Shown here piece after piece: positions 1-64,000 of a stretch of DNA of 64,000 bases. Positions within the stretch are counted from its first letter, which is position 1. Every line of letters begins with the position of its first letter. Source of the stretch: Deltaproteobacteria bacterium HGW-Deltaproteobacteria-8 (GTDB lineage: Bacteria > Desulfobacterota > Desulfovibrionia > Desulfovibrionales > Desulfovibrionaceae). The DNA is taken from assembly GCA_002840405.1 (NCBI GenBank), contig PHAR01000003.1, forward strand, positions 127,946-191,945, in the 5' to 3' direction. The notes under the pieces were generated by a model. That model searched no databases. It was not told the origin of the DNA and worked only from the letters and a program-made list of their open reading frames with translations. A program made the translations under genes and the position numbers.

Positions 1-1
1 G

Positions 2-1114
2 ACCATGTGCAACGCGGCCCGCTTCGAGGCCGCCCTGGGTCTGCCCCAGCGCGCGGGCGAGTCCGAGATCACCCAGGAATACATGGACCTGGCGCTCGCC
101 ATCCAGCAGATCACCGAGGAGGCCGTGCTGCGCATGGCCGAGACCGCCCGCGAGCTCACCGGCTCGAAGAACCTGGTCATGGCCGGGGGCGTGGCGCTGA
201 ACTGCGTGGCCAACGGCAAGCTGCTCCAGCGCGGCACCTTCGAGAACATCTGGATCCAGCCCGCAGCGGGCGACGCGGGCGGCGCGCTGGGCGCGGCCCT
301 GGCCGCCTGGCACATCGGCCTGGAACAGCCGCGCACGGCTCACGCCGCCGAGCCCGGCGGGGACATGATGCAGGGCGCGTATCTCGGCCCGGTCTTCTCC
401 ACCGGCGAGATCGAGCGCACCTGCCGCCGCTTCAATGCTCCCGCCAAAAAGTACGACGACTTCCAGGTCTTGTGCTCCGAGGTGGCCGGCATGCTCGCCA
501 CCGGCAAGGCCGTGGGCTGGTTCCAGGGCCGCATGGAGTACGGCCCGCGCGCGCTTGGCGGCCGCAGCATCCTGGGCGACCCGCGCGACCCGGCCATGCA
601 GAAGAAGCTGAACCTCAAGATCAAGTACCGCGAGGGCTTCCGGCCCTTCGCGCCCTCGGTGCTGGAAGAGCACGCCGCAGAGTGCTTCGACCTGGACCGG
701 CCTTCGCCGTACATGCTGCTCGTGGCCCCGGTGGCCGAGAGCCGCCGCAAGCCCCTGCCGCCAGACTACTGGACCCGGCCCATGTACGACCGCCTGTACG
801 TCGAACGCTCGGATTTGCCCGCCATCACCCACGTGGACTTCTCCGCGCGCATCCAGAGCGTCTCCAAGGCCACCAACCCGCGCTACTGGCAGCTCATCGA
901 CACCTTCCGGCGTGAGCAGAACTGCCCCGTGGTGGTCAACACGAGCTTCAACGTGCGCGGCGAACCCATCGTCTGCACCCCTGCCGACGCTTACGCCTGC
1001 TTCATGCGCACCGAAATGGACGCGCTGGTCCTGGGCGACTGGCTGCTCGTTAAGCAGGGACAGCCCGAATGGCGCGAAACCGGCGACTGGCGCACAAAAT
1101 TTGAGCTGGACTAG
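2..1114 (+). CDS. Carbamoyltransferase (NodU/CmcH family), 5'-truncated
   Basis: This is the C-terminal part of a carbamoyltransferase that moves a carbamoyl group from carbamoyl phosphate to a hydroxyl or amino group of a small molecule or glycan. The reading frame is open at the left edge, so the true start lies outside the window; about 370 residues remain, while full-length members are usually 550-620. The visible part holds the end of the Kae1/TsaD-like ATP-binding domain (glycine-rich MAGGVALNCVANG, then QPAAGDAGGALGAAL). After that comes the family's C-terminal domain, with GWFQGRMEYGPRALGGRSIL and a late VNTSFNVRGEPIV stretch, both characteristic. The substrate cannot be deduced because the upstream neighbours are missing. 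Palindromic repeats follow the stop codon and probably end transcription. Confidence 0.85.
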   Translation, partial: TMCNAARFEAALGLPQRAGESEITQEYMDLALAIQQITEEAVLRMAETARELTGSKNLVMAGGVALNCVANGKLLQRGTFENIWIQPAAGDAGGALGAALAAWHIGLEQPRTAHAAEPGGDMMQGAYLGPVFSTGEIERTCRRFNAPAKKYDDFQVLCSEVAGMLATGKAVGWFQGRMEYGPRALGGRSILGDPRDPAMQKKLNLKIKYREGFRPFAPSVLEEHAAECFDLDRPSPYMLLVAPVAESRRKPLPPDYWTRPMYDRLYVERSDLPAITHVDFSARIQSVSKATNPRYWQLIDTFRREQNCPVVVNTSFNVRGEPIVCTPADAYACFMRTEMDALVLGDWLLVKQGQPEWRETGDWRTKFELD

Positions 1115-1162
1115 CGAATAGCCTCCGGCGGCCAAAGGGCCTGAGGCCCTCTGGACTCCCCA
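1115..1162. repeat. Palindromic intergenic repeat, degenerate member
   Basis: The block starts with AATAGCCTCCGGCG, the same opening as the repeats at 41085 and 44607 (the latter read in reverse complement), and continues into a hairpin built on AAAGGGCCTGAGGCCCTCT. It looks like a third, diverged copy of that repeat family, sitting directly after a stop codon as the other two do. Confidence 0.55.
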
Positions 1163-1166
1163 TTTG

Positions 1167-1207
1167 GCTGCGGATTATGCGGCGGAAACCGCCGCATAAT
1201 CCGCAGC
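1167..1207. repeat. Perfect 19-bp hairpin plus neighbouring GC-rich palindromes
   Basis: Positions 1167-1185 are the exact reverse complement of 1189-1207, leaving a 3-nt AAA loop. No T-run follows, so this is not a classic terminator. Further short palindromes continue to about 1290 (around 1227-1249 and 1254-1270). Together they fill the gap between the carbamoyltransferase and cysS. Confidence 0.6.
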
Positions 1208-1335
1208 GAACAAATGAGGGGGACCGGGGGGAATCATTCCCCCCGGCGGGGTCCAGGGGCAGCGCCCCTGGGTGGCAGTGCGGGGGCGTCGCCCCTGGGC
1301 TGCGCAGCATGAACACAGAACACCTTGGAGTTTGA

Positions 1336-2713
1336 ATGCGTCTGTACAACACCCTGGGCCGGACCAAGCAGGACTTTGTCCCGCAGCGCGGCAACGATGT
1401 TTCCCTGTATGTCTGCGGCATCACAGCATATGATTTGTGCCATGTTGGCCATGCGCGCAGCGCCGTGGTCTTTGACGTGCTGGTGCGCTATCTGCGGCAC
1501 AAGGGCTACAACCTGACCTTTGTGCGCAACTTCACCGATGTGGACGACAAGATCATCAAGCGCGCCAACGAGGTGGGCGTCTCCTCCCAGGAGCTGGCGG
1601 AGAAGTACATCCAGGAGTTCTACGTGGACATGGACGCGCTGAACGTCCTGCGTGCCGACGTGGAGCCCAAGTGCACCGAGCACATCGCCGAAATGATCAC
1701 GCTCACGCAGCAGCTCATCGACAAGGACCACGCCTACGCGACCCTGTCGGGTGATGTGTACTTCAAGGTGCGCAGCTTCGAGGGCTACGGCAAGTTGTCG
1801 GGCCGCAACATCGAGGACTTGATGAGCGGCGCGCGGGTCGAACCCGGCGAGGAGAAGGCCGACCCTCTGGACTTCGCCCTGTGGAAGGCCGCCAAGCCCG
1901 GCGAGCCCTTCTGGGAAAGCCCCTGGGGCAAGGGCCGCCCGGGCTGGCACCTGGAGTGCAGCGCCATGAGCGAGAAGTACATGCCCCTGCCGCTGGACAT
2001 CCATGGCGGCGGCCAGGACCTCTCCTTCCCGCACCACGAGAACGAGATCGCCCAGAGCGAGGCCGCCACGGGGAAAGAGTTCGCGCGACATTCTGGCCAA
2101 GTTTCTGCCCGAGACCCTGCGCTATTTCCTGCTCTCCATGCACTACCGCAGCCCGCTGGACTTCTCCTTCGACGCGCTGGAGGAGGCCGAGAAGGGCGTG
2201 CGCCGCATTTACACGGCGCTTGCGCAGGCGCGGGAGGCCACAGCCGGGACCAAGTGGTCCAAGAGCCCGCTGCCGCAGGAGCTGCTGGATGAGCTCTCCG
2301 GCTACGAGCAGGGCTTCGAGGCCGCCCTGGAGGACGACCTGAACACGGCCGGGGCGCTGGGCCACCTGTTCGGCATGGTGCGCCTGGCCGGGCGTATCCT
2401 GGAGGACAAGACACTGCGCAAGGCCGAGGCCGGGCGTGACGCGCTTTCCCGCGTGCTTGCAGCTGTGGACAAGTGGTCCGGGGTGCTGGGCGTTTTCGGC
2501 CGCGAGCCCGCCGAGCTTTTGTCCGAGCTCAAGACCTGCCGGGCGGCGCGCAAGGGCATCGATGCCGTTGCCGTGGAGGCGCTGCTCACAAAGCGCCTGG
2601 AGGCGCGGGCGGCCAAGGACTTCGCCGCGTCCGACGCCATCCGGGGCGAGCTGGCGGCCCTGCAGGTGGAGGTCAAGGACACGCCCGCGGGCCAGGCCTG
2701 GGACGTGCTCTAG
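1336..2713 (+). pseudogene. cysS: Cysteinyl-tRNA synthetase, internally deleted and frameshifted
   Basis: CysRS charges tRNA-Cys with cysteine. The first frame (from 1336) carries the class I HIGH-type motif ([12 protein letters not shown]) and the zinc-site elements: CGIT near the start, ECSAM, and [12 protein letters not shown]. It stays recognisable to GKEFAR near 2085. The family sequence resumes in a different frame at about 2086 with [23 protein letters not shown] and continues to the stop at 2713. Between GKEFAR and RDILAKF the family normally has about 25 residues, including the catalytic KMSKS loop; these are absent. The frame change means the missing length is 2 modulo 3, and about 80 bp fits both the alignment and the usual 460-490 residue length. 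The junction lies in a CGCG run. As read, no functional enzyme can be made. Since CysRS is normally essential, the gap is either an assembly error or the gene is dead and another copy exists elsewhere. Confidence 0.85.
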
Positions 2714-2814
2714 AGACCAGGAAACTACGCAAATTGTACCGTCCCCTTTCCTTTCCCGGGAAGGGAGGGTATGGAATGAGCCAGACATCCTGCATCCTTT
2801 TACGGAGGTCAGCC

Positions 2815-3333
2815 ATGCTCGAACGTCCTGATGCCGTCACCATGCGCGGCAATCCCCTCACTCTGCTCGGCCCTGAACTGAAGGTGGGCGATCACGCCCC
2901 GGACTTTTCCCTGGTCACCAACGACATGGAGCCGGTCACTCTGGCCGACTATCGCGGCATGGCCCTGGCCCTGGTCAGCGTGCCCTCGCTTGACACCCCG
3001 GTCTGCGCGATTGAGACCCGCCGCTTCAACGCCGAGGGCGCCAAGCTCAGCGCCGACGTGCGCATCCTGACAATCAGCATGGACCTGCCTTTTGCCCAGA
3101 AGCGCTGGTGCGGGGCCATGGGCATCGACAAGGTGGTGACCCTCTCTGACCACCGCGAGGCCTCCTTTGGCCTGAACTACGGCGTGCTCATCAAGGAGTT
3201 GCGCCTGCTGGCCCGGGCCGTGTTCGTGGTCGACCGCGCTGGCATCCTGACCCATGTGGAGCTGGTGCGCGAGATCGCCGACGAACCCCACTACGCTGGC
3301 GTCTTGAGCGCCCTGACGAGAGCGGCCGGGTAG
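2815..3333 (+). CDS. tpx: Thiol peroxidase (Tpx-type peroxiredoxin)
   Basis: Atypical 2-Cys peroxiredoxin of 172 residues that reduces hydrogen peroxide and alkyl hydroperoxides with thioredoxin as electron donor. The peroxidatic cysteine sits in VPSLDTPVCAIETRRF, the Tpx signature, and the resolving cysteine in QKRWCGAMG about 35 residues later, the spacing expected for Tpx. An early APDFSLV segment is typical of the thioredoxin fold. The ATG at 2815 is preceded by GGAGG at 2804-2808; the frame is open further upstream but carries no family sequence there. It probably protects a sulfate reducer from oxidative stress. The receiver gene 18 bases downstream could be co-transcribed. Confidence 0.92.
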   Translation: MLERPDAVTMRGNPLTLLGPELKVGDHAPDFSLVTNDMEPVTLADYRGMALALVSVPSLDTPVCAIETRRFNAEGAKLSADVRILTISMDLPFAQKRWCGAMGIDKVVTLSDHREASFGLNYGVLIKELRLLARAVFVVDRAGILTHVELVREIADEPHYAGVLSALTRAAG

Positions 3334-3351
3334 GCGCTGGAGCGTTGGGCC

Positions 3352-3753
3352 ATGCGCATCCTCATCGTTGACGACGACCGCCCCACGCGCCTGTGCCTGA
3401 GCAAGATGCTGGGGCCTTTGGGCGAGGTCGCGGCCGTGGGAAGCGGGCAGGAGGCCCTGGACGTCTTTGGCGACGCCCTGACCAAGGGCAGTCCCTTTGA
3501 ACTCATCTGCCTGGACATCATCATGCCCGGCCTGGACGGCCAGGCCACGCTCCAGGCCATGCGCGACCTGGAAGCCCGGCACGGCGTGGCCCCCGGCAAG
3601 GAGACCAAGGTCATGATGGTCACCTGTTGCGGCGACGCAGGAAACGTGTGCCGGGCCTTTTTCAAGGGCCAGGCCGACGGCTACGTCACCAAGCCCATGC
3701 GCCAGGCCGAGCTCATCAAGACCCTGAGCCAGATGGGGTTCACAATCGAGTAG
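3352..3753 (+). CDS. Single-domain response regulator (CheY-like)
   Basis: A 133-residue stand-alone receiver domain. It opens with MRILIVDDD (acidic pocket), has the phospho-acceptor Asp in ELICLDIIMPGLDG (about residue 60), a Thr in MMVTCC and the conserved Lys in GYVTKPM. No output domain is attached, so it must act by protein-protein contact, like CheY or Spo0F. A second protein of the same build lies at 31964-32377; the two share the MRILIV opening, overall length and a long insert before the switch Thr/Ser. It follows tpx closely and faces the chemoreceptor gene across a shared terminator, but the partner kinase is not evident. Confidence 0.85.
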   Translation: MRILIVDDDRPTRLCLSKMLGPLGEVAAVGSGQEALDVFGDALTKGSPFELICLDIIMPGLDGQATLQAMRDLEARHGVAPGKETKVMMVTCCGDAGNVCRAFFKGQADGYVTKPMRQAELIKTLSQMGFTIE

Positions 3754-3799
3754 CGGGGCAGGGCCTACGCCTTGGCGCGCGGGCCACGAGGCAAAGGAG

Positions 3800-3835
3800 A
3801 AGGCCGGATGCATGCGCACCCGGCCTTTCCGTTTT
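3800..3835. terminator. Intrinsic terminator between convergent genes
   Basis: AAGGCCGG (3800-3807) pairs with CCGGCCTT (3820-3827) and a T-rich stretch follows on the plus strand. It lies between the receiver gene (+) and the chemoreceptor gene (-). Confidence 0.6.
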
Positions 3836-3854
3836 CACTGCCCCAGGTTCTGGG

Positions 3855-5879
3855 TTAGCTTGCGCTCTTCATCTCCCCGATGAGCCTGCGCAGGGTCTGG
3901 GCCTGGCTGGCCAGCTCGCCCACGGCCTGGGCCGACTGGTTCATGGCGTCGGCCGTCTCGCTGGAGATGCGGCTGATGTCCTCGATGCTTTGGTTGATCT
4001 CCTCGCTGGCGGCGGTCTGCTCCACGCTGGCGGTGGCGATGGAGCGCACCTGGTCTGTGGAGACCTCCACCAGGTGGACGATCTCCTGAAGGGCCTCGCC
4101 GCTCTTGTTCGCCAGGTCCGTTGCCTGCTCGACGGTGACCACGGCGCGTTCCACGTTCTCCAGGTTCTTCCTGGTGCCGAGCTGGATGCCGCTGATGGCG
4201 TCGCCCACTTCCTTGGTGGCGGTCTGGGTCTTCTCGGCCAGCTTGCGCACCTCGTCGGCCACAACGGCGAAGCCGCGCCCGGCGTCGCCCGCGCGCGCAG
4301 CCTCGATGGCGGCATTCAGCGCCAGCAGGTTGGTCTGGTCCGCGATGTCGGAGATGACCTCCATGATCTGCCCGATGCCCTCGGCCTGCTTGCCGAGCAC
4401 GCCCATGTCCGTTTTCATGGTCAGGGACACATCCTGGATGGTCTTGATGCCGCCGACCACCTGGGCCACCACCTTGGCGCCCTCCAGGGCCTTGGCTCGC
4501 GCGTTGCCGGACGAATCCGCAGCCTGGGAGGCATTTCGCGCGACCTCCAGGACGGTGGCGTTCATCTCCTCCATGGCCGCTGCGGTCTCGGCCACGCGCT
4601 GGGACTGCACCTCGGTGCCGCGGCTGGACTGCTCCACCTGGGCCGAGAGCTCCTCGCTGGCGGAGCTGATGATCTCCACGACATGTTCCAGCTGCGTGGC
4701 GGCCTGCATCATGCCTTCGGCCTTGGCGCGCTCGGCCTGGGCCTTGGCTGCGTTCGCTTCGTCCGTGGCGATGCCCGCCAGCCGCGCCTGCTCGGCGGCC
4801 TCGACGCTCTTCTGGTCGGCCTCATGGATCTTGCCGTTGAGGCTGACCACCATGCTGCGCAGGGCATCGGCCACGACGCCGATCTCGTCCGAGCGCTTCA
4901 CTTGCAGTACTGCGGCCAGATCGCCATCGGCCACCGTGCGTGCGAAATTCGCGGTTTGTAGCAGGGGGGTTGCCAGGGTCCGCCCGAACAGCAGGCCAAG
5001 GGCACCCATCACCAGGGCGATGACCACTGCCGCCACCAGTATCCCATTGGTCATGCTGCTCAGCGCCCTTTCAATAATGGAGCGGTCCTTGCCGATGAAG
5101 AACATGCCCTGAATTTTGCCTGTCCCATCTTTCAGGGGCCAGTAGGCGGTTTCGTAATTCTTGCCCAAGATAGTATTCTGGGAGAGGAAAATCTCTCCTT
5201 TTTGCAGCACGGTCTCCAGCACCTTTGGGTTGTCCATCTTGGTGCCCACAACGCGCTTGCCATCCTTCAAGATGGTGGTGGAGGCACGTGTATCACCATC
5301 GAATATCGTTGTTTCCAGCCCCGTTAAGGTTTTGATCCGGTCCACGAAGTCATCGCCGGAAAGCGCCGTGCCCATGGCCACTACGCCGACGACTGCACCG
5401 TTCCGTTTGATGGGCTGTGCGCTCAGCATGGCCACCTTGATGACCATGCCGCGCTCAATGGAGGCGTTGCCCCTGCCCTTCAAGGCCTCGGCAACGGAGT
5501 ACCGGTCGGCTGCGCTGTCGCCGGCCTTGTCGGAATGGCCACGGGCGAGGATGATGCCCTTGGCGTCGGTGATGAAGGCCGTGTCGGCGTGTATGTCAGC
5601 CAATTGTTCCTTCAGAATGCTCTGCAGGGTGTAGATGTCCCCAGTCAGCAGGCCCTGGGCCAACAGCGGATTGTGTGACACCGAGCTTGCGGCCCGCAGC
5701 ATGTTCTGTTGCTGGGAGGCTATCTCCTGCACAACGACATTCTGCAAGAGGCTGATGCCGCCCTTGGCCTCGGCATTGAAACCGTAACGGGTAAAGTGAT
5801 TGGAGACAAGGAATAGTGCAATGCTTGTGAGAAGCACGGAAAGCATTATGGCACCAGCAACTTTCGTAAAGATGTTCAT
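3855..5879 (-). CDS. Methyl-accepting chemotaxis protein with periplasmic Cache-type sensor
   Basis: Transmembrane chemoreceptor of about 674 residues. A first membrane helix (residues about 8-28) is followed by a roughly 250-residue periplasmic region that resembles a single-Cache fold (segments [15 protein letters not shown] and [18 protein letters not shown]). A second helix at about 280-300 leads to a HAMP domain ([19 protein letters not shown]) and the long helical signalling domain, whose hairpin tip reads [21 protein letters not shown], the region that contacts CheA and CheW. The C-terminus (GEMKSAS) lacks the pentapeptide used to tether CheR/CheB. The ATG at 5879 is preceded by AAGGAG at longish spacing; a TTG two codons upstream is better spaced and could be the start. 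Ligand unknown. Confidence 0.9.
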
Positions 5880-6181
5880 CTTCAATGCGATGCTCCTTTG
5901 TGAAATACCTTGGACAAAGAATAAGCGTTGCCTTTTCCACCTATATTTATTCGCCTGGCACGTAGTATTATAAGGTATGGCTATACACGGTGATCCAAAA
6001 AATTTAAAAAAAGGCTAGTTTAAATTTTAATCTGAAACAATTCTGGAAGTCAACACATGGTGCTGTTCCGAGCAAATGCTGTCTTAAGTGTCTTGGAGTC
6101 CGTACAGATGCTTCACCGTACAGGCCATGTATCAAGTGGGTTGGTCCAAGGTAAATCTGCTACGATGATTTGTAAGGCAGG
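5880..6181 (-). promoter_or_regulatory. AT-rich intergenic region with candidate promoter for the chemoreceptor gene
   Basis: This gap is clearly poorer in G+C than its surroundings. On the minus strand a perfect TATAAT (5967-5972 on the plus strand) lies about 90 bases before the chemoreceptor start, although no good -35 box is spaced correctly. A long A/T run lies at 5998-6015. I see no gene here. Confidence 0.4.
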
Positions 6182-6222
6182 CCAAAAAGGGCCGGATGCA
6201 TCACGCATCCGGCCCTTTTTGG
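6182..6222 (-). terminator. Strong intrinsic terminator of serB
   Basis: Positions 6182-6199 and 6205-6222 are perfect reverse complements (18-bp stem, 5-nt loop). The stem ends in a T-run on either strand. It lies just past the serB stop codon. Confidence 0.8.
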
Positions 6223-6243
6223 AGAAAAGCGGACGAGAGGGGC

Positions 6244-7458
6244 CTAGCCCAGGGTCTCGCGCTCGCGGAAGCCGATGAGATAGAGGATGGCGTCCAGCCC
6301 CAGGGTGGAGATGCTCTGGCGCGCGCCAGCCTTGACCTTGGGCTTGGCGTGGAAGGCGATGCCAAGGCCCGCGATGCCCAGCATGGGCAGGTCGTTGGCC
6401 CCGTCGCCCACGGCGATGACCTGCTGCAGGTCGATGCCCTCCTTGTCCGCCAGGCGGCGTAGCAGCTCGGCCTTGCGCGCGCCGTCGACGATGGGCCCGG
6501 TGACGCGGCCCGTGAGCCGCCCTTCCTTGACCTCCAGCTTGTTGGCGAAGACGTAGTCGATGCCCAGGCGCTGCTTCAGGCGCTCCCCGAAATAGGTGAA
6601 CCCGCCGGAGATGATGGCGATCTTGAAGCCCAGGCGCTTCAGGTTGCTGATGAGCCGCTCCGCGCCCTCGGTGAGGGGCAGGGTGGCCGCCACCTCCTCC
6701 AGCACCTTGGCGTCCAGGCCCTTCAAAAGGGACAGGCGGCGGCGCAGGCTCTCCTTGAAGTCGTACTCGCCGCGCATGGCCCCGGCCGTGATGGCCGAGA
6801 CCTCGTCGCCCACGCCGAAACGCTTGGCCAACTCGTCGATGACCTCCACCTGGATCAGCGTGGAGTCCATGTCAAAGGCCACCAGCCTGCGGTTGCGGCG
6901 GAACACGTTGTCCTCCTGCAGGGCGATGTCCACGCCCATCTCCGAGGAGATGTCCATGAACTCGCGGCGGATGGCCGCCCAGTCCGTGGTGCTGCCGCGC
7001 ACGGAGAACTCCACGCAGGCCGGGCGCACTGGACCGGCCTCGATCAGGGATACGCGGCCGGACAGGCGGTTGATGATGTCGATGTTGAGGCCGTGCCTGG
7101 CCAGGGTGTCGGCCACGCGCGAGAGCTGCGCCGCCTCCAGGCTGCGCGCCAGCAGGGTGACCATGTGCCGGGGCTTGCCCTGCACGCCGACCCAGGTCTC
7201 GTACTCCGCCGGGCTGACGGGCGTGAGCTTGAGCGCGATGCCCGACTCGTGCGCCTTGAACAAGAGGTCCTTCAGCACCGGCGCGCTATGGGTTCCGCCC
7301 GGCAGGGCCACGAGCATGCCCAGGGTCAGGTGGTCGTGGATGACCACCTGGCCGATGTCCAGGATGTCCACGCCGCAGGCGGCCAGGACTCCGGTGAGGA
7401 TCGAGGTGATGCCGGGGCGGTCCTCGCCGGTGGCGTGGATGAGGATGATTTCGCGCAT
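6244..7458 (-). CDS. serB: Phosphoserine phosphatase with N-terminal ACT domains
   Basis: Catalyses the last step of serine synthesis, hydrolysis of O-phospho-L-serine. The 404-residue protein begins with two ACT-like regulatory modules (EDRPGITSILTGVLAACG near the start; a second segment from about residue 95 with MVTLLARSLEAAQ), which in related enzymes bind amino acids for feedback control. The HAD catalytic domain follows: motif I DMDSTLI with the nucleophilic Asp, motif II IISGGFTYF, and motif III GDGANDLPML. I place the start at the ATG 7456-7458 because MREIILIHATGEDRPG matches the family N-terminus; the open frame extends 15 codons further without family sequence. A strong terminator follows the stop. 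Confidence 0.93.
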   Translation of the reverse strand: MREIILIHATGEDRPGITSILTGVLAACGVDILDIGQVVIHDHLTLGMLVALPGGTHSAPVLKDLLFKAHESGIALKLTPVSPAEYETWVGVQGKPRHMVTLLARSLEAAQLSRVADTLARHGLNIDIINRLSGRVSLIEAGPVRPACVEFSVRGSTTDWAAIRREFMDISSEMGVDIALQEDNVFRRNRRLVAFDMDSTLIQVEVIDELAKRFGVGDEVSAITAGAMRGEYDFKESLRRRLSLLKGLDAKVLEEVAATLPLTEGAERLISNLKRLGFKIAIISGGFTYFGERLKQRLGIDYVFANKLEVKEGRLTGRVTGPIVDGARKAELLRRLADKEGIDLQQVIAVGDGANDLPMLGIAGLGIAFHAKPKVKAGARQSISTLGLDAILYLIGFRERETLG

Positions 7459-7605
7459 GGTCGTACAAGCCCCCTGGACAAGCAAAGTGCGCGAGTCTCG
7501 CACAAAACCTGCCGGGCCTCAAGGCCGGGCCTTCAGTCCCCGGTCGGCGCCGCCGGGGTGGCGGGAGGGTTTTGGGAAACTGTCGCGGGGAAGGGAATTT
7601 GTGCA

Positions 7606-7634
7606 TTGACAAAATATAGCCGAACGACTACTAT
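7606..7634 (+). promoter_or_regulatory. Sigma-70-type promoter for the small Cys-rich gene
   Basis: TTGACA (7606-7611), a 17-base spacer and TACTAT (7629-7634) lie about 50 bases before the ATG at 7683. This is one of the best consensus promoters in the window. Confidence 0.7.
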
Positions 7635-7682
7635 TTGCTCACAACGTTGGCGTCTGGCTCAAGGCCGCCACAAGGAGGACAA

Positions 7683-7934
7683 ATGCGCAAGAACGGCGAT
7701 GTGCGCTGCGGCGACTGCGAACACTTTTGCGACGAGGGCTGCGAGCAGGCGGCAGAGGCCCTGGTCCTGGACGGCTGGCCGCGCCTCTGCGCCTGCCCGG
7801 AGGACTCCGCCGACGCCTCGCGCTGCCCGGAATTCTCGGCAAGCTCGGGCTACGCCCAGGCCCTGGACGAGGAGGGCAGCGCAGCCACGGCCTTTGCCCG
7901 AATCTCGGCCCTCAAGCACTACCAGTCCTGGTAG
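7683..7934 (+). CDS. Small cysteine-rich protein of unknown function
   Basis: An 83-residue acidic protein with seven cysteines in its first 48 residues: CGDCEHFCDEGCEQ, then CACPED and CPEF. The paired CxxC-like spacing suggests metal binding (zinc or an iron-sulfur cluster), but no family is recognised. There is no signal peptide or membrane segment. The start is well supported by AAGGAGG seven bases upstream of the ATG and by the consensus promoter at 7606-7634. It stands alone between serB (-) and the large PAS kinase (-), so context gives no function. Confidence 0.7.
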   Translation: MRKNGDVRCGDCEHFCDEGCEQAAEALVLDGWPRLCACPEDSADASRCPEFSASSGYAQALDEEGSAATAFARISALKHYQSW

Positions 7935-8037
7935 CCCCGGCCCTCGCCGGCCTCCGGCAACAGCCTGAAGACGCCCTGCGGCGGCCACGGCGCGCCCCGG
8001 ACAAGCGTCGGGCTGCACCCTTCCAGTCAGATATTTG

Positions 8038-11000
8038 TCATTTCGCAATATTTGGCGGAAAGCAGATGCACACCTCAACCCCTGGAGAGTCTGGCGGGGG
8101 GCTGTTCAATATCTCCAGCTTTCCGTTCAACTGGTGGGTGATCAGGCCGTGCATGAGCTTCATGCCCAGGGACTGCGCCTGTGTGGGCTCCAGCCCTTCG
8201 GGCAGGCCCGGCCCGTCGTCGCGCACCAGGATGCACACCATGCCCTCTGGAGTATGCCCGGCGCGGATGAACACCTGCCCGGCCCGGCCATCGGGGCAGG
8301 CGTGCTTGAAGACGTTGGTCAGGGCCTCGTTCAGGGCCAGACCCAACGGCACGGCCTGGTCCAGGGCCAGGGCCAGGGTCGAAAGCTCAACCAGCAGCGT
8401 CAGGCTCAAATTACCGGAATACACCTCGCGCAGATGGTGGAACAGCGCGCGCACAAAGCGCTCCAGGCTGATGCCCCCGCCGCTGTTCGCGCCCTGCAGC
8501 TGTGCATGGATCAGGCTCATGGCCTGCACCTTGCCGCGCAGCTCCGCCAGGCTCAGGCGGGCCTCCGGGCTGCCCAGCCGCCGCCCGGCCATGTCCATGA
8601 GCGAGGAGATGACCTGCAGGTTGTTCTTCACGCGGTGGTGCACCTCGTGCAGCAGGGCCTCCTTTTCCCGCAGCGACTCGCGGATGCGCTCCGCGTCGCG
8701 CCGGGTGCGCACCTCGCGCCACATGCCGTCCAGGAGCAGGGTGATCTGCAGCGTGTCTTCCGGCACGTAGGGCACCTCCTTGCCCATGAGTGCCAGCACG
8801 GACACCGGCCGCTGGCCCTCCAGCGCGGGCACGCCGAGGAAGCGCGTCACTGCCGGGTGTCCCGGTGGGATGTGGTGCGCGCACTCGGAGAAATCGTTGA
8901 TCAACAGGGGCAGGCCGCTTTGCAGCACCGTGACCCAGGGCAGCGGCCCGCTGGCCGGAAAGCTCGGCACCTGCCTGTCGACCATAAAGCCGCAGGTCTC
9001 CCAGGCCCTGGGCACCAGGCTTTGCCCGTCCTCGCTGACGAAGAACAGCAGACCGGCGGAGCTCTCGGTGAGCCGGATGGCTTCGTGCAGGGTAAAGGCC
9101 GCCAGCTGGTGTTCCGTGGCCGGGTTGAGGCGCGAGAGCTCAAACAGGGCCTCGAACCGGGCCTGGTTCCGCCTGAGCTCGTGCTCCATGCGCGCGCGTT
9201 CGGTCAGGTCCACCACGCCGCACACCAGCCCCTCGAAGCTGCCCTGCTTCTCCATGATGGGCGAGGAGACCACATGCGCCGGGAACCTTGTCCCGTCCTT
9301 GCGGACGAGCACGTAGTCCGTGGCCCCGGCGTGGCCGGCCTCAAGGTCCGGGAAACGGCTTTCAGCCACGTGGCACTGCGGCCACTCCAGCACATCCACG
9401 GGCGTCATGTTCATGAGCTCGGCCGTGGCATAGCCGAGCATGGTGCACAAACGCTCGTTGACAAAGGTGGTGCGGCGGTTCGCGTCCACGGCCCAGACGC
9501 CCTCGTGCATGGACTCCAGGAGCTTGCGCGAGAGGCGCTCGCTGCGCAGCAGCGCCTCCTCGGCCTCCTTGCGCCCGGTGATGTCCGTATGCGCCCCGGC
9601 CATGCGCACCACCCGGCCTGTGCCGTCGGCCAGGGCCGTCCCGCGCCCGAAGATCCAGCGGTACGAGCCGTCCTTGTGGCGCAGGCGGTACTCCACCTGG
9701 AAGATGGGCACCTCGCCCCTGCTGCAGCTCTCGTTGGCGGCCATGACCCGGCTCAAGTCCTCCGGGTGGATGCGCGAGACCCACTCCTCGGCATCGTGCC
9801 GCAGTTCGTCCGGTTCGTAGCCGAGGATCTCCTTCCAGCGGTCCGAGTAGTAGACCTTGTCCTCGACCAGATCCCAGTCCCAGATGCCGTCGTTGGCGCC
9901 CTGGAGGGCCAGGGCGTAGCGCGCCTCGCTGGTGCGCAGGGCCTCCTCGGCGGCCTTGCGCTCGGTGATGTCGACGAACATGGCGAAGGCGCCGCCAAAG
10001 CGCCCCGAATAGTCCCGCAGGGGCTTGGCCGAAGCCAGGGTCCACAGGACCGTGCCGTTCTTGCGCAGGAAACGGCGCTCGTAAATCTCCTCCTGTCCCG
10101 CGCGGCGCAGCTCCATCCGCCGGACGTGGGGCTCCAGGTCCTCCGGAAAGAGGAATTCCATGGTCCTGACGCCCAGCATCTCCTCGACCGTGTAGCCAAG
10201 CATCCTGGCCATGGCGGCGTTGACAAAGGTGGCGCGCTGCTCCGCGTCCACAGCCCAGATGCCCTCGCTGGCGGTTTCAACGATGAGCCGGAAGCGCTCC
10301 TCGCTCTCCCGCAGGGCTTCTGCAGCCTGCTTTTGTTTGGTGATGTCGATGCTGATGCCGATGAGGCCGAGGACTTCCGCGCCATCGCGGATGGGCGCCA
10401 GAATGTTGTGAACGTCGCGTCTCTCGCCGTTCTTGCCGGTGCAGGTGCGCTCCTCGGAAATCATCTCTCCCGCCAGCACCCGGCGGTTGGTGGACCGCCA
10501 GAGCTCCATGGTCTGGTCGTCGAACAGCGGCTGCCGCACCGCGCCCTGCCTGAGGTCGCCCCAGAGGCGGAGGGACTCCTCGCTCTGCATGATGATGCGC
10601 TGGCGCAGGTCGCGCGCCCAGAAATCAAAGGGCAGGTTGCGCAGCATGGCCTCGAGCAGGGCCTCGTTCTTGCGCAGGGCGTCCTCGGCGCGCTTCTGGT
10701 CGCTGATGTCGCGCACCACGGCCCAGAGCCGCTGGGGCCGCCCCGGGACTTCCGCCTCCAGGTAGGAGCGCAGGGACACGGGGAACACCGTGCCGTCCTT
10801 GCCCCGGTATTCCTTCTCGTACACATCGGAGTAGCCGCGGACAAAGACCTGCTCCGCCAGGATGCGGGCCTCGGCGTCATGCCAGCGCTCCGGGGTGATG
10901 TCGTGGTAGGTGAGCCTGGCGATCTCCTCGTCCGTGTAGCCCAGCATGTCGCGGAAGGCATTGTTGTGCTCCACGTAGACGCCGTCCATGTCCACGATCA

Positions 11001-12669
11001 CGAAGCCGTCGCGCATGCTCTCGTGCAGGGTGCGGTATTTGGCCTCCGAGGCGGCCAGCTCGGCCTCCAGGCGCTTGTGCTGGGTGTTGTCGAAGAGCAC
11101 CCCCTGCACCACTGCGGGCGAGCCGTCCGCCGCATGCATGAGGGTGCAGCGCAGATGCCCCCAGCGCCGCCCGCCCCATGCGTCGATGAGCTCGAACTCG
11201 TACTCCGGCCGGAGCTTCCCGCTTCTGGCCTCGGCCATCCACTCCTGCACGGTCTCGCGCCACTCCGGGGCCACGGTGCGGCCCACGGTGCCCCGCACGT
11301 CCCGGGTGAACTCCTCCGGCGGGAAGCCGAAGACCTTTTGCATGCCGGGGCTGACGTACTCGTAGCGGTTCGTATGCAGGTTGATGCGGACGACGGCCTG
11401 GTCCTGCCAGCCCTCGGCCAGTTCGCGGTAGCGTTCCTCGCTGGCGCGCAGGGCCTCGCGGGCCTCGTGCTCCTCGGTGACGTCGCGGAAGGTGAACTGC
11501 ACCACCTGGTCCTGGCCCGGCGCATGCGGACGAATCACCCCCACCTGCTGGACCCAGCGGTGCTCGCCGTTCTTGTGCACCAGCTGGAACTCATAGGCGG
11601 GCCGCACGATGCCCCGCCGAAGCTCCTCCACCCACTCCCGGGCCGTGTCCCGCCACTGTGGGGCCACCACGCGCATGCCCAGGCCAGGATCGTCGTAGAA
11701 CTCCTGGGGGGCATAGCCCAGAACGCGCTCCATGCTCGGGCTCACGTACTCGTGGCGGCTCGTGGTCAGGTTGACGCTGAGCATGACCTGGTCCGGCCAG
11801 GCCTCGATGAGATTGCGGAAATGTTCCTCGCTGGCGCGCAGGGCCTCGCGGGCCTCGTGCTCCTCGGTCTGGTCCGTGGCCACGCCCTGGAGCAGCATGT
11901 GCTCTCCATCCGGGGCGGGCACGAGAACTTGGCGCTGGCAGAGCCAGCGCAACCCGCCGTTCTTGTCCACGACCTGGAATTCATACTCGTCGGGCACGCG
12001 GCCCTGGGCGATCTCGGCCATCCAGCCCTGCACGGTCTCGCGCCAGGCCGGCGCGATGCAGCGCAGCAGCGTGCCCGCGTCGGCATAGAAGTCCTGGGGG
12101 GTGACGCCGAAGATCCGCTTCACGCTGGGGCTGATGTATTCGTAGCGGACCTCGGGGAAGCGCAGGGAGAAGAAGATGTCGCGGGAATTCTCGGCCAGGA
12201 AGCGGAAGCGCGCCTCCCTTTCCTTCAGAACCCGCCGGGCCTCGCTCTGTTCGGAGACGTCGCGGGCGTTGCCTATGAGCGTGTGCGGCACCCCGTCTGG
12301 GTCGCGCAGCACGCTGTAGAAATCCTGGATGACGCGCCAGCCGCCGTTCGGGGTGCGCAGGCGGTAGCAGGCGGGATTCTCCGGCAGGTCGGCGTCGCTT
12401 CGCGAGGCCACAATGGCGCGCATGGTCCCGGCCACTTCCAGGTAGTCGTCTGGGTGCACGTAGGACAGGTATTCGGCGAATTCGAAGGGCCGGTTCAGGA
12501 AGTCCTCGGGCAGGCCCATGCGCTGGGCAAAGGCGGGCGTGGCATAGAGCATGCGCACCGGGCAAAGCGCCACGGCGTACAAGACGTCTTGCGAAGACTC
12601 AAGCAGGCGCCGGAGGATGTCTGTGGGGAGCGGGATGCCGCCAGCCCCTACCACTGCGTCCTGCGCCAT
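8038..12669 (-). CDS. Cytoplasmic multi-PAS sensor histidine kinase (nine PAS, GAF, HisKA_2)
   Basis: A 1543-residue soluble kinase. I count nine consecutive PAS modules, each ending in a PAC-like segment followed by a short helical linker of the EALRASEE type. After these come a GAF-like domain (about 1150-1320) and a C-terminal kinase core. The kinase core has the HisKA_2 phospho-acceptor region EVHHRVKNNLQVISSLMDM and an ATPase domain with LNEALTNVFKHA (N box) and VRDDGPGLPEG (G1 box). HisKA_2 kinases usually act on stand-alone receivers. No membrane helix is present, so signals are internal (redox, oxygen, haem or flavin are typical PAS inputs). The ATG at 12669 has GGAGGA upstream; the frame is open 36 codons further. 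PAS modules 2-4 are close repeats of each other. The cognate regulator is not adjacent. Confidence 0.92.
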   Translation of the reverse strand: MAQDAVVGAGGIPLPTDILRRLLESSQDVLYAVALCPVRMLYATPAFAQRMGLPEDFLNRPFEFAEYLSYVHPDDYLEVAGTMRAIVASRSDADLPENPACYRLRTPNGGWRVIQDFYSVLRDPDGVPHTLIGNARDVSEQSEARRVLKEREARFRFLAENSRDIFFSLRFPEVRYEYISPSVKRIFGVTPQDFYADAGTLLRCIAPAWRETVQGWMAEIAQGRVPDEYEFQVVDKNGGLRWLCQRQVLVPAPDGEHMLLQGVATDQTEEHEAREALRASEEHFRNLIEAWPDQVMLSVNLTTSRHEYVSPSMERVLGYAPQEFYDDPGLGMRVVAPQWRDTAREWVEELRRGIVRPAYEFQLVHKNGEHRWVQQVGVIRPHAPGQDQVVQFTFRDVTEEHEAREALRASEERYRELAEGWQDQAVVRINLHTNRYEYVSPGMQKVFGFPPEEFTRDVRGTVGRTVAPEWRETVQEWMAEARSGKLRPEYEFELIDAWGGRRWGHLRCTLMHAADGSPAVVQGVLFDNTQHKRLEAELAASEAKYRTLHESMRDGFVIVDMDGVYVEHNNAFRDMLGYTDEEIARLTYHDITPERWHDAEARILAEQVFVRGYSDVYEKEYRGKDGTVFPVSLRSYLEAEVPGRPQRLWAVVRDISDQKRAEDALRKNEALLEAMLRNLPFDFWARDLRQRIIMQSEESLRLWGDLRQGAVRQPLFDDQTMELWRSTNRRVLAGEMISEERTCTGKNGERRDVHNILAPIRDGAEVLGLIGISIDITKQKQAAEALRESEERFRLIVETASEGIWAVDAEQRATFVNAAMARMLGYTVEEMLGVRTMEFLFPEDLEPHVRRMELRRAGQEEIYERRFLRKNGTVLWTLASAKPLRDYSGRFGGAFAMFVDITERKAAEEALRTSEARYALALQGANDGIWDWDLVEDKVYYSDRWKEILGYEPDELRHDAEEWVSRIHPEDLSRVMAANESCSRGEVPIFQVEYRLRHKDGSYRWIFGRGTALADGTGRVVRMAGAHTDITGRKEAEEALLRSERLSRKLLESMHEGVWAVDANRRTTFVNERLCTMLGYATAELMNMTPVDVLEWPQCHVAESRFPDLEAGHAGATDYVLVRKDGTRFPAHVVSSPIMEKQGSFEGLVCGVVDLTERARMEHELRRNQARFEALFELSRLNPATEHQLAAFTLHEAIRLTESSAGLLFFVSEDGQSLVPRAWETCGFMVDRQVPSFPASGPLPWVTVLQSGLPLLINDFSECAHHIPPGHPAVTRFLGVPALEGQRPVSVLALMGKEVPYVPEDTLQITLLLDGMWREVRTRRDAERIRESLREKEALLHEVHHRVKNNLQVISSLMDMAGRRLGSPEARLSLAELRGKVQAMSLIHAQLQGANSGGGISLERFVRALFHHLREVYSGNLSLTLLVELSTLALALDQAVPLGLALNEALTNVFKHACPDGRAGQVFIRAGHTPEGMVCILVRDDGPGLPEGLEPTQAQSLGMKLMHGLITHQLNGKLEILNSPPPDSPGVEVCICFPPNIAK
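11433..11478. repeat. 46-bp direct repeat inside the PAS kinase (second copy 11823-11868)
   Basis: The two 46-bp copies are identical and 390 bp (130 codons) apart, in frame. They encode the linker between successive PAS domains, read on the minus strand as TEEHEAREALRASEE, and mark a recent unit duplication. Confidence 0.8.
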
Positions 12670-12770
12670 GCTCGTCCTCCGCGTGATTGTGTCTGTCAGG
12701 CTTGAAATGTAGCATACCCGGCGACGGTTTGCACCCGTCTGGAAAGGCGTTGCCCCCCGCATTTTTCTCC

Positions 12771-12798
12771 TTGACACGTTCGGACATGTACGGCTAAA
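12771..12798 (+). promoter_or_regulatory. Promoter of the tRNA-Lys/tRNA-Glu unit
   Basis: TTGACA at 12771-12776 and a weak -10 (GCTAAA, 12793-12798) with a 16-base spacer lie 16 bases before the first tRNA base. The position and the strong -35 support the call; the -10 is poor. Confidence 0.5.
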
Positions 12799-12814
12799 AG
12801 AGCCTTCCTTCGGG

Positions 12815-12890
12815 GGGCCGTTAACTCAGTTGGTAGAGTATATCACTTTTAATGATAGAGTCGATGGTTCGAGTCCATCACGGCCCACCA
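12815..12890 (+). tRNA. tRNA-Lys (anticodon TTT)
   Basis: A complete 76-nt cloverleaf. Acceptor GGGCCGT pairs with ACGGCCC, the D-stem is ACTC/GAGT, and the anticodon stem TATCA/TGATA holds loop CTTTTAA with anticodon TTT at 12848-12850. The T-stem is GATGG/CCATC with loop TTCGAGT, and CCA is encoded. It is 12 bases upstream of tRNA-Glu and probably shares its transcript. Confidence 0.96.
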
Positions 12891-12902
12891 AAGACTCTGA
12901 AT

Positions 12903-12978
12903 GTCCCCATCGTCTAGTGGCCTAGGACGCTGGCCTCTCACGCCGGTAACAGGGGTTCGAACCCCCTTGGGGACGCCA
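12903..12978 (+). tRNA. tRNA-Glu (anticodon CTC)
   Basis: A complete 76-nt tRNA. Acceptor GTCCCCA pairs with TGGGGAC and CCA is encoded. The anticodon arm CTGGC/GCCGG holds loop CTCTCAC with anticodon CTC at 12937-12939. From 12934 onward the gene is duplicated exactly at 26102-26149, which makes it the likely integration target of the block to its right. Confidence 0.96.
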
Positions 12979-12981
12979 CAA
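12934..12981 (+). repeat. Left copy of a 48-bp tRNA-Glu 3'-end direct repeat (candidate attL)
   Basis: These 48 bases, from the anticodon arm of tRNA-Glu to three bases past its CCA, recur without mismatch at 26102-26149 in the same orientation. A 3'-terminal tRNA segment repeated downstream is the usual trace of tyrosine-recombinase integration. Confidence 0.85.
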
Positions 12982-12987
12982 AAAATC

Positions 12988-13019
12988 AAGGACTTAGGAG
13001 AAATCCCAAGTCCTTTTTT
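12988..13019 (+). terminator. Intrinsic terminator of the tRNA unit
   Basis: AAGGACTT pairs with AAGTCCTT, with an inner GGA/TCC closing a GAAA tetraloop (13000-13003), followed by six Ts. The terminator at 26156-26187 has the same apical part and a different, still perfectly paired, lower stem. Confidence 0.85.
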
Positions 13020-13200
13020 GTTTGCCATACGCATCTTGCCCGCCCCTCAATTCGAGCCCAGGCCCAAAATACATAGGGCATCTCCCCAAAATTTGGGCCG
13101 GCAGGCGCTGATTCTGCTCCACGGGCCTTGTTCCGGGCGCGGTTTCAGGCGCGACAGGCTCAAGGCCTTCAGGCGGAAGAGTGGCTCCGCCCCTGTTTTT

Positions 13201-13257
13201 GCCTCAGAGCTGTTTCCAGTCCTCAGGCTTTGGCGCGGGCTTGCCGCCCGTGGCGAA
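13201..13257. repeat. 57-bp dispersed repeat, copy 1
   Basis: Matches 27325-27381 at 56 of 57 positions in the same orientation. It encodes the C-terminal tail FATGGKPAPKPEDWKQL and stop of two otherwise different small genes on the minus strand. Confidence 0.85.
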
Positions 13258-13437
13258 GTCGCACCACATGCCCGTGTCAGTGTTGACACTGAGCGACTTG
13301 CCGGGGCCTCCCGTGAGGTCACCGCACACGTACTCATGGCCATGTTGGCGACCACCAGGCAGCAAGGACTCCAGCAGGCCAAGTCCGCTTGCATGGGCAA
13401 CTGCATTCACATCATCAAAACTAGGGGATGTTGCCAT
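13204..13437 (-). CDS. Phage/plasmid primase-like zinc-binding fragment
   Basis: A 77-residue protein. Its core, HEYVCGDLTGGPGKSLSVNTDTG followed by MWCDFATG, resembles the N-terminal zinc-binding segment of phage and plasmid primases, where a similar motif is followed by a TOPRIM or primase-polymerase domain. Here the protein stops 17 residues later with GGKPAPKPEDWKQL, so it is a remnant or a stand-alone derivative. The ATG (13435-13437) is preceded by AAGGAGA at good spacing, so translation is plausible. The same C-terminal tail, encoded by nearly the same DNA, ends an unrelated small protein at 27328-27540. It lies just inside the left end of the proposed island. Confidence 0.6.
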   Translation of the reverse strand: MATSPSFDDVNAVAHASGLGLLESLLPGGRQHGHEYVCGDLTGGPGKSLSVNTDTGMWCDFATGGKPAPKPEDWKQL

Positions 13438-14159
13438 GGGGCATCTCCTTCGCATGTTCTTTCAGCCCTCTTTTCAAGATACTACCTCCGCCGTGGAGGT
13501 CCAGGCTCAAATAGGAATTGATCTGGACGGGATTCGCTCTGGCAGTGTTGCGGTATCCATTTGTGGTGTTCGGCCTCAGGCAATGCGAACGGCCCGTCCA
13601 GAGAGCAACGGGCTGTTCGGTTTCTTGGAGAAAACAATGCAATTTCAGTCAAATACTTAATTGAGAGGCGCTGGCCATATTCAGGCAAGCCCCCCCGTGT
13701 CACCATATTTAGTTGTCAAAGATCAGTGCGAGTTCACTCGAGGAAAGAATCACGGTGTTCTCCCCGGACTCGGGCGTTCGCTTTCGGGCGCACAACATAA
13801 TGGGAGATGTGGCGGAAAAGTTAAGTGCCTGGGGCCGATTTCTGGCCATAAGACTGCTTGTGCTCGGTCTGGCGCATGGATAAAAACGCCTGGAAGCATT
13901 GCAAGAGAGGGCTTTTCTGGGCGGCAAAGTTTTTCACTTGAACCATAAATTTGAGCGCGGAGGAGGTTAACTTCCTGACGCGAGGGGGGGGGCGTGAGAG
14001 CCTTGGATCAAACCTCACAAAATGGAGTGTGCCCACCAACTAGAGGGAAGGCGAAGGGCACGTCGTCCGGAGCACAGCAAAAAGCCCCACAGGCTCAGTT
14101 GAGGTGTGGGGCGTGGGGCAAGGCTTCAGGGTTTCAGGGGAGAGGGAGGTCGGCTATGT
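13438..14159. other. Gene-poor stretch at the left end of the island
   Basis: About 720 bases with only short, low-quality open frames on both strands. Base composition is less GC-rich than the flanks. I see no recognisable protein or RNA and take it as decayed DNA. Confidence 0.5.
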
Positions 14160-14395
14160 CTACCTGGGGATCCAGATCCGGAAGGTTGAGCCATGGCCCG
14201 GCTCGCTCACGGCTCCGATGCGGCCGTTGTGCTGGTTCACGGCCTTCTTGGCGATGAACAGGCCCAGGCTAGTGCCGCGCGAGCCCTTGGTGGAGAAGAA
14301 TACCGAGAGCAGGCGCGCGAGGGTGTCCGGCTGCATGCCGATGCCGTTGTCCTCGATCTCGAAGAACACTCCGCTGGCGTCGGGGCGGGCGCAGA
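14160..14395 (-). pseudogene. Histidine kinase C-terminal fragment
   Basis: The frame encodes the end of a HATPase_c domain: FFEIEDNGIGMQPDTLARL (G1 box), FFSTKGSRGTSLGLF (F and G2 boxes) and a normal C-terminus, HGSTFRIWIPR. No dimerisation domain, His box or N box remains. Upstream, at about 14396, the sequence changes abruptly to the start of an IS3-type transposase gene in another frame. The kinase was evidently cut by an insertion whose remaining part was later lost. No convincing start codon exists for the fragment. Confidence 0.75.
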
Positions 14396-14396
14396 A

Positions 14397-14566
14397 TGAA
14401 GGCGATCTGCGAATCCTTGAACCGCGACCTCTTCATGGGAAAATCCTCCGGTTCGGGGTGAGCCAAACCTAACCGGGAATTTTCTCACTTTGAATAGTCC
14501 CGTTTTCGGGAAGCAGGTCAACCATGGACTAACCCAATAGGTGGTAGAACTTCTGGGGGCAGGTCA
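14397..14566 (-). mobile_element. Left-end remnant of an IS3-family element
   Basis: The ATG at 14434-14436 begins MKRSRFKDSQIAFIL, matching the N-terminus of IS3-family OrfA proteins. About 14 codons remain before the sequence joins the kinase fragment. Upstream, the minus strand begins near 14566 with TGACCTGCCCCCAGAAG, which resembles IS3-family terminal inverted repeats (TGA start, C-run). The rest of orfA, all of orfB and the right end are missing, so the remnant cannot move by itself. Confidence 0.65.
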
Positions 14567-14581
14567 GTTCATGACTTGGCG

Positions 14582-16096
14582 TTAGCGCAGGTCAAGGGGG
14601 GCTCCCTTGAATTCCGATATTTCCGGCAGGGTATCATCACGCAATTGCCATATCCAGGCGTCCACGATCTCGGGGTCCCACTGGCGGCCTGCGCCTTCAG
14701 AGAGCACCTGCTTCGCCTGTGAAACGGTCATGGCCTCATGATAGGAACGGATCGAGGTCAATGCCTCGAACCCGTCCGCGACACTTAGTATGCGGGCAAG
14801 CAGCGGTATGTCTGCGCCGCTGCTGCCCGTCGGATAGCCTTGCCCGTTAAACCACTCGTGGTGGTGGTATACCAGAGGAACCACCTCCTCCAGACTGGAA
14901 ACGCGGGAGATGATGTCGCGGCCCACTACGGGATGGCGCTTCATAATCTCGAATTCCTCAGGGGTGAGGCCGCTGGGTTTGTTCAGGATGCCGTCGGGAA
15001 TGCCGATCTTCCCGATGTCGTGTAGGATGCCTGCCGTGCGCAGGATCTCCAAATCCCTGTCGGCCACGCCTAGCGCCTGCCCTAGCAGTGTCGCATAGCC
15101 GCTCACGCGCTCGGAATGGCCACGCGTATAGATATCCTTGGCTTCCACGGCCTGGGCGTAAGAGGTAACCACCTCCGCGCTGATGCCCCGAAAGCGCTGG
15201 CTGGAGAGGATGCTTTCCAAAAAGGGAGCGGCGTGGCCTGTGTATACATTGAGCATCCGCAAATCTTCGCGCGTGTAGGGCGTCGAGCCCTGATCCCGGC
15301 CCAGAGCCAGCACGCCATAGACTCCGCGCATGCCGACAATAGGCACCACAGCAGCGGAGCCCAGGCGCACTCCCTCGCGCAGATCCTCGACGCGCTTGCC
15401 CATCTGGGGTCCCAGCACCATGGCCCCGCACTGCCCGAGCACCAGAGCGACCTTCTCCAGCAGCCAGCTCCGGGTCTGCGGGCACTCGCGGAAGCTTGGC
15501 CCCCAGAGAAACAGCGGCGAGAGCGCCCCGGCTTGGCCTGAGCAGCTGAAAAGAGCCATGGCCTGCGGCGCCAGCGTGCGCTGCACTTGGGTAAGCAACA
15601 CCTTGAAGACCTCTGCACTGTCATTTTGGCCGCGCAGGCGTTCGGAAAAGGACTCGATCTCCCGCACCCGCCCGCCCTTGCTTCGCAGACAGGAGCCGCT
15701 GGCCAACTCCAGGGCGATCTTCTTGAACAGTTGGAGCATGTCGAAGGGTTTGAGCAGATAGTCGGCAGCGCCGAGTTTCAGGCAGTTCACCGCGCTTTCG
15801 ATGGTGCCGTAGCCGGTGAGGAAAATGACTGCCGGGCTCAGGCCGCGCAAGGTGATCTCACGCAGCATCTCCTCACCGCCCAAGCGCGGCATCTTGAGAT
15901 CGGAGAGCACGAGATCCACCGCGTTGCCTTCCAAGACGAGGAGCGCGTCCTCGCCGTTTGCAGCGGTCAGGACGGCGTAGCCTTGCATGCCAAGGGCCTC
16001 AGCATAGGCCTCGCGCAGGGCGGGTTCGTCCTCGACTATGAGAATGTGCCGCGTGTCAGGGGGGGGCATGGCAGTGTGCGGCGGAGTCACCGGCAT
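14582..16096 (-). CDS. Response regulator with GAF-like and HD-GYP output (c-di-GMP phosphodiesterase)
   Basis: A protein of about 504 residues. The N-terminal receiver has HILIVEDEPALREAY, phospho-acceptor Asp in DLVLSDLKMPRLGG and Lys in YLLKPFD. A middle GAF-like region (about 155-330) is followed by an HD-GYP domain: RGHSERVSGYA, HDIGK, and HHHEWFNGQGYPTG. HD-GYP enzymes hydrolyse c-di-GMP; the usual Asp of HHExxDGxGYP is Asn here, which is seen in some members. The start is uncertain: the ATG at 16096 is used, but in-frame alternatives lie at 16135 and 16069 and none has a well-spaced ribosome site. It is divergent from the HDOD-kinase gene, about 220 bases away. Confidence 0.88.
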   Translation of the reverse strand: MPVTPPHTAMPPPDTRHILIVEDEPALREAYAEALGMQGYAVLTAANGEDALLVLEGNAVDLVLSDLKMPRLGGEEMLREITLRGLSPAVIFLTGYGTIESAVNCLKLGAADYLLKPFDMLQLFKKIALELASGSCLRSKGGRVREIESFSERLRGQNDSAEVFKVLLTQVQRTLAPQAMALFSCSGQAGALSPLFLWGPSFRECPQTRSWLLEKVALVLGQCGAMVLGPQMGKRVEDLREGVRLGSAAVVPIVGMRGVYGVLALGRDQGSTPYTREDLRMLNVYTGHAAPFLESILSSQRFRGISAEVVTSYAQAVEAKDIYTRGHSERVSGYATLLGQALGVADRDLEILRTAGILHDIGKIGIPDGILNKPSGLTPEEFEIMKRHPVVGRDIISRVSSLEEVVPLVYHHHEWFNGQGYPTGSSGADIPLLARILSVADGFEALTSIRSYHEAMTVSQAKQVLSEGAGRQWDPEIVDAWIWQLRDDTLPEISEFKGAPLDLR

Positions 16097-16318
16097 CTCC
16101 TCTGCGTGGGGCAGGCGTATGCCGTGCGGACGCATCGCATCATGCGGCGTCAACGGCCATTGGTTTCGAGAACTACAGGAGGAAGGATGCCAACGCAAGC
16201 TCTGCTGGCGCATCCAGGCTAGGGCACTTGATTATTCTTCCATATTCACCGTAGAGAGGGGCACACGGATGGGTTGGACAGCACGCCGCCCTGTCGCAGG
16301 CAAGCACCGGAGATGCGG

Positions 16319-19012
16319 ATGAAACAGAGGAAAGCCCTCCACTCGACTGAGAACTCCGCCAAGGTCCGTGAGGTCCTCAAGAAACTGGAGTCCCTTCCAG
16401 CCCCGCCAGCCGTGGCCGCGCGCGTGCTGGAGTGGATCACCCAGACCGACCCAAGCATCACCGATCTGTGCCAGATCATCACCTCCGACCCCTCGCTTTC
16501 TCTCAAGGTCCTGAAGCTCGCCAACGCCAAAGTGCACGGCATCCAGTTCGGGGACATGAAGATCGAACGCGCCGCCGCCATGCTCGGCACCGCGACGCTC
16601 AGGCAGGTGCTGCTCGGCATCATCATCCGCGACACGCTCATCCGCGACCGCAAGCACGACGACCCCTACCTCGTCCAGATCTGGCTGCACTCCCTGGCCT
16701 GCGCCCTGGCCACCCAGATCGTGGCCGAAAAGATCGCGCCGAAACTGGCGGACATGTCCTTCTCCTGCGGCCTGGTGCATGACTGCGGCAAGCTGGCCCT
16801 GCTCTGCGCCCTGCCCACGGAGTACGAGCACCTGCTCGACGGCGCGCCGCTGTCCGGGCAGCCGCTGCACGCCATGGAAGCCGCAGCCTTCGGCCTGGAC
16901 CATGCCGAGGCGGGCAAATGGCTCACCCAGGCCTGGAACCTACCGAAGCTCTTTGTGGACAGTGCCTGGCTGCACCACCAGCCCGAGTCCGTGCTGGCCG
17001 ACATGGACGAGCATGGGGGCCTGCTCACCCTGCTCGCTCTGGGCAATATCCTGGCCCACGAGGTGCTGGCCGAGCCCCTGGACCCAGCCGCCGTGGAGCG
17101 CCGGAAGTATCTGCTGGACAAGACCCACCTCTCCTTCCACCAGATCGAAAAGCTCAAGGAGCAGGTGGGCAAGCGCCTGGCTGAACGCCGCGAACTCTTC
17201 AGCCTGGATGAAGAGGACGCCGTGGCGACCTTCTGCGGGGCTTTGCAGCGCGCTGGCATACTCCTGACACATATGAACATCGAGCTGACAGCCAAGCGCA
17301 ACGAGGGCGAGCGCACGGGCCGCCTGCTCCAGGCCGTAGCCGACGCGGGACAGGGTTTGGCGCGCGCGTACAACACCGCCGAGATTTTCACCCTGGCCTG
17401 CGCGGCGCTCCGCGAAAGCTTCGACGTCACCACCGGCTGCATCTACGCCCTAGACGCGGAGAACCAGCGGTTAAATGGCCTGGCCTGGGACGCCGGAACT
17501 GAAGCCCATTTCGACTGGCCCCTGGAGGCGGACACGGGCACGCCCCTGCCTCCGCCAAGGGAGAACACGCCTGCCCCAGTGCAGCCCTTTTATGACCTTG
17601 TGCTCAACCACCGGGAGCGCATCCCCTCACCGGACGACCCGCTGTTCACAGGCTTCACTCCGGCCTTTGCGCGACCTTTCCGCACCCTTCCGCTGGCCCT
17701 CGACTGTACATTCCTGGGTGAAATGCTTCTGGGCGCTCAGACCGCCGAAGGCCAGCCAGCAGGCTTGACTGCGGCCCACAGCGAGATCCACGGGCTGGGG
17801 CAGCTCTGCGGCATGGCAGCTGCGGCCCTGGAGCGCCTGGGCACCAGCGCACAGCTGGAGGCGCGCGCCGAACGCCTTGGCGCGGCCATGCGCAGGATGC
17901 AGCAGATCAACCAGAAGCTCATCCAGGCCGAGCGTCTGGCCGCCGTGGGCCAGCTGGCCGCCGGGGCCGCGCACGAGATCAACAACCCGCTGGCCATCAT
18001 CTACGCCCGGTTGCAGATCCTGGGCCTCAAGGAGACAAACGAGAGCCAGCGCACGGCCTTCCGCCAGATGGAGGAGCAGATCGGCCGCATCAGTTCCATC
18101 CTGACGCAGCTCATGGACTTTGCCCGGCCCACCCAACCCCAGTTCGCCACGGTAAACTTCAACGCGCTGCTGGAAAACTCCCTGTCCATGATGTCCGGCA
18201 ACTTCGAAAAACGCGGGGTCAAGGTACTGGTGGAACTGCAGCCGGACCTGCCCCTGGTCTGGGGCGACGCCAAGCTGCTGGAGCAGGTCTTCGTCAATCT
18301 CTTCATCAACGCCGAGCACGCCATGGAGAACGCCGCCGGAGCGCTACGCGTCCGCACCGTCTGGAACAGCGGCATGGGCCATGTGAACGTGGATGTGGAG
18401 GACACCGGCAGCGGCATCGCGCCGGAGCACATCGAGAGCATCTTCGACCCCTTCTTCACCACCAAGGAGGGCAAAGGCACCGGCCTTGGCCTGTCCACCA
18501 GCTACAGCATCGTCAAAAGCCACCAGGGCGACATCCGGGTCACCAGCACCCTGGGCAAGGGCACGCTCTTCCGCGTGAGCCTGCCCGTGGCCCCGGCCCA
18601 GCAGGCCGCTGCCGTCCGGCTGCCGCAGAAAGGCGCAGGCCCCAAACGCTCCGGCGGGGACATCCTGGTGGTCGACGACGAGGTGCGCATCCAGGAACTC
18701 TTGACCGAGGCCCTGGAGATGCACGGCTACAAGGTGGTTGCCTGCGGCAACGGCGAGGAGGCCAAGGAGCTGCTCAAGAAGCGCACCTTCAACCTCATGC
18801 TGCTGGACATCCGCATGCCCGTGCGCAGCGGCCTGTGGCTGCTCTCGGAGATCCGCCGCGCCGCGCTCAAGATGCCGGTCATCGTCCTCACCGGGCTGGC
18901 CACCCCGGAAGAGCGCGACCAAGCCTTGGAGCTTGGCGCCATCCGCTGTTTCCAGAAACCCTTCAAGGTGGACGAGCTGCTCGAAGCGGTGGACGCCACA
19001 CTCAAAAAGTAG
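16319..19012 (+). CDS. HDOD-GAF hybrid histidine kinase with C-terminal receiver
   Basis: An 897-residue soluble protein with an unusual order: HDOD domain (about 15-290; AAAMLGTATLRQVLLGIII, GLVHDCGKLALL), then a GAF-like region (about 330-520) and a coiled linker. The kinase core follows, with H box GQLAAGAAHEINNPLAII, N box VFVNLFINAEHAMENA, G1 VEDTGSGIAPEH and F/G2 FFTTKEGKGTGLGLSTS. A receiver ends the protein (ILVVDDEVRIQELL, Asp in LMLLDIRMPVRSG, Lys in CFQKPFKV). HDOD domains are degenerate HD folds used as protein-interaction modules. The ATG at 16319 has GGAG six bases upstream; another ATG lies two codons earlier. The MinD-like gene begins 6 bases after its stop, implying one operon. 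Confidence 0.9.
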   Translation: MKQRKALHSTENSAKVREVLKKLESLPAPPAVAARVLEWITQTDPSITDLCQIITSDPSLSLKVLKLANAKVHGIQFGDMKIERAAAMLGTATLRQVLLGIIIRDTLIRDRKHDDPYLVQIWLHSLACALATQIVAEKIAPKLADMSFSCGLVHDCGKLALLCALPTEYEHLLDGAPLSGQPLHAMEAAAFGLDHAEAGKWLTQAWNLPKLFVDSAWLHHQPESVLADMDEHGGLLTLLALGNILAHEVLAEPLDPAAVERRKYLLDKTHLSFHQIEKLKEQVGKRLAERRELFSLDEEDAVATFCGALQRAGILLTHMNIELTAKRNEGERTGRLLQAVADAGQGLARAYNTAEIFTLACAALRESFDVTTGCIYALDAENQRLNGLAWDAGTEAHFDWPLEADTGTPLPPPRENTPAPVQPFYDLVLNHRERIPSPDDPLFTGFTPAFARPFRTLPLALDCTFLGEMLLGAQTAEGQPAGLTAAHSEIHGLGQLCGMAAAALERLGTSAQLEARAERLGAAMRRMQQINQKLIQAERLAAVGQLAAGAAHEINNPLAIIYARLQILGLKETNESQRTAFRQMEEQIGRISSILTQLMDFARPTQPQFATVNFNALLENSLSMMSGNFEKRGVKVLVELQPDLPLVWGDAKLLEQVFVNLFINAEHAMENAAGALRVRTVWNSGMGHVNVDVEDTGSGIAPEHIESIFDPFFTTKEGKGTGLGLSTSYSIVKSHQGDIRVTSTLGKGTLFRVSLPVAPAQQAAAVRLPQKGAGPKRSGGDILVVDDEVRIQELLTEALEMHGYKVVACGNGEEAKELLKKRTFNLMLLDIRMPVRSGLWLLSEIRRAALKMPVIVLTGLATPEERDQALELGAIRCFQKPFKVDELLEAVDATLKK

Positions 19013-19018
19013 CCCAGC

Positions 19019-20437
19019 GTGGGTGCCCTGCCGAAGATTATTTCCGTGGCCAGCGGCAAGGGGGGCGTAGGCAAGACCAACGTCACCCTGAACCTGGCCT
19101 GGGCCTTGGCTCGCCTGGGCCGTAGCGTCTGCCTTTTCGACGCCGACCTGGGACTCTCCAACGTCGATGTGCTCCTGGGCATCAGCCCGCAGCGCACCCT
19201 GGACCAGGTGCTCTTCGAGGGCCTGCCGCTCTCCCAGGTCATCACGCCCGTGGCCACGGGCATCGACCTGGTGCCGGGTTCCTCGGGCGTGGCGCGCATG
19301 GCCGAGCTCACCCGCGCCGCCCGCACTCGCCTCGTCCGCGAGTTCGCCGCCCTGTCTTGCTACGATTACGTGCTAGTGGACAATTCGCCCGGCATCTCGC
19401 CCCAGGTGCTGGCGCTGTGCCTGGCGGCCCAGGAACTCGTGGTGGTGGTGAACCCGGAGGTCACCTCCCTTACAGACTCCTATGCCCTCATCAAGGTGCT
19501 GCACGGGCGCGGGCTCTCCTGGCCGCCGCTGGTGCTGATCAACCGCGCCCAGAGCCCCCAGGCCGCGGAGCTGGCCTTTCGCCGCATCCAGGCCACGGCC
19601 CAGAAGCACCTGAAGCTCAACTGCACCTATTTGGGCTATTTGCCGGAGGACGTGAGCGTGGCCCGGGCCAGCGCCCTGCAGCGGCCCGTGCTGGAGGCCT
19701 TCCCGCAGTCTGCTTTCGCCCAGGCCGTGGTCCAGGCAGCGGGCCGCCTGGCCGGGGCCGCCCGCCTGAGCCTCGCTCGCGCCGTGGAGCCCTCAAGCTT
19801 CTGGGACGAAACCGTGCGCGTGTTGCAGCAAACCGTGCCCGCCAGCGCTCGAACCGGAACCAGGGCCGCAGGCGCGGCCCCGGAAGCCCAGACCATGATG
19901 CGCGATGTCGAGGCCGTGCGCGCGCTGTTCATGCGGCTGGACTTCAAAGGAGCGCCGGAACCGTTGCGGCGCATAGCCGAGGCAGGCAAGGGCCATGCGC
20001 AGAACCTCATCGCGGCCCTGGAGCGCATCGCCCCCGGCCTATCGCCGTTGCCCCGGCCTGCACCAGCCCAGAAAGCAGCGCCGCAGGAGGACAGGGACTC
20101 CACCGCCGTGCTCGTGCGCTGCGCCAACCAGGACATGGGCCAGATCGTGGCGGACATCCTGCGCGAAATGCGCCTGACCCCGCTCTTGTCCACCAACGGC
20201 GGCACGGCACCGGAGTCAGGCCGAGCGGCCCTCTGCATCCTTGCAGCGCCGGAGGAAACGCCCGCCGTGGCCGCCTATCTCAAAGCCCTGGACGACATCC
20301 CAGTGCTCATTCTGGACGAAAGCTTTGGCCGCAACCGGGTGGCCTGGCTTGGCCTGCCGGGGGTGAGGGCAGTTCTGCCTGTACCTTTCGAGGTGCCGGA
20401 GTTCATCCACAACATCGAGACCCTGTTGCACTGCTAA
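19019..20437 (+). CDS. MinD/FlhG-like ParA-type ATPase with C-terminal degenerate receiver
   Basis: A 472-residue protein. The N-terminal 260 residues form a ParA/MinD ATPase: deviant Walker A ASGKGGVGKTN, FDADLGLSNVDVLLG (the version typical of FlhG/FleN), and LVDNSPGIS as switch II. The C-terminal 110 residues (from AVLVRCANQDMGQIV) look like a receiver fold, but the strand that should carry the phospho-acceptor reads ALCILAAPE, with no Asp, so it is a pseudo-receiver. A region of low similarity links the two. It starts at GTG 19019, six bases after the kinase stop, with no clear ribosome site, suggesting translational coupling. Its role may be to place a complex at a cell pole; this is inference from the family. 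Confidence 0.82.
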   Translation: MGALPKIISVASGKGGVGKTNVTLNLAWALARLGRSVCLFDADLGLSNVDVLLGISPQRTLDQVLFEGLPLSQVITPVATGIDLVPGSSGVARMAELTRAARTRLVREFAALSCYDYVLVDNSPGISPQVLALCLAAQELVVVVNPEVTSLTDSYALIKVLHGRGLSWPPLVLINRAQSPQAAELAFRRIQATAQKHLKLNCTYLGYLPEDVSVARASALQRPVLEAFPQSAFAQAVVQAAGRLAGAARLSLARAVEPSSFWDETVRVLQQTVPASARTGTRAAGAAPEAQTMMRDVEAVRALFMRLDFKGAPEPLRRIAEAGKGHAQNLIAALERIAPGLSPLPRPAPAQKAAPQEDRDSTAVLVRCANQDMGQIVADILREMRLTPLLSTNGGTAPESGRAALCILAAPEETPAVAAYLKALDDIPVLILDESFGRNRVAWLGLPGVRAVLPVPFEVPEFIHNIETLLHC

Positions 20438-20617
20438 AGCCGGTAGGTCGACCTCTCGTTCGCGGGGGGACGGCTTGCCCCCGTCGCACAGCAAAAGAGC
20501 CTTTTCAAAGCCCGTCCGGTCGTTCTCGTAACGCCTCTTCCTCCCAGCGTGGCACTATCGTGGCTTGGTGGCTGAAATCCTGCCAGCATGGAAGCATTAG
20601 ATTTTTTGATATATCCA

Positions 20618-20646
20618 TTGCAAAATTTTTTCTAACAAGATATTAT
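20618..20646 (+). promoter_or_regulatory. Sigma-70-type promoter for the HDOD/GGDEF-EAL genes
   Basis: TTGCAA (20618-20623), a 17-base A/T-rich spacer and TATTAT (20641-20646) lie 53 bases before the ATG at 20699. The surrounding 60 bases are markedly AT-rich. Confidence 0.65.
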
Positions 20647-20698
20647 AACCTATAGGCCTTTGCAGGAAAGTTCTTCGCCCCCAAGGAGACACTCCTAG

Positions 20699-21940
20699 AT
20701 GACTCAGATTACACTCTCTCAGGTATCTGAAGGGATGGTTTTGGCTGAGGATCTGGTATCCCCCCAGGGGAGACTGCTCTTTTGCCGTGGCGTTACCCTT
20801 GAAGAGAAGCATATCCGTGCGTGCAAGGTCTGGGGGATCGCCGAAGTCGCCATAGAAGGCGTGACGCCTCCGCCGGAAGAAGTGACGCCGAAGGTGATCC
20901 CTCCGGAGCTGCTGCACCAGGCCAGCGAGCTCTGCCTGGAATTTTTCGCCCTGAATAACGTACGCCACCCTGTGGTTCGCGAGGCGATGAAAATCTACCG
21001 GGACAGGGCGGCGCTCTGCCTGCTAGATGACAGGCAGCGCGCTCTGGCCGTGATCGCCAGAAAGAGCCCGCCCCCGGTTTCCACCGAGCCCGCCCCTGTG
21101 CCCAGCCTTGATGACCTCGCCAAGCTGAACATGAAGATGGCCTCCACCCCGGACGTCTTCAACCGCATACTCCAGGCCTTGAACGACCCCTACAGCTCCG
21201 CCAGTTACATGGCGGATGTCCTTGGCAAGGACATCGCCCTTTCCACGCGGATTTTGCGGGCGGTCAATTCCGCATACTACGGCTGCCCCAAGAAGGTGGA
21301 CACCCTGACCCGGGCCATCACCATCATTGGCATCTCCAATATCCTCAACCTCGCGGTGGGCATCGTCGTCATCTCTATGTTCACGGATTTCCAGGACGAC
21401 GAGATGAACATGGCCAACTTCTGGAGGCACTCCATCGGCTGTGGCATCATAGCCAGGATGCTCGCCATCCGCTCCGGCAAGCAGAACGAGGAACGCTATT
21501 TCGTGGCCGGGCTCATCCACGACATCGGACGGCTTGTGATGCTCCAGAATTTCAGCCCCGCTGCCAGGAAGGCCATCCTGCAGTCCCGGAGCGCCCTGGA
21601 GCCGCTCCAGCACACAGAGCGGAAGCTCTGGGGCTTCACGCATGCGGACGTTGCGGATCGGCTCTTCGACAAGTGGGATTTCCCTGAATTCTTCAAGGTC
21701 TGCATTGCAAACCATCACGCTCCCGGCGCTGTGGCCTACGATGACGACGCCTGCCTTCTCCATGCGGCCGACTTCTGGTGCCACGCCCTGAACCTGGGCA
21801 TCAGCGGCGCCAGCCTGGCGCCCCCCCTGGACGCGGAGGCCTGGGAGCGCCTGAAGGTCTCCAAGGGCACCATGGGTTCGCTCCTTGTGCAGATCGACAG
21901 CCAAGTGGACGACGCCATGCGCGCCTTCCTGGGGAACTGA
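20699..21940 (+). CDS. HDOD domain signalling protein
   Basis: A 413-residue soluble protein. The first 110 residues (LSQVSEGMVLAEDLVSPQGRLLFCRGVTL) resemble the N-terminal module often placed before HD-GYP and HDOD domains. An HDOD domain follows (about 150-350) with LSTRILRAVNSAYYG, TRAITIIGISNILNLAV and the partly kept HD-like motif GLIHDIGRL. HDOD proteins do not usually hydrolyse nucleotides; they work as adaptors in two-component and c-di-GMP circuits. AAGGAG lies upstream of the ATG. The GGDEF-EAL gene begins 3 bases after the stop, so the two are almost certainly co-translated. Confidence 0.88.
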   Translation: MTQITLSQVSEGMVLAEDLVSPQGRLLFCRGVTLEEKHIRACKVWGIAEVAIEGVTPPPEEVTPKVIPPELLHQASELCLEFFALNNVRHPVVREAMKIYRDRAALCLLDDRQRALAVIARKSPPPVSTEPAPVPSLDDLAKLNMKMASTPDVFNRILQALNDPYSSASYMADVLGKDIALSTRILRAVNSAYYGCPKKVDTLTRAITIIGISNILNLAVGIVVISMFTDFQDDEMNMANFWRHSIGCGIIARMLAIRSGKQNEERYFVAGLIHDIGRLVMLQNFSPAARKAILQSRSALEPLQHTERKLWGFTHADVADRLFDKWDFPEFFKVCIANHHAPGAVAYDDDACLLHAADFWCHALNLGISGASLAPPLDAEAWERLKVSKGTMGSLLVQIDSQVDDAMRAFLGN

Positions 21941-21943
21941 GCC

Positions 21944-24316
21944 ATGAATGACGGGATCCATCCCCCTGACTTCTACAAGAAGCGCGTGGTGCATCTGGAG
22001 GAAGCCCAGCGCTTCACCCTGGAAGCGCTGAACCTTGTGCTGGACCTGAACGACTTTGGCGAGAGTTTCAGCCGCTTGACCAGCGCCGAGACAATCTTTG
22101 CCAAATCCCAAAACATCATCAAGGCCCTGATTGATTTCAGAAGCCTGGCGTTTTTCACAATCAACGATGAGGACCAAAACCTCAACCTCGCCTATGCCTT
22201 TCCCGAAGAGGACCGGACGCTGCACCAGGGCATCCTCAATGAGCTTGTGGAGAAGGGCCAGGCTGCCACGGTCCTGCGTTCGGATACCATCCATTTCCTC
22301 CGCCACGCACAGTCGCGCGAGGTCATGGTCAAGTCCCTGAACTCGCAGTCCCGCTGCCGAGGCCTGTTCATCGGTGTCCTGAACGGCAAGCGCAACCTGA
22401 TCCATGACGCCTTGCTGACCATACTGGTCATTCTTCTACAGGCCACGGCCCAGGCCCTCGAAAGCTTTGAACTCTATTCCCTGCTGCGGAGCAAGAACGA
22501 GCGGCTTGACGCACAGCTCGGGGAGATCAGGCAATCCCAGGAAGAGCTGACGCAGGAGCGCAGCGCCCTTGAAACAACGGTGAAGAAGCTCAACGAGCAG
22601 ATCGTTGAGCGCAAAACTGCGGAGATCCGCCTGGCAGAGTCGCGGAACATGCTCCGCTTGGTCATGGACAGCATCCCGCAGTTTGTTTCCTGGAAAAACG
22701 ACAAACTCATCTATCAGGGGTGCAACAACAACTTCCTGCGCGCCACGGGGTTGGAGAGGGTCGAAGACCTCGTCGGGCTTTCGGATTTCGAACTGCCCTG
22801 GACCAGGGAGGAGGCTGAAGGCTACCGCGCGGCGGAACAACGCATCCTCTCCTCGGGCATTCCCGAGTATGCGATCATCGAAACCCAGCGTCAGACCGAC
22901 GGGCGCGTGATATGGATTGAGACCAACAAGGTCCCGCTACTGGACAGCCACGGGCGCGTTATCGGCATCCTCGCCTGCTTCCAGGACATCTCCGAGCGCC
23001 AGAAATATGAGCAGAAGCTCACGCACTTGGCCCTGCACGACGCCTTGACGGATATGCCCAACAGAACCCTGTTTATGGACCGGCTGAAGCAGTGCATGGA
23101 GCGGGTGCGGAGAAGCGGACGCTTCCATTTCGCTGTGATTCTGCTGGACCTGGACAATTTCAAGGCCGTCAACGACACCCTGGGGCACATGTCCGGCGAC
23201 AAGGTCCTGGTGGAGGTCAGCCATCGCATCTCCGGCTGCCTGCGAGGGGTGGACACCGTGGCCCGCCTGGGCGGTGACGAGTTTGCCATCCTTCTTACAG
23301 AACTCGCCAATGCCGGGGAGTCCATCCGTATCATCAAAAGGATGCTGGGCAGCATCTCCCGGGTCATCAAGTTGGAGGGCAAGGAGATCTTTCCTGCCAC
23401 CAGCGCGGGCATTGTGCTCAACCTCGGACAGTATTCGTCCACCGAGGACATCCTCCGGGACGCGGACATCGCCATGTACAGCGCCAAGTCCTCAGGTGGC
23501 AACAGGATCAAGGTCTTCAGGCCCTCCATGCACGCCAAGGCCCTCACCCGGGCCACGGTGGAAAGCGATCTGCGCATGGGACTGATCCGCAACGAGTTCC
23601 GTGTCCACTATCAGCCTATCTTCACCTTGAGCAGCGGAATTCTGGCGGGATTTGAGGCTCTGATCCGTTGGCAGCATCCCTTGCGGGGGCTGCTGCCTCC
23701 GGGGGATTTTATCTCCGTGGCCGAGGATACCGGTCTGATCATCAACATGGATCTGATGGTTCTGAGGCAGGCCTGTTTCTGCATGCAGGAGTGGATGAGC
23801 AACGGGAACGTGAACTCCGGAATGAGCATGTCAGTAAACCTCTCGGCTAAGCATCTGCACAACCAAGGCCTGCCGATGCAGATCAAGGCCATTCTGGAGG
23901 CCACCAAACTGCCGTCGCATTTCCTGCGAATCGAGATAACGGAATCCGCAGTGATGAAAGATGCGGACATGGCCTTGACCATACTTCAGCAGATCAAAAC
24001 CCTTGGAGTTCGTCTGGCTCTGGACGACTTTGGGACCGGGTATTCGTCCCTGGCCTATCTGCAACGTTTCCCTCTGGATGTGTTGAAGATCGACCGGGCT
24101 TTCATCGTTGATCTCTGCTCCAACACTAGAAGTTTAGAGATCGTCAAGGCCGTTATCAGCATCGGCATGAGCATGGGCTTCAAGATCGTTGCCGAGGGCG
24201 TCGAAAGTATTGACCAGGCTTCACTCCTGGGAACGATCAACTGCGACTATGTCCAGGGATTTCACTATTCCAGGCCGGTCAATGAGAGCATTGCAAGAGG
24301 TTTCTTGTGCAATTGA
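21944..24316 (+). CDS. GAF/PAS-GGDEF-EAL protein (c-di-GMP turnover)
   Basis: A 790-residue soluble protein. After a GAF-like region (about 40-180) and a coiled coil comes one PAS domain (about 230-360). The GGDEF domain keeps RLGGDEF and an RGVD inhibitory site five residues before it, so cyclase activity with product feedback is expected. The EAL domain keeps FEALIRWQHP, NLSAKHL, EITES, LDDFGTGYSSL, DRAFI and AEGVES, the metal and substrate residues, so phosphodiesterase activity is possible too. Which activity dominates cannot be told. It is coupled to the upstream HDOD gene and lies in the proposed island with an HD-GYP regulator. Confidence 0.92.
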   Translation: MNDGIHPPDFYKKRVVHLEEAQRFTLEALNLVLDLNDFGESFSRLTSAETIFAKSQNIIKALIDFRSLAFFTINDEDQNLNLAYAFPEEDRTLHQGILNELVEKGQAATVLRSDTIHFLRHAQSREVMVKSLNSQSRCRGLFIGVLNGKRNLIHDALLTILVILLQATAQALESFELYSLLRSKNERLDAQLGEIRQSQEELTQERSALETTVKKLNEQIVERKTAEIRLAESRNMLRLVMDSIPQFVSWKNDKLIYQGCNNNFLRATGLERVEDLVGLSDFELPWTREEAEGYRAAEQRILSSGIPEYAIIETQRQTDGRVIWIETNKVPLLDSHGRVIGILACFQDISERQKYEQKLTHLALHDALTDMPNRTLFMDRLKQCMERVRRSGRFHFAVILLDLDNFKAVNDTLGHMSGDKVLVEVSHRISGCLRGVDTVARLGGDEFAILLTELANAGESIRIIKRMLGSISRVIKLEGKEIFPATSAGIVLNLGQYSSTEDILRDADIAMYSAKSSGGNRIKVFRPSMHAKALTRATVESDLRMGLIRNEFRVHYQPIFTLSSGILAGFEALIRWQHPLRGLLPPGDFISVAEDTGLIINMDLMVLRQACFCMQEWMSNGNVNSGMSMSVNLSAKHLHNQGLPMQIKAILEATKLPSHFLRIEITESAVMKDADMALTILQQIKTLGVRLALDDFGTGYSSLAYLQRFPLDVLKIDRAFIVDLCSNTRSLEIVKAVISIGMSMGFKIVAEGVESIDQASLLGTINCDYVQGFHYSRPVNESIARGFLCN

Positions 24317-24478
24317 CAACGTTCTCCCTGCACAGGGTCGTTCTGGCCACAAGACGCTCCTGGCGGACTTTTTACTTGGAACCCGTGTAACCGCACCCTC
24401 ATGTTGGCGGGGATGTCGCCGACGTTGCAGACATGGGAATTCCATAAGGACAGGATCATAATCGAGGGAGGCCGGGAT

Positions 24479-25897
24479 ATGGGCATCAGTTCATGGCAGG
24501 CGGAGAGCATCACCACGAAAGTTGAAAAGCCCACGCCGCCGCCCCCCCCCAGGGGGGACCAGGATGTGCGTGATTTTTTGGAAGCCCACTGCGGCGCTCT
24601 TGTCATACTGAGCGAGGACGGATTATTTATCAAGACCATGCGCGCAGGGGTGCTTCGCGCCCTGCAGATCAAGCGCGACTGCGTGGGCGCGTTCCGGGAT
24701 CCCGCGACTGCCCTGAGCGGAATCCGGGACCAGGCGCGGGCGAACGTCCCTGTACTGATCTTGGTGGATCGCATCCTGGCCGGGAAACCGACCACGGAGT
24801 TCATACGCACGGTCAAGACGCAATACCCCCTTCTGAAACTCATTGTCCTGACCTATGAAACGACGAAGGACTCCCTGTCCCTGCTCTTCGAGATTGGCGC
24901 CGACCACGTGGTCACCAAGCCTGTGTCCGTGGACACACTCATCGAGAAGATGGCCGGGGTCATAAAGCCTCAGTCGAAGATCAGTCAGCTCGTGCAGAAT
25001 GCGCGCGTTCACCTGGAGCATGGTGAATTCGACAAGGTGTTCGGCCTCTGCGAGGCAATTCTCGCCATGAAGCAGCAAAGCCCCATCGCCCTTATGCTCC
25101 GAGGCGAGGCCTTTATGAAGAACGGCAACAAGGAGGAGGCCATCGAGGAATTCGAGAAGGCCCACAAGGCTTCACCCCTGTATCTCGAACCACTCAAGAA
25201 GCTGGCAGATGTCCATAGGGATGGGAACGTGGAACAGTTTCTGACCTACATGCTCCGGCTGGACAGCATCAGTCCGCTCAACGTGGAGCGCAAGTGCGAG
25301 ATCGGCAACTGCTATATTCGCAAACATGAGCCAGACAACGCCAAGGAGTTCTTTGACAAGGCCATCGCCTGCGCGCAGGAAGAGGCCAAGCGTTACCTGT
25401 GCACTATCATCTCCGATATGGCTCACGCCATGTTGGAGGTTTCACCGGAACAGTCGGAAAAGTATTTTTCCCAATATCTCGATGCGAAGGGTGACGAATT
25501 GTCCAAGGACGACATTGTCGCCTTCAATAGTCGTGGCATAGCCATGCGTAAGCAGGGCAAATGGCGCGAAGCGGTAGAAAACTACGAGACAGCCCTCAAG
25601 ATTGATCCCGAAGACATTCGCCTTTTGTACAATTACGCCTTGGCCTATGCCGATGGTGAGCAGCACAAAAAGGCCATTGACCTGTACGAAAGAGTCCTGC
25701 ACAAGGATCCGGAGTTCCACCTCAGGGCTGCTGTTGTCAGCTACAACATCGCCAACTCATATTACCATGTCAAAGACATAAAAAATGCTAAACTATACAT
25801 TAACACAGCACTGGAGATCGACCCCGATCACGCATCCTCCAAGAGACTACTGGTGCGCATATTCGAAGCATCCCCGCGAAATCCTGTCCGGGTCTAG
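24479..25897 (+). CDS. Receiver-like domain fused to TPR repeats
   Basis: A 472-residue protein. Residues about 35-175 form a receiver-like fold: LVILSEDGLFIKTM, VLILVDRILAGK with a candidate phospho-acceptor Asp, IVLTYETT and HVVTKPVS. The rest consists of tetratricopeptide repeats (for example ALMLRGEAFMKNGNKEEAIEEFEKA and ENYETALKIDPEDIRLLYNYALAYADG), a protein-docking scaffold. A run of prolines precedes the receiver. The acidic start of a receiver is only partly kept, so phosphorylation is uncertain. The ATG at 24479 is chosen for GGGAGG just upstream; the frame is open 26 codons earlier. It is the last gene before the right-hand tRNA-Glu copy. Confidence 0.8.
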   Translation: MGISSWQAESITTKVEKPTPPPPPRGDQDVRDFLEAHCGALVILSEDGLFIKTMRAGVLRALQIKRDCVGAFRDPATALSGIRDQARANVPVLILVDRILAGKPTTEFIRTVKTQYPLLKLIVLTYETTKDSLSLLFEIGADHVVTKPVSVDTLIEKMAGVIKPQSKISQLVQNARVHLEHGEFDKVFGLCEAILAMKQQSPIALMLRGEAFMKNGNKEEAIEEFEKAHKASPLYLEPLKKLADVHRDGNVEQFLTYMLRLDSISPLNVERKCEIGNCYIRKHEPDNAKEFFDKAIACAQEEAKRYLCTIISDMAHAMLEVSPEQSEKYFSQYLDAKGDELSKDDIVAFNSRGIAMRKQGKWREAVENYETALKIDPEDIRLLYNYALAYADGEQHKKAIDLYERVLHKDPEFHLRAAVVSYNIANSYYHVKDIKNAKLYINTALEIDPDHASSKRLLVRIFEASPRNPVRV

Positions 25898-26101
25898 AGG
25901 CAGGCCAGTTGGGCTGGGGAAAATAGAATTCTCCCACTTAGCTTCTCCCAGCTCTCGCCGAGTATATCTACCCATGAGCTGGGCTTAACCCTGTCGCCGG
26001 GGGGGAATTGGGGGGAAGACCGAGTGTATCTGGATACATTTCATGTAGCCAGGTGCGCCGTAACTTGCTGGGATCGCTGCATCCCAGGCGTTAGCGCCCG
26101 C
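25898..26101. other. Non-coding stretch before the right island boundary
   Basis: About 200 bases with no credible open frame or RNA. With the tRNA fragment and terminator that follow, the gap to the next gene (26274) totals about 375 bases. It does not resemble the 5' half of a tRNA-Glu gene beyond a few bases. Confidence 0.5.
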
Positions 26102-26149
26102 CCTCTCACGCCGGTAACAGGGGTTCGAACCCCCTTGGGGACGCCACAA
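26102..26149 (+). repeat. Right copy of the tRNA-Glu 3' end (candidate attR)
   Basis: This is a perfect 48-bp copy of 12934-12981: anticodon loop with CTC, 3' half of the anticodon stem, variable loop, T-arm, acceptor 3' strand and CCA. The 5' half of the tRNA is absent, so it is not a functional tRNA gene. It marks the far end of a 13.2-kb interval. Confidence 0.85.
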
Positions 26150-26155
26150 GAATTC

Positions 26156-26187
26156 AGGCGGTTAGGAGAAATCCTGACCGCCTTTTT
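26156..26187 (+). terminator. Intrinsic terminator following the tRNA-Glu fragment
   Basis: A 12-bp stem (26156-26167 with 26172-26183) closed by a GAAA tetraloop and followed by five Ts. The apical TTAGGAGAAATCC is identical to the terminator after the intact tRNA-Glu; the lower stem differs on both sides and still pairs. Confidence 0.85.
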
Positions 26188-26273
26188 CGTTGGGAGAATG
26201 CACTCCCCTCGCTATTCCCCATGTCTTCCCGTGCATCCTCTGCCCGGAAGAGCCCCCGACGGGGAGGGCATCT

Positions 26274-26762
26274 TCAGATGCCCTTGATCCATTCGGAGAT
26301 GGCCTTCTTCTTCCGCTCTGGAAAGTCGCGGCAGACCTGATCATGCAGCCAGCGAAGAGACCTGGCGCGCAGACTGCCCCGTAACAATTCCTCAGCCTCC
26401 TGCATCACCACCTTGATCAGGCAGGGGCATTTGTTTGTGAAGGCGGATGGATCATCAACAAAGATGTTCTTCTTGCGGATTTCCGCGCACTGGAAAAAAA
26501 ACGAAGGGCCTTCCACGGCCTCGATGATGTCCCAGAAGGACACGTCCTCTGCGGGCCGAGCCAGTTCGTAGCCGCCTTTGACCCCCGGAATGGACCTGAC
26601 GAGCCCCGCCCTGCGCAGTTTGGCGAAGACCTTGGAAAGGTAGCTCTCCGTGATCCCGTGCAGTTCGGCTATCTGCCGTATGCCGACGGGTTTGTGCTCC
26701 GGTATGTCCACGAGATAGAACAGCGAATGGAACGCGTACTCAACGCCGACACCGAACTGCAT
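26274..26762 (-). CDS. Rrf2-family transcriptional regulator
   Basis: A 162-residue winged-helix regulator. The N-terminal HTH reads GIRQIAELHGITESYLSKVFAKLRRAGLVRS, followed by the wing GVKGGYELARP, the Rrf2 signature. Three cysteines (QCAEIRK, then KCPCLIKV) sit where IscR, NsrR and RsrR bind an iron-sulfur cluster, so it probably senses redox state, NO or cluster supply. The ATG at 26760-26762 has GGAGG five bases upstream; a GTG four codons earlier is less likely. It is divergent from the FMN-binding protein gene across 131 bases, which suggests that it controls that gene and itself. Confidence 0.9.
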   Translation of the reverse strand: MQFGVGVEYAFHSLFYLVDIPEHKPVGIRQIAELHGITESYLSKVFAKLRRAGLVRSIPGVKGGYELARPAEDVSFWDIIEAVEGPSFFFQCAEIRKKNIFVDDPSAFTNKCPCLIKVVMQEAEELLRGSLRARSLRWLHDQVCRDFPERKKKAISEWIKGI

Positions 26763-26814
26763 GTGAACCTCCACTCGCTGCGTAATAAAAATATTCTAAC
26801 TCGCCACGCAGGGC

Positions 26815-26843
26815 TTGACCAGACCCAAATAGGACATTATGGA
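26815..26843 (+). promoter_or_regulatory. Candidate promoter of the FMN-binding protein gene
   Basis: TTGACC (26815-26820), 17 bases, then TATGGA (26838-26843). It lies in the 131-bp divergent region with an AT-rich patch at 26781-26800, where the Rrf2 protein could bind. No clear palindromic operator was identified. Confidence 0.4.
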
Positions 26844-26893
26844 TATCACGGATAGCTGTTGACCACAATACTCTAGCATCGAGGAGAGGCCAT

Positions 26894-27265
26894 ATGTTTA
26901 CAGACACATTTCGCGAGGTGGTAGGCAAAGAAGGTGTTGTTTCCATTGTCACCTGCGCCGAGAACGAGGCTCACGTGGCCAACACCTGGAATTCGTACCT
27001 TGGGCTGCCGGACAGTGAGAGGCTGCTCATACCTTCATGGAAAATGAGGAAGACGGAGCAGAACACGCTCAAGAACAACAAGGTGCTGCTCACCCTTGGG
27101 AGCAAGGAAGTACCGGGCCTTATTGGTCCGGGCACTGGATTTCTTCTGGAAGGCACCGCGCGGTTCTTCAAGTCGGGAGAGGAGTTTGACGCGATGAAGG
27201 CGAAATTCCCGTTTCTCACGCGTGTTCTGGAGGTCACGGTAACATCGCTCAAGCAGACGATTTAG
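26894..27265 (+). CDS. FMN-binding protein, pyridoxamine-phosphate-oxidase fold
   Basis: A 123-residue flavoprotein. The sequence follows the small FMN-binding protein of Desulfovibrio vulgaris along its whole length: a GVVSIVT segment, ANTWNSYL, a KTE.N motif, VLLTLGSKEV, GPGTGFLLEGTARF and a C-terminal QTI. That protein is a split-barrel homodimer binding one FMN per subunit; its physiological role is unsettled (electron transfer has been proposed). Divergent placement next to an Rrf2 regulator with a likely iron-sulfur site hints at a stress or redox role. A strong terminator follows. Confidence 0.88.
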   Translation: MFTDTFREVVGKEGVVSIVTCAENEAHVANTWNSYLGLPDSERLLIPSWKMRKTEQNTLKNNKVLLTLGSKEVPGLIGPGTGFLLEGTARFFKSGEEFDAMKAKFPFLTRVLEVTVTSLKQTI

Positions 27266-27293
27266 AGGGGCGCCAGCCCCGAGGGCAAAGGAA

Positions 27294-27322
27294 AAGGGCC
27301 ATCCGTCACGGGGATGGCCCTT
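27294..27322. terminator. Bidirectional terminator between convergent genes
   Basis: An 11-bp perfect stem (27294-27304 with 27312-27322) with a 7-nt loop lies between the FMN-binding protein gene (+) and the small minus-strand gene ending at 27328. Confidence 0.75.
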
Positions 27323-27324
27323 CC

Positions 27325-27381
27325 GCCTCAGAGCTGCTTCCAGTCCTCAGGCTTTGGCGCGGGCTTGCCGCCCGTGGCGAA
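27325..27381. repeat. 57-bp dispersed repeat, copy 2
   Basis: Near-identical (56 of 57) to 13201-13257. It lies about 1.2 kb outside the right island boundary, whereas copy 1 lies about 0.2 kb inside the left one. Confidence 0.85.
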
Positions 27382-27540
27382 CATGGTCGCCACGTACTCG
27401 AACGCCGCCGCAAGGTTCTTGGCCGTGCAGAGCTGCGCCGTCACGCCCTTGTCGGTCAGGGTGACGCGCACGCAGTCGCGCAACTCCACGATGTCGATCT
27501 CGAACTTCTTGGCCGGGTCCGCATACACATACGTGCTCAT
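27328..27540 (-). CDS. Small protein of unknown function with a shared C-terminal tail
   Basis: A 70-residue protein, MSTYVYADPAKKFEIDIV at its start and FATGGKPAPKPEDWKQL at its end. The middle (VRVTLTDKGVTAQLCTAKNL) does not match a family I recognise. The last 17 residues are identical to those of the primase-like fragment at 13204-13437 although the rest is unrelated, so the tail was moved as a DNA block. AGGAG lies eight bases upstream of the ATG. It is probably a phage-type accessory gene; the Sel1 gene sits 50 bases upstream on the same strand. Confidence 0.6.
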   Translation of the reverse strand: MSTYVYADPAKKFEIDIVELRDCVRVTLTDKGVTAQLCTAKNLAAAFEYVATMFATGGKPAPKPEDWKQL

Positions 27541-27590
27541 GGGCGCTCCTGATTGATGTCCATGCCGGCTCATGCCCCAAGGCTCACGCG

Positions 27591-27899
27591 CTACTTGGGC
27601 CGCCAATCGTTGGCGCGCTTCCGGGCCTTTGCCATCTGGGCAGCCGTCATCTTGTGCTCGATGGCGTCGCGGCCCTTTGAGGCCGTGGCCTCTCCCTGCG
27701 CAGCGGCGAGGGAGAACCACAGGTGCGCCAGCGCATCGTCCTGCTCCACGCCGACGCCCCCGGCGTACATCCTGCCCAGGCTGTTCTGGGCCTTGGCCTG
27801 GCCCTGCTCCGCTGACCGGAGATACCAGTTCACGGCATCAGAATAGTTCTGCGCCAGCCCCTCGTCGGGCTGCCGGTTGTCGATGTCTTTGTGGCTCAT
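27591..27899 (-). CDS. Sel1-like repeat protein
   Basis: A 102-residue protein with about two Sel1-type helical repeats: YSDAVNWYLRSAEQGQAKAQNSLGRMY and the next, GVEQDDALAHLWFSLAAAQG. Such TPR-related repeats bind other proteins. No signal peptide is visible at the chosen ATG (27897-27899), which has AGGGGGA upstream; the frame is open 12 codons further. The C-terminus is basic (AKARKRANDWRPK). It may form a transcript with the next gene; both look like accessory DNA between the island boundary and the fluoride operon. Confidence 0.75.
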   Translation of the reverse strand: MSHKDIDNRQPDEGLAQNYSDAVNWYLRSAEQGQAKAQNSLGRMYAGGVGVEQDDALAHLWFSLAAAQGEATASKGRDAIEHKMTAAQMAKARKRANDWRPK

Positions 27900-28596
27900 G
27901 GCTTCCCCCTGGCCTGTTTCTTGTCCGCTCACCAAAATAAAGACCGCCCGGTCATCCCGAGCGGCCTGTTGTTGAAGTATGCTGGCGGTGCCGTTTCAAG
28001 AACCGCTGGAGGTTCTCGTCGATCGTGTCCGGGATGACGCAATGGCGGTCTTCGCCTCGCCGGTCCGTGCTGTTATGCAGGACATGGCTCTTGTACGCTT
28101 GCCTTGGACACGAGGTCCACGGGCCTCGCCGTCTTTTCCACCTCAGCCTTGTCGGCGCCGCGCATGCTCCCATCGCGGCTTGGTGGTTCCTGGGCGGCCC
28201 CCCTGAGCTCCGGAGGGGCGGTGTTGGTGCACTCATAAGGACCGGTGTGGCCGCCGTCTTCCTGTCTGGCCCTGCCTGTCGGCTGCGAATGCGCCGGGCA
28301 GGGTCTGGAGTTCGGGCTGGCCGTCCCTGAACGGCTTACGCGGCTGAATGACCCATTGGCGTGTCCTCCCAAAATCGGGTTGAAGGAATTGGCCTTTGAC
28401 TGAAGGGTACGCCTTCGCATCAGGATGTCAATCCCCGGCACCCGGATTTTCTTCTCCGCCCTGCCGGGCTGGTCAGGCGGAACGCGCGGCCCGGCCCGCC
28501 CTGGCCCGGGTGGACATCCCCCGGCTTTTGGGTATGCTGTGAACAGGCCGCGCAGACGACTGCGGTTGGTTCCGCCTTCACCGTGGCGGGTTTCCC
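27900..28596. other. Gene-poor stretch before the fluoride operon
   Basis: About 700 bases with overlapping open frames on both strands but no recognisable product, no good ribosome sites and proline/arginine-rich translations typical of GC-rich non-coding DNA. Possibly a decayed gene on the minus strand between about 27952 and 28240. Nothing firm can be called. Confidence 0.45.
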
Positions 28597-28706
28597 AGGG
28601 GATGGAGTCCCCCTTGATCCGCGACAGCCGCTGATGACTCCTGCTGCCCGACATTGGCGGTAGGACTGTTGCCTTCAACCCACGCCAGATCGGACGTGGG
28701 TTTTTT
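28597..28706 (+). promoter_or_regulatory. Fluoride riboswitch (crcB motif) with expression-platform terminator
   Basis: The aptamer core has the crcB-motif layout. GGGG (28598-28601) and CCCC (28610-28613) close a loop that carries ATGGAGT. The loop bases GGAGT (28604-28608) can form the long-range pseudoknot with ACTCC (28637-28641) inside CTGATGACTCCTGC, the conserved 3' element. Downstream, AACCCACG (28677-28684) pairs with CGTGGGTT (28695-28702) and runs into six Ts, an intrinsic terminator just before the first gene. This is the layout of an ON switch: fluoride binding should prevent termination. CrcB is encoded second in the operon, which fits. Confidence 0.88.
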
Positions 28707-28734
28707 CATTGTGCAACACGCGAAGGAGCGCCCC

Positions 28735-29982
28735 GTGGGCCAGCAGCTTCCACAGCCCGTGCGCAACCTGGGCTGGATCAGCTTTTTCACCGACATCGCC
28801 TCGGAGATGGTGTATCCCATCGTCCCCCTGTTCCTGACCTCCGCGCTTGGTGCGCCCGTGGCGTTGCTGGGGCTCATCGAGGGCGTGGCAGAGGCCATCG
28901 TGAGCGTCATGAAGGGGCTCTCCGGCTGGCACAGCGACAAGCTCGGCAGGCGCGTGCCCTACATCCGCCTGGGCTACGGCCTGGGGGCCTTGTCCAAGCC
29001 CCTCATGGCCTTGGCCTGCGCCTGGCCGCTGGTCTTTCTGGCCCGTGTCGTGGACCGCTTGGGCAAGGGCCTGCGCACCACCGCCCGCGACGCCATGATC
29101 GTCGACGCCGTGGAGAGCAGGATCGCGGGGCGGGCCTTCGGCTTCCACCGGATGATGGACACGCTCGGAGCCATTGTCGGCGTGCTGGCCGCCCTGCTGC
29201 TGCTCAAGTTCCTGCCGGGAGAATATCGCCTCATCTTCCTCATCGCTGGCGTGCCTGGGCTGGCCGCCGTCTGGCTGACCTTCCGGTTGCGGGAGCCGTG
29301 CCGGGCGGGCGCCCCTTTGCCGGACGCCCCCGCGCGGAAACTCCCGGCCCCGGAAGCGGGGCAGGGGGCGGCGGTTCAGGAGCCGGCGCCCGCGTCTGGC
29401 TTGCTGGGTTTCTCCGCGAGCTATTGGCTGACCTTGGGCCTGCTCATGCTCTTCGCCTTTGCCAATTCCAGCGACACGCTGCTGCTGCTGCGGGCCAAGA
29501 ACCTTGGCTGGAACGACACCCAGGTCATCCTGGGCTACCTGCTCTTCAACCTGACCTACGCCCTGTCATCCTATCCCCTGGGCCTGCTGAGCGACCGTTT
29601 TGGCCGCTGGCGCATGCTCGTGGGCGGTTGGGCGCTGTATTCCGCCGTGTACTTCGGCTTCTCCTTCTCGGACGGGCAAAGCATCTGGTGGCTGTTCCCG
29701 CTCTATGGCTTGTCCATGGGGCTTACCGAGGGCGTGGGCAAGGCGCTCATCAGCGGGCACATTCCGCCCGAGCGCAAGGGCACGGCGCTGGGCGTGTTCC
29801 ACATGGGCCTCGGGTTCACCTCCCTGGCCAGCAGCGTGGTGGCGGGCCTGCTCTGGGACAGGGTCGACCCCTCGGCCCCGTTCCGTCTGGGCGGGGCGGT
29901 GGCGCTGGCTGCGGTCATCGCCGCGCTCATCCTGGCTCCGCGCATTCGCGAGGCGACTGCCAAGGCGGCCGGAGGGCGCTGA
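28735..29982 (+). CDS. MFS transporter in a fluoride-responsive operon
   Basis: A 415-residue major facilitator with about 12 hydrophobic helices. The MFS loop 2-3 motif reads GWHSDKLGRR and its second-half counterpart GLLSDRFGRWR; a hydrophilic proline-rich loop joins the two halves. I place the start at GTG 28735 because AAGGAG (28723-28728) sits six bases upstream and the codon lies after the riboswitch terminator; an earlier GTG at 28711 lacks a ribosome site. The substrate is not evident from sequence; position behind a fluoride riboswitch and before crcB suggests a role in fluoride or anion stress. It resembles general multidrug-type MFS proteins. Confidence 0.85.
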   Translation: MGQQLPQPVRNLGWISFFTDIASEMVYPIVPLFLTSALGAPVALLGLIEGVAEAIVSVMKGLSGWHSDKLGRRVPYIRLGYGLGALSKPLMALACAWPLVFLARVVDRLGKGLRTTARDAMIVDAVESRIAGRAFGFHRMMDTLGAIVGVLAALLLLKFLPGEYRLIFLIAGVPGLAAVWLTFRLREPCRAGAPLPDAPARKLPAPEAGQGAAVQEPAPASGLLGFSASYWLTLGLLMLFAFANSSDTLLLLRAKNLGWNDTQVILGYLLFNLTYALSSYPLGLLSDRFGRWRMLVGGWALYSAVYFGFSFSDGQSIWWLFPLYGLSMGLTEGVGKALISGHIPPERKGTALGVFHMGLGFTSLASSVVAGLLWDRVDPSAPFRLGGAVALAAVIAALILAPRIREATAKAAGGR

Positions 29983-30057
29983 AGCAGGGAACCAAACGCG
30001 GCGGTTGTGGAACAGGGCTGTTTCGCGCTACACGCAGGATTGGGAGACAAAACAATC

Positions 30058-30450
30058 ATGAGCATGAACGACACGATGCACAAGATTCTCCTGCTGGCCC
30101 TGGCCGGAGCCTGCGGCACCCTGGCCCGCTACTGGCTCTCCGGCGCGGTGCAGGGCCTGCTGGGACGCGGCTTCCCCTGGGGCACCGCCGCAGTGAACCT
30201 GCTCGGCTGCCTGCTCTTCGGGCTGGTCTTTGTCCTGGCCGACGAGCGCCAGCTCATCCGCGCCGAGTACCGGGTGGTCATCCTGGTGGGCTTCATGGGC
30301 GCGTTCACAACCTTCTCCTCGCTCATCTTCGAAACCGGCGAGCTCATGCGCGGCTCCCAGTGGGCGTTTGCCGCGCTCAACCTCATTGGACAGAACGTGC
30401 TGGGCTTCGCGGCCTTTTTTGTCGGCGCGACCCTCGGCCGGGTCATTTGA
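30058..30450 (+). CDS. crcB: Fluoride channel CrcB/Fluc
   Basis: A 130-residue membrane protein with four helices that exports fluoride as a dual-topology dimer. Family marks are GACGTLARYWLSG, PWGTAAVNLLGCLLFG (with the conserved Asn) and GFMGAFTTFSSLIFE, the Phe/Thr-rich segment lining the pore. The start is the ATG at 30058; a second ATG follows two codons later. It lies 75 bases after the MFS gene and 74 before the DUF190-CBS gene, all behind the fluoride riboswitch. Only one crcB gene is present here, as expected for the homodimeric type. Confidence 0.95.
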   Translation: MSMNDTMHKILLLALAGACGTLARYWLSGAVQGLLGRGFPWGTAAVNLLGCLLFGLVFVLADERQLIRAEYRVVILVGFMGAFTTFSSLIFETGELMRGSQWAFAALNLIGQNVLGFAAFFVGATLGRVI

Positions 30451-30524
30451 CAGGGCTGCCGCCAGGTGCACCGGCAGATTTTCCGGCAGACAAGCGGCAA
30501 CGTCCCATCAGAACAGGGGGAACG

Positions 30525-31802
30525 ATGAAGATCCGGACCGAAGCGGAAGTCCTGCGCATCTACGTTGGCGAGAGCGACCACGTGGGCGGCAAGCTCGTGT
30601 ACGAGACCATCGTGGAGGAGGCCCACAGGCGCGGCCTGGCCGGGGCCACGGTCGTGCGCGGCCTGCTGGGCTTCGGCGCGGGCAGTCTGGTGCACACGGC
30701 CAAGATCCTGCGGCTCTCCGAGGACCTGCCCGTGGTGGTGGAGATCGTGGACCGCAGCGAGCGCATTGCGGCCTTTCTGCCCCTGCTGGAGGAGATGGTC
30801 GGCGAGGGCGCCATCACCCGGCACACGGTGGCGGCCACCTTCCACTGCTCCATGCGCGTGCGCGACGTCATGACCGGCGACGTGGTCTCCGTGAGCCCGG
30901 ACACGCCCCTGCCCCAGGTGCTCGACCTGCTTCTGGCCCGCGGCATCAAGGCCGTGGCCGTGACCGAGGGCAGGAAGATCGTGGGCATGATCACCGGCGG
31001 CGACCTGCTGATGCGCGCGGGCATGGCCTTCCGCCTGAGTCTCTACGTGGAACTGCCCGCAGAGATGCGCGGCGAGGAGGCCCGCAAGCTCTCGGTGCAG
31101 GGCAAGACGGCCCAAGACGTCATGAGCGGTCAGCTGGTGACGGTGAACATCCGCGCCACCGTGCCCGAGGCCGCCGCGCTCATGGCTGCGCGCAAGCTCA
31201 AGCGCCTGCCCGTGGTGGACGACGCGGGCGACCTGGTCGGCATCGTCAGCCGCATCGACATTTTGCGCACCATCTCCACGGCCGCCTCCATGAGCCCGCC
31301 TGAAATGGACAAGGGGGCCGCCCGCGAGGCGGAGCCCAGGCCGACCCAGCTGCCCCAGGGCCTGAAGCTCACGGCGGGCGATGTCATGCTCCGGGACATT
31401 CCCACCGTGGGGCCGGATGCCCCGCTGGAGGAGGCCCTGGGCAAGCTCGTGGCCTCGCCCCTGCGCCGGGTGGTGGTGGTGGACGAAGCCGACCGGGTGC
31501 TGGGCATCGTGCTCGACCGCGAGCTGCTCAAGCGCTACAGCCAGCGCGAGAAGCCGGGCCTGCTCAAGATCCTGACGAACCTGCTCACCCCCGGCCGGGA
31601 TGTGAACCAGGTCTTCGGGGTGCTGGTGCGCGAGGCCATGGAGCCCGATGTCTTCAGCGTGCGGGAGGACACCCCGCTCTCCGACGTGCTGCGGAGCATG
31701 CTGGAGACCGGCGGCAAGCGCCTGGTGGTGCTGGACGCCGAGGGGCGCCTCAAGGGCATGGTGGACCGCGACCGCATGCTCGGCATCATTGGCGGCGCCT
31801 AG
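30525..31802 (+). CDS. DUF190 domain protein with four CBS domains
   Basis: A 425-residue soluble protein. Residues about 1-105 are a DUF190 domain (RIYVGESDHVGGKLVYETI, GLAGATVVRGLLGFG), a ferredoxin-like, PII-like fold often encoded next to crcB. Four CBS motifs follow: RVRDVMTGDVVSV, TAQDVMSGQLVTV, TAGDVMLRDIPTV and LVREAMEPDVFSV, each ending in a VVD/VLD-GxxxGxV type segment. CBS pairs bind adenine nucleotides, so the protein could tie fluoride defence to energy or nucleotide state. The ATG at 30525 has a G-rich ribosome site upstream. It is the last clear member of the fluoride operon. Confidence 0.88.
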   Translation: MKIRTEAEVLRIYVGESDHVGGKLVYETIVEEAHRRGLAGATVVRGLLGFGAGSLVHTAKILRLSEDLPVVVEIVDRSERIAAFLPLLEEMVGEGAITRHTVAATFHCSMRVRDVMTGDVVSVSPDTPLPQVLDLLLARGIKAVAVTEGRKIVGMITGGDLLMRAGMAFRLSLYVELPAEMRGEEARKLSVQGKTAQDVMSGQLVTVNIRATVPEAAALMAARKLKRLPVVDDAGDLVGIVSRIDILRTISTAASMSPPEMDKGAAREAEPRPTQLPQGLKLTAGDVMLRDIPTVGPDAPLEEALGKLVASPLRRVVVVDEADRVLGIVLDRELLKRYSQREKPGLLKILTNLLTPGRDVNQVFGVLVREAMEPDVFSVREDTPLSDVLRSMLETGGKRLVVLDAEGRLKGMVDRDRMLGIIGGA

Positions 31803-31963
31803 CGCTCCGCGCGGCAAGGTCTGTCGCGGCAAAAGCGCGCCTGCCCTGGCCAACAGCCGGAGGCGGTTGCGCCGAGGCCCGGATTGTGGCATCCCAGCCG
31901 AGGCAGGAGAGCGCCGCAGCCACTATGCTGGGCCAGTTTTGATCCTGTTTCCGGAGAGGCCGC

Positions 31964-32377
31964 ATGCGCATCCTCATCGTTGAGGACGACGAACTCAACA
32001 GGCACTTCCTGTGCTCCGTGCTGAAGCCGCACGGACAGTGCAGCACCGCCGGGAACGGCAAGGAGGCCGTGCAGGCCTATTGCCGCGCCGTGGAGGAGTC
32101 CGCGCCCTTTGACCTCATCTTCATGGATATCATGATGCCCGTGATGAACGGGCTGGACGCCCTGGAGCGCATCCGCGAGTTCGAGCTCTTCAATGCGCAC
32201 AGCATCCCCAGATCCGCCCTGGCCGTCATGGCCACCGCCGCCAGCGACTCCCAGGATGTGGTGCGGGCCTACTGCTGCTGCAGCGCCTTCGCCTACCTGG
32301 TCAAGCCCATCCAAGTGCTGGACGTGGAAGACGTCATGGCGCGCGTCAAGCTGGAGCTTGAGAACACGTCCTCCTGA
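31964..32377 (+). CDS. Single-domain response regulator (CheY-like)
   Basis: A 137-residue receiver: MRILIVEDDELNRHFL, phospho-acceptor Asp in LIFMDIMMPVMNG, a Thr/Ala-rich switch region (VMATAA) and Lys in YLVKPIQ. An unusual CCCC-like run (AYCCCSAF) sits before the last strand. It is a paralogue of the receiver at 3352-3753 by opening, length and insert. It stands about 160 bases after the fluoride operon and converges on the DisA_N gene, with no kinase beside it. Confidence 0.85.
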   Translation: MRILIVEDDELNRHFLCSVLKPHGQCSTAGNGKEAVQAYCRAVEESAPFDLIFMDIMMPVMNGLDALERIREFELFNAHSIPRSALAVMATAASDSQDVVRAYCCCSAFAYLVKPIQVLDVEDVMARVKLELENTSS

Positions 32378-32457
32378 CCCGCACGCTTGCCTGGCAGACC
32401 TGTTCGCCAGGCCCGTTCCTCAATCCCTGTTGCGATGACGAAACGTCAGGTTTTGTC

Positions 32458-33900
32458 TCAGGCTTGCCCGCCGTTGAGCCACTGCTCAAGGGTCGGGGGC
32501 GGACGCAGCAGGCTCGGCACTGTGGGCCACACCGGCGGGCGCGAGATGTCCGCGCCCTTCTGCATTACCGAGACCGGACGGTCGGAGGAGACCACCACCA
32601 CCATCAGCTCCGGATGGGAGTAGGTGAAGCGCAGGGCCGAGTTGTAGCGCGCCCCGCGCGAACGGTCCTCGCCGGGGAAGCTCGGCCCGTCCATGAGGCA
32701 GGCGAAGCCGCAGAGCTGGTTGCGCGCGGCCGAGAGGTGCAGCGCCCCGTCCACCTTGGCCAGGGCTGCGGCCAGCACCAGGTGCTCGTCCTCGTCCAGG
32801 TCGAGCGGCGTCTCCAGGTTGTGGCCGGAGACCGGCAAGAGCGGGGTGTAGGGGTCCACGATGATGGCGCAGCCGTACTTCTGCTCGCCGGCAAAGGCCA
32901 CGATGCGCGACACCGAGGAGAACAGGGCGTCGCGCTGGTCGGTGTCCAGCGGCCATTCGAGCAGGGCCTCCTCCAGGATCACCAGTTTGGGCTTGCGGTT
33001 GGTGGACTGGAAGGCCCCGTCGGAGAAGCTGCACACCAGGTCTCCGTCCAGGGAGAGCATGCCGTGGCGGCCGCTGAACAGGGCGCACAGGCTGGAGGGC
33101 GGCAGCTCGCCTGCGGCGATGCCGAGGATGTACTCGCCATCGGACACGAGCAGCCGCCTGCTGCGCTCCACGCTCTGAAGCATCTTGCGCACGTGCTTGC
33201 TGTTGTCCAGGCGCGGCCGCTCGGCCTTGGGGAAGCGTATCAGGTAGTGCACCCGCGACACCCGCGAGGGTTCCACGAAGGCCAGGTGCCCGCGCGCCCA
33301 GGCGCCCTCTTCCGGGGTCTTGGAGATCTGCATGATGGAGGCCAGGATGTTGTAGACACGCAGCCGCGTGTCCGGCCCGATGCTTTGGGAGCGCATGTCC
33401 ACGATGAAGTCGTGCACGGCGTGGGGGGCCATCTCCTGGAGCATGTGCGCGGCGGAGTCCAGGGCGAAGATGTCCCGGGCCGCCAGGTTCTGCGAGAACT
33501 GCAGCAGGGCCAGCTCCAGCCAGCGCCGGGTGGGGCCGGGGGAGCACAGGTCCACGTGCCGGTCCGTGAGCCACATCTGGTAGCTGATGCCGGGGGAGCG
33601 TCCGCCCAGACTGACCACGCCGGCCAGGCCGATGCGCTTGGCCTTGGCCTGGTCGAAGTAGGTCACGTGCTCCGGGTCGGGCAGGCCCTCGCGCCACTCG
33701 TCGGTGTCCAGGAAGTATTCCCGGAGCCGGGGCTCGTGCCCGTGGAGCAGGTTCTGCGGGTCGACCACGCGCAGGGGCTCGCCGGGGTTCTGGACATAGA
33801 TCAGGGCCACGCGCGACGGACCGGAGTACTCGCACAGGCCAAGCCGCAGCCCCTCGAGCACGTTGTGCAGGCTGAGCATGTGGTGGCGGTCCAGGACCAT
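32458..33900 (-). CDS. DisA_N-domain protein, putative diadenylate cyclase
   Basis: A 480-residue soluble protein. The C-terminal third carries a DisA_N (DAC) fold: YGCAIIVDPYTPLLPVSG, then KVDGALHLSAARNQLCGFACL with the Asp-Gly-Ala motif that binds metal and nucleotide. The position of the second catalytic motif (usually GTRHRAA) reads SRGARYNSALRFTYSHPELMVVVVSSD, with Arg kept but the His replaced. c-di-AMP synthesis is therefore plausible but unproven. The N-terminal 300 residues match no domain I can name; DAC proteins with separate N-terminal sensor domains are known. The ATG at 33900 has only a weak ribosome site. It converges on the receiver gene. Confidence 0.75.
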   Translation of the reverse strand: MVLDRHHMLSLHNVLEGLRLGLCEYSGPSRVALIYVQNPGEPLRVVDPQNLLHGHEPRLREYFLDTDEWREGLPDPEHVTYFDQAKAKRIGLAGVVSLGGRSPGISYQMWLTDRHVDLCSPGPTRRWLELALLQFSQNLAARDIFALDSAAHMLQEMAPHAVHDFIVDMRSQSIGPDTRLRVYNILASIMQISKTPEEGAWARGHLAFVEPSRVSRVHYLIRFPKAERPRLDNSKHVRKMLQSVERSRRLLVSDGEYILGIAAGELPPSSLCALFSGRHGMLSLDGDLVCSFSDGAFQSTNRKPKLVILEEALLEWPLDTDQRDALFSSVSRIVAFAGEQKYGCAIIVDPYTPLLPVSGHNLETPLDLDEDEHLVLAAALAKVDGALHLSAARNQLCGFACLMDGPSFPGEDRSRGARYNSALRFTYSHPELMVVVVSSDRPVSVMQKGADISRPPVWPTVPSLLRPPPTLEQWLNGGQA

Positions 33901-34013
33901 GAGGCCTCGCAGGGTGGCTCAATTTTAGGGGAATATGGAGCAAGCCTATACGCTGTATCGGCGGAGCGCAACGAAAAACCAAATGCGCCATAGACGTCGG
34001 TGCAACCGGCGCG

Positions 34014-34796
34014 TCAACGCAGCAGCGGGCGGTCGCCCGGACCAAAGCAGCGGCGGCGGATGATGAGCGTCAGAAGCGTGCTGCCCAGGGCGGTGGCGCC
34101 CACGATCATGAGCATGACCACGATCTGGTAGCGGATGGCCTGGGAAGGGTCGCTGCCGCCCAGGATCTGGCCGGTCATCATGCCCGGGATGGACACCAGG
34201 CCCACGGCCATCATGGAGTTGATGGACGGGATCATGCCCGCGCGCACCGCCGTGCGCAGCACGTCCGCGCTGGCCTCGGCCGCGTCGGCCCCCAGGCAGA
34301 GCCGCATCTCCACCACGGCCGCGCGCGCGCGCAGGTCCGAGAACAGCCGGTCCAGGGCCAGGGCCACGGAGTTCATGGAGTTGCCCAGGACCATGCCGCC
34401 GATGGGCAGGAAATACTGCGGCTTCCACCAGGGCTCGGCGTGCACGATGGCCCCGGTGACCGTCACCGTGACCACGAGATACACGGCGGCCATGGACGCG
34501 TACATGGGCCAGGCGAAATGGACGGCCGACTCGTGCACGCGCCCGCGCGCGGTGTGCGCAGCCGCTCCGGCCATGGCCAAGAACAGGCCCAGCACCAGCC
34601 AGGGCGACTCCACGGCGAACACGATGCCCAGCACCCAGCCCATGAGAAAGAGCTGGGCGATGGTGCGCACCGTGCCGATGAGGATGTCGCGCCCAAGGCC
34701 CAGCTTGAGCGCGATGGAGCAGCCCCCGGCCAGAAGCGAGAACACCAGGGCCAGGGAGAGCCGCCACAGGTCGATGTCGAGGACTCCCGGGCTCAT
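34014..34796 (-). CDS. fetB: FetB-type ABC permease (UPF0014)
   Basis: A 260-residue membrane protein with about seven helices. It follows the FetB/YbbM family: GTVRTIAQLFLMGWVLG, GGMVLGNSMNSVALALDRL, and SINSMMAVGLVSIPGMMTGQILGGSDP, the most conserved stretch. In Escherichia coli FetAB exports iron and aids resistance to oxidative stress. The ATG at 34794-34796 overlaps the end of the ATPase gene by four bases (ATGA type), so the two are translationally coupled. The longer open frame upstream is an artefact of reading through the fetA region. Confidence 0.9.
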   Translation of the reverse strand: MSPGVLDIDLWRLSLALVFSLLAGGCSIALKLGLGRDILIGTVRTIAQLFLMGWVLGIVFAVESPWLVLGLFLAMAGAAAHTARGRVHESAVHFAWPMYASMAAVYLVVTVTVTGAIVHAEPWWKPQYFLPIGGMVLGNSMNSVALALDRLFSDLRARAAVVEMRLCLGADAAEASADVLRTAVRAGMIPSINSMMAVGLVSIPGMMTGQILGGSDPSQAIRYQIVVMLMIVGATALGSTLLTLIIRRRCFGPGDRPLLR

Positions 34797-35503
34797 GGCA
34801 GCCTCCCGGCGCGGAGCTGCCCGCCGCTCAGCACATACGGCACGGGCGTGACCCGCGCGGGCGCGAACTCGGCGTGGCTCACCAGAATCACCGTGCCGCC
34901 CTGGTCCAGGCAGAAGGACTCGGCCGCGCCGAGCACTGCGGCCGCGCTCTCCGGGTCCAGGGCGCTGGTGGGCTCGTCCAGCAAGAGCGCCTCGGGCCGG
35001 GTCAAGAGCGCCCGGGCCAGGCACAGGCGCTGGCGCTGGCCCACGGACAGGGTGGAGGCCTCCTGGTCGAGCGGGATGTCGCCTGCGGCCAGGCTGTCCA
35101 TGAGCGCGGTGAGCGCCGCGTCGTCCGGCCTTTCCTGACCGCTGGCGGCCTTGAAGGAGAAGGGCAAAAGCAGGTTCTCGCGCACGCTTCCGGGGATCAC
35201 GGCCGGGGTCTGCTGGAGGTAGCTCACCCGGCGGCGCAGCTGGGCCGGGGGCAGGGTGTCGACGGGCTGGCCGTCCAGGAGCACCTGGCCCGTTTGCGGC
35301 TCCTCCAGGCGGCAGAAGAGCCGGAGCAGGGTGCTCTTGCCCGCGCCGGAAGGGCCTGTGAGCAGCACGAAGGCCCCGCGCGGCACGCTCAAGTCCGCGT
35401 TGTCCAGGATGGGCCGGGGGGGGCAGGCCTTGCCCTTGGGGACTGGGGAGCCGGGGGCGGCCTGATGGGCGAAGCTGACGGCCGCGAGGGCCAGGTGGGA
35501 CAT
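34793..35503 (-). CDS. fetA: FetA-type ABC ATPase
   Basis: A 236-residue ABC ATPase paired with the downstream FetB permease. Walker A is GPSGAGKST, the Q-loop SYLQQTPAVIPGSVRENLLLPF, the signature LSVGQRQRLCLARAL, Walker B ALLLDEPTSALD and the switch His in VILVSHAEF. It has a short insert after the first strand (AAPGSPVPKGKACPP) compared with the E. coli protein. It starts at ATG 35503, 13 bases after the TPR gene stop, so the three genes may share a transcript. Confidence 0.9.
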   Translation of the reverse strand: MSHLALAAVSFAHQAAPGSPVPKGKACPPRPILDNADLSVPRGAFVLLTGPSGAGKSTLLRLFCRLEEPQTGQVLLDGQPVDTLPPAQLRRRVSYLQQTPAVIPGSVRENLLLPFSFKAASGQERPDDAALTALMDSLAAGDIPLDQEASTLSVGQRQRLCLARALLTRPEALLLDEPTSALDPESAAAVLGAAESFCLDQGGTVILVSHAEFAPARVTPVPYVLSGGQLRAGRLP

Positions 35504-35516
35504 GGGCTGAGCCAGC

Positions 35517-36290
35517 CTATTTCTTGGTGTTCAGGAACTCGAGGAACTTGGCCACTTCCTCGTGGGCGGGATTGAGGACCAGGGCGCGGTCCAGGTGCTC
35601 GCGGCACTTGGCCAGGTCGCCCTTGTCGAAGTAGGCGCGGGCCGCGTTGTAGTGCAGGTTCTCGTCGGTCTCGGTCATGCTCAGGGCGCGGGTGTAGTAC
35701 TCAATGGACTGGTCCACCATGCGGCTCTTGCGCAAGCTGATGCCGAACTCGTTGAACAGGTGCTTGTGCTCCGGGGCAAACGCCGCGTCCAGGCCCACGA
35801 TGCGGCCCAGGATGTCCTTGGCCTTCACGGCCTCGCCGCGCTCCACGTAGGTCAGCCCCAGGCCGAAGTTGGCGCGCACGTTCTCCTCGTCCACGGCCAG
35901 CGCGTTCTCGTACTCGAACTGGGCGCTGTAGAGGGCCCCGCGCTGGCGCTGCTCCTCGGCGCGCTGCACCGTGGAGGAAAGCTCCTGCATCTTCGGGTAG
36001 ACGCTCTTCAGGTACATCTCCGGCTCGGGATTGTACTTGGCCAGAAAGTCGTCCAGGGGCACAGCGGTGCTGGCCCCGGCAGGCACCATGTTCTTGTTCA
36101 GGGCCTGGACCATGACCTGGCCCTCGTCGCTCTGGGTGCAAAACCAGAACATCTTGCTGATGGTCTTGCGCTGGGTGGTGCCGGTGCCGACCTTCTCGAC
36201 CGTCTGGGTGGAGAACAGGCCCTTGATCTTCTTGCCGCCCTCAGGGCGGTAGATCGGGGAGTGCTCTTCCTGGTTCTGCTTGTCTTCCAT
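35517..36290 (-). CDS. TPR repeat protein
   Basis: A 257-residue soluble protein. The first 100 residues contain IYRPEGGKKIKGLFSTQTVEKVG and MFWFCTQSDEGQVMVQALN and match no domain I recognise. From about residue 115 there are roughly four TPR units (ALYSAQFEYENALAVDEENVRANFGLGLTYVERGEAVKAKDIL and similar), ending in KFLEFLNTKK. Such proteins serve as scaffolds. The ATG at 36288-36290 is chosen because the upstream extension has the composition of non-coding DNA. It lies immediately upstream of fetAB on the same strand. Confidence 0.8.
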   Translation of the reverse strand: MEDKQNQEEHSPIYRPEGGKKIKGLFSTQTVEKVGTGTTQRKTISKMFWFCTQSDEGQVMVQALNKNMVPAGASTAVPLDDFLAKYNPEPEMYLKSVYPKMQELSSTVQRAEEQRQRGALYSAQFEYENALAVDEENVRANFGLGLTYVERGEAVKAKDILGRIVGLDAAFAPEHKHLFNEFGISLRKSRMVDQSIEYYTRALSMTETDENLHYNAARAYFDKGDLAKCREHLDRALVLNPAHEEVAKFLEFLNTKK

Positions 36291-36574
36291 TGTTCGGGCT
36301 CGGTCGGTTGCGGGTGCCGGGGGGGAATGCTGGACTGCAACGCTAGCACCATTGGCCCTGGGCTGGCAAGCATCGCCGCGCCCTGGCCGCCCCCTGGGCG
36401 GGCCCGGCAAGGACACGAACCAAAAGTAGGCGCGCACTCACTCATGGGTCGACAAAAACGTGCGAATAATGTAAAGCCCGGCGCACTGATGGAACCATGG
36501 AACTGGTCCGAGCGGCGGGCCTGGCCGCATGAAACAACAACGTAAACGTCAGCGCAGAATGGAAGGGTGCCAGC

Positions 36575-37150
36575 ATGGACAAGAGAGTGGGTGAGCGCAT
36601 ACGCGCCTTTCGCGAAAAGCAGAATTTGAGTCTGGCGGATCTCTCTGACCGCACCGGCCTGGACGAGACCTTCCTCTCGGCCCTGGAGACCGAGGACCGC
36701 TACCCCTCGCTCGGACCGCTGTTGAAGATCGCCCGCGCCCTGGGCCTGCGCCTGGGCACCTTTCTGGACGACCAGGTGAGCCGCGACCCGCTCATCGTGC
36801 GCCTGTCCGAGCGTGACTCGCAGCACGCCGAGCTGGCCATGCACCAGGCCGGCGACCAGCCCGCCAGCCACACCTACCACTCCCTGGGCCGCGGCAAGAC
36901 CGACCGCCACATGGAGCCCTTCTTCATCGAGATGGCGCCCGAGCCCGAGGCCGACAAGACCTTGTCCTCCCACGAGGGCGAGGAGTTCATCGTGGTCGTG
37001 AGCGGCAAGGTGCAGCTCATCTTCGGCCGCGAGACGAACATCCTGGGTCCCGGCGACAGCCTGTATTACAACTCCGTGGTGCCGCACAACCTCTCCGCCG
37101 CAGGCGACGAGCCCGCCAGCATCTACGCTGTGCTCTACTTCCCGGAGTAA
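36575..37150 (+). CDS. XRE-family HTH regulator with cupin domain, first copy
   Basis: A 191-residue regulator. The N-terminal HTH (about 5-60) reads GERIRAFREKQNLSLADLSDRTGLDETFLSALETEDRYPS. A cupin_2 barrel (about 110-185) follows, with SHEGEEFIVVVSGKVQLIFG and GPGDSLYYNSVVPHNL. Proteins of this build bind a small effector in the barrel and regulate nearby metabolic genes. The acyl-CoA ligase gene begins 3 bases after its stop. A second regulator-ligase pair follows directly, so all four probably form one operon responding to a carboxylic acid or its CoA ester (inference). Confidence 0.88.
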   Translation: MDKRVGERIRAFREKQNLSLADLSDRTGLDETFLSALETEDRYPSLGPLLKIARALGLRLGTFLDDQVSRDPLIVRLSERDSQHAELAMHQAGDQPASHTYHSLGRGKTDRHMEPFFIEMAPEPEADKTLSSHEGEEFIVVVSGKVQLIFGRETNILGPGDSLYYNSVVPHNLSAAGDEPASIYAVLYFPE

Positions 37151-37153
37151 GCC

Positions 37154-38824
37154 ATGCCGCGAGAGACAGCCTTACGCGAGATCACCCTCGGCCAGATGCT
37201 GGCCGAAACCGTGGACCAGTGGCCCAACCGCGACGCCGTGGTCTATGTGGACCGGGGCCTGCGCCTCACCTGGCGGCAGTTCTCCGACCTGGTGGACGAG
37301 GTGGCTCAAGGCCTCATGGCCCTGGGCGTGCAGAAGGGCGAAAAGGTCGCCCTGTGGGCAAACAACGTACCCTACTGGGTGGTGTTGCAGTTTGCCACGG
37401 CGCGCATCGGCGCGGTGCTCCTGACCGTGAACACCCATTACCGCCGCGCGGAGCTCGAGTACCTGCTCAAGCAGTCGGAGTGCGAGAACATCTTCCTCAT
37501 GGACGGGTTCCGCGACATCGACTACGTGGCCACCCTCTACGACCTGGTGCCGGAACTCAAGACGAGCGAGCGCGGGCGGCTCAACGCCGAAAAGTTCCCG
37601 CACCTGAAGCGCGTGCTCTTCCTCGGCGCGGAGAAGCATCGCGGCATGTACACCCTGCCTGAGATCCTGGCCCTCTCCGTCATGACCACGCCTGAGGAGT
37701 ATGAGACGCGCCAGGCCGCCCTGTCGCCGCACGACGTGGTGAACATGCAGTACACCAGCGGCACCACGGGCTTTCCCAAGGGCGTGCAGCTGACCCACTA
37801 CAACATCGGCAACAACGGCTACTGGATCGGCGAGAACCAGAGCTTCACCGAGAAGGACCGCCTCTGCCTGGGGGTGCCGCTGTTCCACTGCTTCGGCTGC
37901 GTGCTGGGCGTTCTGGCCGCGGTTTCCCACGGCACGGCCATGGTCCTTCTGGAGAACTTCGACCCGGTCATGGCCATGACAAGCGTGGAAGAGGAGAAGT
38001 GCACGGCCATCTATGGCGTGCCCACCATGTTCATCACCATGCTGGAGCACAAGCTCTTCCCCCGCTTCGACCTCTCGTCCCTGCGCACCGGCATCATGGC
38101 CGGCTCGCCCTGCCCCATCGAATTCATGAAGCGCGCCATCAATGAGATGAACATGCGCGAGATCACCATCTGCTACGGCCTGACCGAGGGCTCGCCCGTG
38201 ATGACCCAGACGCGCATCGGCGACAGCTTGCGCCAGATGACCGAGACCGTGGGCCGCGAGATGCCCGAGATCGAGGTCTGCATCAAGGACCCCGAGAACA
38301 ACGCGGAGATGCCGCGCGGCCAGGTGGGCGAGATCTGCTGCCGGGGCTACAACGTCATGAAGGGCTACTACAACAACCCCGAGGGCACGGCCAAGGCCAT
38401 CGACGAAGGCGGCTGGCTGCACTCCGGCGACCTGGGCACCATGGACGAGGAAGGCTACCTGACCGTCACCGGGCGGCTCAAGGACATGATCATCCGCGGC
38501 GGAGAAAACGTGTATCCGCGTGAAATCGAAGAGTTCCTCTACCGCATGGACGGCATCATGGACGTGCAGGTGGCGGGCGTGCCCAGCCGCAAGTACGGCG
38601 AGGAGGTCGGGGCCTTCATCATCCTCAAGCCCGACGTGACCATGGAGCCCGAGGACGTGCAGGACTTCTGCCGGGGCCAGATCTCGCGCTACAAGATCCC
38701 GAAGTACATCGCCTTTGTGGAGTCTTATCCCATGACTGCCAGCGGCAAGATCCAGAAGTACAAGCTGCGTGAACTGGCTGCGGAGCTGTTCCCCCAGGCC
38801 ATGCAGGAGCCCTTCAAGGCGTAA
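37154..38824 (+). CDS. Acyl-CoA ligase (AMP-binding), FadD-like
   Basis: A 556-residue ANL-superfamily enzyme that activates a carboxylic acid to its acyl-AMP and then its CoA thioester. The phosphate-binding loop is YTSGTTGFPKGVQLTH, the aromatic substrate-site motif CYGLTEGSP, the hinge and Asp motif GWLHSGDLGTMDEEGYLTVTGRLKDMIIRGGENVYP, and the catalytic C-terminal Lys is in MTASGKIQK. The overall pattern is that of medium/long-chain fatty-acid ligases. Substrate unknown. It is coupled to the upstream XRE-cupin gene. Confidence 0.88.
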   Translation: MPRETALREITLGQMLAETVDQWPNRDAVVYVDRGLRLTWRQFSDLVDEVAQGLMALGVQKGEKVALWANNVPYWVVLQFATARIGAVLLTVNTHYRRAELEYLLKQSECENIFLMDGFRDIDYVATLYDLVPELKTSERGRLNAEKFPHLKRVLFLGAEKHRGMYTLPEILALSVMTTPEEYETRQAALSPHDVVNMQYTSGTTGFPKGVQLTHYNIGNNGYWIGENQSFTEKDRLCLGVPLFHCFGCVLGVLAAVSHGTAMVLLENFDPVMAMTSVEEEKCTAIYGVPTMFITMLEHKLFPRFDLSSLRTGIMAGSPCPIEFMKRAINEMNMREITICYGLTEGSPVMTQTRIGDSLRQMTETVGREMPEIEVCIKDPENNAEMPRGQVGEICCRGYNVMKGYYNNPEGTAKAIDEGGWLHSGDLGTMDEEGYLTVTGRLKDMIIRGGENVYPREIEEFLYRMDGIMDVQVAGVPSRKYGEEVGAFIILKPDVTMEPEDVQDFCRGQISRYKIPKYIAFVESYPMTASGKIQKYKLRELAAELFPQAMQEPFKA

Positions 38825-38837
38825 AGGAGAACCCCAG

Positions 38838-39389
38838 ATGGAACAGGCTTACAAGGACATCGCCCCGCGCCTGCGCGGCCTGCGCGACGCGCTGGACCTG
38901 ACCGTGGAGGAGCTGGCCGGCAAGACCGGCGTGGACGCGGCCCTCATCCGCATTTACGAGGCGGGCACGACCGAGATCCCCGTGGGCTTTCTCATGAACG
39001 TGGCCCAGGCCTGCCATGTGGACCTGACCGTGCTCATCAGCGGCATCGAGCCGCACCTCAAGGGGCATTCCCTGGTGCGCCGTGGCGAGGGCCTGTCTGT
39101 GGAGCGCCGCAAGGACTACGACTACAAGTCCCTGGCCTACCGCTTCTCGGGCCGCAAGATGGAGCCCTTCATGATCACCGTGCCGCCCAAGGCCCCGGAG
39201 GAGATGACGCTCGTCTCCCACTCCGGCCAGGAGTTCATCCACGTCATGGAGGGCCGCCTTGAGCTGCGCCTGGGCGGGGAGATCCTGGAGCTTGCCCCCG
39301 GCGACAGCCTGTACTTCGACTCCCAGAGCCCGCACGCCCTGCGCGGCCTGGACGGCAGCCAGGCCGTGTTCCTGGACGTGATCCTCTAA
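38838..39389 (+). CDS. XRE-family HTH regulator with cupin domain, second copy
   Basis: A 183-residue protein with the same design as the one at 36575: N-terminal HTH (APRLRGLRDALDLTVEELAGKTGVDAALIRIYEAG) and C-terminal cupin (SHSGQEFIHVMEGRLELRLG, APGDSLYFDSQSPHAL). The cupin halves are clearly related, the HTH halves less so. The ATG at 38838 has AAGGAGA upstream, 13 bases after the ligase stop. The second ligase starts 21 bases after its stop. Confidence 0.88.
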   Translation: MEQAYKDIAPRLRGLRDALDLTVEELAGKTGVDAALIRIYEAGTTEIPVGFLMNVAQACHVDLTVLISGIEPHLKGHSLVRRGEGLSVERRKDYDYKSLAYRFSGRKMEPFMITVPPKAPEEMTLVSHSGQEFIHVMEGRLELRLGGEILELAPGDSLYFDSQSPHALRGLDGSQAVFLDVIL

Positions 39390-39410
39390 CGCCCCGTGGG
39401 AGCTTGTGAT

Positions 39411-41072
39411 ATGGAAAAACTGCGCGCGAAAAGCTACCGCGAGTTCAAAGCGGCCTACAAAAACGATGTGCCCGAGGGCTACAACTTCGTCTTCGACTTC
39501 CTCGACCCCAAGGCCGCAGCCGACCCCTCGGCCCTGGCCATGGTTCATGTGGACGATGCCGGGACTCGGCGCGAATACACCTTCGGGTTCTTCCGCCAGG
39601 AGTCCTCGCGCCTGGCCAACGCCCTTGCGGCCAGCGGCGTCAAGAAAGGCGACCGCGTCATGCTCGTGCTCTACCGCCGCGTGGAGTACTGGGTGTCCAT
39701 GCTGGCGCTGGCGCGCATCGGCGCGCTGCCCATCCCCTCGCCCTCGCTTCTGACCCCGCACGACATCGAGTTCCGCGTGAACTTCGCCCACGTCTCGGCG
39801 GTCATCTGCGAGGACTCCATCACCAGCCGCATGGAGGCCGCCCGGCACAAGTGCCCGGATCTGCGGGTCCTGGTGCAGGTGGGTGCGGGCGCGGCCCCGG
39901 CCGGCTGGGCCGACTATGAGGCCCTGAAAGCCACGGGCGCGGACGAGTTCCCGCGCACCCCGGACTCCCCCGGCGGCGACGACCCCATGGTCATCTTCTT
40001 TTCCTCCGGCACCACGGGCATGCCCAAGATGGTGCTGCACACGCACACCTATCCCCTGGGGCACCTCACCACCGCCGTCTACTGGCACGACCTGGAGCCC
40101 GGCGACCTCCACCTGACCCTGTCTGACACGGGCTGGGCCAAGAGCGTGTGGGGCAAGTTCTACGGCCAGTGGCTGGCCGGGGCCGTCATCTTCGTCTGGG
40201 ACTTCCGGGGCAAGTTCGAGCCGCGCGAGCTCTTGCGCATCCTCTCCGAGCACAAGATCACCACCTTCTGCGCGCCGCCCACGGTGTACCGCTTTCTGGT
40301 GCGCGAGGACCTGAAGTCCTTTGACCTGTCGTCCCTGCGCCACTGCACCACAGCGGGCGAGCTTTTGAACGACTCCGTGTTCACCGACTGGCAGAAGGCC
40401 CTTGGCCTGCCCATCCACGAGGGCTACGGCCAGACCGAGACCACGCTCCAGGTGGCCACCCTGGCCTTCATGAAGCCCAAGCCCGGGTCCATCGGCCGGG
40501 CCATGCCCGACTGGGACATCGTGCTCCTGAATGCCGAGGACCAGCCCTGCCCCCCGGGCGAGGAAGGCGAGATCTGCATCCGCCTGAAGAGCGAGAAGTC
40601 CACCGCAGGCATCCCCGGCCTGTTCTCCGGCTACCTGGACGAGCAGGAGCGCACGGACAAGGTGGTCTACGGCGGTTTCTACCACACCGGCGACAAGGCC
40701 TGGGTGGATGAGGACGGCTACTTCTGGTTCCTGGGCCGCACCGACGACCTCATCAAGAGCTCCGGCTACCGCATCGGGCCTTTTGAGGTCGAAAGCGCGC
40801 TGGTCTCCCACGACGCGGTGGTCGAGGCCGCGGTCACCGGCGTGCCCGATGCCGTGCGCGGCATGGCGGTCAAGGCCACGGTTGTGCTCGGGGCAGGCTA
40901 CGCGCCCAGCGACGCGCTGACCAAGGAGCTCCAGGACCACGTGAAGACCATCACCGCGCCGTACAAGTACCCGCGCATCATCGAGTACGTGGACGAGCTG
41001 CCCAAGACCATCAGCGGCAAGATCAAGCGCGCCGAGATCCGCGCGCGCGACCTGGAGCGGATGAATCTGTAA
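39411..41072 (+). CDS. Acyl-CoA ligase (AMP-binding), second type
   Basis: A 553-residue ANL-superfamily enzyme. The loop reads FFSSGTTGMPKMVLHTH, the substrate motif EGYGQTETTLQ, the hinge region FYHTGDKAWVDEDGYFWFLGRTDDLIKSSGYRIGPFEVE, and the catalytic Lys is in TISGKIKR. It is closer to acetyl/medium-chain (MACS) and benzoate-CoA ligases than to its neighbour at 37154, so the two are not a recent tandem copy. The ATG at 39411 has GGGAG upstream. A perfect hairpin terminator follows at 41133-41175. Confidence 0.88.
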   Translation: MEKLRAKSYREFKAAYKNDVPEGYNFVFDFLDPKAAADPSALAMVHVDDAGTRREYTFGFFRQESSRLANALAASGVKKGDRVMLVLYRRVEYWVSMLALARIGALPIPSPSLLTPHDIEFRVNFAHVSAVICEDSITSRMEAARHKCPDLRVLVQVGAGAAPAGWADYEALKATGADEFPRTPDSPGGDDPMVIFFSSGTTGMPKMVLHTHTYPLGHLTTAVYWHDLEPGDLHLTLSDTGWAKSVWGKFYGQWLAGAVIFVWDFRGKFEPRELLRILSEHKITTFCAPPTVYRFLVREDLKSFDLSSLRHCTTAGELLNDSVFTDWQKALGLPIHEGYGQTETTLQVATLAFMKPKPGSIGRAMPDWDIVLLNAEDQPCPPGEEGEICIRLKSEKSTAGIPGLFSGYLDEQERTDKVVYGGFYHTGDKAWVDEDGYFWFLGRTDDLIKSSGYRIGPFEVESALVSHDAVVEAAVTGVPDAVRGMAVKATVVLGAGYAPSDALTKELQDHVKTITAPYKYPRIIEYVDELPKTISGKIKRAEIRARDLERMNL

Positions 41073-41084
41073 GAGAAGAGATTA

Positions 41085-41128
41085 GCCTCCGGCGTCTGGG
41101 GGACTTGAAGTCCCCCGGACCCCCACAT
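41085..41128 (+). repeat. Palindromic intergenic repeat, copy A of an inverted pair
   Basis: A 44-bp element with an internal hairpin around ACTTGAAGT. It matches the reverse complement of 44607-44650 at 43 of 44 positions, and similarity continues for about ten bases beyond its left end. It lies just after the ligase stop codon. Confidence 0.85.
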
Positions 41129-41132
41129 CGCG

Positions 41133-41175
41133 CCAAAAGGGCTGTTTCAGGAGGAACCTGAAACAGCCCTTTTGG
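41133..41175 (+). terminator. Terminator of the regulator/ligase operon
   Basis: Perfect 19-bp stem (41133-41151 with 41157-41175), 5-nt loop, followed by CTTTT. Confidence 0.8.
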
Positions 41176-41566
41176 CTTTTGCGGGGTAAGGGAGGGCAAA
41201 GGTAGACAGACCGGACCAATCCGTATCGCCGCTCCTCTTGCCCACCGGGTCGACTGACAGGAAAGGGCGCCGTGAAACGTCCGGTGTCGGCATCAACGTT
41301 GCGCCACCCTGCAACACGATGGGGCGCGTCAGGCCCACCGTATTGCGGTCTTCATGGGAGGCGAGCCGGTAAAAGGACAAGAATTCCCGGTTGACAGGTT
41401 TGACCGCAAGAGCCTCCCCGACATTTTTGCAGGAACCCGCCCCTGATTCCCCTGTGACGCTTTACATAATTGTTCTGCAAGGCTAGGACAGAATCAGGAC
41501 GACACCCCCGCGCGGCCACACCCTCATGTGGCGCGGACAACCATATGCCTTGAAGGAGGCCAGCGA
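41176..41566. other. Intergenic region upstream of glnA
   Basis: About 390 bases without a recognisable gene; one open frame on the minus strand (41147-41380) overlaps the terminator and has no family match. No convincing sigma-54 site was found. The glnA ribosome site AAGGAGG is at 41552-41558. Confidence 0.5.
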
Positions 41567-42910
41567 ATGGACACCCCGGTCTTCAACTGCAAAAACGCCG
41601 ACGATGTGCTGCGTGCCGTCAAAGATTACGACATCAGCTTCGTGCAGTTCTGGTTTGTGGACATCCTGGGCACGCTGAAAAGCTTCCAGGTGACCCCGCG
41701 CGAGCTGGAGGCCGCCTTTGAGGAGGGCATGGGCTTTGACGGCTCGTCCATCCTGGGCTTCTGCCGCATCGACGAGTCGGACATGGTGGCCATGCCCGAT
41801 CCCACCACCTTCCAGGTGGCGGCCTGGCGCCCCAGCGACCGCCCTGTGGCGCGCATGTTCTGCGACATCCACACCCCGGACGGCCAGCCCTATGCCGCGG
41901 ATTCGCGCTACTGCCTGCGCCGGGTGCTCTCCAAGTGCGCGGAGAAGGGCTACACCTACTACGTCGGGCCGGAACTGGAGTTCTTCCTCTTCGCCAACGA
42001 CAAGGGCACCGAGCTCCTGGACCAGGGCGGCTACTTCGACGCCCCGCCGCTGGACCTGGGCAACAACATCCGCCGCGACATCATCTTCGCCCTGGAGAAG
42101 ATGGGCATCGCCATCGAGTACAGCCACCACGAGGTGGCCCCGAGCCAGCACGAGATCGACATGCGCTACGCCGAGGCTCTGAAGATGGCCGACATCACCA
42201 TGACCTACCGCGTGGTGGTCAAGGAGGTGGCGCGCAAGCACGGGGCGTACGCCACCTTCATGCCCAAGCCCATCTACGGCCAGAACGGCTCGGGCATGCA
42301 TGTGCACCAGAGCCTGTTCAAGAACGGCCGCAACCTGTTCTTCGACCCCTCGGACCAGTACCATCTCTCGCCCGAGGGCAAGAGCTACATCGCCGGCATC
42401 TTGAAGCACGCCCGCGAATTCGCCTGCGTCACCAACCAGTGGGTGAACTCCTACAAGCGACTGGTGCCGGGCTATGAGGCCCCGGTGTACGTGGCCTGGG
42501 CGCGGCGCAACCGCTCGGCCCTGGTGCGCGTGCCCATGTACAAGCCCGGCAAGGAGGCCGCCACGCGCATGGAGCTGCGTTGCCCGGACCCGGCGGCCAA
42601 CCCCTACCTGACCTTCGCGGTGATGCTGGCCGCAGGCTTGCGCGGCATGGAGCAGAACTACGTGCTGCCCGATCCGGTGGAGTTGGACATCTTCCACATG
42701 GACCAGGCCACGCTGGATTCCCACAACATCACCTCGCTTCCTGGCAGCCTGTTCGAGGCCGCCGAGGAGATGAAGAAGAGCGACCTGGTGCGCGAGACCC
42801 TGGGCGACCACATCTTCAACAAGCTCTACGAGAACAAGATCATGGAGTGGGACCGCTACCGCACCCAGGTGACGCAGTACGAGCTGGACCGCTACCTGCC
42901 GGTTTTGTAA
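41567..42910 (+). CDS. glnA: Glutamine synthetase, type I
   Basis: Makes glutamine from glutamate, ammonia and ATP. The 447 residues include the N-terminal beta-grasp domain with GFDGSSILGF, the metal-binding GPELEFFLF and HHEVAPSQHEIDM, the ATP-site KPIYGQNGSGMHVHQSLF, and NRSALVRVP with RMELRCPDPAANPYL. Length and pattern fit the shorter GSI-alpha form found in Firmicutes, archaea and some deltaproteobacteria; the adenylylation loop (Tyr in NLY of GSI-beta) is not seen. The ATG at 41567 is supported by AAGGAGG. A terminator follows. Confidence 0.95.
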   Translation: MDTPVFNCKNADDVLRAVKDYDISFVQFWFVDILGTLKSFQVTPRELEAAFEEGMGFDGSSILGFCRIDESDMVAMPDPTTFQVAAWRPSDRPVARMFCDIHTPDGQPYAADSRYCLRRVLSKCAEKGYTYYVGPELEFFLFANDKGTELLDQGGYFDAPPLDLGNNIRRDIIFALEKMGIAIEYSHHEVAPSQHEIDMRYAEALKMADITMTYRVVVKEVARKHGAYATFMPKPIYGQNGSGMHVHQSLFKNGRNLFFDPSDQYHLSPEGKSYIAGILKHAREFACVTNQWVNSYKRLVPGYEAPVYVAWARRNRSALVRVPMYKPGKEAATRMELRCPDPAANPYLTFAVMLAAGLRGMEQNYVLPDPVELDIFHMDQATLDSHNITSLPGSLFEAAEEMKKSDLVRETLGDHIFNKLYENKIMEWDRYRTQVTQYELDRYLPVL

Positions 42911-42933
42911 GGGCGGAAAGGAAAGGAATCGAC

Positions 42934-42966
42934 AAGGGGCGGGCCGCAGGGTCCGCCCTTTTTTTG
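42934..42966 (+). terminator. Terminator of glnA
   Basis: A GC-rich hairpin (AAGGGGCGG with CCGCCCTT, one bulge) followed by seven Ts, 24 bases after the stop codon. Confidence 0.75.
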
Positions 42967-43072
42967 CGTGCGCGTCGGGGCTTGGTTCTTCTGGCCGGGC
43001 GACCGCCTGGCGGGGATGGCATCGGGGAGGCTCTTCTCGCGTGGAGAATTCTCCCGCGGGGATGTGCGCCTG

Positions 43073-44251
43073 CTAGGCTAGCAGCAGGGTGGTCAGGTCC
43101 ACGGGGTAGCCCGCCGGGTTCAGGCATTCCCTGATTTCGAGGCCGCCGTCGTCGTGGAGCAGGTCCACGGCCACGGCCGCCTTGCGCCGCATCCAGGGGT
43201 CGAAGAGGATCTTCACCGTGGGCCTGGAGGCGTTGATCATGTTGATCTCCGTGACGATGGCGTACTCCCCGCTCGACAGGCGCACGAAGCTCCCGGCGGG
43301 GTACACGCCGATGCACTTGATGAAGTGCTCGATGCTGTTCGGGGCGAAGGAGGAGTCGCGCCACTGGTACATGAGGCTCAGGGCCTTGTACGTGGGCATG
43401 GCGTTCCGGTAGCAGCGCTTGCTGGTCAGGGCGTCATAGACGTCGACGATGCTGACGATGCGGCCGAAGATGCCGATGTCGGCCCCTGCGAGGCCGCGCG
43501 GGTAGCCTGTGCCGTCGTAGCGCTCATGGTGCTCGATGGCCCCGCGCAGGATGTTCTGCTCCGGCCCGGGCGTGTTCGAGATGATCTTGTAGCTCTCCAG
43601 GGGGTGGGTCTTCATGATGCCCATCTCGCGTGTGGTCAGCTCTCCGGGTTTGTTCAGGATATCCTCGGGGATGCGCGCCTTGCCCACGTCGTGGAAAAGT
43701 CCGGCGAGCCCCAGCAGGCGCAGCGTGTCCTTGTCCTGGCCCAGGTACTTGCCCAGGATGATGGCCAGCACCCCGACGTTGATGCAATGGGTGTAGCTGT
43801 ATTCGTCGAAGCGCCGGAGCTTGAACATGGTGGCCGCTGCGGACTCGTTGCGGAACACGCTCTCGATCAGGCCGTCCACCACGGGCTGGGCGTCGTGGTA
43901 GTCCACGTCCCGGCCCTTGCGCGCATCGGCCATGAACTCGTGGGCGTGGTCCAGGGCCTCGGTGTAGAGCTTCTCGGCCACGGGCAGCTCTTCGGCCAGG
44001 GGCACGGCCGGGGCGGGGCGCTCGGCCTGTTCCTGCAGCCGCTCCCTGTGGAGCCTGTTCAGCATGTGTAGGGTCAGGCTGTCGTCCACCAGGACCTCGT
44101 CCACCTCCGGCGGCACGAACTCGTCGACGTTCAAGAGCGAGAGCAGGGGCTTGCCCACGGACACAAAGGGGTTGTCCGGGGCGCCCTGTCCGTATTTGGC
44201 CAGGAACATGCCGACCTCAAGGTCTCGCCTGCGGAGCCGCCGGAGCTTCAT
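43073..44251 (-). CDS. HD-GYP domain protein, c-di-GMP phosphodiesterase
   Basis: A 392-residue soluble protein. The first 120 residues (DLEVGMFLAKYGQG, then an acidic and Arg-rich linker) resemble the N-terminal module found in front of many HD-GYP domains. The catalytic domain (about 140-320) has YTHCINVGVLAIILG, GLFHDVGKARIPEDILNKPGE and HHERYDGTGYPRGL, all active-site residues being present. The C-terminal tail (SSGEYAIVTEINMINASRPTVKILF) is the usual beta-rich end of this subgroup. A consensus-like promoter lies 150 bases upstream. It shares an inverted-repeat-flanked segment with glnA. Confidence 0.9.
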   Translation of the reverse strand: MKLRRLRRRDLEVGMFLAKYGQGAPDNPFVSVGKPLLSLLNVDEFVPPEVDEVLVDDSLTLHMLNRLHRERLQEQAERPAPAVPLAEELPVAEKLYTEALDHAHEFMADARKGRDVDYHDAQPVVDGLIESVFRNESAAATMFKLRRFDEYSYTHCINVGVLAIILGKYLGQDKDTLRLLGLAGLFHDVGKARIPEDILNKPGELTTREMGIMKTHPLESYKIISNTPGPEQNILRGAIEHHERYDGTGYPRGLAGADIGIFGRIVSIVDVYDALTSKRCYRNAMPTYKALSLMYQWRDSSFAPNSIEHFIKCIGVYPAGSFVRLSSGEYAIVTEINMINASRPTVKILFDPWMRRKAAVAVDLLHDDGGLEIRECLNPAGYPVDLTTLLLA

Positions 44252-44397
44252 AGCCCTCCGGCGCGCGTAGCGGCGCCAGGGCTCGAAGGTGCAGCGGGGA
44301 AGGGCTGCGTGGTGTGCAAGCTGGTCATGAGGGGGGGACCTGCCTGATGGTTAGTGTGCCCTGGTCTGGGTTCGCCACGTTTGGGAACTGTAATACA

Positions 44398-44426
44398 AAT
44401 ACACAGAAAAGCCCTGCTTGTGTCAA
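44398..44426 (-). promoter_or_regulatory. Sigma-70-type promoter for the HD-GYP gene
   Basis: On the minus strand TTGACA (44421-44426), a 17-base spacer and TGTATT (44398-44403) lie about 145 bases before the start at 44251. The 412-bp gap to nrdJ also holds the nrdJ terminator and repeat copy B. Confidence 0.6.
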
Positions 44427-44552
44427 CAGGTATTCTCAGCGTGTTCGCAACACGTAACATAAAGGGATGATGTGATTTTGTGCTGCGTGGATCAGCCTCT
44501 TGGATGTTGATGCCGACAAACGTTCGGCGCGCGGCCGCAGGTTGACCCTGCG

Positions 44553-44586
44553 AAAAAAAAGCCGGGAGGAAGGTTCCCCCCGGCTT
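44553..44586 (-). terminator. Terminator of nrdJ
   Basis: AAGCCGGG (44559-44566) pairs with CCCGGCTT (44579-44586). On the minus strand the stem is followed by a run of eight Ts (44553-44560). Confidence 0.75.
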
Positions 44587-44606
44587 GAGCGGGTCAGCGT
44601 GAAAAT

Positions 44607-44650
44607 ATGTGGGGGTCTGGGGGACTTCAAGTCCCCCAGACGCCGGAGGC
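44607..44650 (-). repeat. Palindromic intergenic repeat, copy B of an inverted pair
   Basis: Reverse complement of 41085-41128 with one mismatch. It lies just after the nrdJ stop on the minus strand, so both copies sit directly behind a stop codon in the direction of transcription. Confidence 0.85.
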
Positions 44651-44663
44651 TATTCTCTTACTT

Positions 44664-46934
44664 CTACCCGCACTTGGTGTAGCCGCAGGACTTGCAGCAG
44701 TGGCAGCCTTCCTCGAAGGTCAGGGCCTCGCCGCACTCCGGGCACATTTCCTTGTTCAGCGCGTTGGCATGGGCGCTGGCGTGCTTCTCGCCGGACATGT
44801 AGCGGTTTTCCAGCACCCAGGCCACGGCGTCGGGGATGGACTGCAGCAGGATCTTCTTTTGGAACTTGGGGTGCTCGCCGCCGATGCCCTTGAGCTGCTC
44901 GACGATGTCGCGCACCTCCACGCCGCTGCGCAGGGCCAGGGAGACGAGGCGGCCGATGGCCTCGGCCTTGGCGGTGATGGACCGGCCGGACTTGCCGATG
45001 GTGGCGAAGACCTCAAAGGGCTTGCCGTCTTGCTCGTTGATGGTCAGGTACAGCGCGCCCAGGCCCGTGTCGATCTTCTGGGTGAAGCCGTAGACCACGT
45101 CCGGGCGCTTTCTGACCACGGTCTTGGGCTTGCCTTCTTCGGCTTCGCCGGCCTTCTTCTCCTGACCGTCGCCGGTGCAGAGCACCTGGTCGGCCTTGCA
45201 GCCGTCGCGGTACACGGTGACGCCCTTGCAGCCGTACTCGTAGGCCTTCCAGTAGATGTCCCAGATGTCCTCCTGCGTGGCCGAGGAGGGCAGGTTCACG
45301 GTCTTGGACACGGCGTTGTCGGTGTATTTCTGGAAGGCGGCCTGCATCTTCAGGTGCCAGATGGGCTCGATGTCCATGGCCGTGACAAAGACGCGGCGGA
45401 TCTCGGCGGGCAGAAGTTCCATGGTCTGCACGGAGCCGACCTTGGCCACCTCTTCCATGAGCTTGGGGCTGTACGCCTCAGCCTTCTTCACCGCAGCCTC
45501 GAAGAAGGGGTTCACCTCCAGCAGCTTGTCGTTGTCCATGACCGTGCGGGTGAAGCTGAGCGCGAACAAGGGCTCGATGCCCGAGGAGCAGCCCGCCAGG
45601 ATGGACAGGGTGCCCGTGGGCGCGATGGTGGTGGTGGTGGCGTGGCGGTAGGGTCCCTGCTTCTTGGCGGCGTAGGTGCTGCCCGCATAGGCCGGGAAGG
45701 GGCCGCGCTCGTCGGCCAGGGCCTTGCTCGCCAGCTTGCTCTCGTCCTGGATGAAGGCCATGAGGCGCTCGGCCAGGGTCACGCCCTCCTGGGAGTTGTA
45801 GGCCACGCCCAGCTGGTACAGCAGGTCGGCAAAGCCCATGAGCCCAAGGCCGATCTTGCGGTTGGTGCGCACCATCTCGGTGATCTGCTCCAGCGGGTAG
45901 ACGCTGGCCTCGATGACGTTGTCCAGGAAGCGCACGCTCTGGTGTATGACGGTCTTGAGGCCCACCCAGTCGATGCCGTCGCGGGCGTCGGCGTCGTAGA
46001 AGGCGGCCAGGTTGATGGAGCCCAGGTTGCAGGCCTCGTAGGGCAGGAGCGGCTGCTCGCCGCAGGGGTTGGTGGCCTCGATCTCGCCCAGCTGGGGGGT
46101 CGGGTTGTCGCGGTTGATGCGGTCAAGGAAGACCATGCCCGGATCGCCGGATTCCCACGCCTTCTGCACCAGCAGGGCGAAGACCTCGCGCGCCTTGAGC
46201 CGCTCGACGACCTCTTTGTTGTGCGGGGCGATGAGGTCGTATTCCTCGTCCTTGTCCACGGCCTGCATGAAGGCCTCGGTGAGGCCCACGGAGAGGTTGA
46301 AGTTGTTCAGGTCGCCTTCGCGCTCCTTGGCCCGGATGAAGCGCAGGACGTCCGGGTGGTCCACGCGCAGGATGCCCATGTTGGCGCCGCGCCGGGTGCC
46401 GCCCTGCTTGATCTGCTCGGTGGCGGTGTTGAAGATGCGCAAAAAGGACAGCGGCCCGGAAGCCACGCCGCCGGTGGAGCCCACGCGGGAGTCCGTGGGG
46501 CGCAGGCGCGAGAAGGAGAAGCCCGTGCCGCCGCCGGACTTGTGGATCAGCGCGGCATGTTTCACGGCGTCGAAGATCTGCTCGATGGAGTCGCCCACGG
46601 GCAGCACGAAGCAGGCCGCCAGCTGGCCCAGGTCCGTGCCCGCGTTCATGAGCGTGGGCGAGTTGGGCAGGAACTTGAAGCTGGTCAAAAGGTCGTAGTA
46701 TTCGCGCGCGCGCGTCGCCACATGAGCCTTGCCACCCTTGAAGTTGGCCTCCTGGGCCGCGATTTTGGCCGACACGCGCCAGAACAGCTCGCGGGGCAGC
46801 TCATAGGCCTTGCCGTCCGGTCCTTTGCGCAGATAGCGGCGCGCGAGCACCACCTTGGCGTTGTCGTTCAGGGCCACTTCGGGCAGGTCGGAGGGCATGG
46901 GGGGCATGTCGGTGGCGGACTTGGTCGCGGTCAT
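44664..46934 (-). CDS. nrdJ: Adenosylcobalamin-dependent ribonucleotide reductase (class II)
   Basis: Reduces ribonucleotides to deoxyribonucleotides using adenosylcobalamin as radical source, with or without oxygen. The 756 residues include FLPNSPTLMNAGT, QLAACFVLPVGDS (active-site Cys), HKSGGGTGFSFSRLRP, the radical/thiol loop NPCGEQPLLPYEACNLGSIN and APTGTLSILAGCSSGIEP. The tail ends in a Cys-rich segment (MCPECGEALTFEEGCHCC, then SCGYTKCG), typical of NrdJ and probably used in redox cycling or zinc binding. The ATG at 46934 is near the family start. The window also encodes cobS, which completes the cofactor. I saw no cobalamin riboswitch or NrdR box upstream. Confidence 0.95.
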   Translation of the reverse strand: MTATKSATDMPPMPSDLPEVALNDNAKVVLARRYLRKGPDGKAYELPRELFWRVSAKIAAQEANFKGGKAHVATRAREYYDLLTSFKFLPNSPTLMNAGTDLGQLAACFVLPVGDSIEQIFDAVKHAALIHKSGGGTGFSFSRLRPTDSRVGSTGGVASGPLSFLRIFNTATEQIKQGGTRRGANMGILRVDHPDVLRFIRAKEREGDLNNFNLSVGLTEAFMQAVDKDEEYDLIAPHNKEVVERLKAREVFALLVQKAWESGDPGMVFLDRINRDNPTPQLGEIEATNPCGEQPLLPYEACNLGSINLAAFYDADARDGIDWVGLKTVIHQSVRFLDNVIEASVYPLEQITEMVRTNRKIGLGLMGFADLLYQLGVAYNSQEGVTLAERLMAFIQDESKLASKALADERGPFPAYAGSTYAAKKQGPYRHATTTTIAPTGTLSILAGCSSGIEPLFALSFTRTVMDNDKLLEVNPFFEAAVKKAEAYSPKLMEEVAKVGSVQTMELLPAEIRRVFVTAMDIEPIWHLKMQAAFQKYTDNAVSKTVNLPSSATQEDIWDIYWKAYEYGCKGVTVYRDGCKADQVLCTGDGQEKKAGEAEEGKPKTVVRKRPDVVYGFTQKIDTGLGALYLTINEQDGKPFEVFATIGKSGRSITAKAEAIGRLVSLALRSGVEVRDIVEQLKGIGGEHPKFQKKILLQSIPDAVAWVLENRYMSGEKHASAHANALNKEMCPECGEALTFEEGCHCCKSCGYTKCG

Positions 46935-47284
46935 TGAGGGTTTCCTTGCGCAAGCTTCAGGGTTCAGAGCACGGGAAAAACGGATATTGTTTGATTTAAT
47001 GGGACGGAGAACCAGTGTCTACGTACTTTATCAAGATACTCTAGAAAAATCCAGACGTCGGGGATGCAGGCAGGACAAGGGCTTTTTACGGAAAGTCCCG
47101 GGGGGCAAGGGCTGCGGGGCGAGATGTTTTTCGCGCTTCAGCGGCGGGAATAGCTGCCAGAGGCCTCCTGGCAAGTGGACTTCCAGTCCTTCCGGCCTGC
47201 TGTCAACCCGGAATTTTTGTCTTTTTCCCGGCCAAAAAGGGTCTAATTTTATCCGCGAGGAAAACCCCGTGTTATGCTGGCGGG
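46935..47284. other. Intergenic region upstream of nrdJ
   Basis: About 350 bases with no recognisable gene. It has AT-rich patches near 46980-47050 and 47215-47260, where nrdJ promoter elements could lie. No confident promoter call. Confidence 0.4.
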
Positions 47285-47321
47285 GAAAAAAACGGGCTCC
47301 CGGGATACCCCGGGAGCCCGT
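47285..47321 (-). terminator. Terminator of the Lys/Ala-rich peptide gene
   Basis: Perfect 13-bp stem (47292-47304 with 47309-47321) with a 4-nt loop; on the minus strand a T-run follows (the plus strand has AAAAAAA at 47286-47292). Confidence 0.85.
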
Positions 47322-47383
47322 CTGGACAGTCCAGCGATGGACCCAAGGACGCCAGGGCGGCCTCGGATCAGGTCAGGGCTGAA

Positions 47384-47593
47384 TTACTCGGCAACCTTCT
47401 CGGCGGCGGCTTCCTTCTTGGGGGCCTTCTTGGCGGCCTTCTTGGTGGCCTTCTTGACAGCCTTCTTCTCCTTCTTGACCGGGGCGGCGGCCTCGGCGGC
47501 GGGCTTCTCGGCGACCGGGGCGGCGGCGTCGGAGGCGAAGGAAACGCCAGCGAAGGCGAGAACCATGGACATGGCGATGATGGCTTTCTTCAT
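47384..47593 (-). CDS. Secreted Lys/Ala-rich low-complexity peptide
   Basis: A 69-residue protein with a clear signal peptide (MKKAIIAMSMVLAFAGVSFA, cleavage expected after FASDA or nearby). The mature part is made almost only of Ala, Lys, Glu, Pro and Val, with KKAVKKATKKAAKKAPKKE, similar in composition to histone H1 tails. No fold is predicted. The strong terminator downstream and the well-defined signal sequence argue that it is real. The ribosome site is AGGAG 8 bases before the ATG. The function is unknown; a polybasic exported peptide might bind polyanions such as lipopolysaccharide or extracellular DNA (inference). Confidence 0.75.
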   Translation of the reverse strand: MKKAIIAMSMVLAFAGVSFASDAAAPVAEKPAAEAAAPVKKEKKAVKKATKKAAKKAPKKEAAAEKVAE

Positions 47594-47814
47594 GACAAAG
47601 ACTCCTGGTGGTTTGGTGGTGATCGCAGGAAAGGCCCATCCTTCCCTGTGTGTGTTCTTCTACCACTCCGCTTGGGCGAAGCAAGAGAATTATTTCCTGT
47701 TACGGCAAGCTGTTACAATATCGTCTAGAATTAATCAGAACAGTTTCAACGGCCTGGGCCACTTGGCGGGCTTTTATGCCTTGTCGCAGCGCGCCTCCGG
47801 GCGAGGAGGAACCC

Positions 47815-48246
47815 GTGAATAAACGCAAGATATCACTATTTAAGAAGACCTACAGGGCCACGGGGAGCATGGCGGCCGCAGCCAGGGCGGCGGAGATCGC
47901 CCCGGATGAGGCCAGGCAGCTGCGGGCTCAGCTCCTGGCCGAGCCGGCCTCTCTCCCCGGTCAGGGCGAGGCCGACGACCTGGGCCGGGCCGTGGCCGCG
48001 CTGGAGTCCGAGGCAGTGCGCCGCGCCCTCACGGGCGTGGAGGTGCCGGTGTTCCACCAGGGCCGCGAGTGCGGCAACACGGTCAAGCACTCGGACCAGC
48101 TCTTGATGTTCCTGCTCAAGACGCTCAAGCCCTCGCGCTATGCGGGCGCCAGGGACGCCTCCCCGGCAGGTCCTGGGCGGGTGGTGGAGCTGGATATCGA
48201 CCTCTCGGCCGGGGAAGACATGGAGCAGGCGGAGCAGCAGGGCTGA
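47815..48246 (+). CDS. Phage terminase small-subunit-like protein, orphan
   Basis: A 143-residue protein starting at GTG 47815, preceded by GGAGGA. The N-terminus (FKKTYRATGSMAAAARAAEIAPDEARQLRA) resembles a helix-turn-helix, and the middle (EAVRRALTGVEVPVFHQGREC, then KHSDQLLMFLLKTLKPSRY) is characteristic of small terminase-type proteins, where QGxxxG...YSDxLLxFLLK recurs. No large terminase, portal or other phage gene is near, so it is a remnant or a domesticated DNA-binding protein. The C-terminus is acidic. Confidence 0.65.
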   Translation: MNKRKISLFKKTYRATGSMAAAARAAEIAPDEARQLRAQLLAEPASLPGQGEADDLGRAVAALESEAVRRALTGVEVPVFHQGRECGNTVKHSDQLLMFLLKTLKPSRYAGARDASPAGPGRVVELDIDLSAGEDMEQAEQQG

Positions 48247-48288
48247 AGCCGCCCGGCTTTGACGCTGTCCGGCTCTGCCGCAACGCGG

Positions 48289-48818
48289 TTAGCCTTCCGG
48301 CGTCAACAGTTCGATCTGTGCGGCGAAGGCCGGGTACGCGGCCGAGAGCTCGGCCCGGCGGCCGTGTTCGTAGTCCTCGTACTCGAAGCCCGGGGACACG
48401 GTGCAGCCGAGCAGGGCGAAGCGCCCGCCGGTCGCAAGCCGCGTGCCCTGCCAGACCCCGCGCCGGACCACCACCTGGGGCCGCTGTCCGGACGAAAGGT
48501 CGGTGCCGATGGCCAGGCTCTGGCCTGTGCGGTCCGGGTGCAGCTGGAGCATGTCCACGGGATCGCCCAGGTAGAAGTGGAAGACCTCGGTGCTGCTCAC
48601 GCGGTGCAGGGCGGAGAAACGCTCCGGCGTGATGAGATAATAGATGGCCGTGGCGCAGCGCCTGGGATCCTTGTGGCGGCCGTGGATGGCCCCCCCGGGG
48701 ATGATGGAGTCCGAACGGTAGGTCTCGGCGTACAGGCCGCCTTCCCCGGGCAGGGGCACCAGGCCCAGTTCGCGGATGATTGCCTCGATATGGGCTTCAG
48801 AGCCCCAGGGAGCGTTCT

Positions 48819-48822
<4 letters not shown>
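48289..48822 (-). CDS. Cupin superfamily protein (DUF985)
   Basis: A 177-residue single cupin barrel of the DUF985 (cupin_5) family: ELGLVPLPGEGGLYAETYRS, RCATAIYYLITPERFSALHRV, TEVFHFYLGDPVDMLQLHPD, RGVWQGTRL, and TVSPGFEYEDYEHG near the end. Members fold like sugar epimerases but their reaction is unknown. Its ATG overlaps the stop of the large hybrid kinase by four bases, so it is translationally coupled to it. Confidence 0.88.
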
Positions 48823-54500
<5,678 letters not shown>

Positions 54501-54638
54501 GCGCTTCCTCGCTTCGGCCGCGTAAGGGGTCGGGCCTTGGCTGGACGTCTGGTCTATCCTGGTGGCAATCTACATAAACCTAGCAGACTGTGCCGATGTA
54601 GACAAGGCCAATGCAAAAACGCTGGTGCATGCGTGTCC

Positions 54639-55637
54639 CTACTGGCCGTATGCCGGGGTCCAGAGGTAGTACATGCCGGCCTGGGGCGGCAGCAGCCCGC
54701 CCAGGTCCAGGTTGATGACCGCCGGGCGGCCGCCCTCGGCCTCCGCACCGGGCAGGTAGTAGGTTCCCTCGGCGGCTGGGCGGCGGCGGTAGGTCATCAC
54801 CGTGGCGTCCTTGGGCAGCCTGGCGAGGTCCTTTGCCATGTTCAGGGCATCATCAAGGTAGCCCACAGAGTCGATGAGCCCCAGGTCCTTGGCCTCTGCC
54901 GCCGTGAACACTCGGGCCGAGGAGACGATGCCCAGGGCCGCGGGCTCGAGGTGGCGGTGCTTCTGCACCAGTTCCAAAAACCGCGTGGCCTGGGCCCTGG
55001 TCATGGAGTTCACCAGACGCCTCTCTTCTTCCGTGGCCGGGCGGAAGGGCGAGCCCATGTCCTTCAGGGTACCGGACTTGCTCACGTCCATGCCCACGCC
55101 GAGTTTTTCCATGAGCCCGGCCACGCGCGGCATGAGGAAGATGACGCCCACGCTGCCGGTGATGGTCGTCGGATGGGCCAGGATGTGGTCCGCCGGGAGC
55201 GACACGTAGTATCCGCCCGAGGCAGCCAGGCCCATCATGGCCACCACCAGCGTGACCCCGCTGGCCTGCTTGTAGGTCATTATCTCGTGGTAGAGGATGT
55301 CGCTGGCCGTTGTGGTGCCGCCGGGCGAGTCGATCTTGAGCACCACGGCCTTGATGTCCTTGTCCGCAAGGGCGAGCTTGAGCTGGGCTACCAGCTCCTG
55401 CACGGTGCTCGGTCTTGTTTGCACAAAGCCGCGCGCGTGCTCGCTGATGAGGCCGTCGATCCCCAGGAGCAGGACCTTGTCCTTGCCCTTGCCGTCGATC
55501 TTCTGCTCCTTGTAGGGCTTCCCAGGTTCTCCGAAGAGGCTGACATTGGCCTGCACGCAGCCGGAGAGGACCAGGCAGGCGGCCAGGGCCAGACAGGCGG
55601 CGAGGGGCAGGCGGAGGGTGTGGGAAAAGCGCGTCAT
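54639..55637 (-). CDS. sppA: Signal peptide peptidase SppA-type serine protease, lipoprotein
   Basis: A 332-residue S49-family protease that degrades cleaved signal peptides in the membrane. The N-terminus is a lipoprotein signal (LAACLVLSGC, lipobox with Cys about 27). The catalytic domain has KIDSPGGTTTASDILYHEI, the nucleophile Ser in MMGLAASGGYYVSLPAD, TTITGSVGVIFLMP and the general-base Lys in GTLKDMGSPFRPATEEER. The C-terminus is followed by a proline/glycine-rich tail (about 60 residues) not typical of the family. The ATG has AGGAGG upstream; cobS ends 23 bases before it. The hybrid kinase starts 138 bases downstream. Confidence 0.9.
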   Translation of the reverse strand: MTRFSHTLRLPLAACLALAACLVLSGCVQANVSLFGEPGKPYKEQKIDGKGKDKVLLLGIDGLISEHARGFVQTRPSTVQELVAQLKLALADKDIKAVVLKIDSPGGTTTASDILYHEIMTYKQASGVTLVVAMMGLAASGGYYVSLPADHILAHPTTITGSVGVIFLMPRVAGLMEKLGVGMDVSKSGTLKDMGSPFRPATEEERRLVNSMTRAQATRFLELVQKHRHLEPAALGIVSSARVFTAAEAKDLGLIDSVGYLDDALNMAKDLARLPKDATVMTYRRRPAAEGTYYLPGAEAEGGRPAVINLDLGGLLPPQAGMYYLWTPAYGQ

Positions 55638-55660
55638 GGGTGCCTCCTGAGGCGGAAGGT

Positions 55661-56401
55661 TCAGACGGTGGCGGCCAGGGCAAAGCCCAGCCCGGCGGAA
55701 ATTTCGCCCAGGGTGATGGCCGCGCCCAGAAAGTCGCCGTTGACCCCGCCCACGGCCGTGACCAGGCGGCGCAGCGGCGTGAGCAGGACAAGCGCGGCGG
55801 CCAGGGCATAGGCCGCAGCCAGCGGATTCAGCCAGAGCGCCGGGGCCAGCGCGGCGGCGACGGCCCAGAGGGCGGCGGGGACACCCGCCCCGGCCAGAAA
55901 CAGCCCGCCCAGGCCTGGCCGGACATAGGCCCGGGCCGAGAGGCCGAAGACCACGGCGCAGGCCCGGCCAAAGACCACGGCCCAGATCACGGCCCACCAC
56001 TGGCCGGCGCGCAGCATCTCGGCAAAGAGCACGCCCTGCCCGCCCAGGGCCAGGACCAGCGCAGCCACGCCAAAGGCCCCGGAGCGGCTGTCCTTGATGA
56101 TGGTCCAGAAGCGCTCCGGCTCCACGTGGGCGGCGGCCCCGTCGGCCACGTCGGCCAGGCCGTCCAGGTGCAGCCCGCGGGTAATCCAGGCAAGCATGGC
56201 CACGGCCAGCCAGGCCTGGACCTGCGGCCTTCCGGCCCAAAGCCCCAGGGCCGCCGGGGCGGCGATCACCGAACCGATGACCAGCCCGCACAGGGGCAGG
56301 TGGAACATCATGCGCCGCAGGTAGTCCTCTGGCAGCACGCGCGCGGGCGCAAGGCGCGAGAGGAAGCCCAGGGTGGCCAGGAAGCGTGCGGGGGCGCTCA
56401 C
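55661..56401 (-). CDS. cobS: Adenosylcobinamide-GDP ribazoletransferase (cobalamin synthase)
   Basis: A 246-residue membrane enzyme that joins adenosylcobinamide-GDP and alpha-ribazole in the last steps of B12 synthesis. The signature ITRGLHLDGLADVADGA and the following KDSRSGAFGVAALVL are present, with about five to six hydrophobic helices. I choose GTG 56399-56401, which gives the expected FLATLGFLSRLAPAR start and overlaps the SAM hydrolase stop by four bases. The long frame upstream of it is non-coding. It supplies the cofactor used by NrdJ at 44664. No other cob gene lies in the window. Confidence 0.9.
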   Translation of the reverse strand: MSAPARFLATLGFLSRLAPARVLPEDYLRRMMFHLPLCGLVIGSVIAAPAALGLWAGRPQVQAWLAVAMLAWITRGLHLDGLADVADGAAAHVEPERFWTIIKDSRSGAFGVAALVLALGGQGVLFAEMLRAGQWWAVIWAVVFGRACAVVFGLSARAYVRPGLGGLFLAGAGVPAALWAVAAALAPALWLNPLAAAYALAAALVLLTPLRRLVTAVGGVNGDFLGAAITLGEISAGLGFALAATV

Positions 56402-57213
56402 GGATTCAGCTGCTCCAAGCCCTCGGGGTACAGGATGCGCACCGGGTCCCCGGGGCTCAAGGTCAGCCGCGCGGCGGCGGAGTCCTGGAAAGCGGCCAGC
56501 TCGTAGAAGCCCTGGCTGCCCAGGAGCAGGCCCGGCTCGCCGGGGCTGAGCTCGGCGTAGGCGCGCACCCGGCGCAAGGGCAGGCTCTCGCCAGGCCCCA
56601 GGGACAGCCCGGCCACAGTGCCGGAGAACAGGAAGCCCTGGCGCAGGGAGAGCACGCAGTTGCCGAAATGGTCCACGTGCAGCACGTGGGCCAGCACGGC
56701 CCCGTCCTCGGCCTGGGGCTTGGCCCAGATCTGCCGCACCACATCCTCCCGGGTCAGGGGCGGCCCAAGGCTTTCCATGGCTGCTCCGGCGGACATCTTC
56801 GCGGCCAGGGGGGCGAAGATGTCGCGGCCGTGAAAGGTGGCTGAGAGGCCGTAGTCCGTGGCCGCGGCCGAGAGGTCGTAGATGTGGGCCGGGGGCAGGC
56901 CGGGGGTGTCCAGCAAGAGGTCCAAGAGCCCGCCGTCCGGGGCCAGGAAGCTCTGGGTGCCGGCCTGGGCGCCCAGGATCCTGCGGCTGGTGCCCACGCG
57001 GGGGTCCACCACGCACAGAAAAACCGTGTCCCTGGGGAAGTGCGGGGCGCTGGCGGCCAGGAAGAACGCCGCCTGGGCCGCGCCAAAGGGCTCCACCTGG
57101 TGGCTGATGTCGATGAGCGGCGCGCCCGGGGCCAGCCGTATCAGCGCTGCGTGCATCTGGCCCACATAGGGGTCGGTGAGGCCGAAGTCGGTCAACAGAG
57201 CGATTGCGCGCAT
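56398..57213 (-). CDS. S-adenosyl-L-methionine hydrolase (DUF62)
   Basis: A 271-residue enzyme of the SAM hydroxide adenosyltransferase / chlorinase-fluorinase superfamily. The N-terminal ALLTDFGLTDPYVGQMHAAL, the substrate-binding Asp cluster DISHQVEPF, VVDPRVGT, and the C-terminal VDHFGNCVLSL match the hydrolase branch, which splits SAM to adenosine and methionine; the halogenase-specific loop is not apparent. Why cells do this is unclear. The ATG at 57213 comes one base after the yitT stop, and its stop overlaps the cobS start, so the genes are translationally coupled. Confidence 0.88.
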   Translation of the reverse strand: MRAIALLTDFGLTDPYVGQMHAALIRLAPGAPLIDISHQVEPFGAAQAAFFLAASAPHFPRDTVFLCVVDPRVGTSRRILGAQAGTQSFLAPDGGLLDLLLDTPGLPPAHIYDLSAAATDYGLSATFHGRDIFAPLAAKMSAGAAMESLGPPLTREDVVRQIWAKPQAEDGAVLAHVLHVDHFGNCVLSLRQGFLFSGTVAGLSLGPGESLPLRRVRAYAELSPGEPGLLLGSQGFYELAAFQDSAAARLTLSPGDPVRILYPEGLEQLNP

Positions 57214-57214
57214 G

Positions 57215-58102
57215 TCAGTACACCTTTCTTTTGGAAAAGCCCTGGCCCAGGACGTGGAAGCCCGAGCCCATGATGGTGAACGCGTCGGGGTCGATGTTGT
57301 AGATCAATTCCTCCAGGCGCTTCATCTCCAGGTTGTTCAGCATGGTCAGGACCACCTTGCGTTCCTCGCCGCTCCAGCCGCCCCGCGCGTCGAGGATCGT
57401 GGCCCCGCGCCCCAGGGTGTTCAGCACGGCCTGGACGATGCCCTCGGGCTGCTTGGAGATGACCAGGGCCATGCGCCGTTCGCTGAACAGCGACAGGCAG
57501 GCGTCGACCACCCAGCTGACCAGGAAGTTCATGGCCACGGAGTAGAGCACGACCTCCAGCTTCAGGAAGGCCAGGCCCAGGGCGAAGACGAGGAGGTTGA
57601 ACAGAAATTCGAACTGGCCGACGGGCATGCTGTAGCGCTCGCGCACGATGACGGCCAGGATGTCTGCCCCGCCGGTGGAGCCCAGCGAGCGCAAGGCCAC
57701 GCCGATGCCCGCGCCCAGCGTCACGCCGCAGGCGATGACCGCCAGCCAGGGGTCGGCCACGGGCAGGACGTAGGTGACGTGGTCAATGAGCAGGCTGGTG
57801 GCGGCCATGCCATACAGGCTGTAGAGCACGAAGCGGCGGCTGACCATCTTGAGGCCCAGCAGCATGATGGGCACGTTGAGCAGGAAGAACCAGACGCCGG
57901 CGTCGAGCGCGGGCAGCTGGTAGAAGCACAACAGCGCCAGACCCGCGACCCCGCCGGTCAAGAGGCCGTGCGGCACGGCCACGGACTTCACGGCAAAGGC
58001 CACCAGCGCGGCCCCGGCCGTGAGCAGCAGCAGGTTCCAGGGCACGGTGAAGACGAAGCCCCGGAGGCGCTGGCGCAGGCTCAAGTCGCTACTTTTCATC
58101 AT
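57215..58102 (-). CDS. YitT family membrane protein (DUF2179)
   Basis: A 295-residue protein with five to six N-terminal membrane helices (LLLLTAGAALVAFAVKSVAVPHGLLTGGVAGLALL; GSTGGADILAVI) and a cytoplasmic C-terminal DUF2179 domain of ferredoxin-like fold (GRGATILDARGGWSGEERKVVLTMLNNLEMKRL). Transport substrate and function are not known. It is the first gene of a tightly packed minus-strand series (yitT, SAM hydrolase, cobS, sppA). An ATG one codon downstream is also possible. Confidence 0.88.
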   Translation of the reverse strand: MMKSSDLSLRQRLRGFVFTVPWNLLLLTAGAALVAFAVKSVAVPHGLLTGGVAGLALLCFYQLPALDAGVWFFLLNVPIMLLGLKMVSRRFVLYSLYGMAATSLLIDHVTYVLPVADPWLAVIACGVTLGAGIGVALRSLGSTGGADILAVIVRERYSMPVGQFEFLFNLLVFALGLAFLKLEVVLYSVAMNFLVSWVVDACLSLFSERRMALVISKQPEGIVQAVLNTLGRGATILDARGGWSGEERKVVLTMLNNLEMKRLEELIYNIDPDAFTIMGSGFHVLGQGFSKRKVY

Positions 58103-58222
58103 GGGTGGCAGTATACGGGATTCAAACGCGCAGGGAAAGGGCCGCGCCGGGGGGAACGCGACCCAGCCGCAACCAGCCAGGGGGGAAGGTTAAAGAAGGA
58201 GACAGCGCCGGATCTCCCGTTC

Positions 58223-58570
58223 CTACATGGCGTGGATCATCCGTGAGACGCTCAGGCACTCGGCGTGGAACGCGCAGCCGCCCTGGTCGCAGTAGCCGCT
58301 GCTTGCCCGGCCGAAGCAGTCGAAGTGTCCGCTCTCGCGCTGCATCAGGCGCACGGCCTCGACCCGCGCCAGCATGGCCTCCTGGCTGCTTTTCCTTTTT
58401 GCCGGAGCCTTGGCCGGGGCCTTGGCGGCGGGTTTTGCCGGAGCCTTGGCCGGGGCCTTGGCGGCGGTCTTGGGCGCAGCCTTGGCCGGAAGCGTGGACA
58501 TGGTCTTGGCCGGGACCATGGACGTTTTCTTGGCCGGGACCTTTGCCGCTTGCGCCTTCATGGTGCTCAT
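58223..58570 (-). CDS. Ala/Lys/Pro-rich protein with C-terminal Cys motif
   Basis: A 115-residue basic protein. Residues 1-60 are a low-complexity array of AKAPAK and related units resembling histone H1 or HU tails. The C-terminal 50 residues are non-repetitive: SSQEAMLARVEAVRLMQRESGHFDCFG, then SGYCDQGGCAFHAECLSVSR, with four cysteines and a histidine that could bind zinc. The ATG at 58568-58570 has AGGAGA upstream. DNA-binding through the tail is plausible but inferred from composition only. It is divergent from purD. Confidence 0.7.
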   Translation of the reverse strand: MSTMKAQAAKVPAKKTSMVPAKTMSTLPAKAAPKTAAKAPAKAPAKPAAKAPAKAPAKRKSSQEAMLARVEAVRLMQRESGHFDCFGRASSGYCDQGGCAFHAECLSVSRMIHAM

Positions 58571-58762
58571 GGCTGATCTCCTCAAGTGTTGGGTTGGAGC
58601 AGTACCGGTAGCAACGGGTTCAATTTCAAGCTTAGTTCTTTATCGCCCCAGTGCAAGCATTTTTTGTGTTTAAATCAGAAATACGCAATGGCGGGCCGCC
58701 TTGCAAATCCGCGCCGATTTCACTAGACCTGTGGCACAAACCGACCACCTTTGGAGCAGATC

Positions 58763-60055
58763 ATGAATGTGCTTGTTGTGGGCGCTGGCGGCAGGGAACA
58801 TGCCCTGTGCTGGAAGCTCAATGAATCCGAGAGGGTGGACCGCATCCTCGCCGCCCCTGGCAACGGCGGCACCGCACGCGAGGCCGAGAACGTGGCCGTG
58901 CGGGACGACGACATCGACGGGCTCATCGCCCTGGCCAAGGCTGAACAGGTCGGCCTGGTGGTGGTGGGGCCCGAGGCCCCGCTGGTGGCGGGCCTGGCCG
59001 ATGCGCTGGCTGCCGAGGGCATCCCTTGCTTCGGCCCCTGCGCCTACGCCGCCCAGCTCGAGGGCAGCAAGGCCTTTGCCAAGGACGTCATGCGCGCGGC
59101 AGGCGTGCCCACCGCCGCGTATCAGGTCTTTGACGAGCCCGAGGCCGCGCGGGCCTACATCCGCCAGAAGGGCGCGCCGCTGGTGGTCAAGGCCGACGGC
59201 CTGGCCGCAGGCAAGGGCGTGGTGGTGGCCAAAACCGTTGACGAGGCCCTGGCGGCCATCGACGACATGATGGTGCGCAAAAGCTTTGGCGCAGCGGGCG
59301 CGCGCGTGGTGGTGGAGGAGGCGCTTTCCGGCGAGGAGGCCTCGTTTTTGGCCTTTTGCGACGGCGAGCACTACGCACTTTTGCCTTCGGCCCAGGACCA
59401 CAAGGCCGCCTACGAGGGCGACACCGGCCCCAACACCGGCGGCATGGGCGCGTACAGCCCGGCCCCGGTGCTGCCGCAGGAGAAATACGCCGAGACCGCC
59501 GAGCTGTGCATCCGCCCCATCCTGCGCCACCTCGCGGCGAGCGGCCACCCCTTCAAGGGCGTGCTCTACGCCGGGCTGATGTTCACCAAGGACGGCCCCA
59601 TGGTGCTGGAGTACAACGTGCGCTTCGGCGACCCGGAATGCCAGCCGCTGTTGATGCGCCTGGACTCGGACCTGGTGGAGATCATGTTCGCCTGCGCCGA
59701 GGGCCGCCTGACCCCGGACATGGTGCAGGTCAAGCCCGAGACCGCCATCTGCGTGGTCCTGGCCGCGCCCGGCTACCCCGGTTCCTATCCCAAGGGCATG
59801 GAGATCTCCGGGCTGGACGCCATCGAGACGGGCGCCGACAAGCTGCCCGGCGTGAAGGTTTTTCAGGCGGGCACGAAGGTTGAGGCCGACAGGACCGTCA
59901 CCAGCGGCGGGCGGGTGCTGGGCGTCACGGCCCTGGGGGCGACGCTGGCCGAGGCCAAGGCCAGGGCCTACGAGGCCGTGGCCAAGGTCGGGTTTGAGGG
60001 CTGCTATTTCCGCCGCGACATCGGCGACAAGGGCATTGCCCGCAGCGGGCAGTAA
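58763..60055 (+). CDS. purD: Phosphoribosylamine-glycine ligase
   Basis: Second step of purine synthesis: phosphoribosylamine, glycine and ATP to GAR. The 430-residue ATP-grasp enzyme shows [19 protein letters not shown], the A-loop [60 protein letters not shown] and [10 protein letters not shown]. The ATG at 58763 has GGAG upstream. purE follows after 11 bases, and moaA overlaps purE, so the three form a transcript. Confidence 0.96.
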
Positions 60056-60066
60056 GGAGAGCGCAT

Positions 60067-60579
60067 ATGGCGAAAGTGGCAGTATTCATGGGCAGCGCGT
60101 CCGACGAGGACCTGATGAAGCCCTGCACCGAGGTTCTGCAGAAGCTCGGCATCGACTACGCGTTCACCGTCACCAGCGCCCACCGCACCCCGGAGCGCAC
60201 CGGGCGCCTCATCGAAGAGCTCGAGGCCGGGGGCTGCCAGGTGTTCATCTGCGCGGCGGGCATGGCCGCGCACCTGGCCGGGGCCGTTTCCGCGCGCACC
60301 ACCAAGCCGGTGCTGGGCGTGCCGCTGGCTGTTTCGCCACTCGGCGGCCTGGACGCGCTTCTGGCCACGGTGCAGATGCCTCCGGGCTTCCCCGTTGCCA
60401 CCCTGGCGCTGGACAAGGCCGGCGCCAAGAACGCCGCCTGGCTGGCCGCCCAGATCCTGGCCCTGTCCGACCCCGCCCTGGCCGAGCGTTTGAAGGCCGA
60501 GCGCGTTGGGTTCATCGCCGCCGTCGAGGCGGGCGCGGCCAAGGTGGAGGCGGCCGATGCCGAACGCCGCTCCAAGTAG
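60067..60579 (+). CDS. purE: N5-carboxyaminoimidazole ribonucleotide mutase (class I PurE)
   Basis: A 170-residue enzyme that converts N5-CAIR to CAIR in purine synthesis. The family motif [14 protein letters not shown] starts the protein, SAHRTPER carries the catalytic His, and [23 protein letters not shown] holds the second substrate loop. Pattern and length fit class I, which pairs with PurK; purK is not in the window. The ribosome site GGAG precedes the ATG. The end overlaps moaA by 23 bases in another frame. Confidence 0.93.
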
Positions 60580-61609
60580 CCCGCCTGCGGGCGGCCTGTC
60601 TGACGGCAAGGCGCTCACGGACACCAGGGGCCGCAGCGTCAGCTATCTGCGCCTGTCCGTCACCGACCGCTGCAACCTGCGCTGCCTGTATTGCGACAGC
60701 CGCATGCGCCAGTGGCTCAGCCACGACGAGGTGCTGCGCTACGAGGAGTTCCTGGATATCATGGGCCTGGGGGTCAAGCTGGGCATCGGCAAGGTCCGCC
60801 TCACCGGCGGCGAGCCCTTTGCCCGCAGGGGCTTCATGGAGTTTGTGGAGGCCGCGCGGGCGCGCTTCCCGCAGATCGACCTGCGCCTGACCACCAACGC
60901 CACGCTGCTGGCGCCCTTCGCCCCGCGTCTGGCTGCGGCGGGAGTGGCGCGGATCAACATCTCGCTCGACACCCTGAACCCGGCCACCTTTGCCCGGGTC
61001 ACCGGCCAGGACCAGTACCACGAGGTGCGCCGGGGCATCGACGCCTGCCTGGCCGCTGGCCTGCGCGTGAAGCTGAACGCCGTGGCCATGCGCGGGGTCA
61101 ACGACGGGGAACTGGCCGGGTTCCTTGGCCTGGCCCGCGACCTGCCCATCGACGTGCGCTTCATCGAGTACATGCCCATGGGCGGAAGCGAGTGGAAGCC
61201 CGAGCAGGTCTGGCGCGCCACGGACATTTTGTCCGAGGCCAAGGCCCTGGCAGAGCTGGTTCCCCTCGAACGCGTGTCGGGCGGCCCGGATGATTCCGGC
61301 CCGGCGCAGATGTACGCCATCAAGGGCGGAGCCGGACGTTTCGGGCTCATCACGCCGCTCAGCAATCACTTCTGCGGCACCTGCAACCGCTTGCGCATCA
61401 CCAGCGGCGGGGTGCTGCGCACCTGCCTGTTCTCCGACCGCGTGTACCGCCTGCGCGGTGCGCTGCGCCACCCGAAGCTCGGCCTGCCGGCCGTGGAGCG
61501 CATCCTGCGCCTGGCCAGCAAGGTCAAGCCCCTGGGCTTCGAGCTCCTGGCCGCCCGGCGCGCGGGCCAGGGCGTGTGCGGCACGGCCATGTCGGCCATC
61601 GGCGGCTGA
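60557..61609 (+). CDS. moaA: GTP 3',8-cyclase MoaA
   Basis: Radical-SAM enzyme that starts molybdenum cofactor synthesis from GTP. The 350 residues include the first cluster motif [42 protein letters not shown], and the second cluster site [22 protein letters not shown]. The usual C-terminal Gly-Gly is kept (MSAIGG). The start at ATG 60557, inside purE, is chosen because GGAGG lies at 60545-60549 and the family begins a few residues later. In sulfate reducers the cofactor serves formate dehydrogenases and similar enzymes. The second motif region runs unusually directly into the end without the longer helical tail of some members. Confidence 0.93.
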
Positions 61610-61660
61610 AGACGGTTTCTTCCCTTGCCAGCAGGGAAATATCGTTTATTCTTAAGGCGT

Positions 61661-63304
61661 ATGGAAAATACGAATCGTTCCTACAGCCTGGTGCAGCGGT
61701 TGCGGCTCATGCTCTGGGCCATGTTCCTGGTCCCGCTCCTGGCGGGAGTGGCCTTTTTTCTGCTGTATTCCAGCCGCTCCCTGCACCAGGAAACCCATCG
61801 TGATTTGTCGGCCACGCTGTCTCTGCAAAAGCAGTTCATCGAGTACTGGGTGACCGAGCGCACCCAGGACATCGATTATCTGGCCAGCGACCCGCGCGTG
61901 CTTTCCCTGTCGGCGGAGGGCCTGAGCCACCTGTTGGCGGGCACGTTGCGCGCCTCTCCGGGCTTTGACGATGTCGTGTATGTGGACGAGAGCGGGCACA
62001 CCAGGGTCGACCCCGGGCACCCGCCCGGACTGGACGTTTCGGACCGCGCCTACTTCCACGCAGCCCGGGAGGGCAGGAGCTTCGTCTCGGAGGTCCTCAC
62101 CAGCCGCCTCACGGGGCGCAAGACCATCATCGTGGCCTCGCCGGTGCGCGACGCCCACGGCCGGTTCCGGGGCCTGGTGTTCGGCTCCGTGCCTTTGGAC
62201 ACCCTGCTGCGGCACCTGCAGTCCATGTATTCCGAAAGCACCAGCCGGACCTTTCTCCTGGACGCCAGGGGGGCGTTGCTCAGCCCGCCGGTGAACCCGG
62301 ACAAGCCCGGGGGGCGCCCCTTGCGCAGCCTGCAGGCCGGAGATGCGGTTTTCGACCGGGCCACGGCCCGGACTACGTATTCTGGCATCTACAGGGACCA
62401 CGACGGGCAGCGCGTGGTGGGTGCCTACCGCTGGGTGCTGAACGACCGCTGGCTGCTGGTCGGGGAGAAGCCGGAGACTGAGATCATGCTGCTGCACGCG
62501 GGCATCCTGGGGCTTCCGCTTGGGATCGCGGCCCTGCTGTTCCTGGGCTTCGGGCCCATGGCCCTGCGTTTGGCGCGCTCCCTTGAGGGGCCTGTGCGCC
62601 GCCTGGAGGAGCACTCACGGAAGATCGAGGGCGGCGACTTTGACGTCGAGTGCGACCCGGAGCCGCTGCCGAGCGATCCCCAGGAGGTCCGGCGGCTCAA
62701 CGCGGCCTACTGCCTCATGGTCGACCGCGTGCGAGACACCCTGGACACCATGCGCCAGGCCTCCCTCACGGACCATCTGACCGGCTCGGCCAACCGCAAG
62801 CATCTGTTCCAGGAGGGGCCGCGGCTCATCGACGCGGGCCTGCGCGCGGGCCAGCCGGTGAGCCTGCTCATGCTCGACCTGGACCATTTCAAGACCATCA
62901 ACGACACCCATGGCCACGCGGCGGGCGACGCGCTGCTGGCGGCTTTCGCCGAGTCGCTGGAGCACCAGGTGCGCCAGTCGGACATCTTCGCCCGTGTGGG
63001 CGGGGAGGAGTTCGCCGTGCTGGCCCCCAACGCCGGGCAGGAGGCCGTCCTTGAGCTGGCTGAGCGCATCCGCACGGCCGTGGCCGCGCTTGCTGTTCCT
63101 TTTGGCGACAAGACGCTGTCCATCACTGTGAGCATCGGCGCGGCCACCCTGGACGTGGTGCAGGGCGTTGACCGCGCTTCAGGACGGCGCAATTCCCTGG
63201 AAGCACTCCTGGCGGCGGCGGATGAAGCCTTGTACGAGGCCAAAAAGAACGGCCGGAACAGGGTGGAGTCACATGCTCCGATCCCTGCTCCGGCGCGTAG
63301 TTGA
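61661..63304 (+). CDS. Membrane diguanylate cyclase with periplasmic Cache domain
   Basis: A 547-residue protein: membrane helix about 17-40, periplasmic double-Cache-like sensor (about 45-280; VVYVDESGHTRVDPGHPPGLDVSDRAYFHAA is the hallmark), second helix about 285-310, HAMP-like linker and a GGDEF domain. The active site reads RVGGEEF, and RQSD five residues before it is an intact inhibitory site, so it should make c-di-GMP under feedback control. DHLTGSANRKHLF opens the domain. The ATG at 61661 is used; an in-frame TTG-type start 12 codons earlier is less likely. The C-terminal extension is short and proline-rich. The Cache ligand is unknown. Confidence 0.92.
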   Translation: MENTNRSYSLVQRLRLMLWAMFLVPLLAGVAFFLLYSSRSLHQETHRDLSATLSLQKQFIEYWVTERTQDIDYLASDPRVLSLSAEGLSHLLAGTLRASPGFDDVVYVDESGHTRVDPGHPPGLDVSDRAYFHAAREGRSFVSEVLTSRLTGRKTIIVASPVRDAHGRFRGLVFGSVPLDTLLRHLQSMYSESTSRTFLLDARGALLSPPVNPDKPGGRPLRSLQAGDAVFDRATARTTYSGIYRDHDGQRVVGAYRWVLNDRWLLVGEKPETEIMLLHAGILGLPLGIAALLFLGFGPMALRLARSLEGPVRRLEEHSRKIEGGDFDVECDPEPLPSDPQEVRRLNAAYCLMVDRVRDTLDTMRQASLTDHLTGSANRKHLFQEGPRLIDAGLRAGQPVSLLMLDLDHFKTINDTHGHAAGDALLAAFAESLEHQVRQSDIFARVGGEEFAVLAPNAGQEAVLELAERIRTAVAALAVPFGDKTLSITVSIGAATLDVVQGVDRASGRRNSLEALLAAADEALYEAKKNGRNRVESHAPIPAPARS

Positions 63305-63345
63305 TGCGGCGGGCGTTCGTCAGCGTGGCCGAGCTGGGGTGAACC

Positions 63346-63606
63346 TCAGTTGACAGAGGCGCCTTGGGCGCGTCGTCCTTCCGGGGTCTTGCGCAGGCGC
63401 ACCACCTGGGTGCTGAAGCTGCCATGACCAGGCATGCATGTGGGGCAGCCATCGGACACGATCATGCACTTCTCGTCCAGGGCGCCGGTGTCGATCCCTG
63501 CCCAGGCCAGAATGTTCGTTGTATCTCCCGGACTCCAGAGAACGGGTTGTCCGCAACGGGCGCATTCCACGTAGAGAAGTTCGGGGTCGAAGCGTTTTCT
63601 GTCCAT
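63346..63606 (-). CDS. Small protein with two CxxC-type motifs, unknown function
   Basis: An 86-residue protein: MDRKRFDPELLYVECARCGQPVLW, then KCMIVSDGCPTCMPGHGSF. The four to five cysteines could bind zinc as a ribbon. A Trp-rich middle (VLWSPGDTTNILAWAGID) and a basic tail follow. The ATG (63604-63606) has AGGAGG at good spacing. It is convergent with the diguanylate cyclase and divergent from the mucR-like gene. No family recognised. Confidence 0.7.
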   Translation of the reverse strand: MDRKRFDPELLYVECARCGQPVLWSPGDTTNILAWAGIDTGALDEKCMIVSDGCPTCMPGHGSFSTQVVRLRKTPEGRRAQGASVN

Positions 63607-63789
63607 ATCGACCTCCTGTGCTGTTCTGTCCAATTGTCCAACCTGTTTCTCTCCCACGCATTCAACATAATCTTCTCTCCATAAAGAGCAAGACCCTCTT
63701 TTTATTTTAAGCGTGTGCGCTCGACAGGACCGGGCTACGCGCTCCTCGTAGATACGTATATCTTCGTATATAATCCTATGGATTGCAAC

Positions 63790-63818
63790 TTTACATCCTT
63801 TGGCCGATTTCGTATTTT
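63790..63818 (+). promoter_or_regulatory. Candidate promoter of the mucR-like gene
   Basis: TTTACA (63790-63795), 17 bases, TATTTT (63813-63818), about 75 bases before the ATG at 63895. The 288-bp gap around it is AT-rich compared with the flanks. Confidence 0.4.
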
Positions 63819-63894
63819 CCAAAAAGAAAAACCGGTTAAGGCCGTGCGCAGGTGCACCGAGCCAAAGCGGACGAACCCCCCCAAGGAGGACGCG

Positions 63895-64000
63895 ATGGAC
63901 GATTTTTTGAAGGAAGCTCTTGATATAGTCAAAGCCCAAGCAACGGTGCGGACCATGACGGAGGATGAGATACTCTCCATGGTCAAGGGGTTGCAAAGCG
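63895..64000 (+). CDS. MucR-family transcriptional regulator, 3'-truncated
   Basis: Only the first 35 residues are in the window: MDDFLKEALDIVKAQATVR followed by TMTEDEILSMVKGLQS. This matches the N-terminus of Ros/MucR zinc-finger regulators, of which Desulfovibrio species carry several copies. AAGGAGGA lies 5 bases before the ATG. The zinc finger itself would lie beyond the right edge. Confidence 0.75.
   Translation, partial: MDDFLKEALDIVKAQATVRTMTEDEILSMVKGLQS

Follow-up and report, generated by a model that had tools for sequence, protein, structure and literature searches.

A signalling gene cluster between tRNA-Glu repeats may mark a layered insertion site rather than a single mobile island

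A complete tRNA-Glu gene and a displaced copy of its 3' end enclose a set of signalling genes in the 64-kb stretch of DNA analysed here (the window), and the question raised by this locus is whether the two copies are the ends of one mobile signalling island, as the original prediction held. The two ends comprise the following features.

12815-12890: tRNA-Lys (ARAGORN)
12903-12978, plus strand: complete tRNA-Glu (CTC) (ARAGORN; 12903-12975 in Rfam)
12934-12981, plus strand: repeat copy A1, within and just past tRNA-Glu, identical to A2 at 48/48 bases
12988-13022 (ends approximate), plus strand: terminator directly 3' of tRNA-Glu (hairpin script, folding energy)
26102-26149, plus strand: repeat copy A2, the 3' part of tRNA-Glu, an attR-type scar, identical to A1 at 48/48 bases
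26150-26192, plus strand: second terminator after the A2 scar, different and intact

The duplication itself is present as described: the exact match spans 48 nt and covers tRNA positions 32-79, the 5' half of the tRNA is missing from A2, ARAGORN finds no tRNA at 26.1 kb and one full tRNA-Glu gene in the whole window, and chance is ruled out for an exact repeat of this length within 64 kb by an estimate from base composition. Similarity between the copies extends to 91 nt at 85% (12934-13024 and 26102-26192), because each is followed by a hairpin and T-run of its own. Five integrase-bearing tRNA-Glu islands were available for comparison (on contig C5 of this genome, C9 of G008, C7 of G009, and C44 and C22 of G014), and in these the tRNA and distal copies match exactly over 44-50 nt from tRNA position 30-35 onwards, where it should be kept in mind that TTC tRNA-Glu genes are 2 nt longer. 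Since the window repeat starts at position 32, inside this range, A2 is of the attR type, and the proposed trace of integration at a tRNA 3' end is indeed a genuine mobile-DNA scar of the tRNA-Glu island class. tRNA-Glu genes are furthermore recurrent integrase targets in the genus.

The state of the left tRNA gene is less readily reconciled with a single island. Parsing of 15 genomes gave 27 tRNA-Glu genes, of which two lie at contig ends and 25 are readable; 19 of these, including the window site, are followed by a terminator within 62 nt and six are not, and these six are precisely the sites with a PF00589 match, which starts 138-185 nt downstream. The calls come from a simple hairpin script and two of the 19 are weak (G003_b and G007_b), the G007_b site being probably occupied despite its call. 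By this comparison the left tRNA-Glu now looks vacant, consisting of tRNA and terminator as at sites without integrase, and the element DNA expected directly after the tRNA on an attL-type side is absent, with the terminator in its place, although this would no longer hold if a terminator can be part of an attP. A repeat found after four TTC tRNA-Glu genes is likewise absent from the window, as it is from some integrase-bearing sites. The two window terminators differ in both stem arms and are both intact, with hairpin energies of -15.6 kcal/mol (z -3.67) after A1 and -24.6 kcal/mol (z -5.11) after A2. A terminator like that of A1 follows an integrase-free site in G013, and ones like that of A2, the commoner type in the genus, are found at integrase-free sites in G010, G007, G004 and G011.

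A second direct repeat is present as well, and involves a small gene (gene D) at the far end of the locus.

13201-13257, minus strand: repeat copy B1, a detached end of gene D (its final 17 codons, the stop codon and 3 nt more)
13204-13455, minus strand: chimeric ORF with a primase-like N-terminus that continues in frame into the gene D tail (tblastn, side-by-side translation)
27325-27381, minus strand: repeat copy B2, the gene D 3' end in place
27328-27540, minus strand: gene D, encoding 70 aa; its context varies within the genus

B1 and B2 are identical at 56 of 57 positions. The chimeric ORF gave no match in Pfam or PHROGs, but tblastn relates it to an unannotated stretch of an Azospirillum plasmid (E 1e-8), to a gene of Acidovorax phage Aval that is labelled virulence protein E (E 2e-6) and to a topoisomerase-primase of phage VarioGold (E 2e-4). 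The primase similarity stops at residue 69-72, from where the gene D tail takes over, and the D proteins of eight congeners establish that this tail belongs to D. At sequence level the second repeat pair thus shows another joint besides the tRNA repeat, and the fusion at a motif shared by both genes looks like a short-homology joint and not like an att core. None of 14 congeners yielded a second D tail this long; the matches, in G008, G011 and G014, cover 30-39 nt only.

Between the joints lie a kinase remnant and six signalling genes.

14160-14432, minus strand: remnant of a histidine kinase, with the C-terminal part of its ATPase domain (Pfam, E 2.5e-16)
14582-16213, minus strand: receiver-GAF-HD-GYP response regulator, conserved trio (Pfam)
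16274-19012, plus strand: HDOD-HisKA-HATPase-receiver hybrid kinase, conserved trio (Pfam)
19019-20437, plus strand: MinD/ParA-like ATPase with a C-terminal part without family, conserved trio (Pfam)
20699-21940, plus strand: HDOD protein (Pfam)
21944-24316, plus strand: PAS-GGDEF-EAL protein with an N-terminal domain without family (Pfam)
24401-25897, plus strand: receiver-TPR protein (Pfam)

The phage and IS debris noted earlier at the start of this interval is real as regards the primase-like N-terminus and the kinase end, but it is thin, and the IS3-like fragment is weak (best E 0.009; the match annotated as IS3 transposase has E 0.01). The absence of a visible integrase is borne out, since the window's contig (C2) holds no match to PF00589 at E 1e-5 or to PF00239 at E 0.001, and a decayed integrase at 13.0-14.6 kb was rejected because the scanned ORFs gave no integrase match in PHROGs or Pfam. 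The signalling content is likewise as claimed: all six frames are open, their Pfam domains agree, and the products contain what we take to be motifs of the HD-GYP, Walker A, GGDEF and EAL types. Such cargo had been called unusual, which seems less so given 63 HATPase_c and 34 GGDEF matches in this genome (E 1e-5).

The six genes do not behave as one unit. In all nine relatives examined, which were picked from MinD matches, the HDOD-kinase lies directly upstream of MinD, and a divergent HD-GYP regulator adjoins the pair in the window and in six of eight testable relatives (not in G053 or G026; in G259 the contig ends). Furthermore, the DNA match to the trio runs as far as the MinD stop in G011 and starts near the HD-GYP stop in G007, and judged by this gene order the three genes are a conserved cluster, for which our literature search found no naming paper. 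Within the same taxonomic order the cluster has the three genes and the orientation seen in the window, whereas the relatives' loci that were read have no tRNA-Glu. For the HDOD protein, a search over 247 genomes lists seven of the 14 congeners, all with distant matches only. Composition changes inside the block at 20370 (20252-20574), and codon scores, for which the other ORFs of the same window served as reference, are 0.40 for the HDOD-kinase and 0.39 for MinD against 0.19 for GGDEF-EAL, 0.00 for REC-TPR and -0.26 for the PNPOx-fold protein described below, scores under 0.3 being also found in 9 of 33 ORFs outside the block. By these measures the cargo is mixed, with HDOD/GGDEF-EAL/REC-TPR and Rrf2/PNPOx less host-like in codon use than the trio, and a single foreign cargo was rejected on the change point and the codon split.

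The right boundary does not coincide with the tRNA repeat either.

26274-26774, minus strand: Rrf2-family regulator
26894-27265, plus strand: small PNPOx-fold protein
27591-27935, minus strand: Sel1-repeat protein
28589-28650, plus strand: fluoride riboswitch (Rfam), followed by MFS, CrcB and DUF190-CBS genes, the right neighbour

Low-GC DNA runs past the A2 scar, which ends at 26.15 kb, to about 27.3 kb, where a change point at 27266 (27242-27315) marks the right edge, 10-83 bp from B2; the left change point at 12683 precedes the tRNA and is uninformative. The GC and codon comparison hence speaks against block ends at the tRNA repeats, as the right edge is at 27.24-27.32 kb and the body is split. 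PNPOx is present in 27 of 348 genomes and 8 of 59 genera, and at 13 of the 26 loci in relatives its neighbour is an Rrf2 homologue, divergently oriented in 11 of the 13. That it is found in other contexts with and without Rrf2 means that the low-GC DNA past the scar need not be island-derived, and these counts also weaken Rrf2/PNPOx as a donor flank. The original prediction had mentioned neither of the terminators, nor the second direct repeat, the fusion of primase-like start and gene D tail, or the low-GC DNA past the scar.

The vacant-type left tRNA, the edge at 27.3 kb, the second repeat and the conserved trio leave it unsupported that the repeats bound one element, and the single mobile island has partial support only, from the real scar, the lack of an integrase match and the absence of the block from G013 (see below). 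We favour, at a probability of about 0.55, an immobile, layered insertion site beside tRNA-Glu(CTC) that has received several insertions. In the order of events that we infer, A2 would be the attR-type scar left by a tRNA-Glu-class island, and two alleles would have met: a vacant one with tRNA, terminator, about 177 bp and gene D, and an occupied one with the right end of the island, the scar and a terminator of its own. Most likely these were joined at the short stretch shared by the primase-like gene and gene D, a step that would have deleted attL and the integrase side and left the remainder immobile. Separate layers would be formed by the conserved trio, by HDOD/GGDEF-EAL/REC-TPR, which look foreign, and by Rrf2/PNPOx. 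The predicted vacant allele, in which 177 bp would separate the tRNA terminator from gene D, was seen in no genome read, the gap in G008 being 3.9 kb.

A one-step island, to which we give a tentative second place, would have carried the tRNA 3' end and a terminator on its attP, with a body at 12982-26149, a decayed integrase side and the 57-bp repeat as a later duplication. It would account for the 48/48 core, the attR-type right end and the left debris where an integrase is expected, and the genus-common terminator at A2, as if A2 had kept the native flank, fits it better than the layered model. In G004 the other tRNA-Glu is similarly arranged, with tRNA and terminator, kinase and binding-protein genes, and after these a scar that has a terminator too, so that a simpler cause such as a terminator-carrying attP is possible; on the same case we rejected a tRNA and its fragment as sole proof of an island. 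About as tentative is the wider reading that some tRNA-Glu islands of the genus have an attP with the tRNA 3' half and a working terminator, so that tRNA and transcription stop would both be restored on integration; the window and G004 would be the two cases. A terminator on the tRNA side is however found at none of the six integrase-bearing sites, the right composition edge lies at B2 and not at A2, the body falls into two parts by composition and codon use, and B1 requires a second event.

An insertion marked by the 57-bp repeat appears improbable. A 14.1-kb piece (13258-27324) would then have inserted into the gene D 3' end through a recombinase or single crossover, restoring D and bringing the tRNA scar as cargo, in keeping with a repeat that spans the D stop and last 17 codons and with the nearby right composition edge; its left edge is however the short-homology-like, in-frame primase fusion at the shared motif, the contig lacks PF00589 and PF00239 matches, and the 14 congeners gave no second D tail this long.

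Relatives' loci bear on whether the block was acquired at all. Window positions 12792-13024 are 93.6% alike in G013, where about 165 bp separate the terminator of the tRNA-Lys/tRNA-Glu pair from fluoride-gene sequence that matches window 28741 onwards, without the block. In G011 the terminator is followed by about 170 bp and fluoride-gene sequence that matches 30072 onwards, again without the block, although its tRNA-Glu was read as TTC and a contig ends just upstream, so that it may be another tRNA gene. In G013, and with this caveat G011, 12981 is accordingly not joined to 26150; everything to 28.7 kb or beyond is missing. No relative's locus examined carries the block in the gene order of the window, and the window has one full tRNA-Glu, so that nothing read here matches what the original prediction named as refuting it. 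These relatives are draft genomes, several below 90% complete, with genes called by ORF and GC3 choice, and the closest by rpoB, read in 12 of the 15 genomes, are G002 (95.0%) and G012 (93.9%), neither of which gave a CTC tRNA-Glu site. That most of the interval is native and the scar a stray tRNA-terminator fragment is very improbable, for although orphan tRNA-terminator scars without a called tRNA in the surrounding stretch read occur elsewhere (two on C3 of this genome, one on C30 of G012) and the G004 genes between tRNA and scar are also in G008 beyond its distal core, G013 (and G011 as qualified) lacks all that the window has between the terminator and the fluoride-gene sequence, HDOD matches in the listed congeners are distant only, and the tract is low in GC with poor codon scores.

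The layered site resembles known systems in part. Our literature search found no paper on tRNA-Glu islands in Desulfovibrio. In Islander (PMC4383910), tRNA islands have a displaced tRNA 3' fragment further downstream, oriented like the tRNA itself, and an edge in the anticodon region is a common site class, both as in the window, which differs in lacking an integrase match and an attL-type tRNA side and in having a right composition edge off the repeat. CIMEs, or cis-mobilizable elements (PMC5704250), are similar in lacking an integrase match and keeping an attR-type end, in the window at the target class of the genus's live islands, but they keep attL and attR, whereas the tRNA side here is vacant-type. 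The Dehalococcoides ssrA islands (PMC3146451) share one repeatedly targeted RNA gene, downstream scars, islands without integration module and variable cargo, although they involve a serine integrase, a 20-bp repeat and tmRNA and not the tyrosine integrases and tRNA-Glu of the window's congeners.

If the layered reading is true, the DNA between a complete tRNA and a displaced fragment of it need not be a single element, and ends called from such a pair alone would be wrong. The site would then record an island that lost its mobile half while cargo was retained, and would place a c-di-GMP/two-component cluster in an integration hot spot.

The host genome comprises 3.5 Mb in 13 contigs, and the window sits in its contig C2. 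The tRNA-Glu(CTC) gene of the window is complete, and the 48 bases from tRNA position 32 onward recur at 26102-26149 with 0 mismatches, so that the exact tRNA-Glu 3'-end duplication of the original prediction is borne out. The features concerned are:

8038-12777, 1579-aa multi-PAS/GAF sensor kinase with internal repeats, adjoining the tRNA pair
12903-12978, complete tRNA-Glu(CTC) gene
12934-12981, first copy of the 48-nt repeat, in tRNA-Glu (A1)
13201-13257, first copy of a second repeat, the end of a primase-like ORF (B1)
26102-26149, second copy of the 48-nt repeat, the scar (A2)
27325-27381, second copy of the second repeat, the 3' end of gene D (B2)
28589-31802, right neighbour region: fluoride riboswitch, then MFS transporter, CrcB and DUF190-CBS genes

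According to the Islander rule, as given in PMC4383910, the ends of an island are marked by a regenerated target and a displaced fragment. On contig C5 of the same genome such a layout spans 43 kb (254858-297877), the tRNA-Glu(TTC) lying at 254858, the integrase match at 255073 and the partial distal copy at 297810; it is likewise found in G008 C9, G014 C44, G009 C7 and G014 C22 of relatives. In these five integrase-bearing islands tRNA and distal copy match over 44-50 nt starting at tRNA position 30-35, and by match length and starting position the 26102 copy fits the scar class of integrase-bearing tRNA-Glu islands. Contig C3 furthermore carries two orphan tRNA-Glu 3' scars (282369-284093; L049:7322-9093), one of them terminator-bearing, with 1.7 kb and a Na+/H+ antiporter gene between them and an integrase gene nearby; a tRNA was not called anywhere within the 20 kb read.

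The left side was judged from the 62 nt 3' of 27 tRNA-Glu genes in 15 genomes, two of which lie at contig ends, leaving 25 readable sites. A terminator is present at 19 of these (two calls, G003_b and G007_b, being weak), including the window's, where a 12-bp stem begins 9 nt past the tRNA, and the six sites without one are the same six that have a match to the integrase profile PF00589 starting 138-185 nt downstream. G007_b carries a repeat known from three integrase-bearing TTC sites, and its contig stops ~400 nt further on. Since a terminator directly follows the tRNA in the window, as at sites without an adjacent integrase match, the left tRNA side is, on this pattern, not that of an occupied site. 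A1 and A2 each have an intact terminator 3' of the copy and the two differ, that at A1 resembling the one in G013 and that at A2 those in G010, G007, G004 and G011. An exact GGATATCC-N4-GGATATCC lies shortly 3' of the 78-nt (TTC) tRNA-Glu in four genomes (L047:1969-1988, L206:340-359, L209:339-358, L215:295-314) and nowhere else among the 247 loci searched (L140 being the same place as L215); these are perhaps candidate integrase arm sites.

GC change points fall at 27266 (support 27242-27315) and 20370 (20252-20574) and none at the scar, while a left one at 12683 lies upstream of the tRNA and decides nothing. The notion of one 13-kb mobile signalling island bounded by the duplication therefore holds only in part, since the scar fits the island class, but the GC edges lie off the scar and the left side is not of the occupied type. 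Codon scores are 0.40 for HDOD-kinase, 0.39 for MinD, 0.13 for HD-GYP, 0.23 for HDOD, 0.19 for GGDEF-EAL, 0.00 for REC-TPR, 0.08 for Rrf2 and -0.26 for PNPOx; outside 13-28 kb, 24 of 33 ORFs score >0.3 and nine below.

A second joint is found where B1 and B2 agree with one mismatch. The primase-like resemblance of the B1 ORF reaches residue 69-72, with matches to an unannotated Azospirillum plasmid stretch (53.8% identity, 78% of query, E 1e-8), phage Aval (E 2e-6, annotated virulence protein E), phage VarioGold (E 2e-4, topoisomerase-primase) and Pseudomonas phages (E 0.04, labels mostly DNA primase), and with zero Pfam or PHROGs model matches. Side by side, the ORF tracks primase-like sequences up to CDFATG and from there equals the gene D tail, which the D proteins of eight congeners indicate to be part of gene D. 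From these alignments the primase/D fusion is read as a putative product of recombination across a brief run of sequence common to the two genes. Gene D (70 aa, 27328-27540) is present in the eight congeners examined, and in most congener pairs DNA similarity ends with the gene, the neighbours differing.

We favour, with a probability of roughly 0.55, a recombinant in which a vacant and an occupied allele would have been joined at the primase/D stretch, further layers being added at the locus. The main rival, in which an island whose attP bears a terminator arrived in one step, is distinctly less probable. In G004 a terminator-bearing tRNA-Glu(TTC) is followed by a kinase gene, a binding-protein gene and a scar with its own terminator; both genes also occur in G008, past that island's distal core. 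Either, then, a tRNA and a scar can stand together without marking the ends of a single element, or a terminator comes in with certain elements, as that rival would have it. An insertion with the 57-bp copies B1 and B2 as its ends is unlikely, and a stray scar at 26102 very improbable.

Relatives lacking the stretch between tRNA-Glu and the fluoride genes show what adjoins the tRNA there. In G013, sequence corresponding to window 28741 onward begins ~165 bp past the tRNA pair and its terminator, and in G011 a terminator-bearing tRNA-Glu is followed after ~170 bp by sequence corresponding to 30072 onward; the G011 gene may be a different tRNA, since ARAGORN assigns it the anticodon TTC and the contig breaks off upstream of it. 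In G008 the tRNA and CrcB are separated by ~4 kb of unrelated gene content and, after this, gene D. Upstream of the tRNAs, several congeners have sequence related to the multi-PAS/GAF sensor kinase.

Among the cargo, HDOD-kinase lies immediately 5' of MinD in all nine relatives that we chose from MinD matches, and 6 of the 8 testable ones also have a divergent HD-GYP gene there. High-identity MinD is found within the genus in the host, G011 and G007 only (3/15), and DNA similarity across the trio stops at the MinD stop in G011 and starts near the HD-GYP stop in G007, the other ends being cut by contig ends. Domain content suggests that the HD-GYP protein under a receiver is a c-di-GMP hydrolase, its trio partners a hybrid kinase with HDOD and a MinD-like ATPase, and the GGDEF-EAL protein a diguanylate cyclase/phosphodiesterase. 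The HDOD protein has distant congener matches only (E 1e-27 to 3e-32, seven congeners listed), its best match (48%) being in G048 of another family, where a GGDEF-EAL homologue follows. The GGDEF-EAL protein, encoded downstream of the HDOD gene (20699-22650; L101, L102, L103, L104, L112), opens with an unassigned domain of ~235 aa, which is joined to GGDEF-EAL in the window and G048 and apparently to histidine kinase in G063, G043, G216 and G212; HDOD and this domain are apparently one sensor pair with exchangeable outputs. PNPOx occurs in 27/348 genomes (8/59 genera), adjoined by an Rrf2 homologue in 13 of 26 loci. Similarity is confined to 26280-27307 in loci L223-L229, and G006 has the Rrf2/PNPOx pair at 81% DNA identity across 26253-27304, its contig ending on the Rrf2 side. 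Signalling genes are common in the host genome (63 HATPase_c and 34 GGDEF matches).

In the open-licence literature on the trio cluster or Desulfovibrio tRNA-Glu islands nothing on the window locus was found. CIMEs are defined in PMC5704250, and a comparable RNA-gene hot spot is described in PMC3146451. We can conclude that tRNA-Glu genes are recurrent integration targets in the genus.
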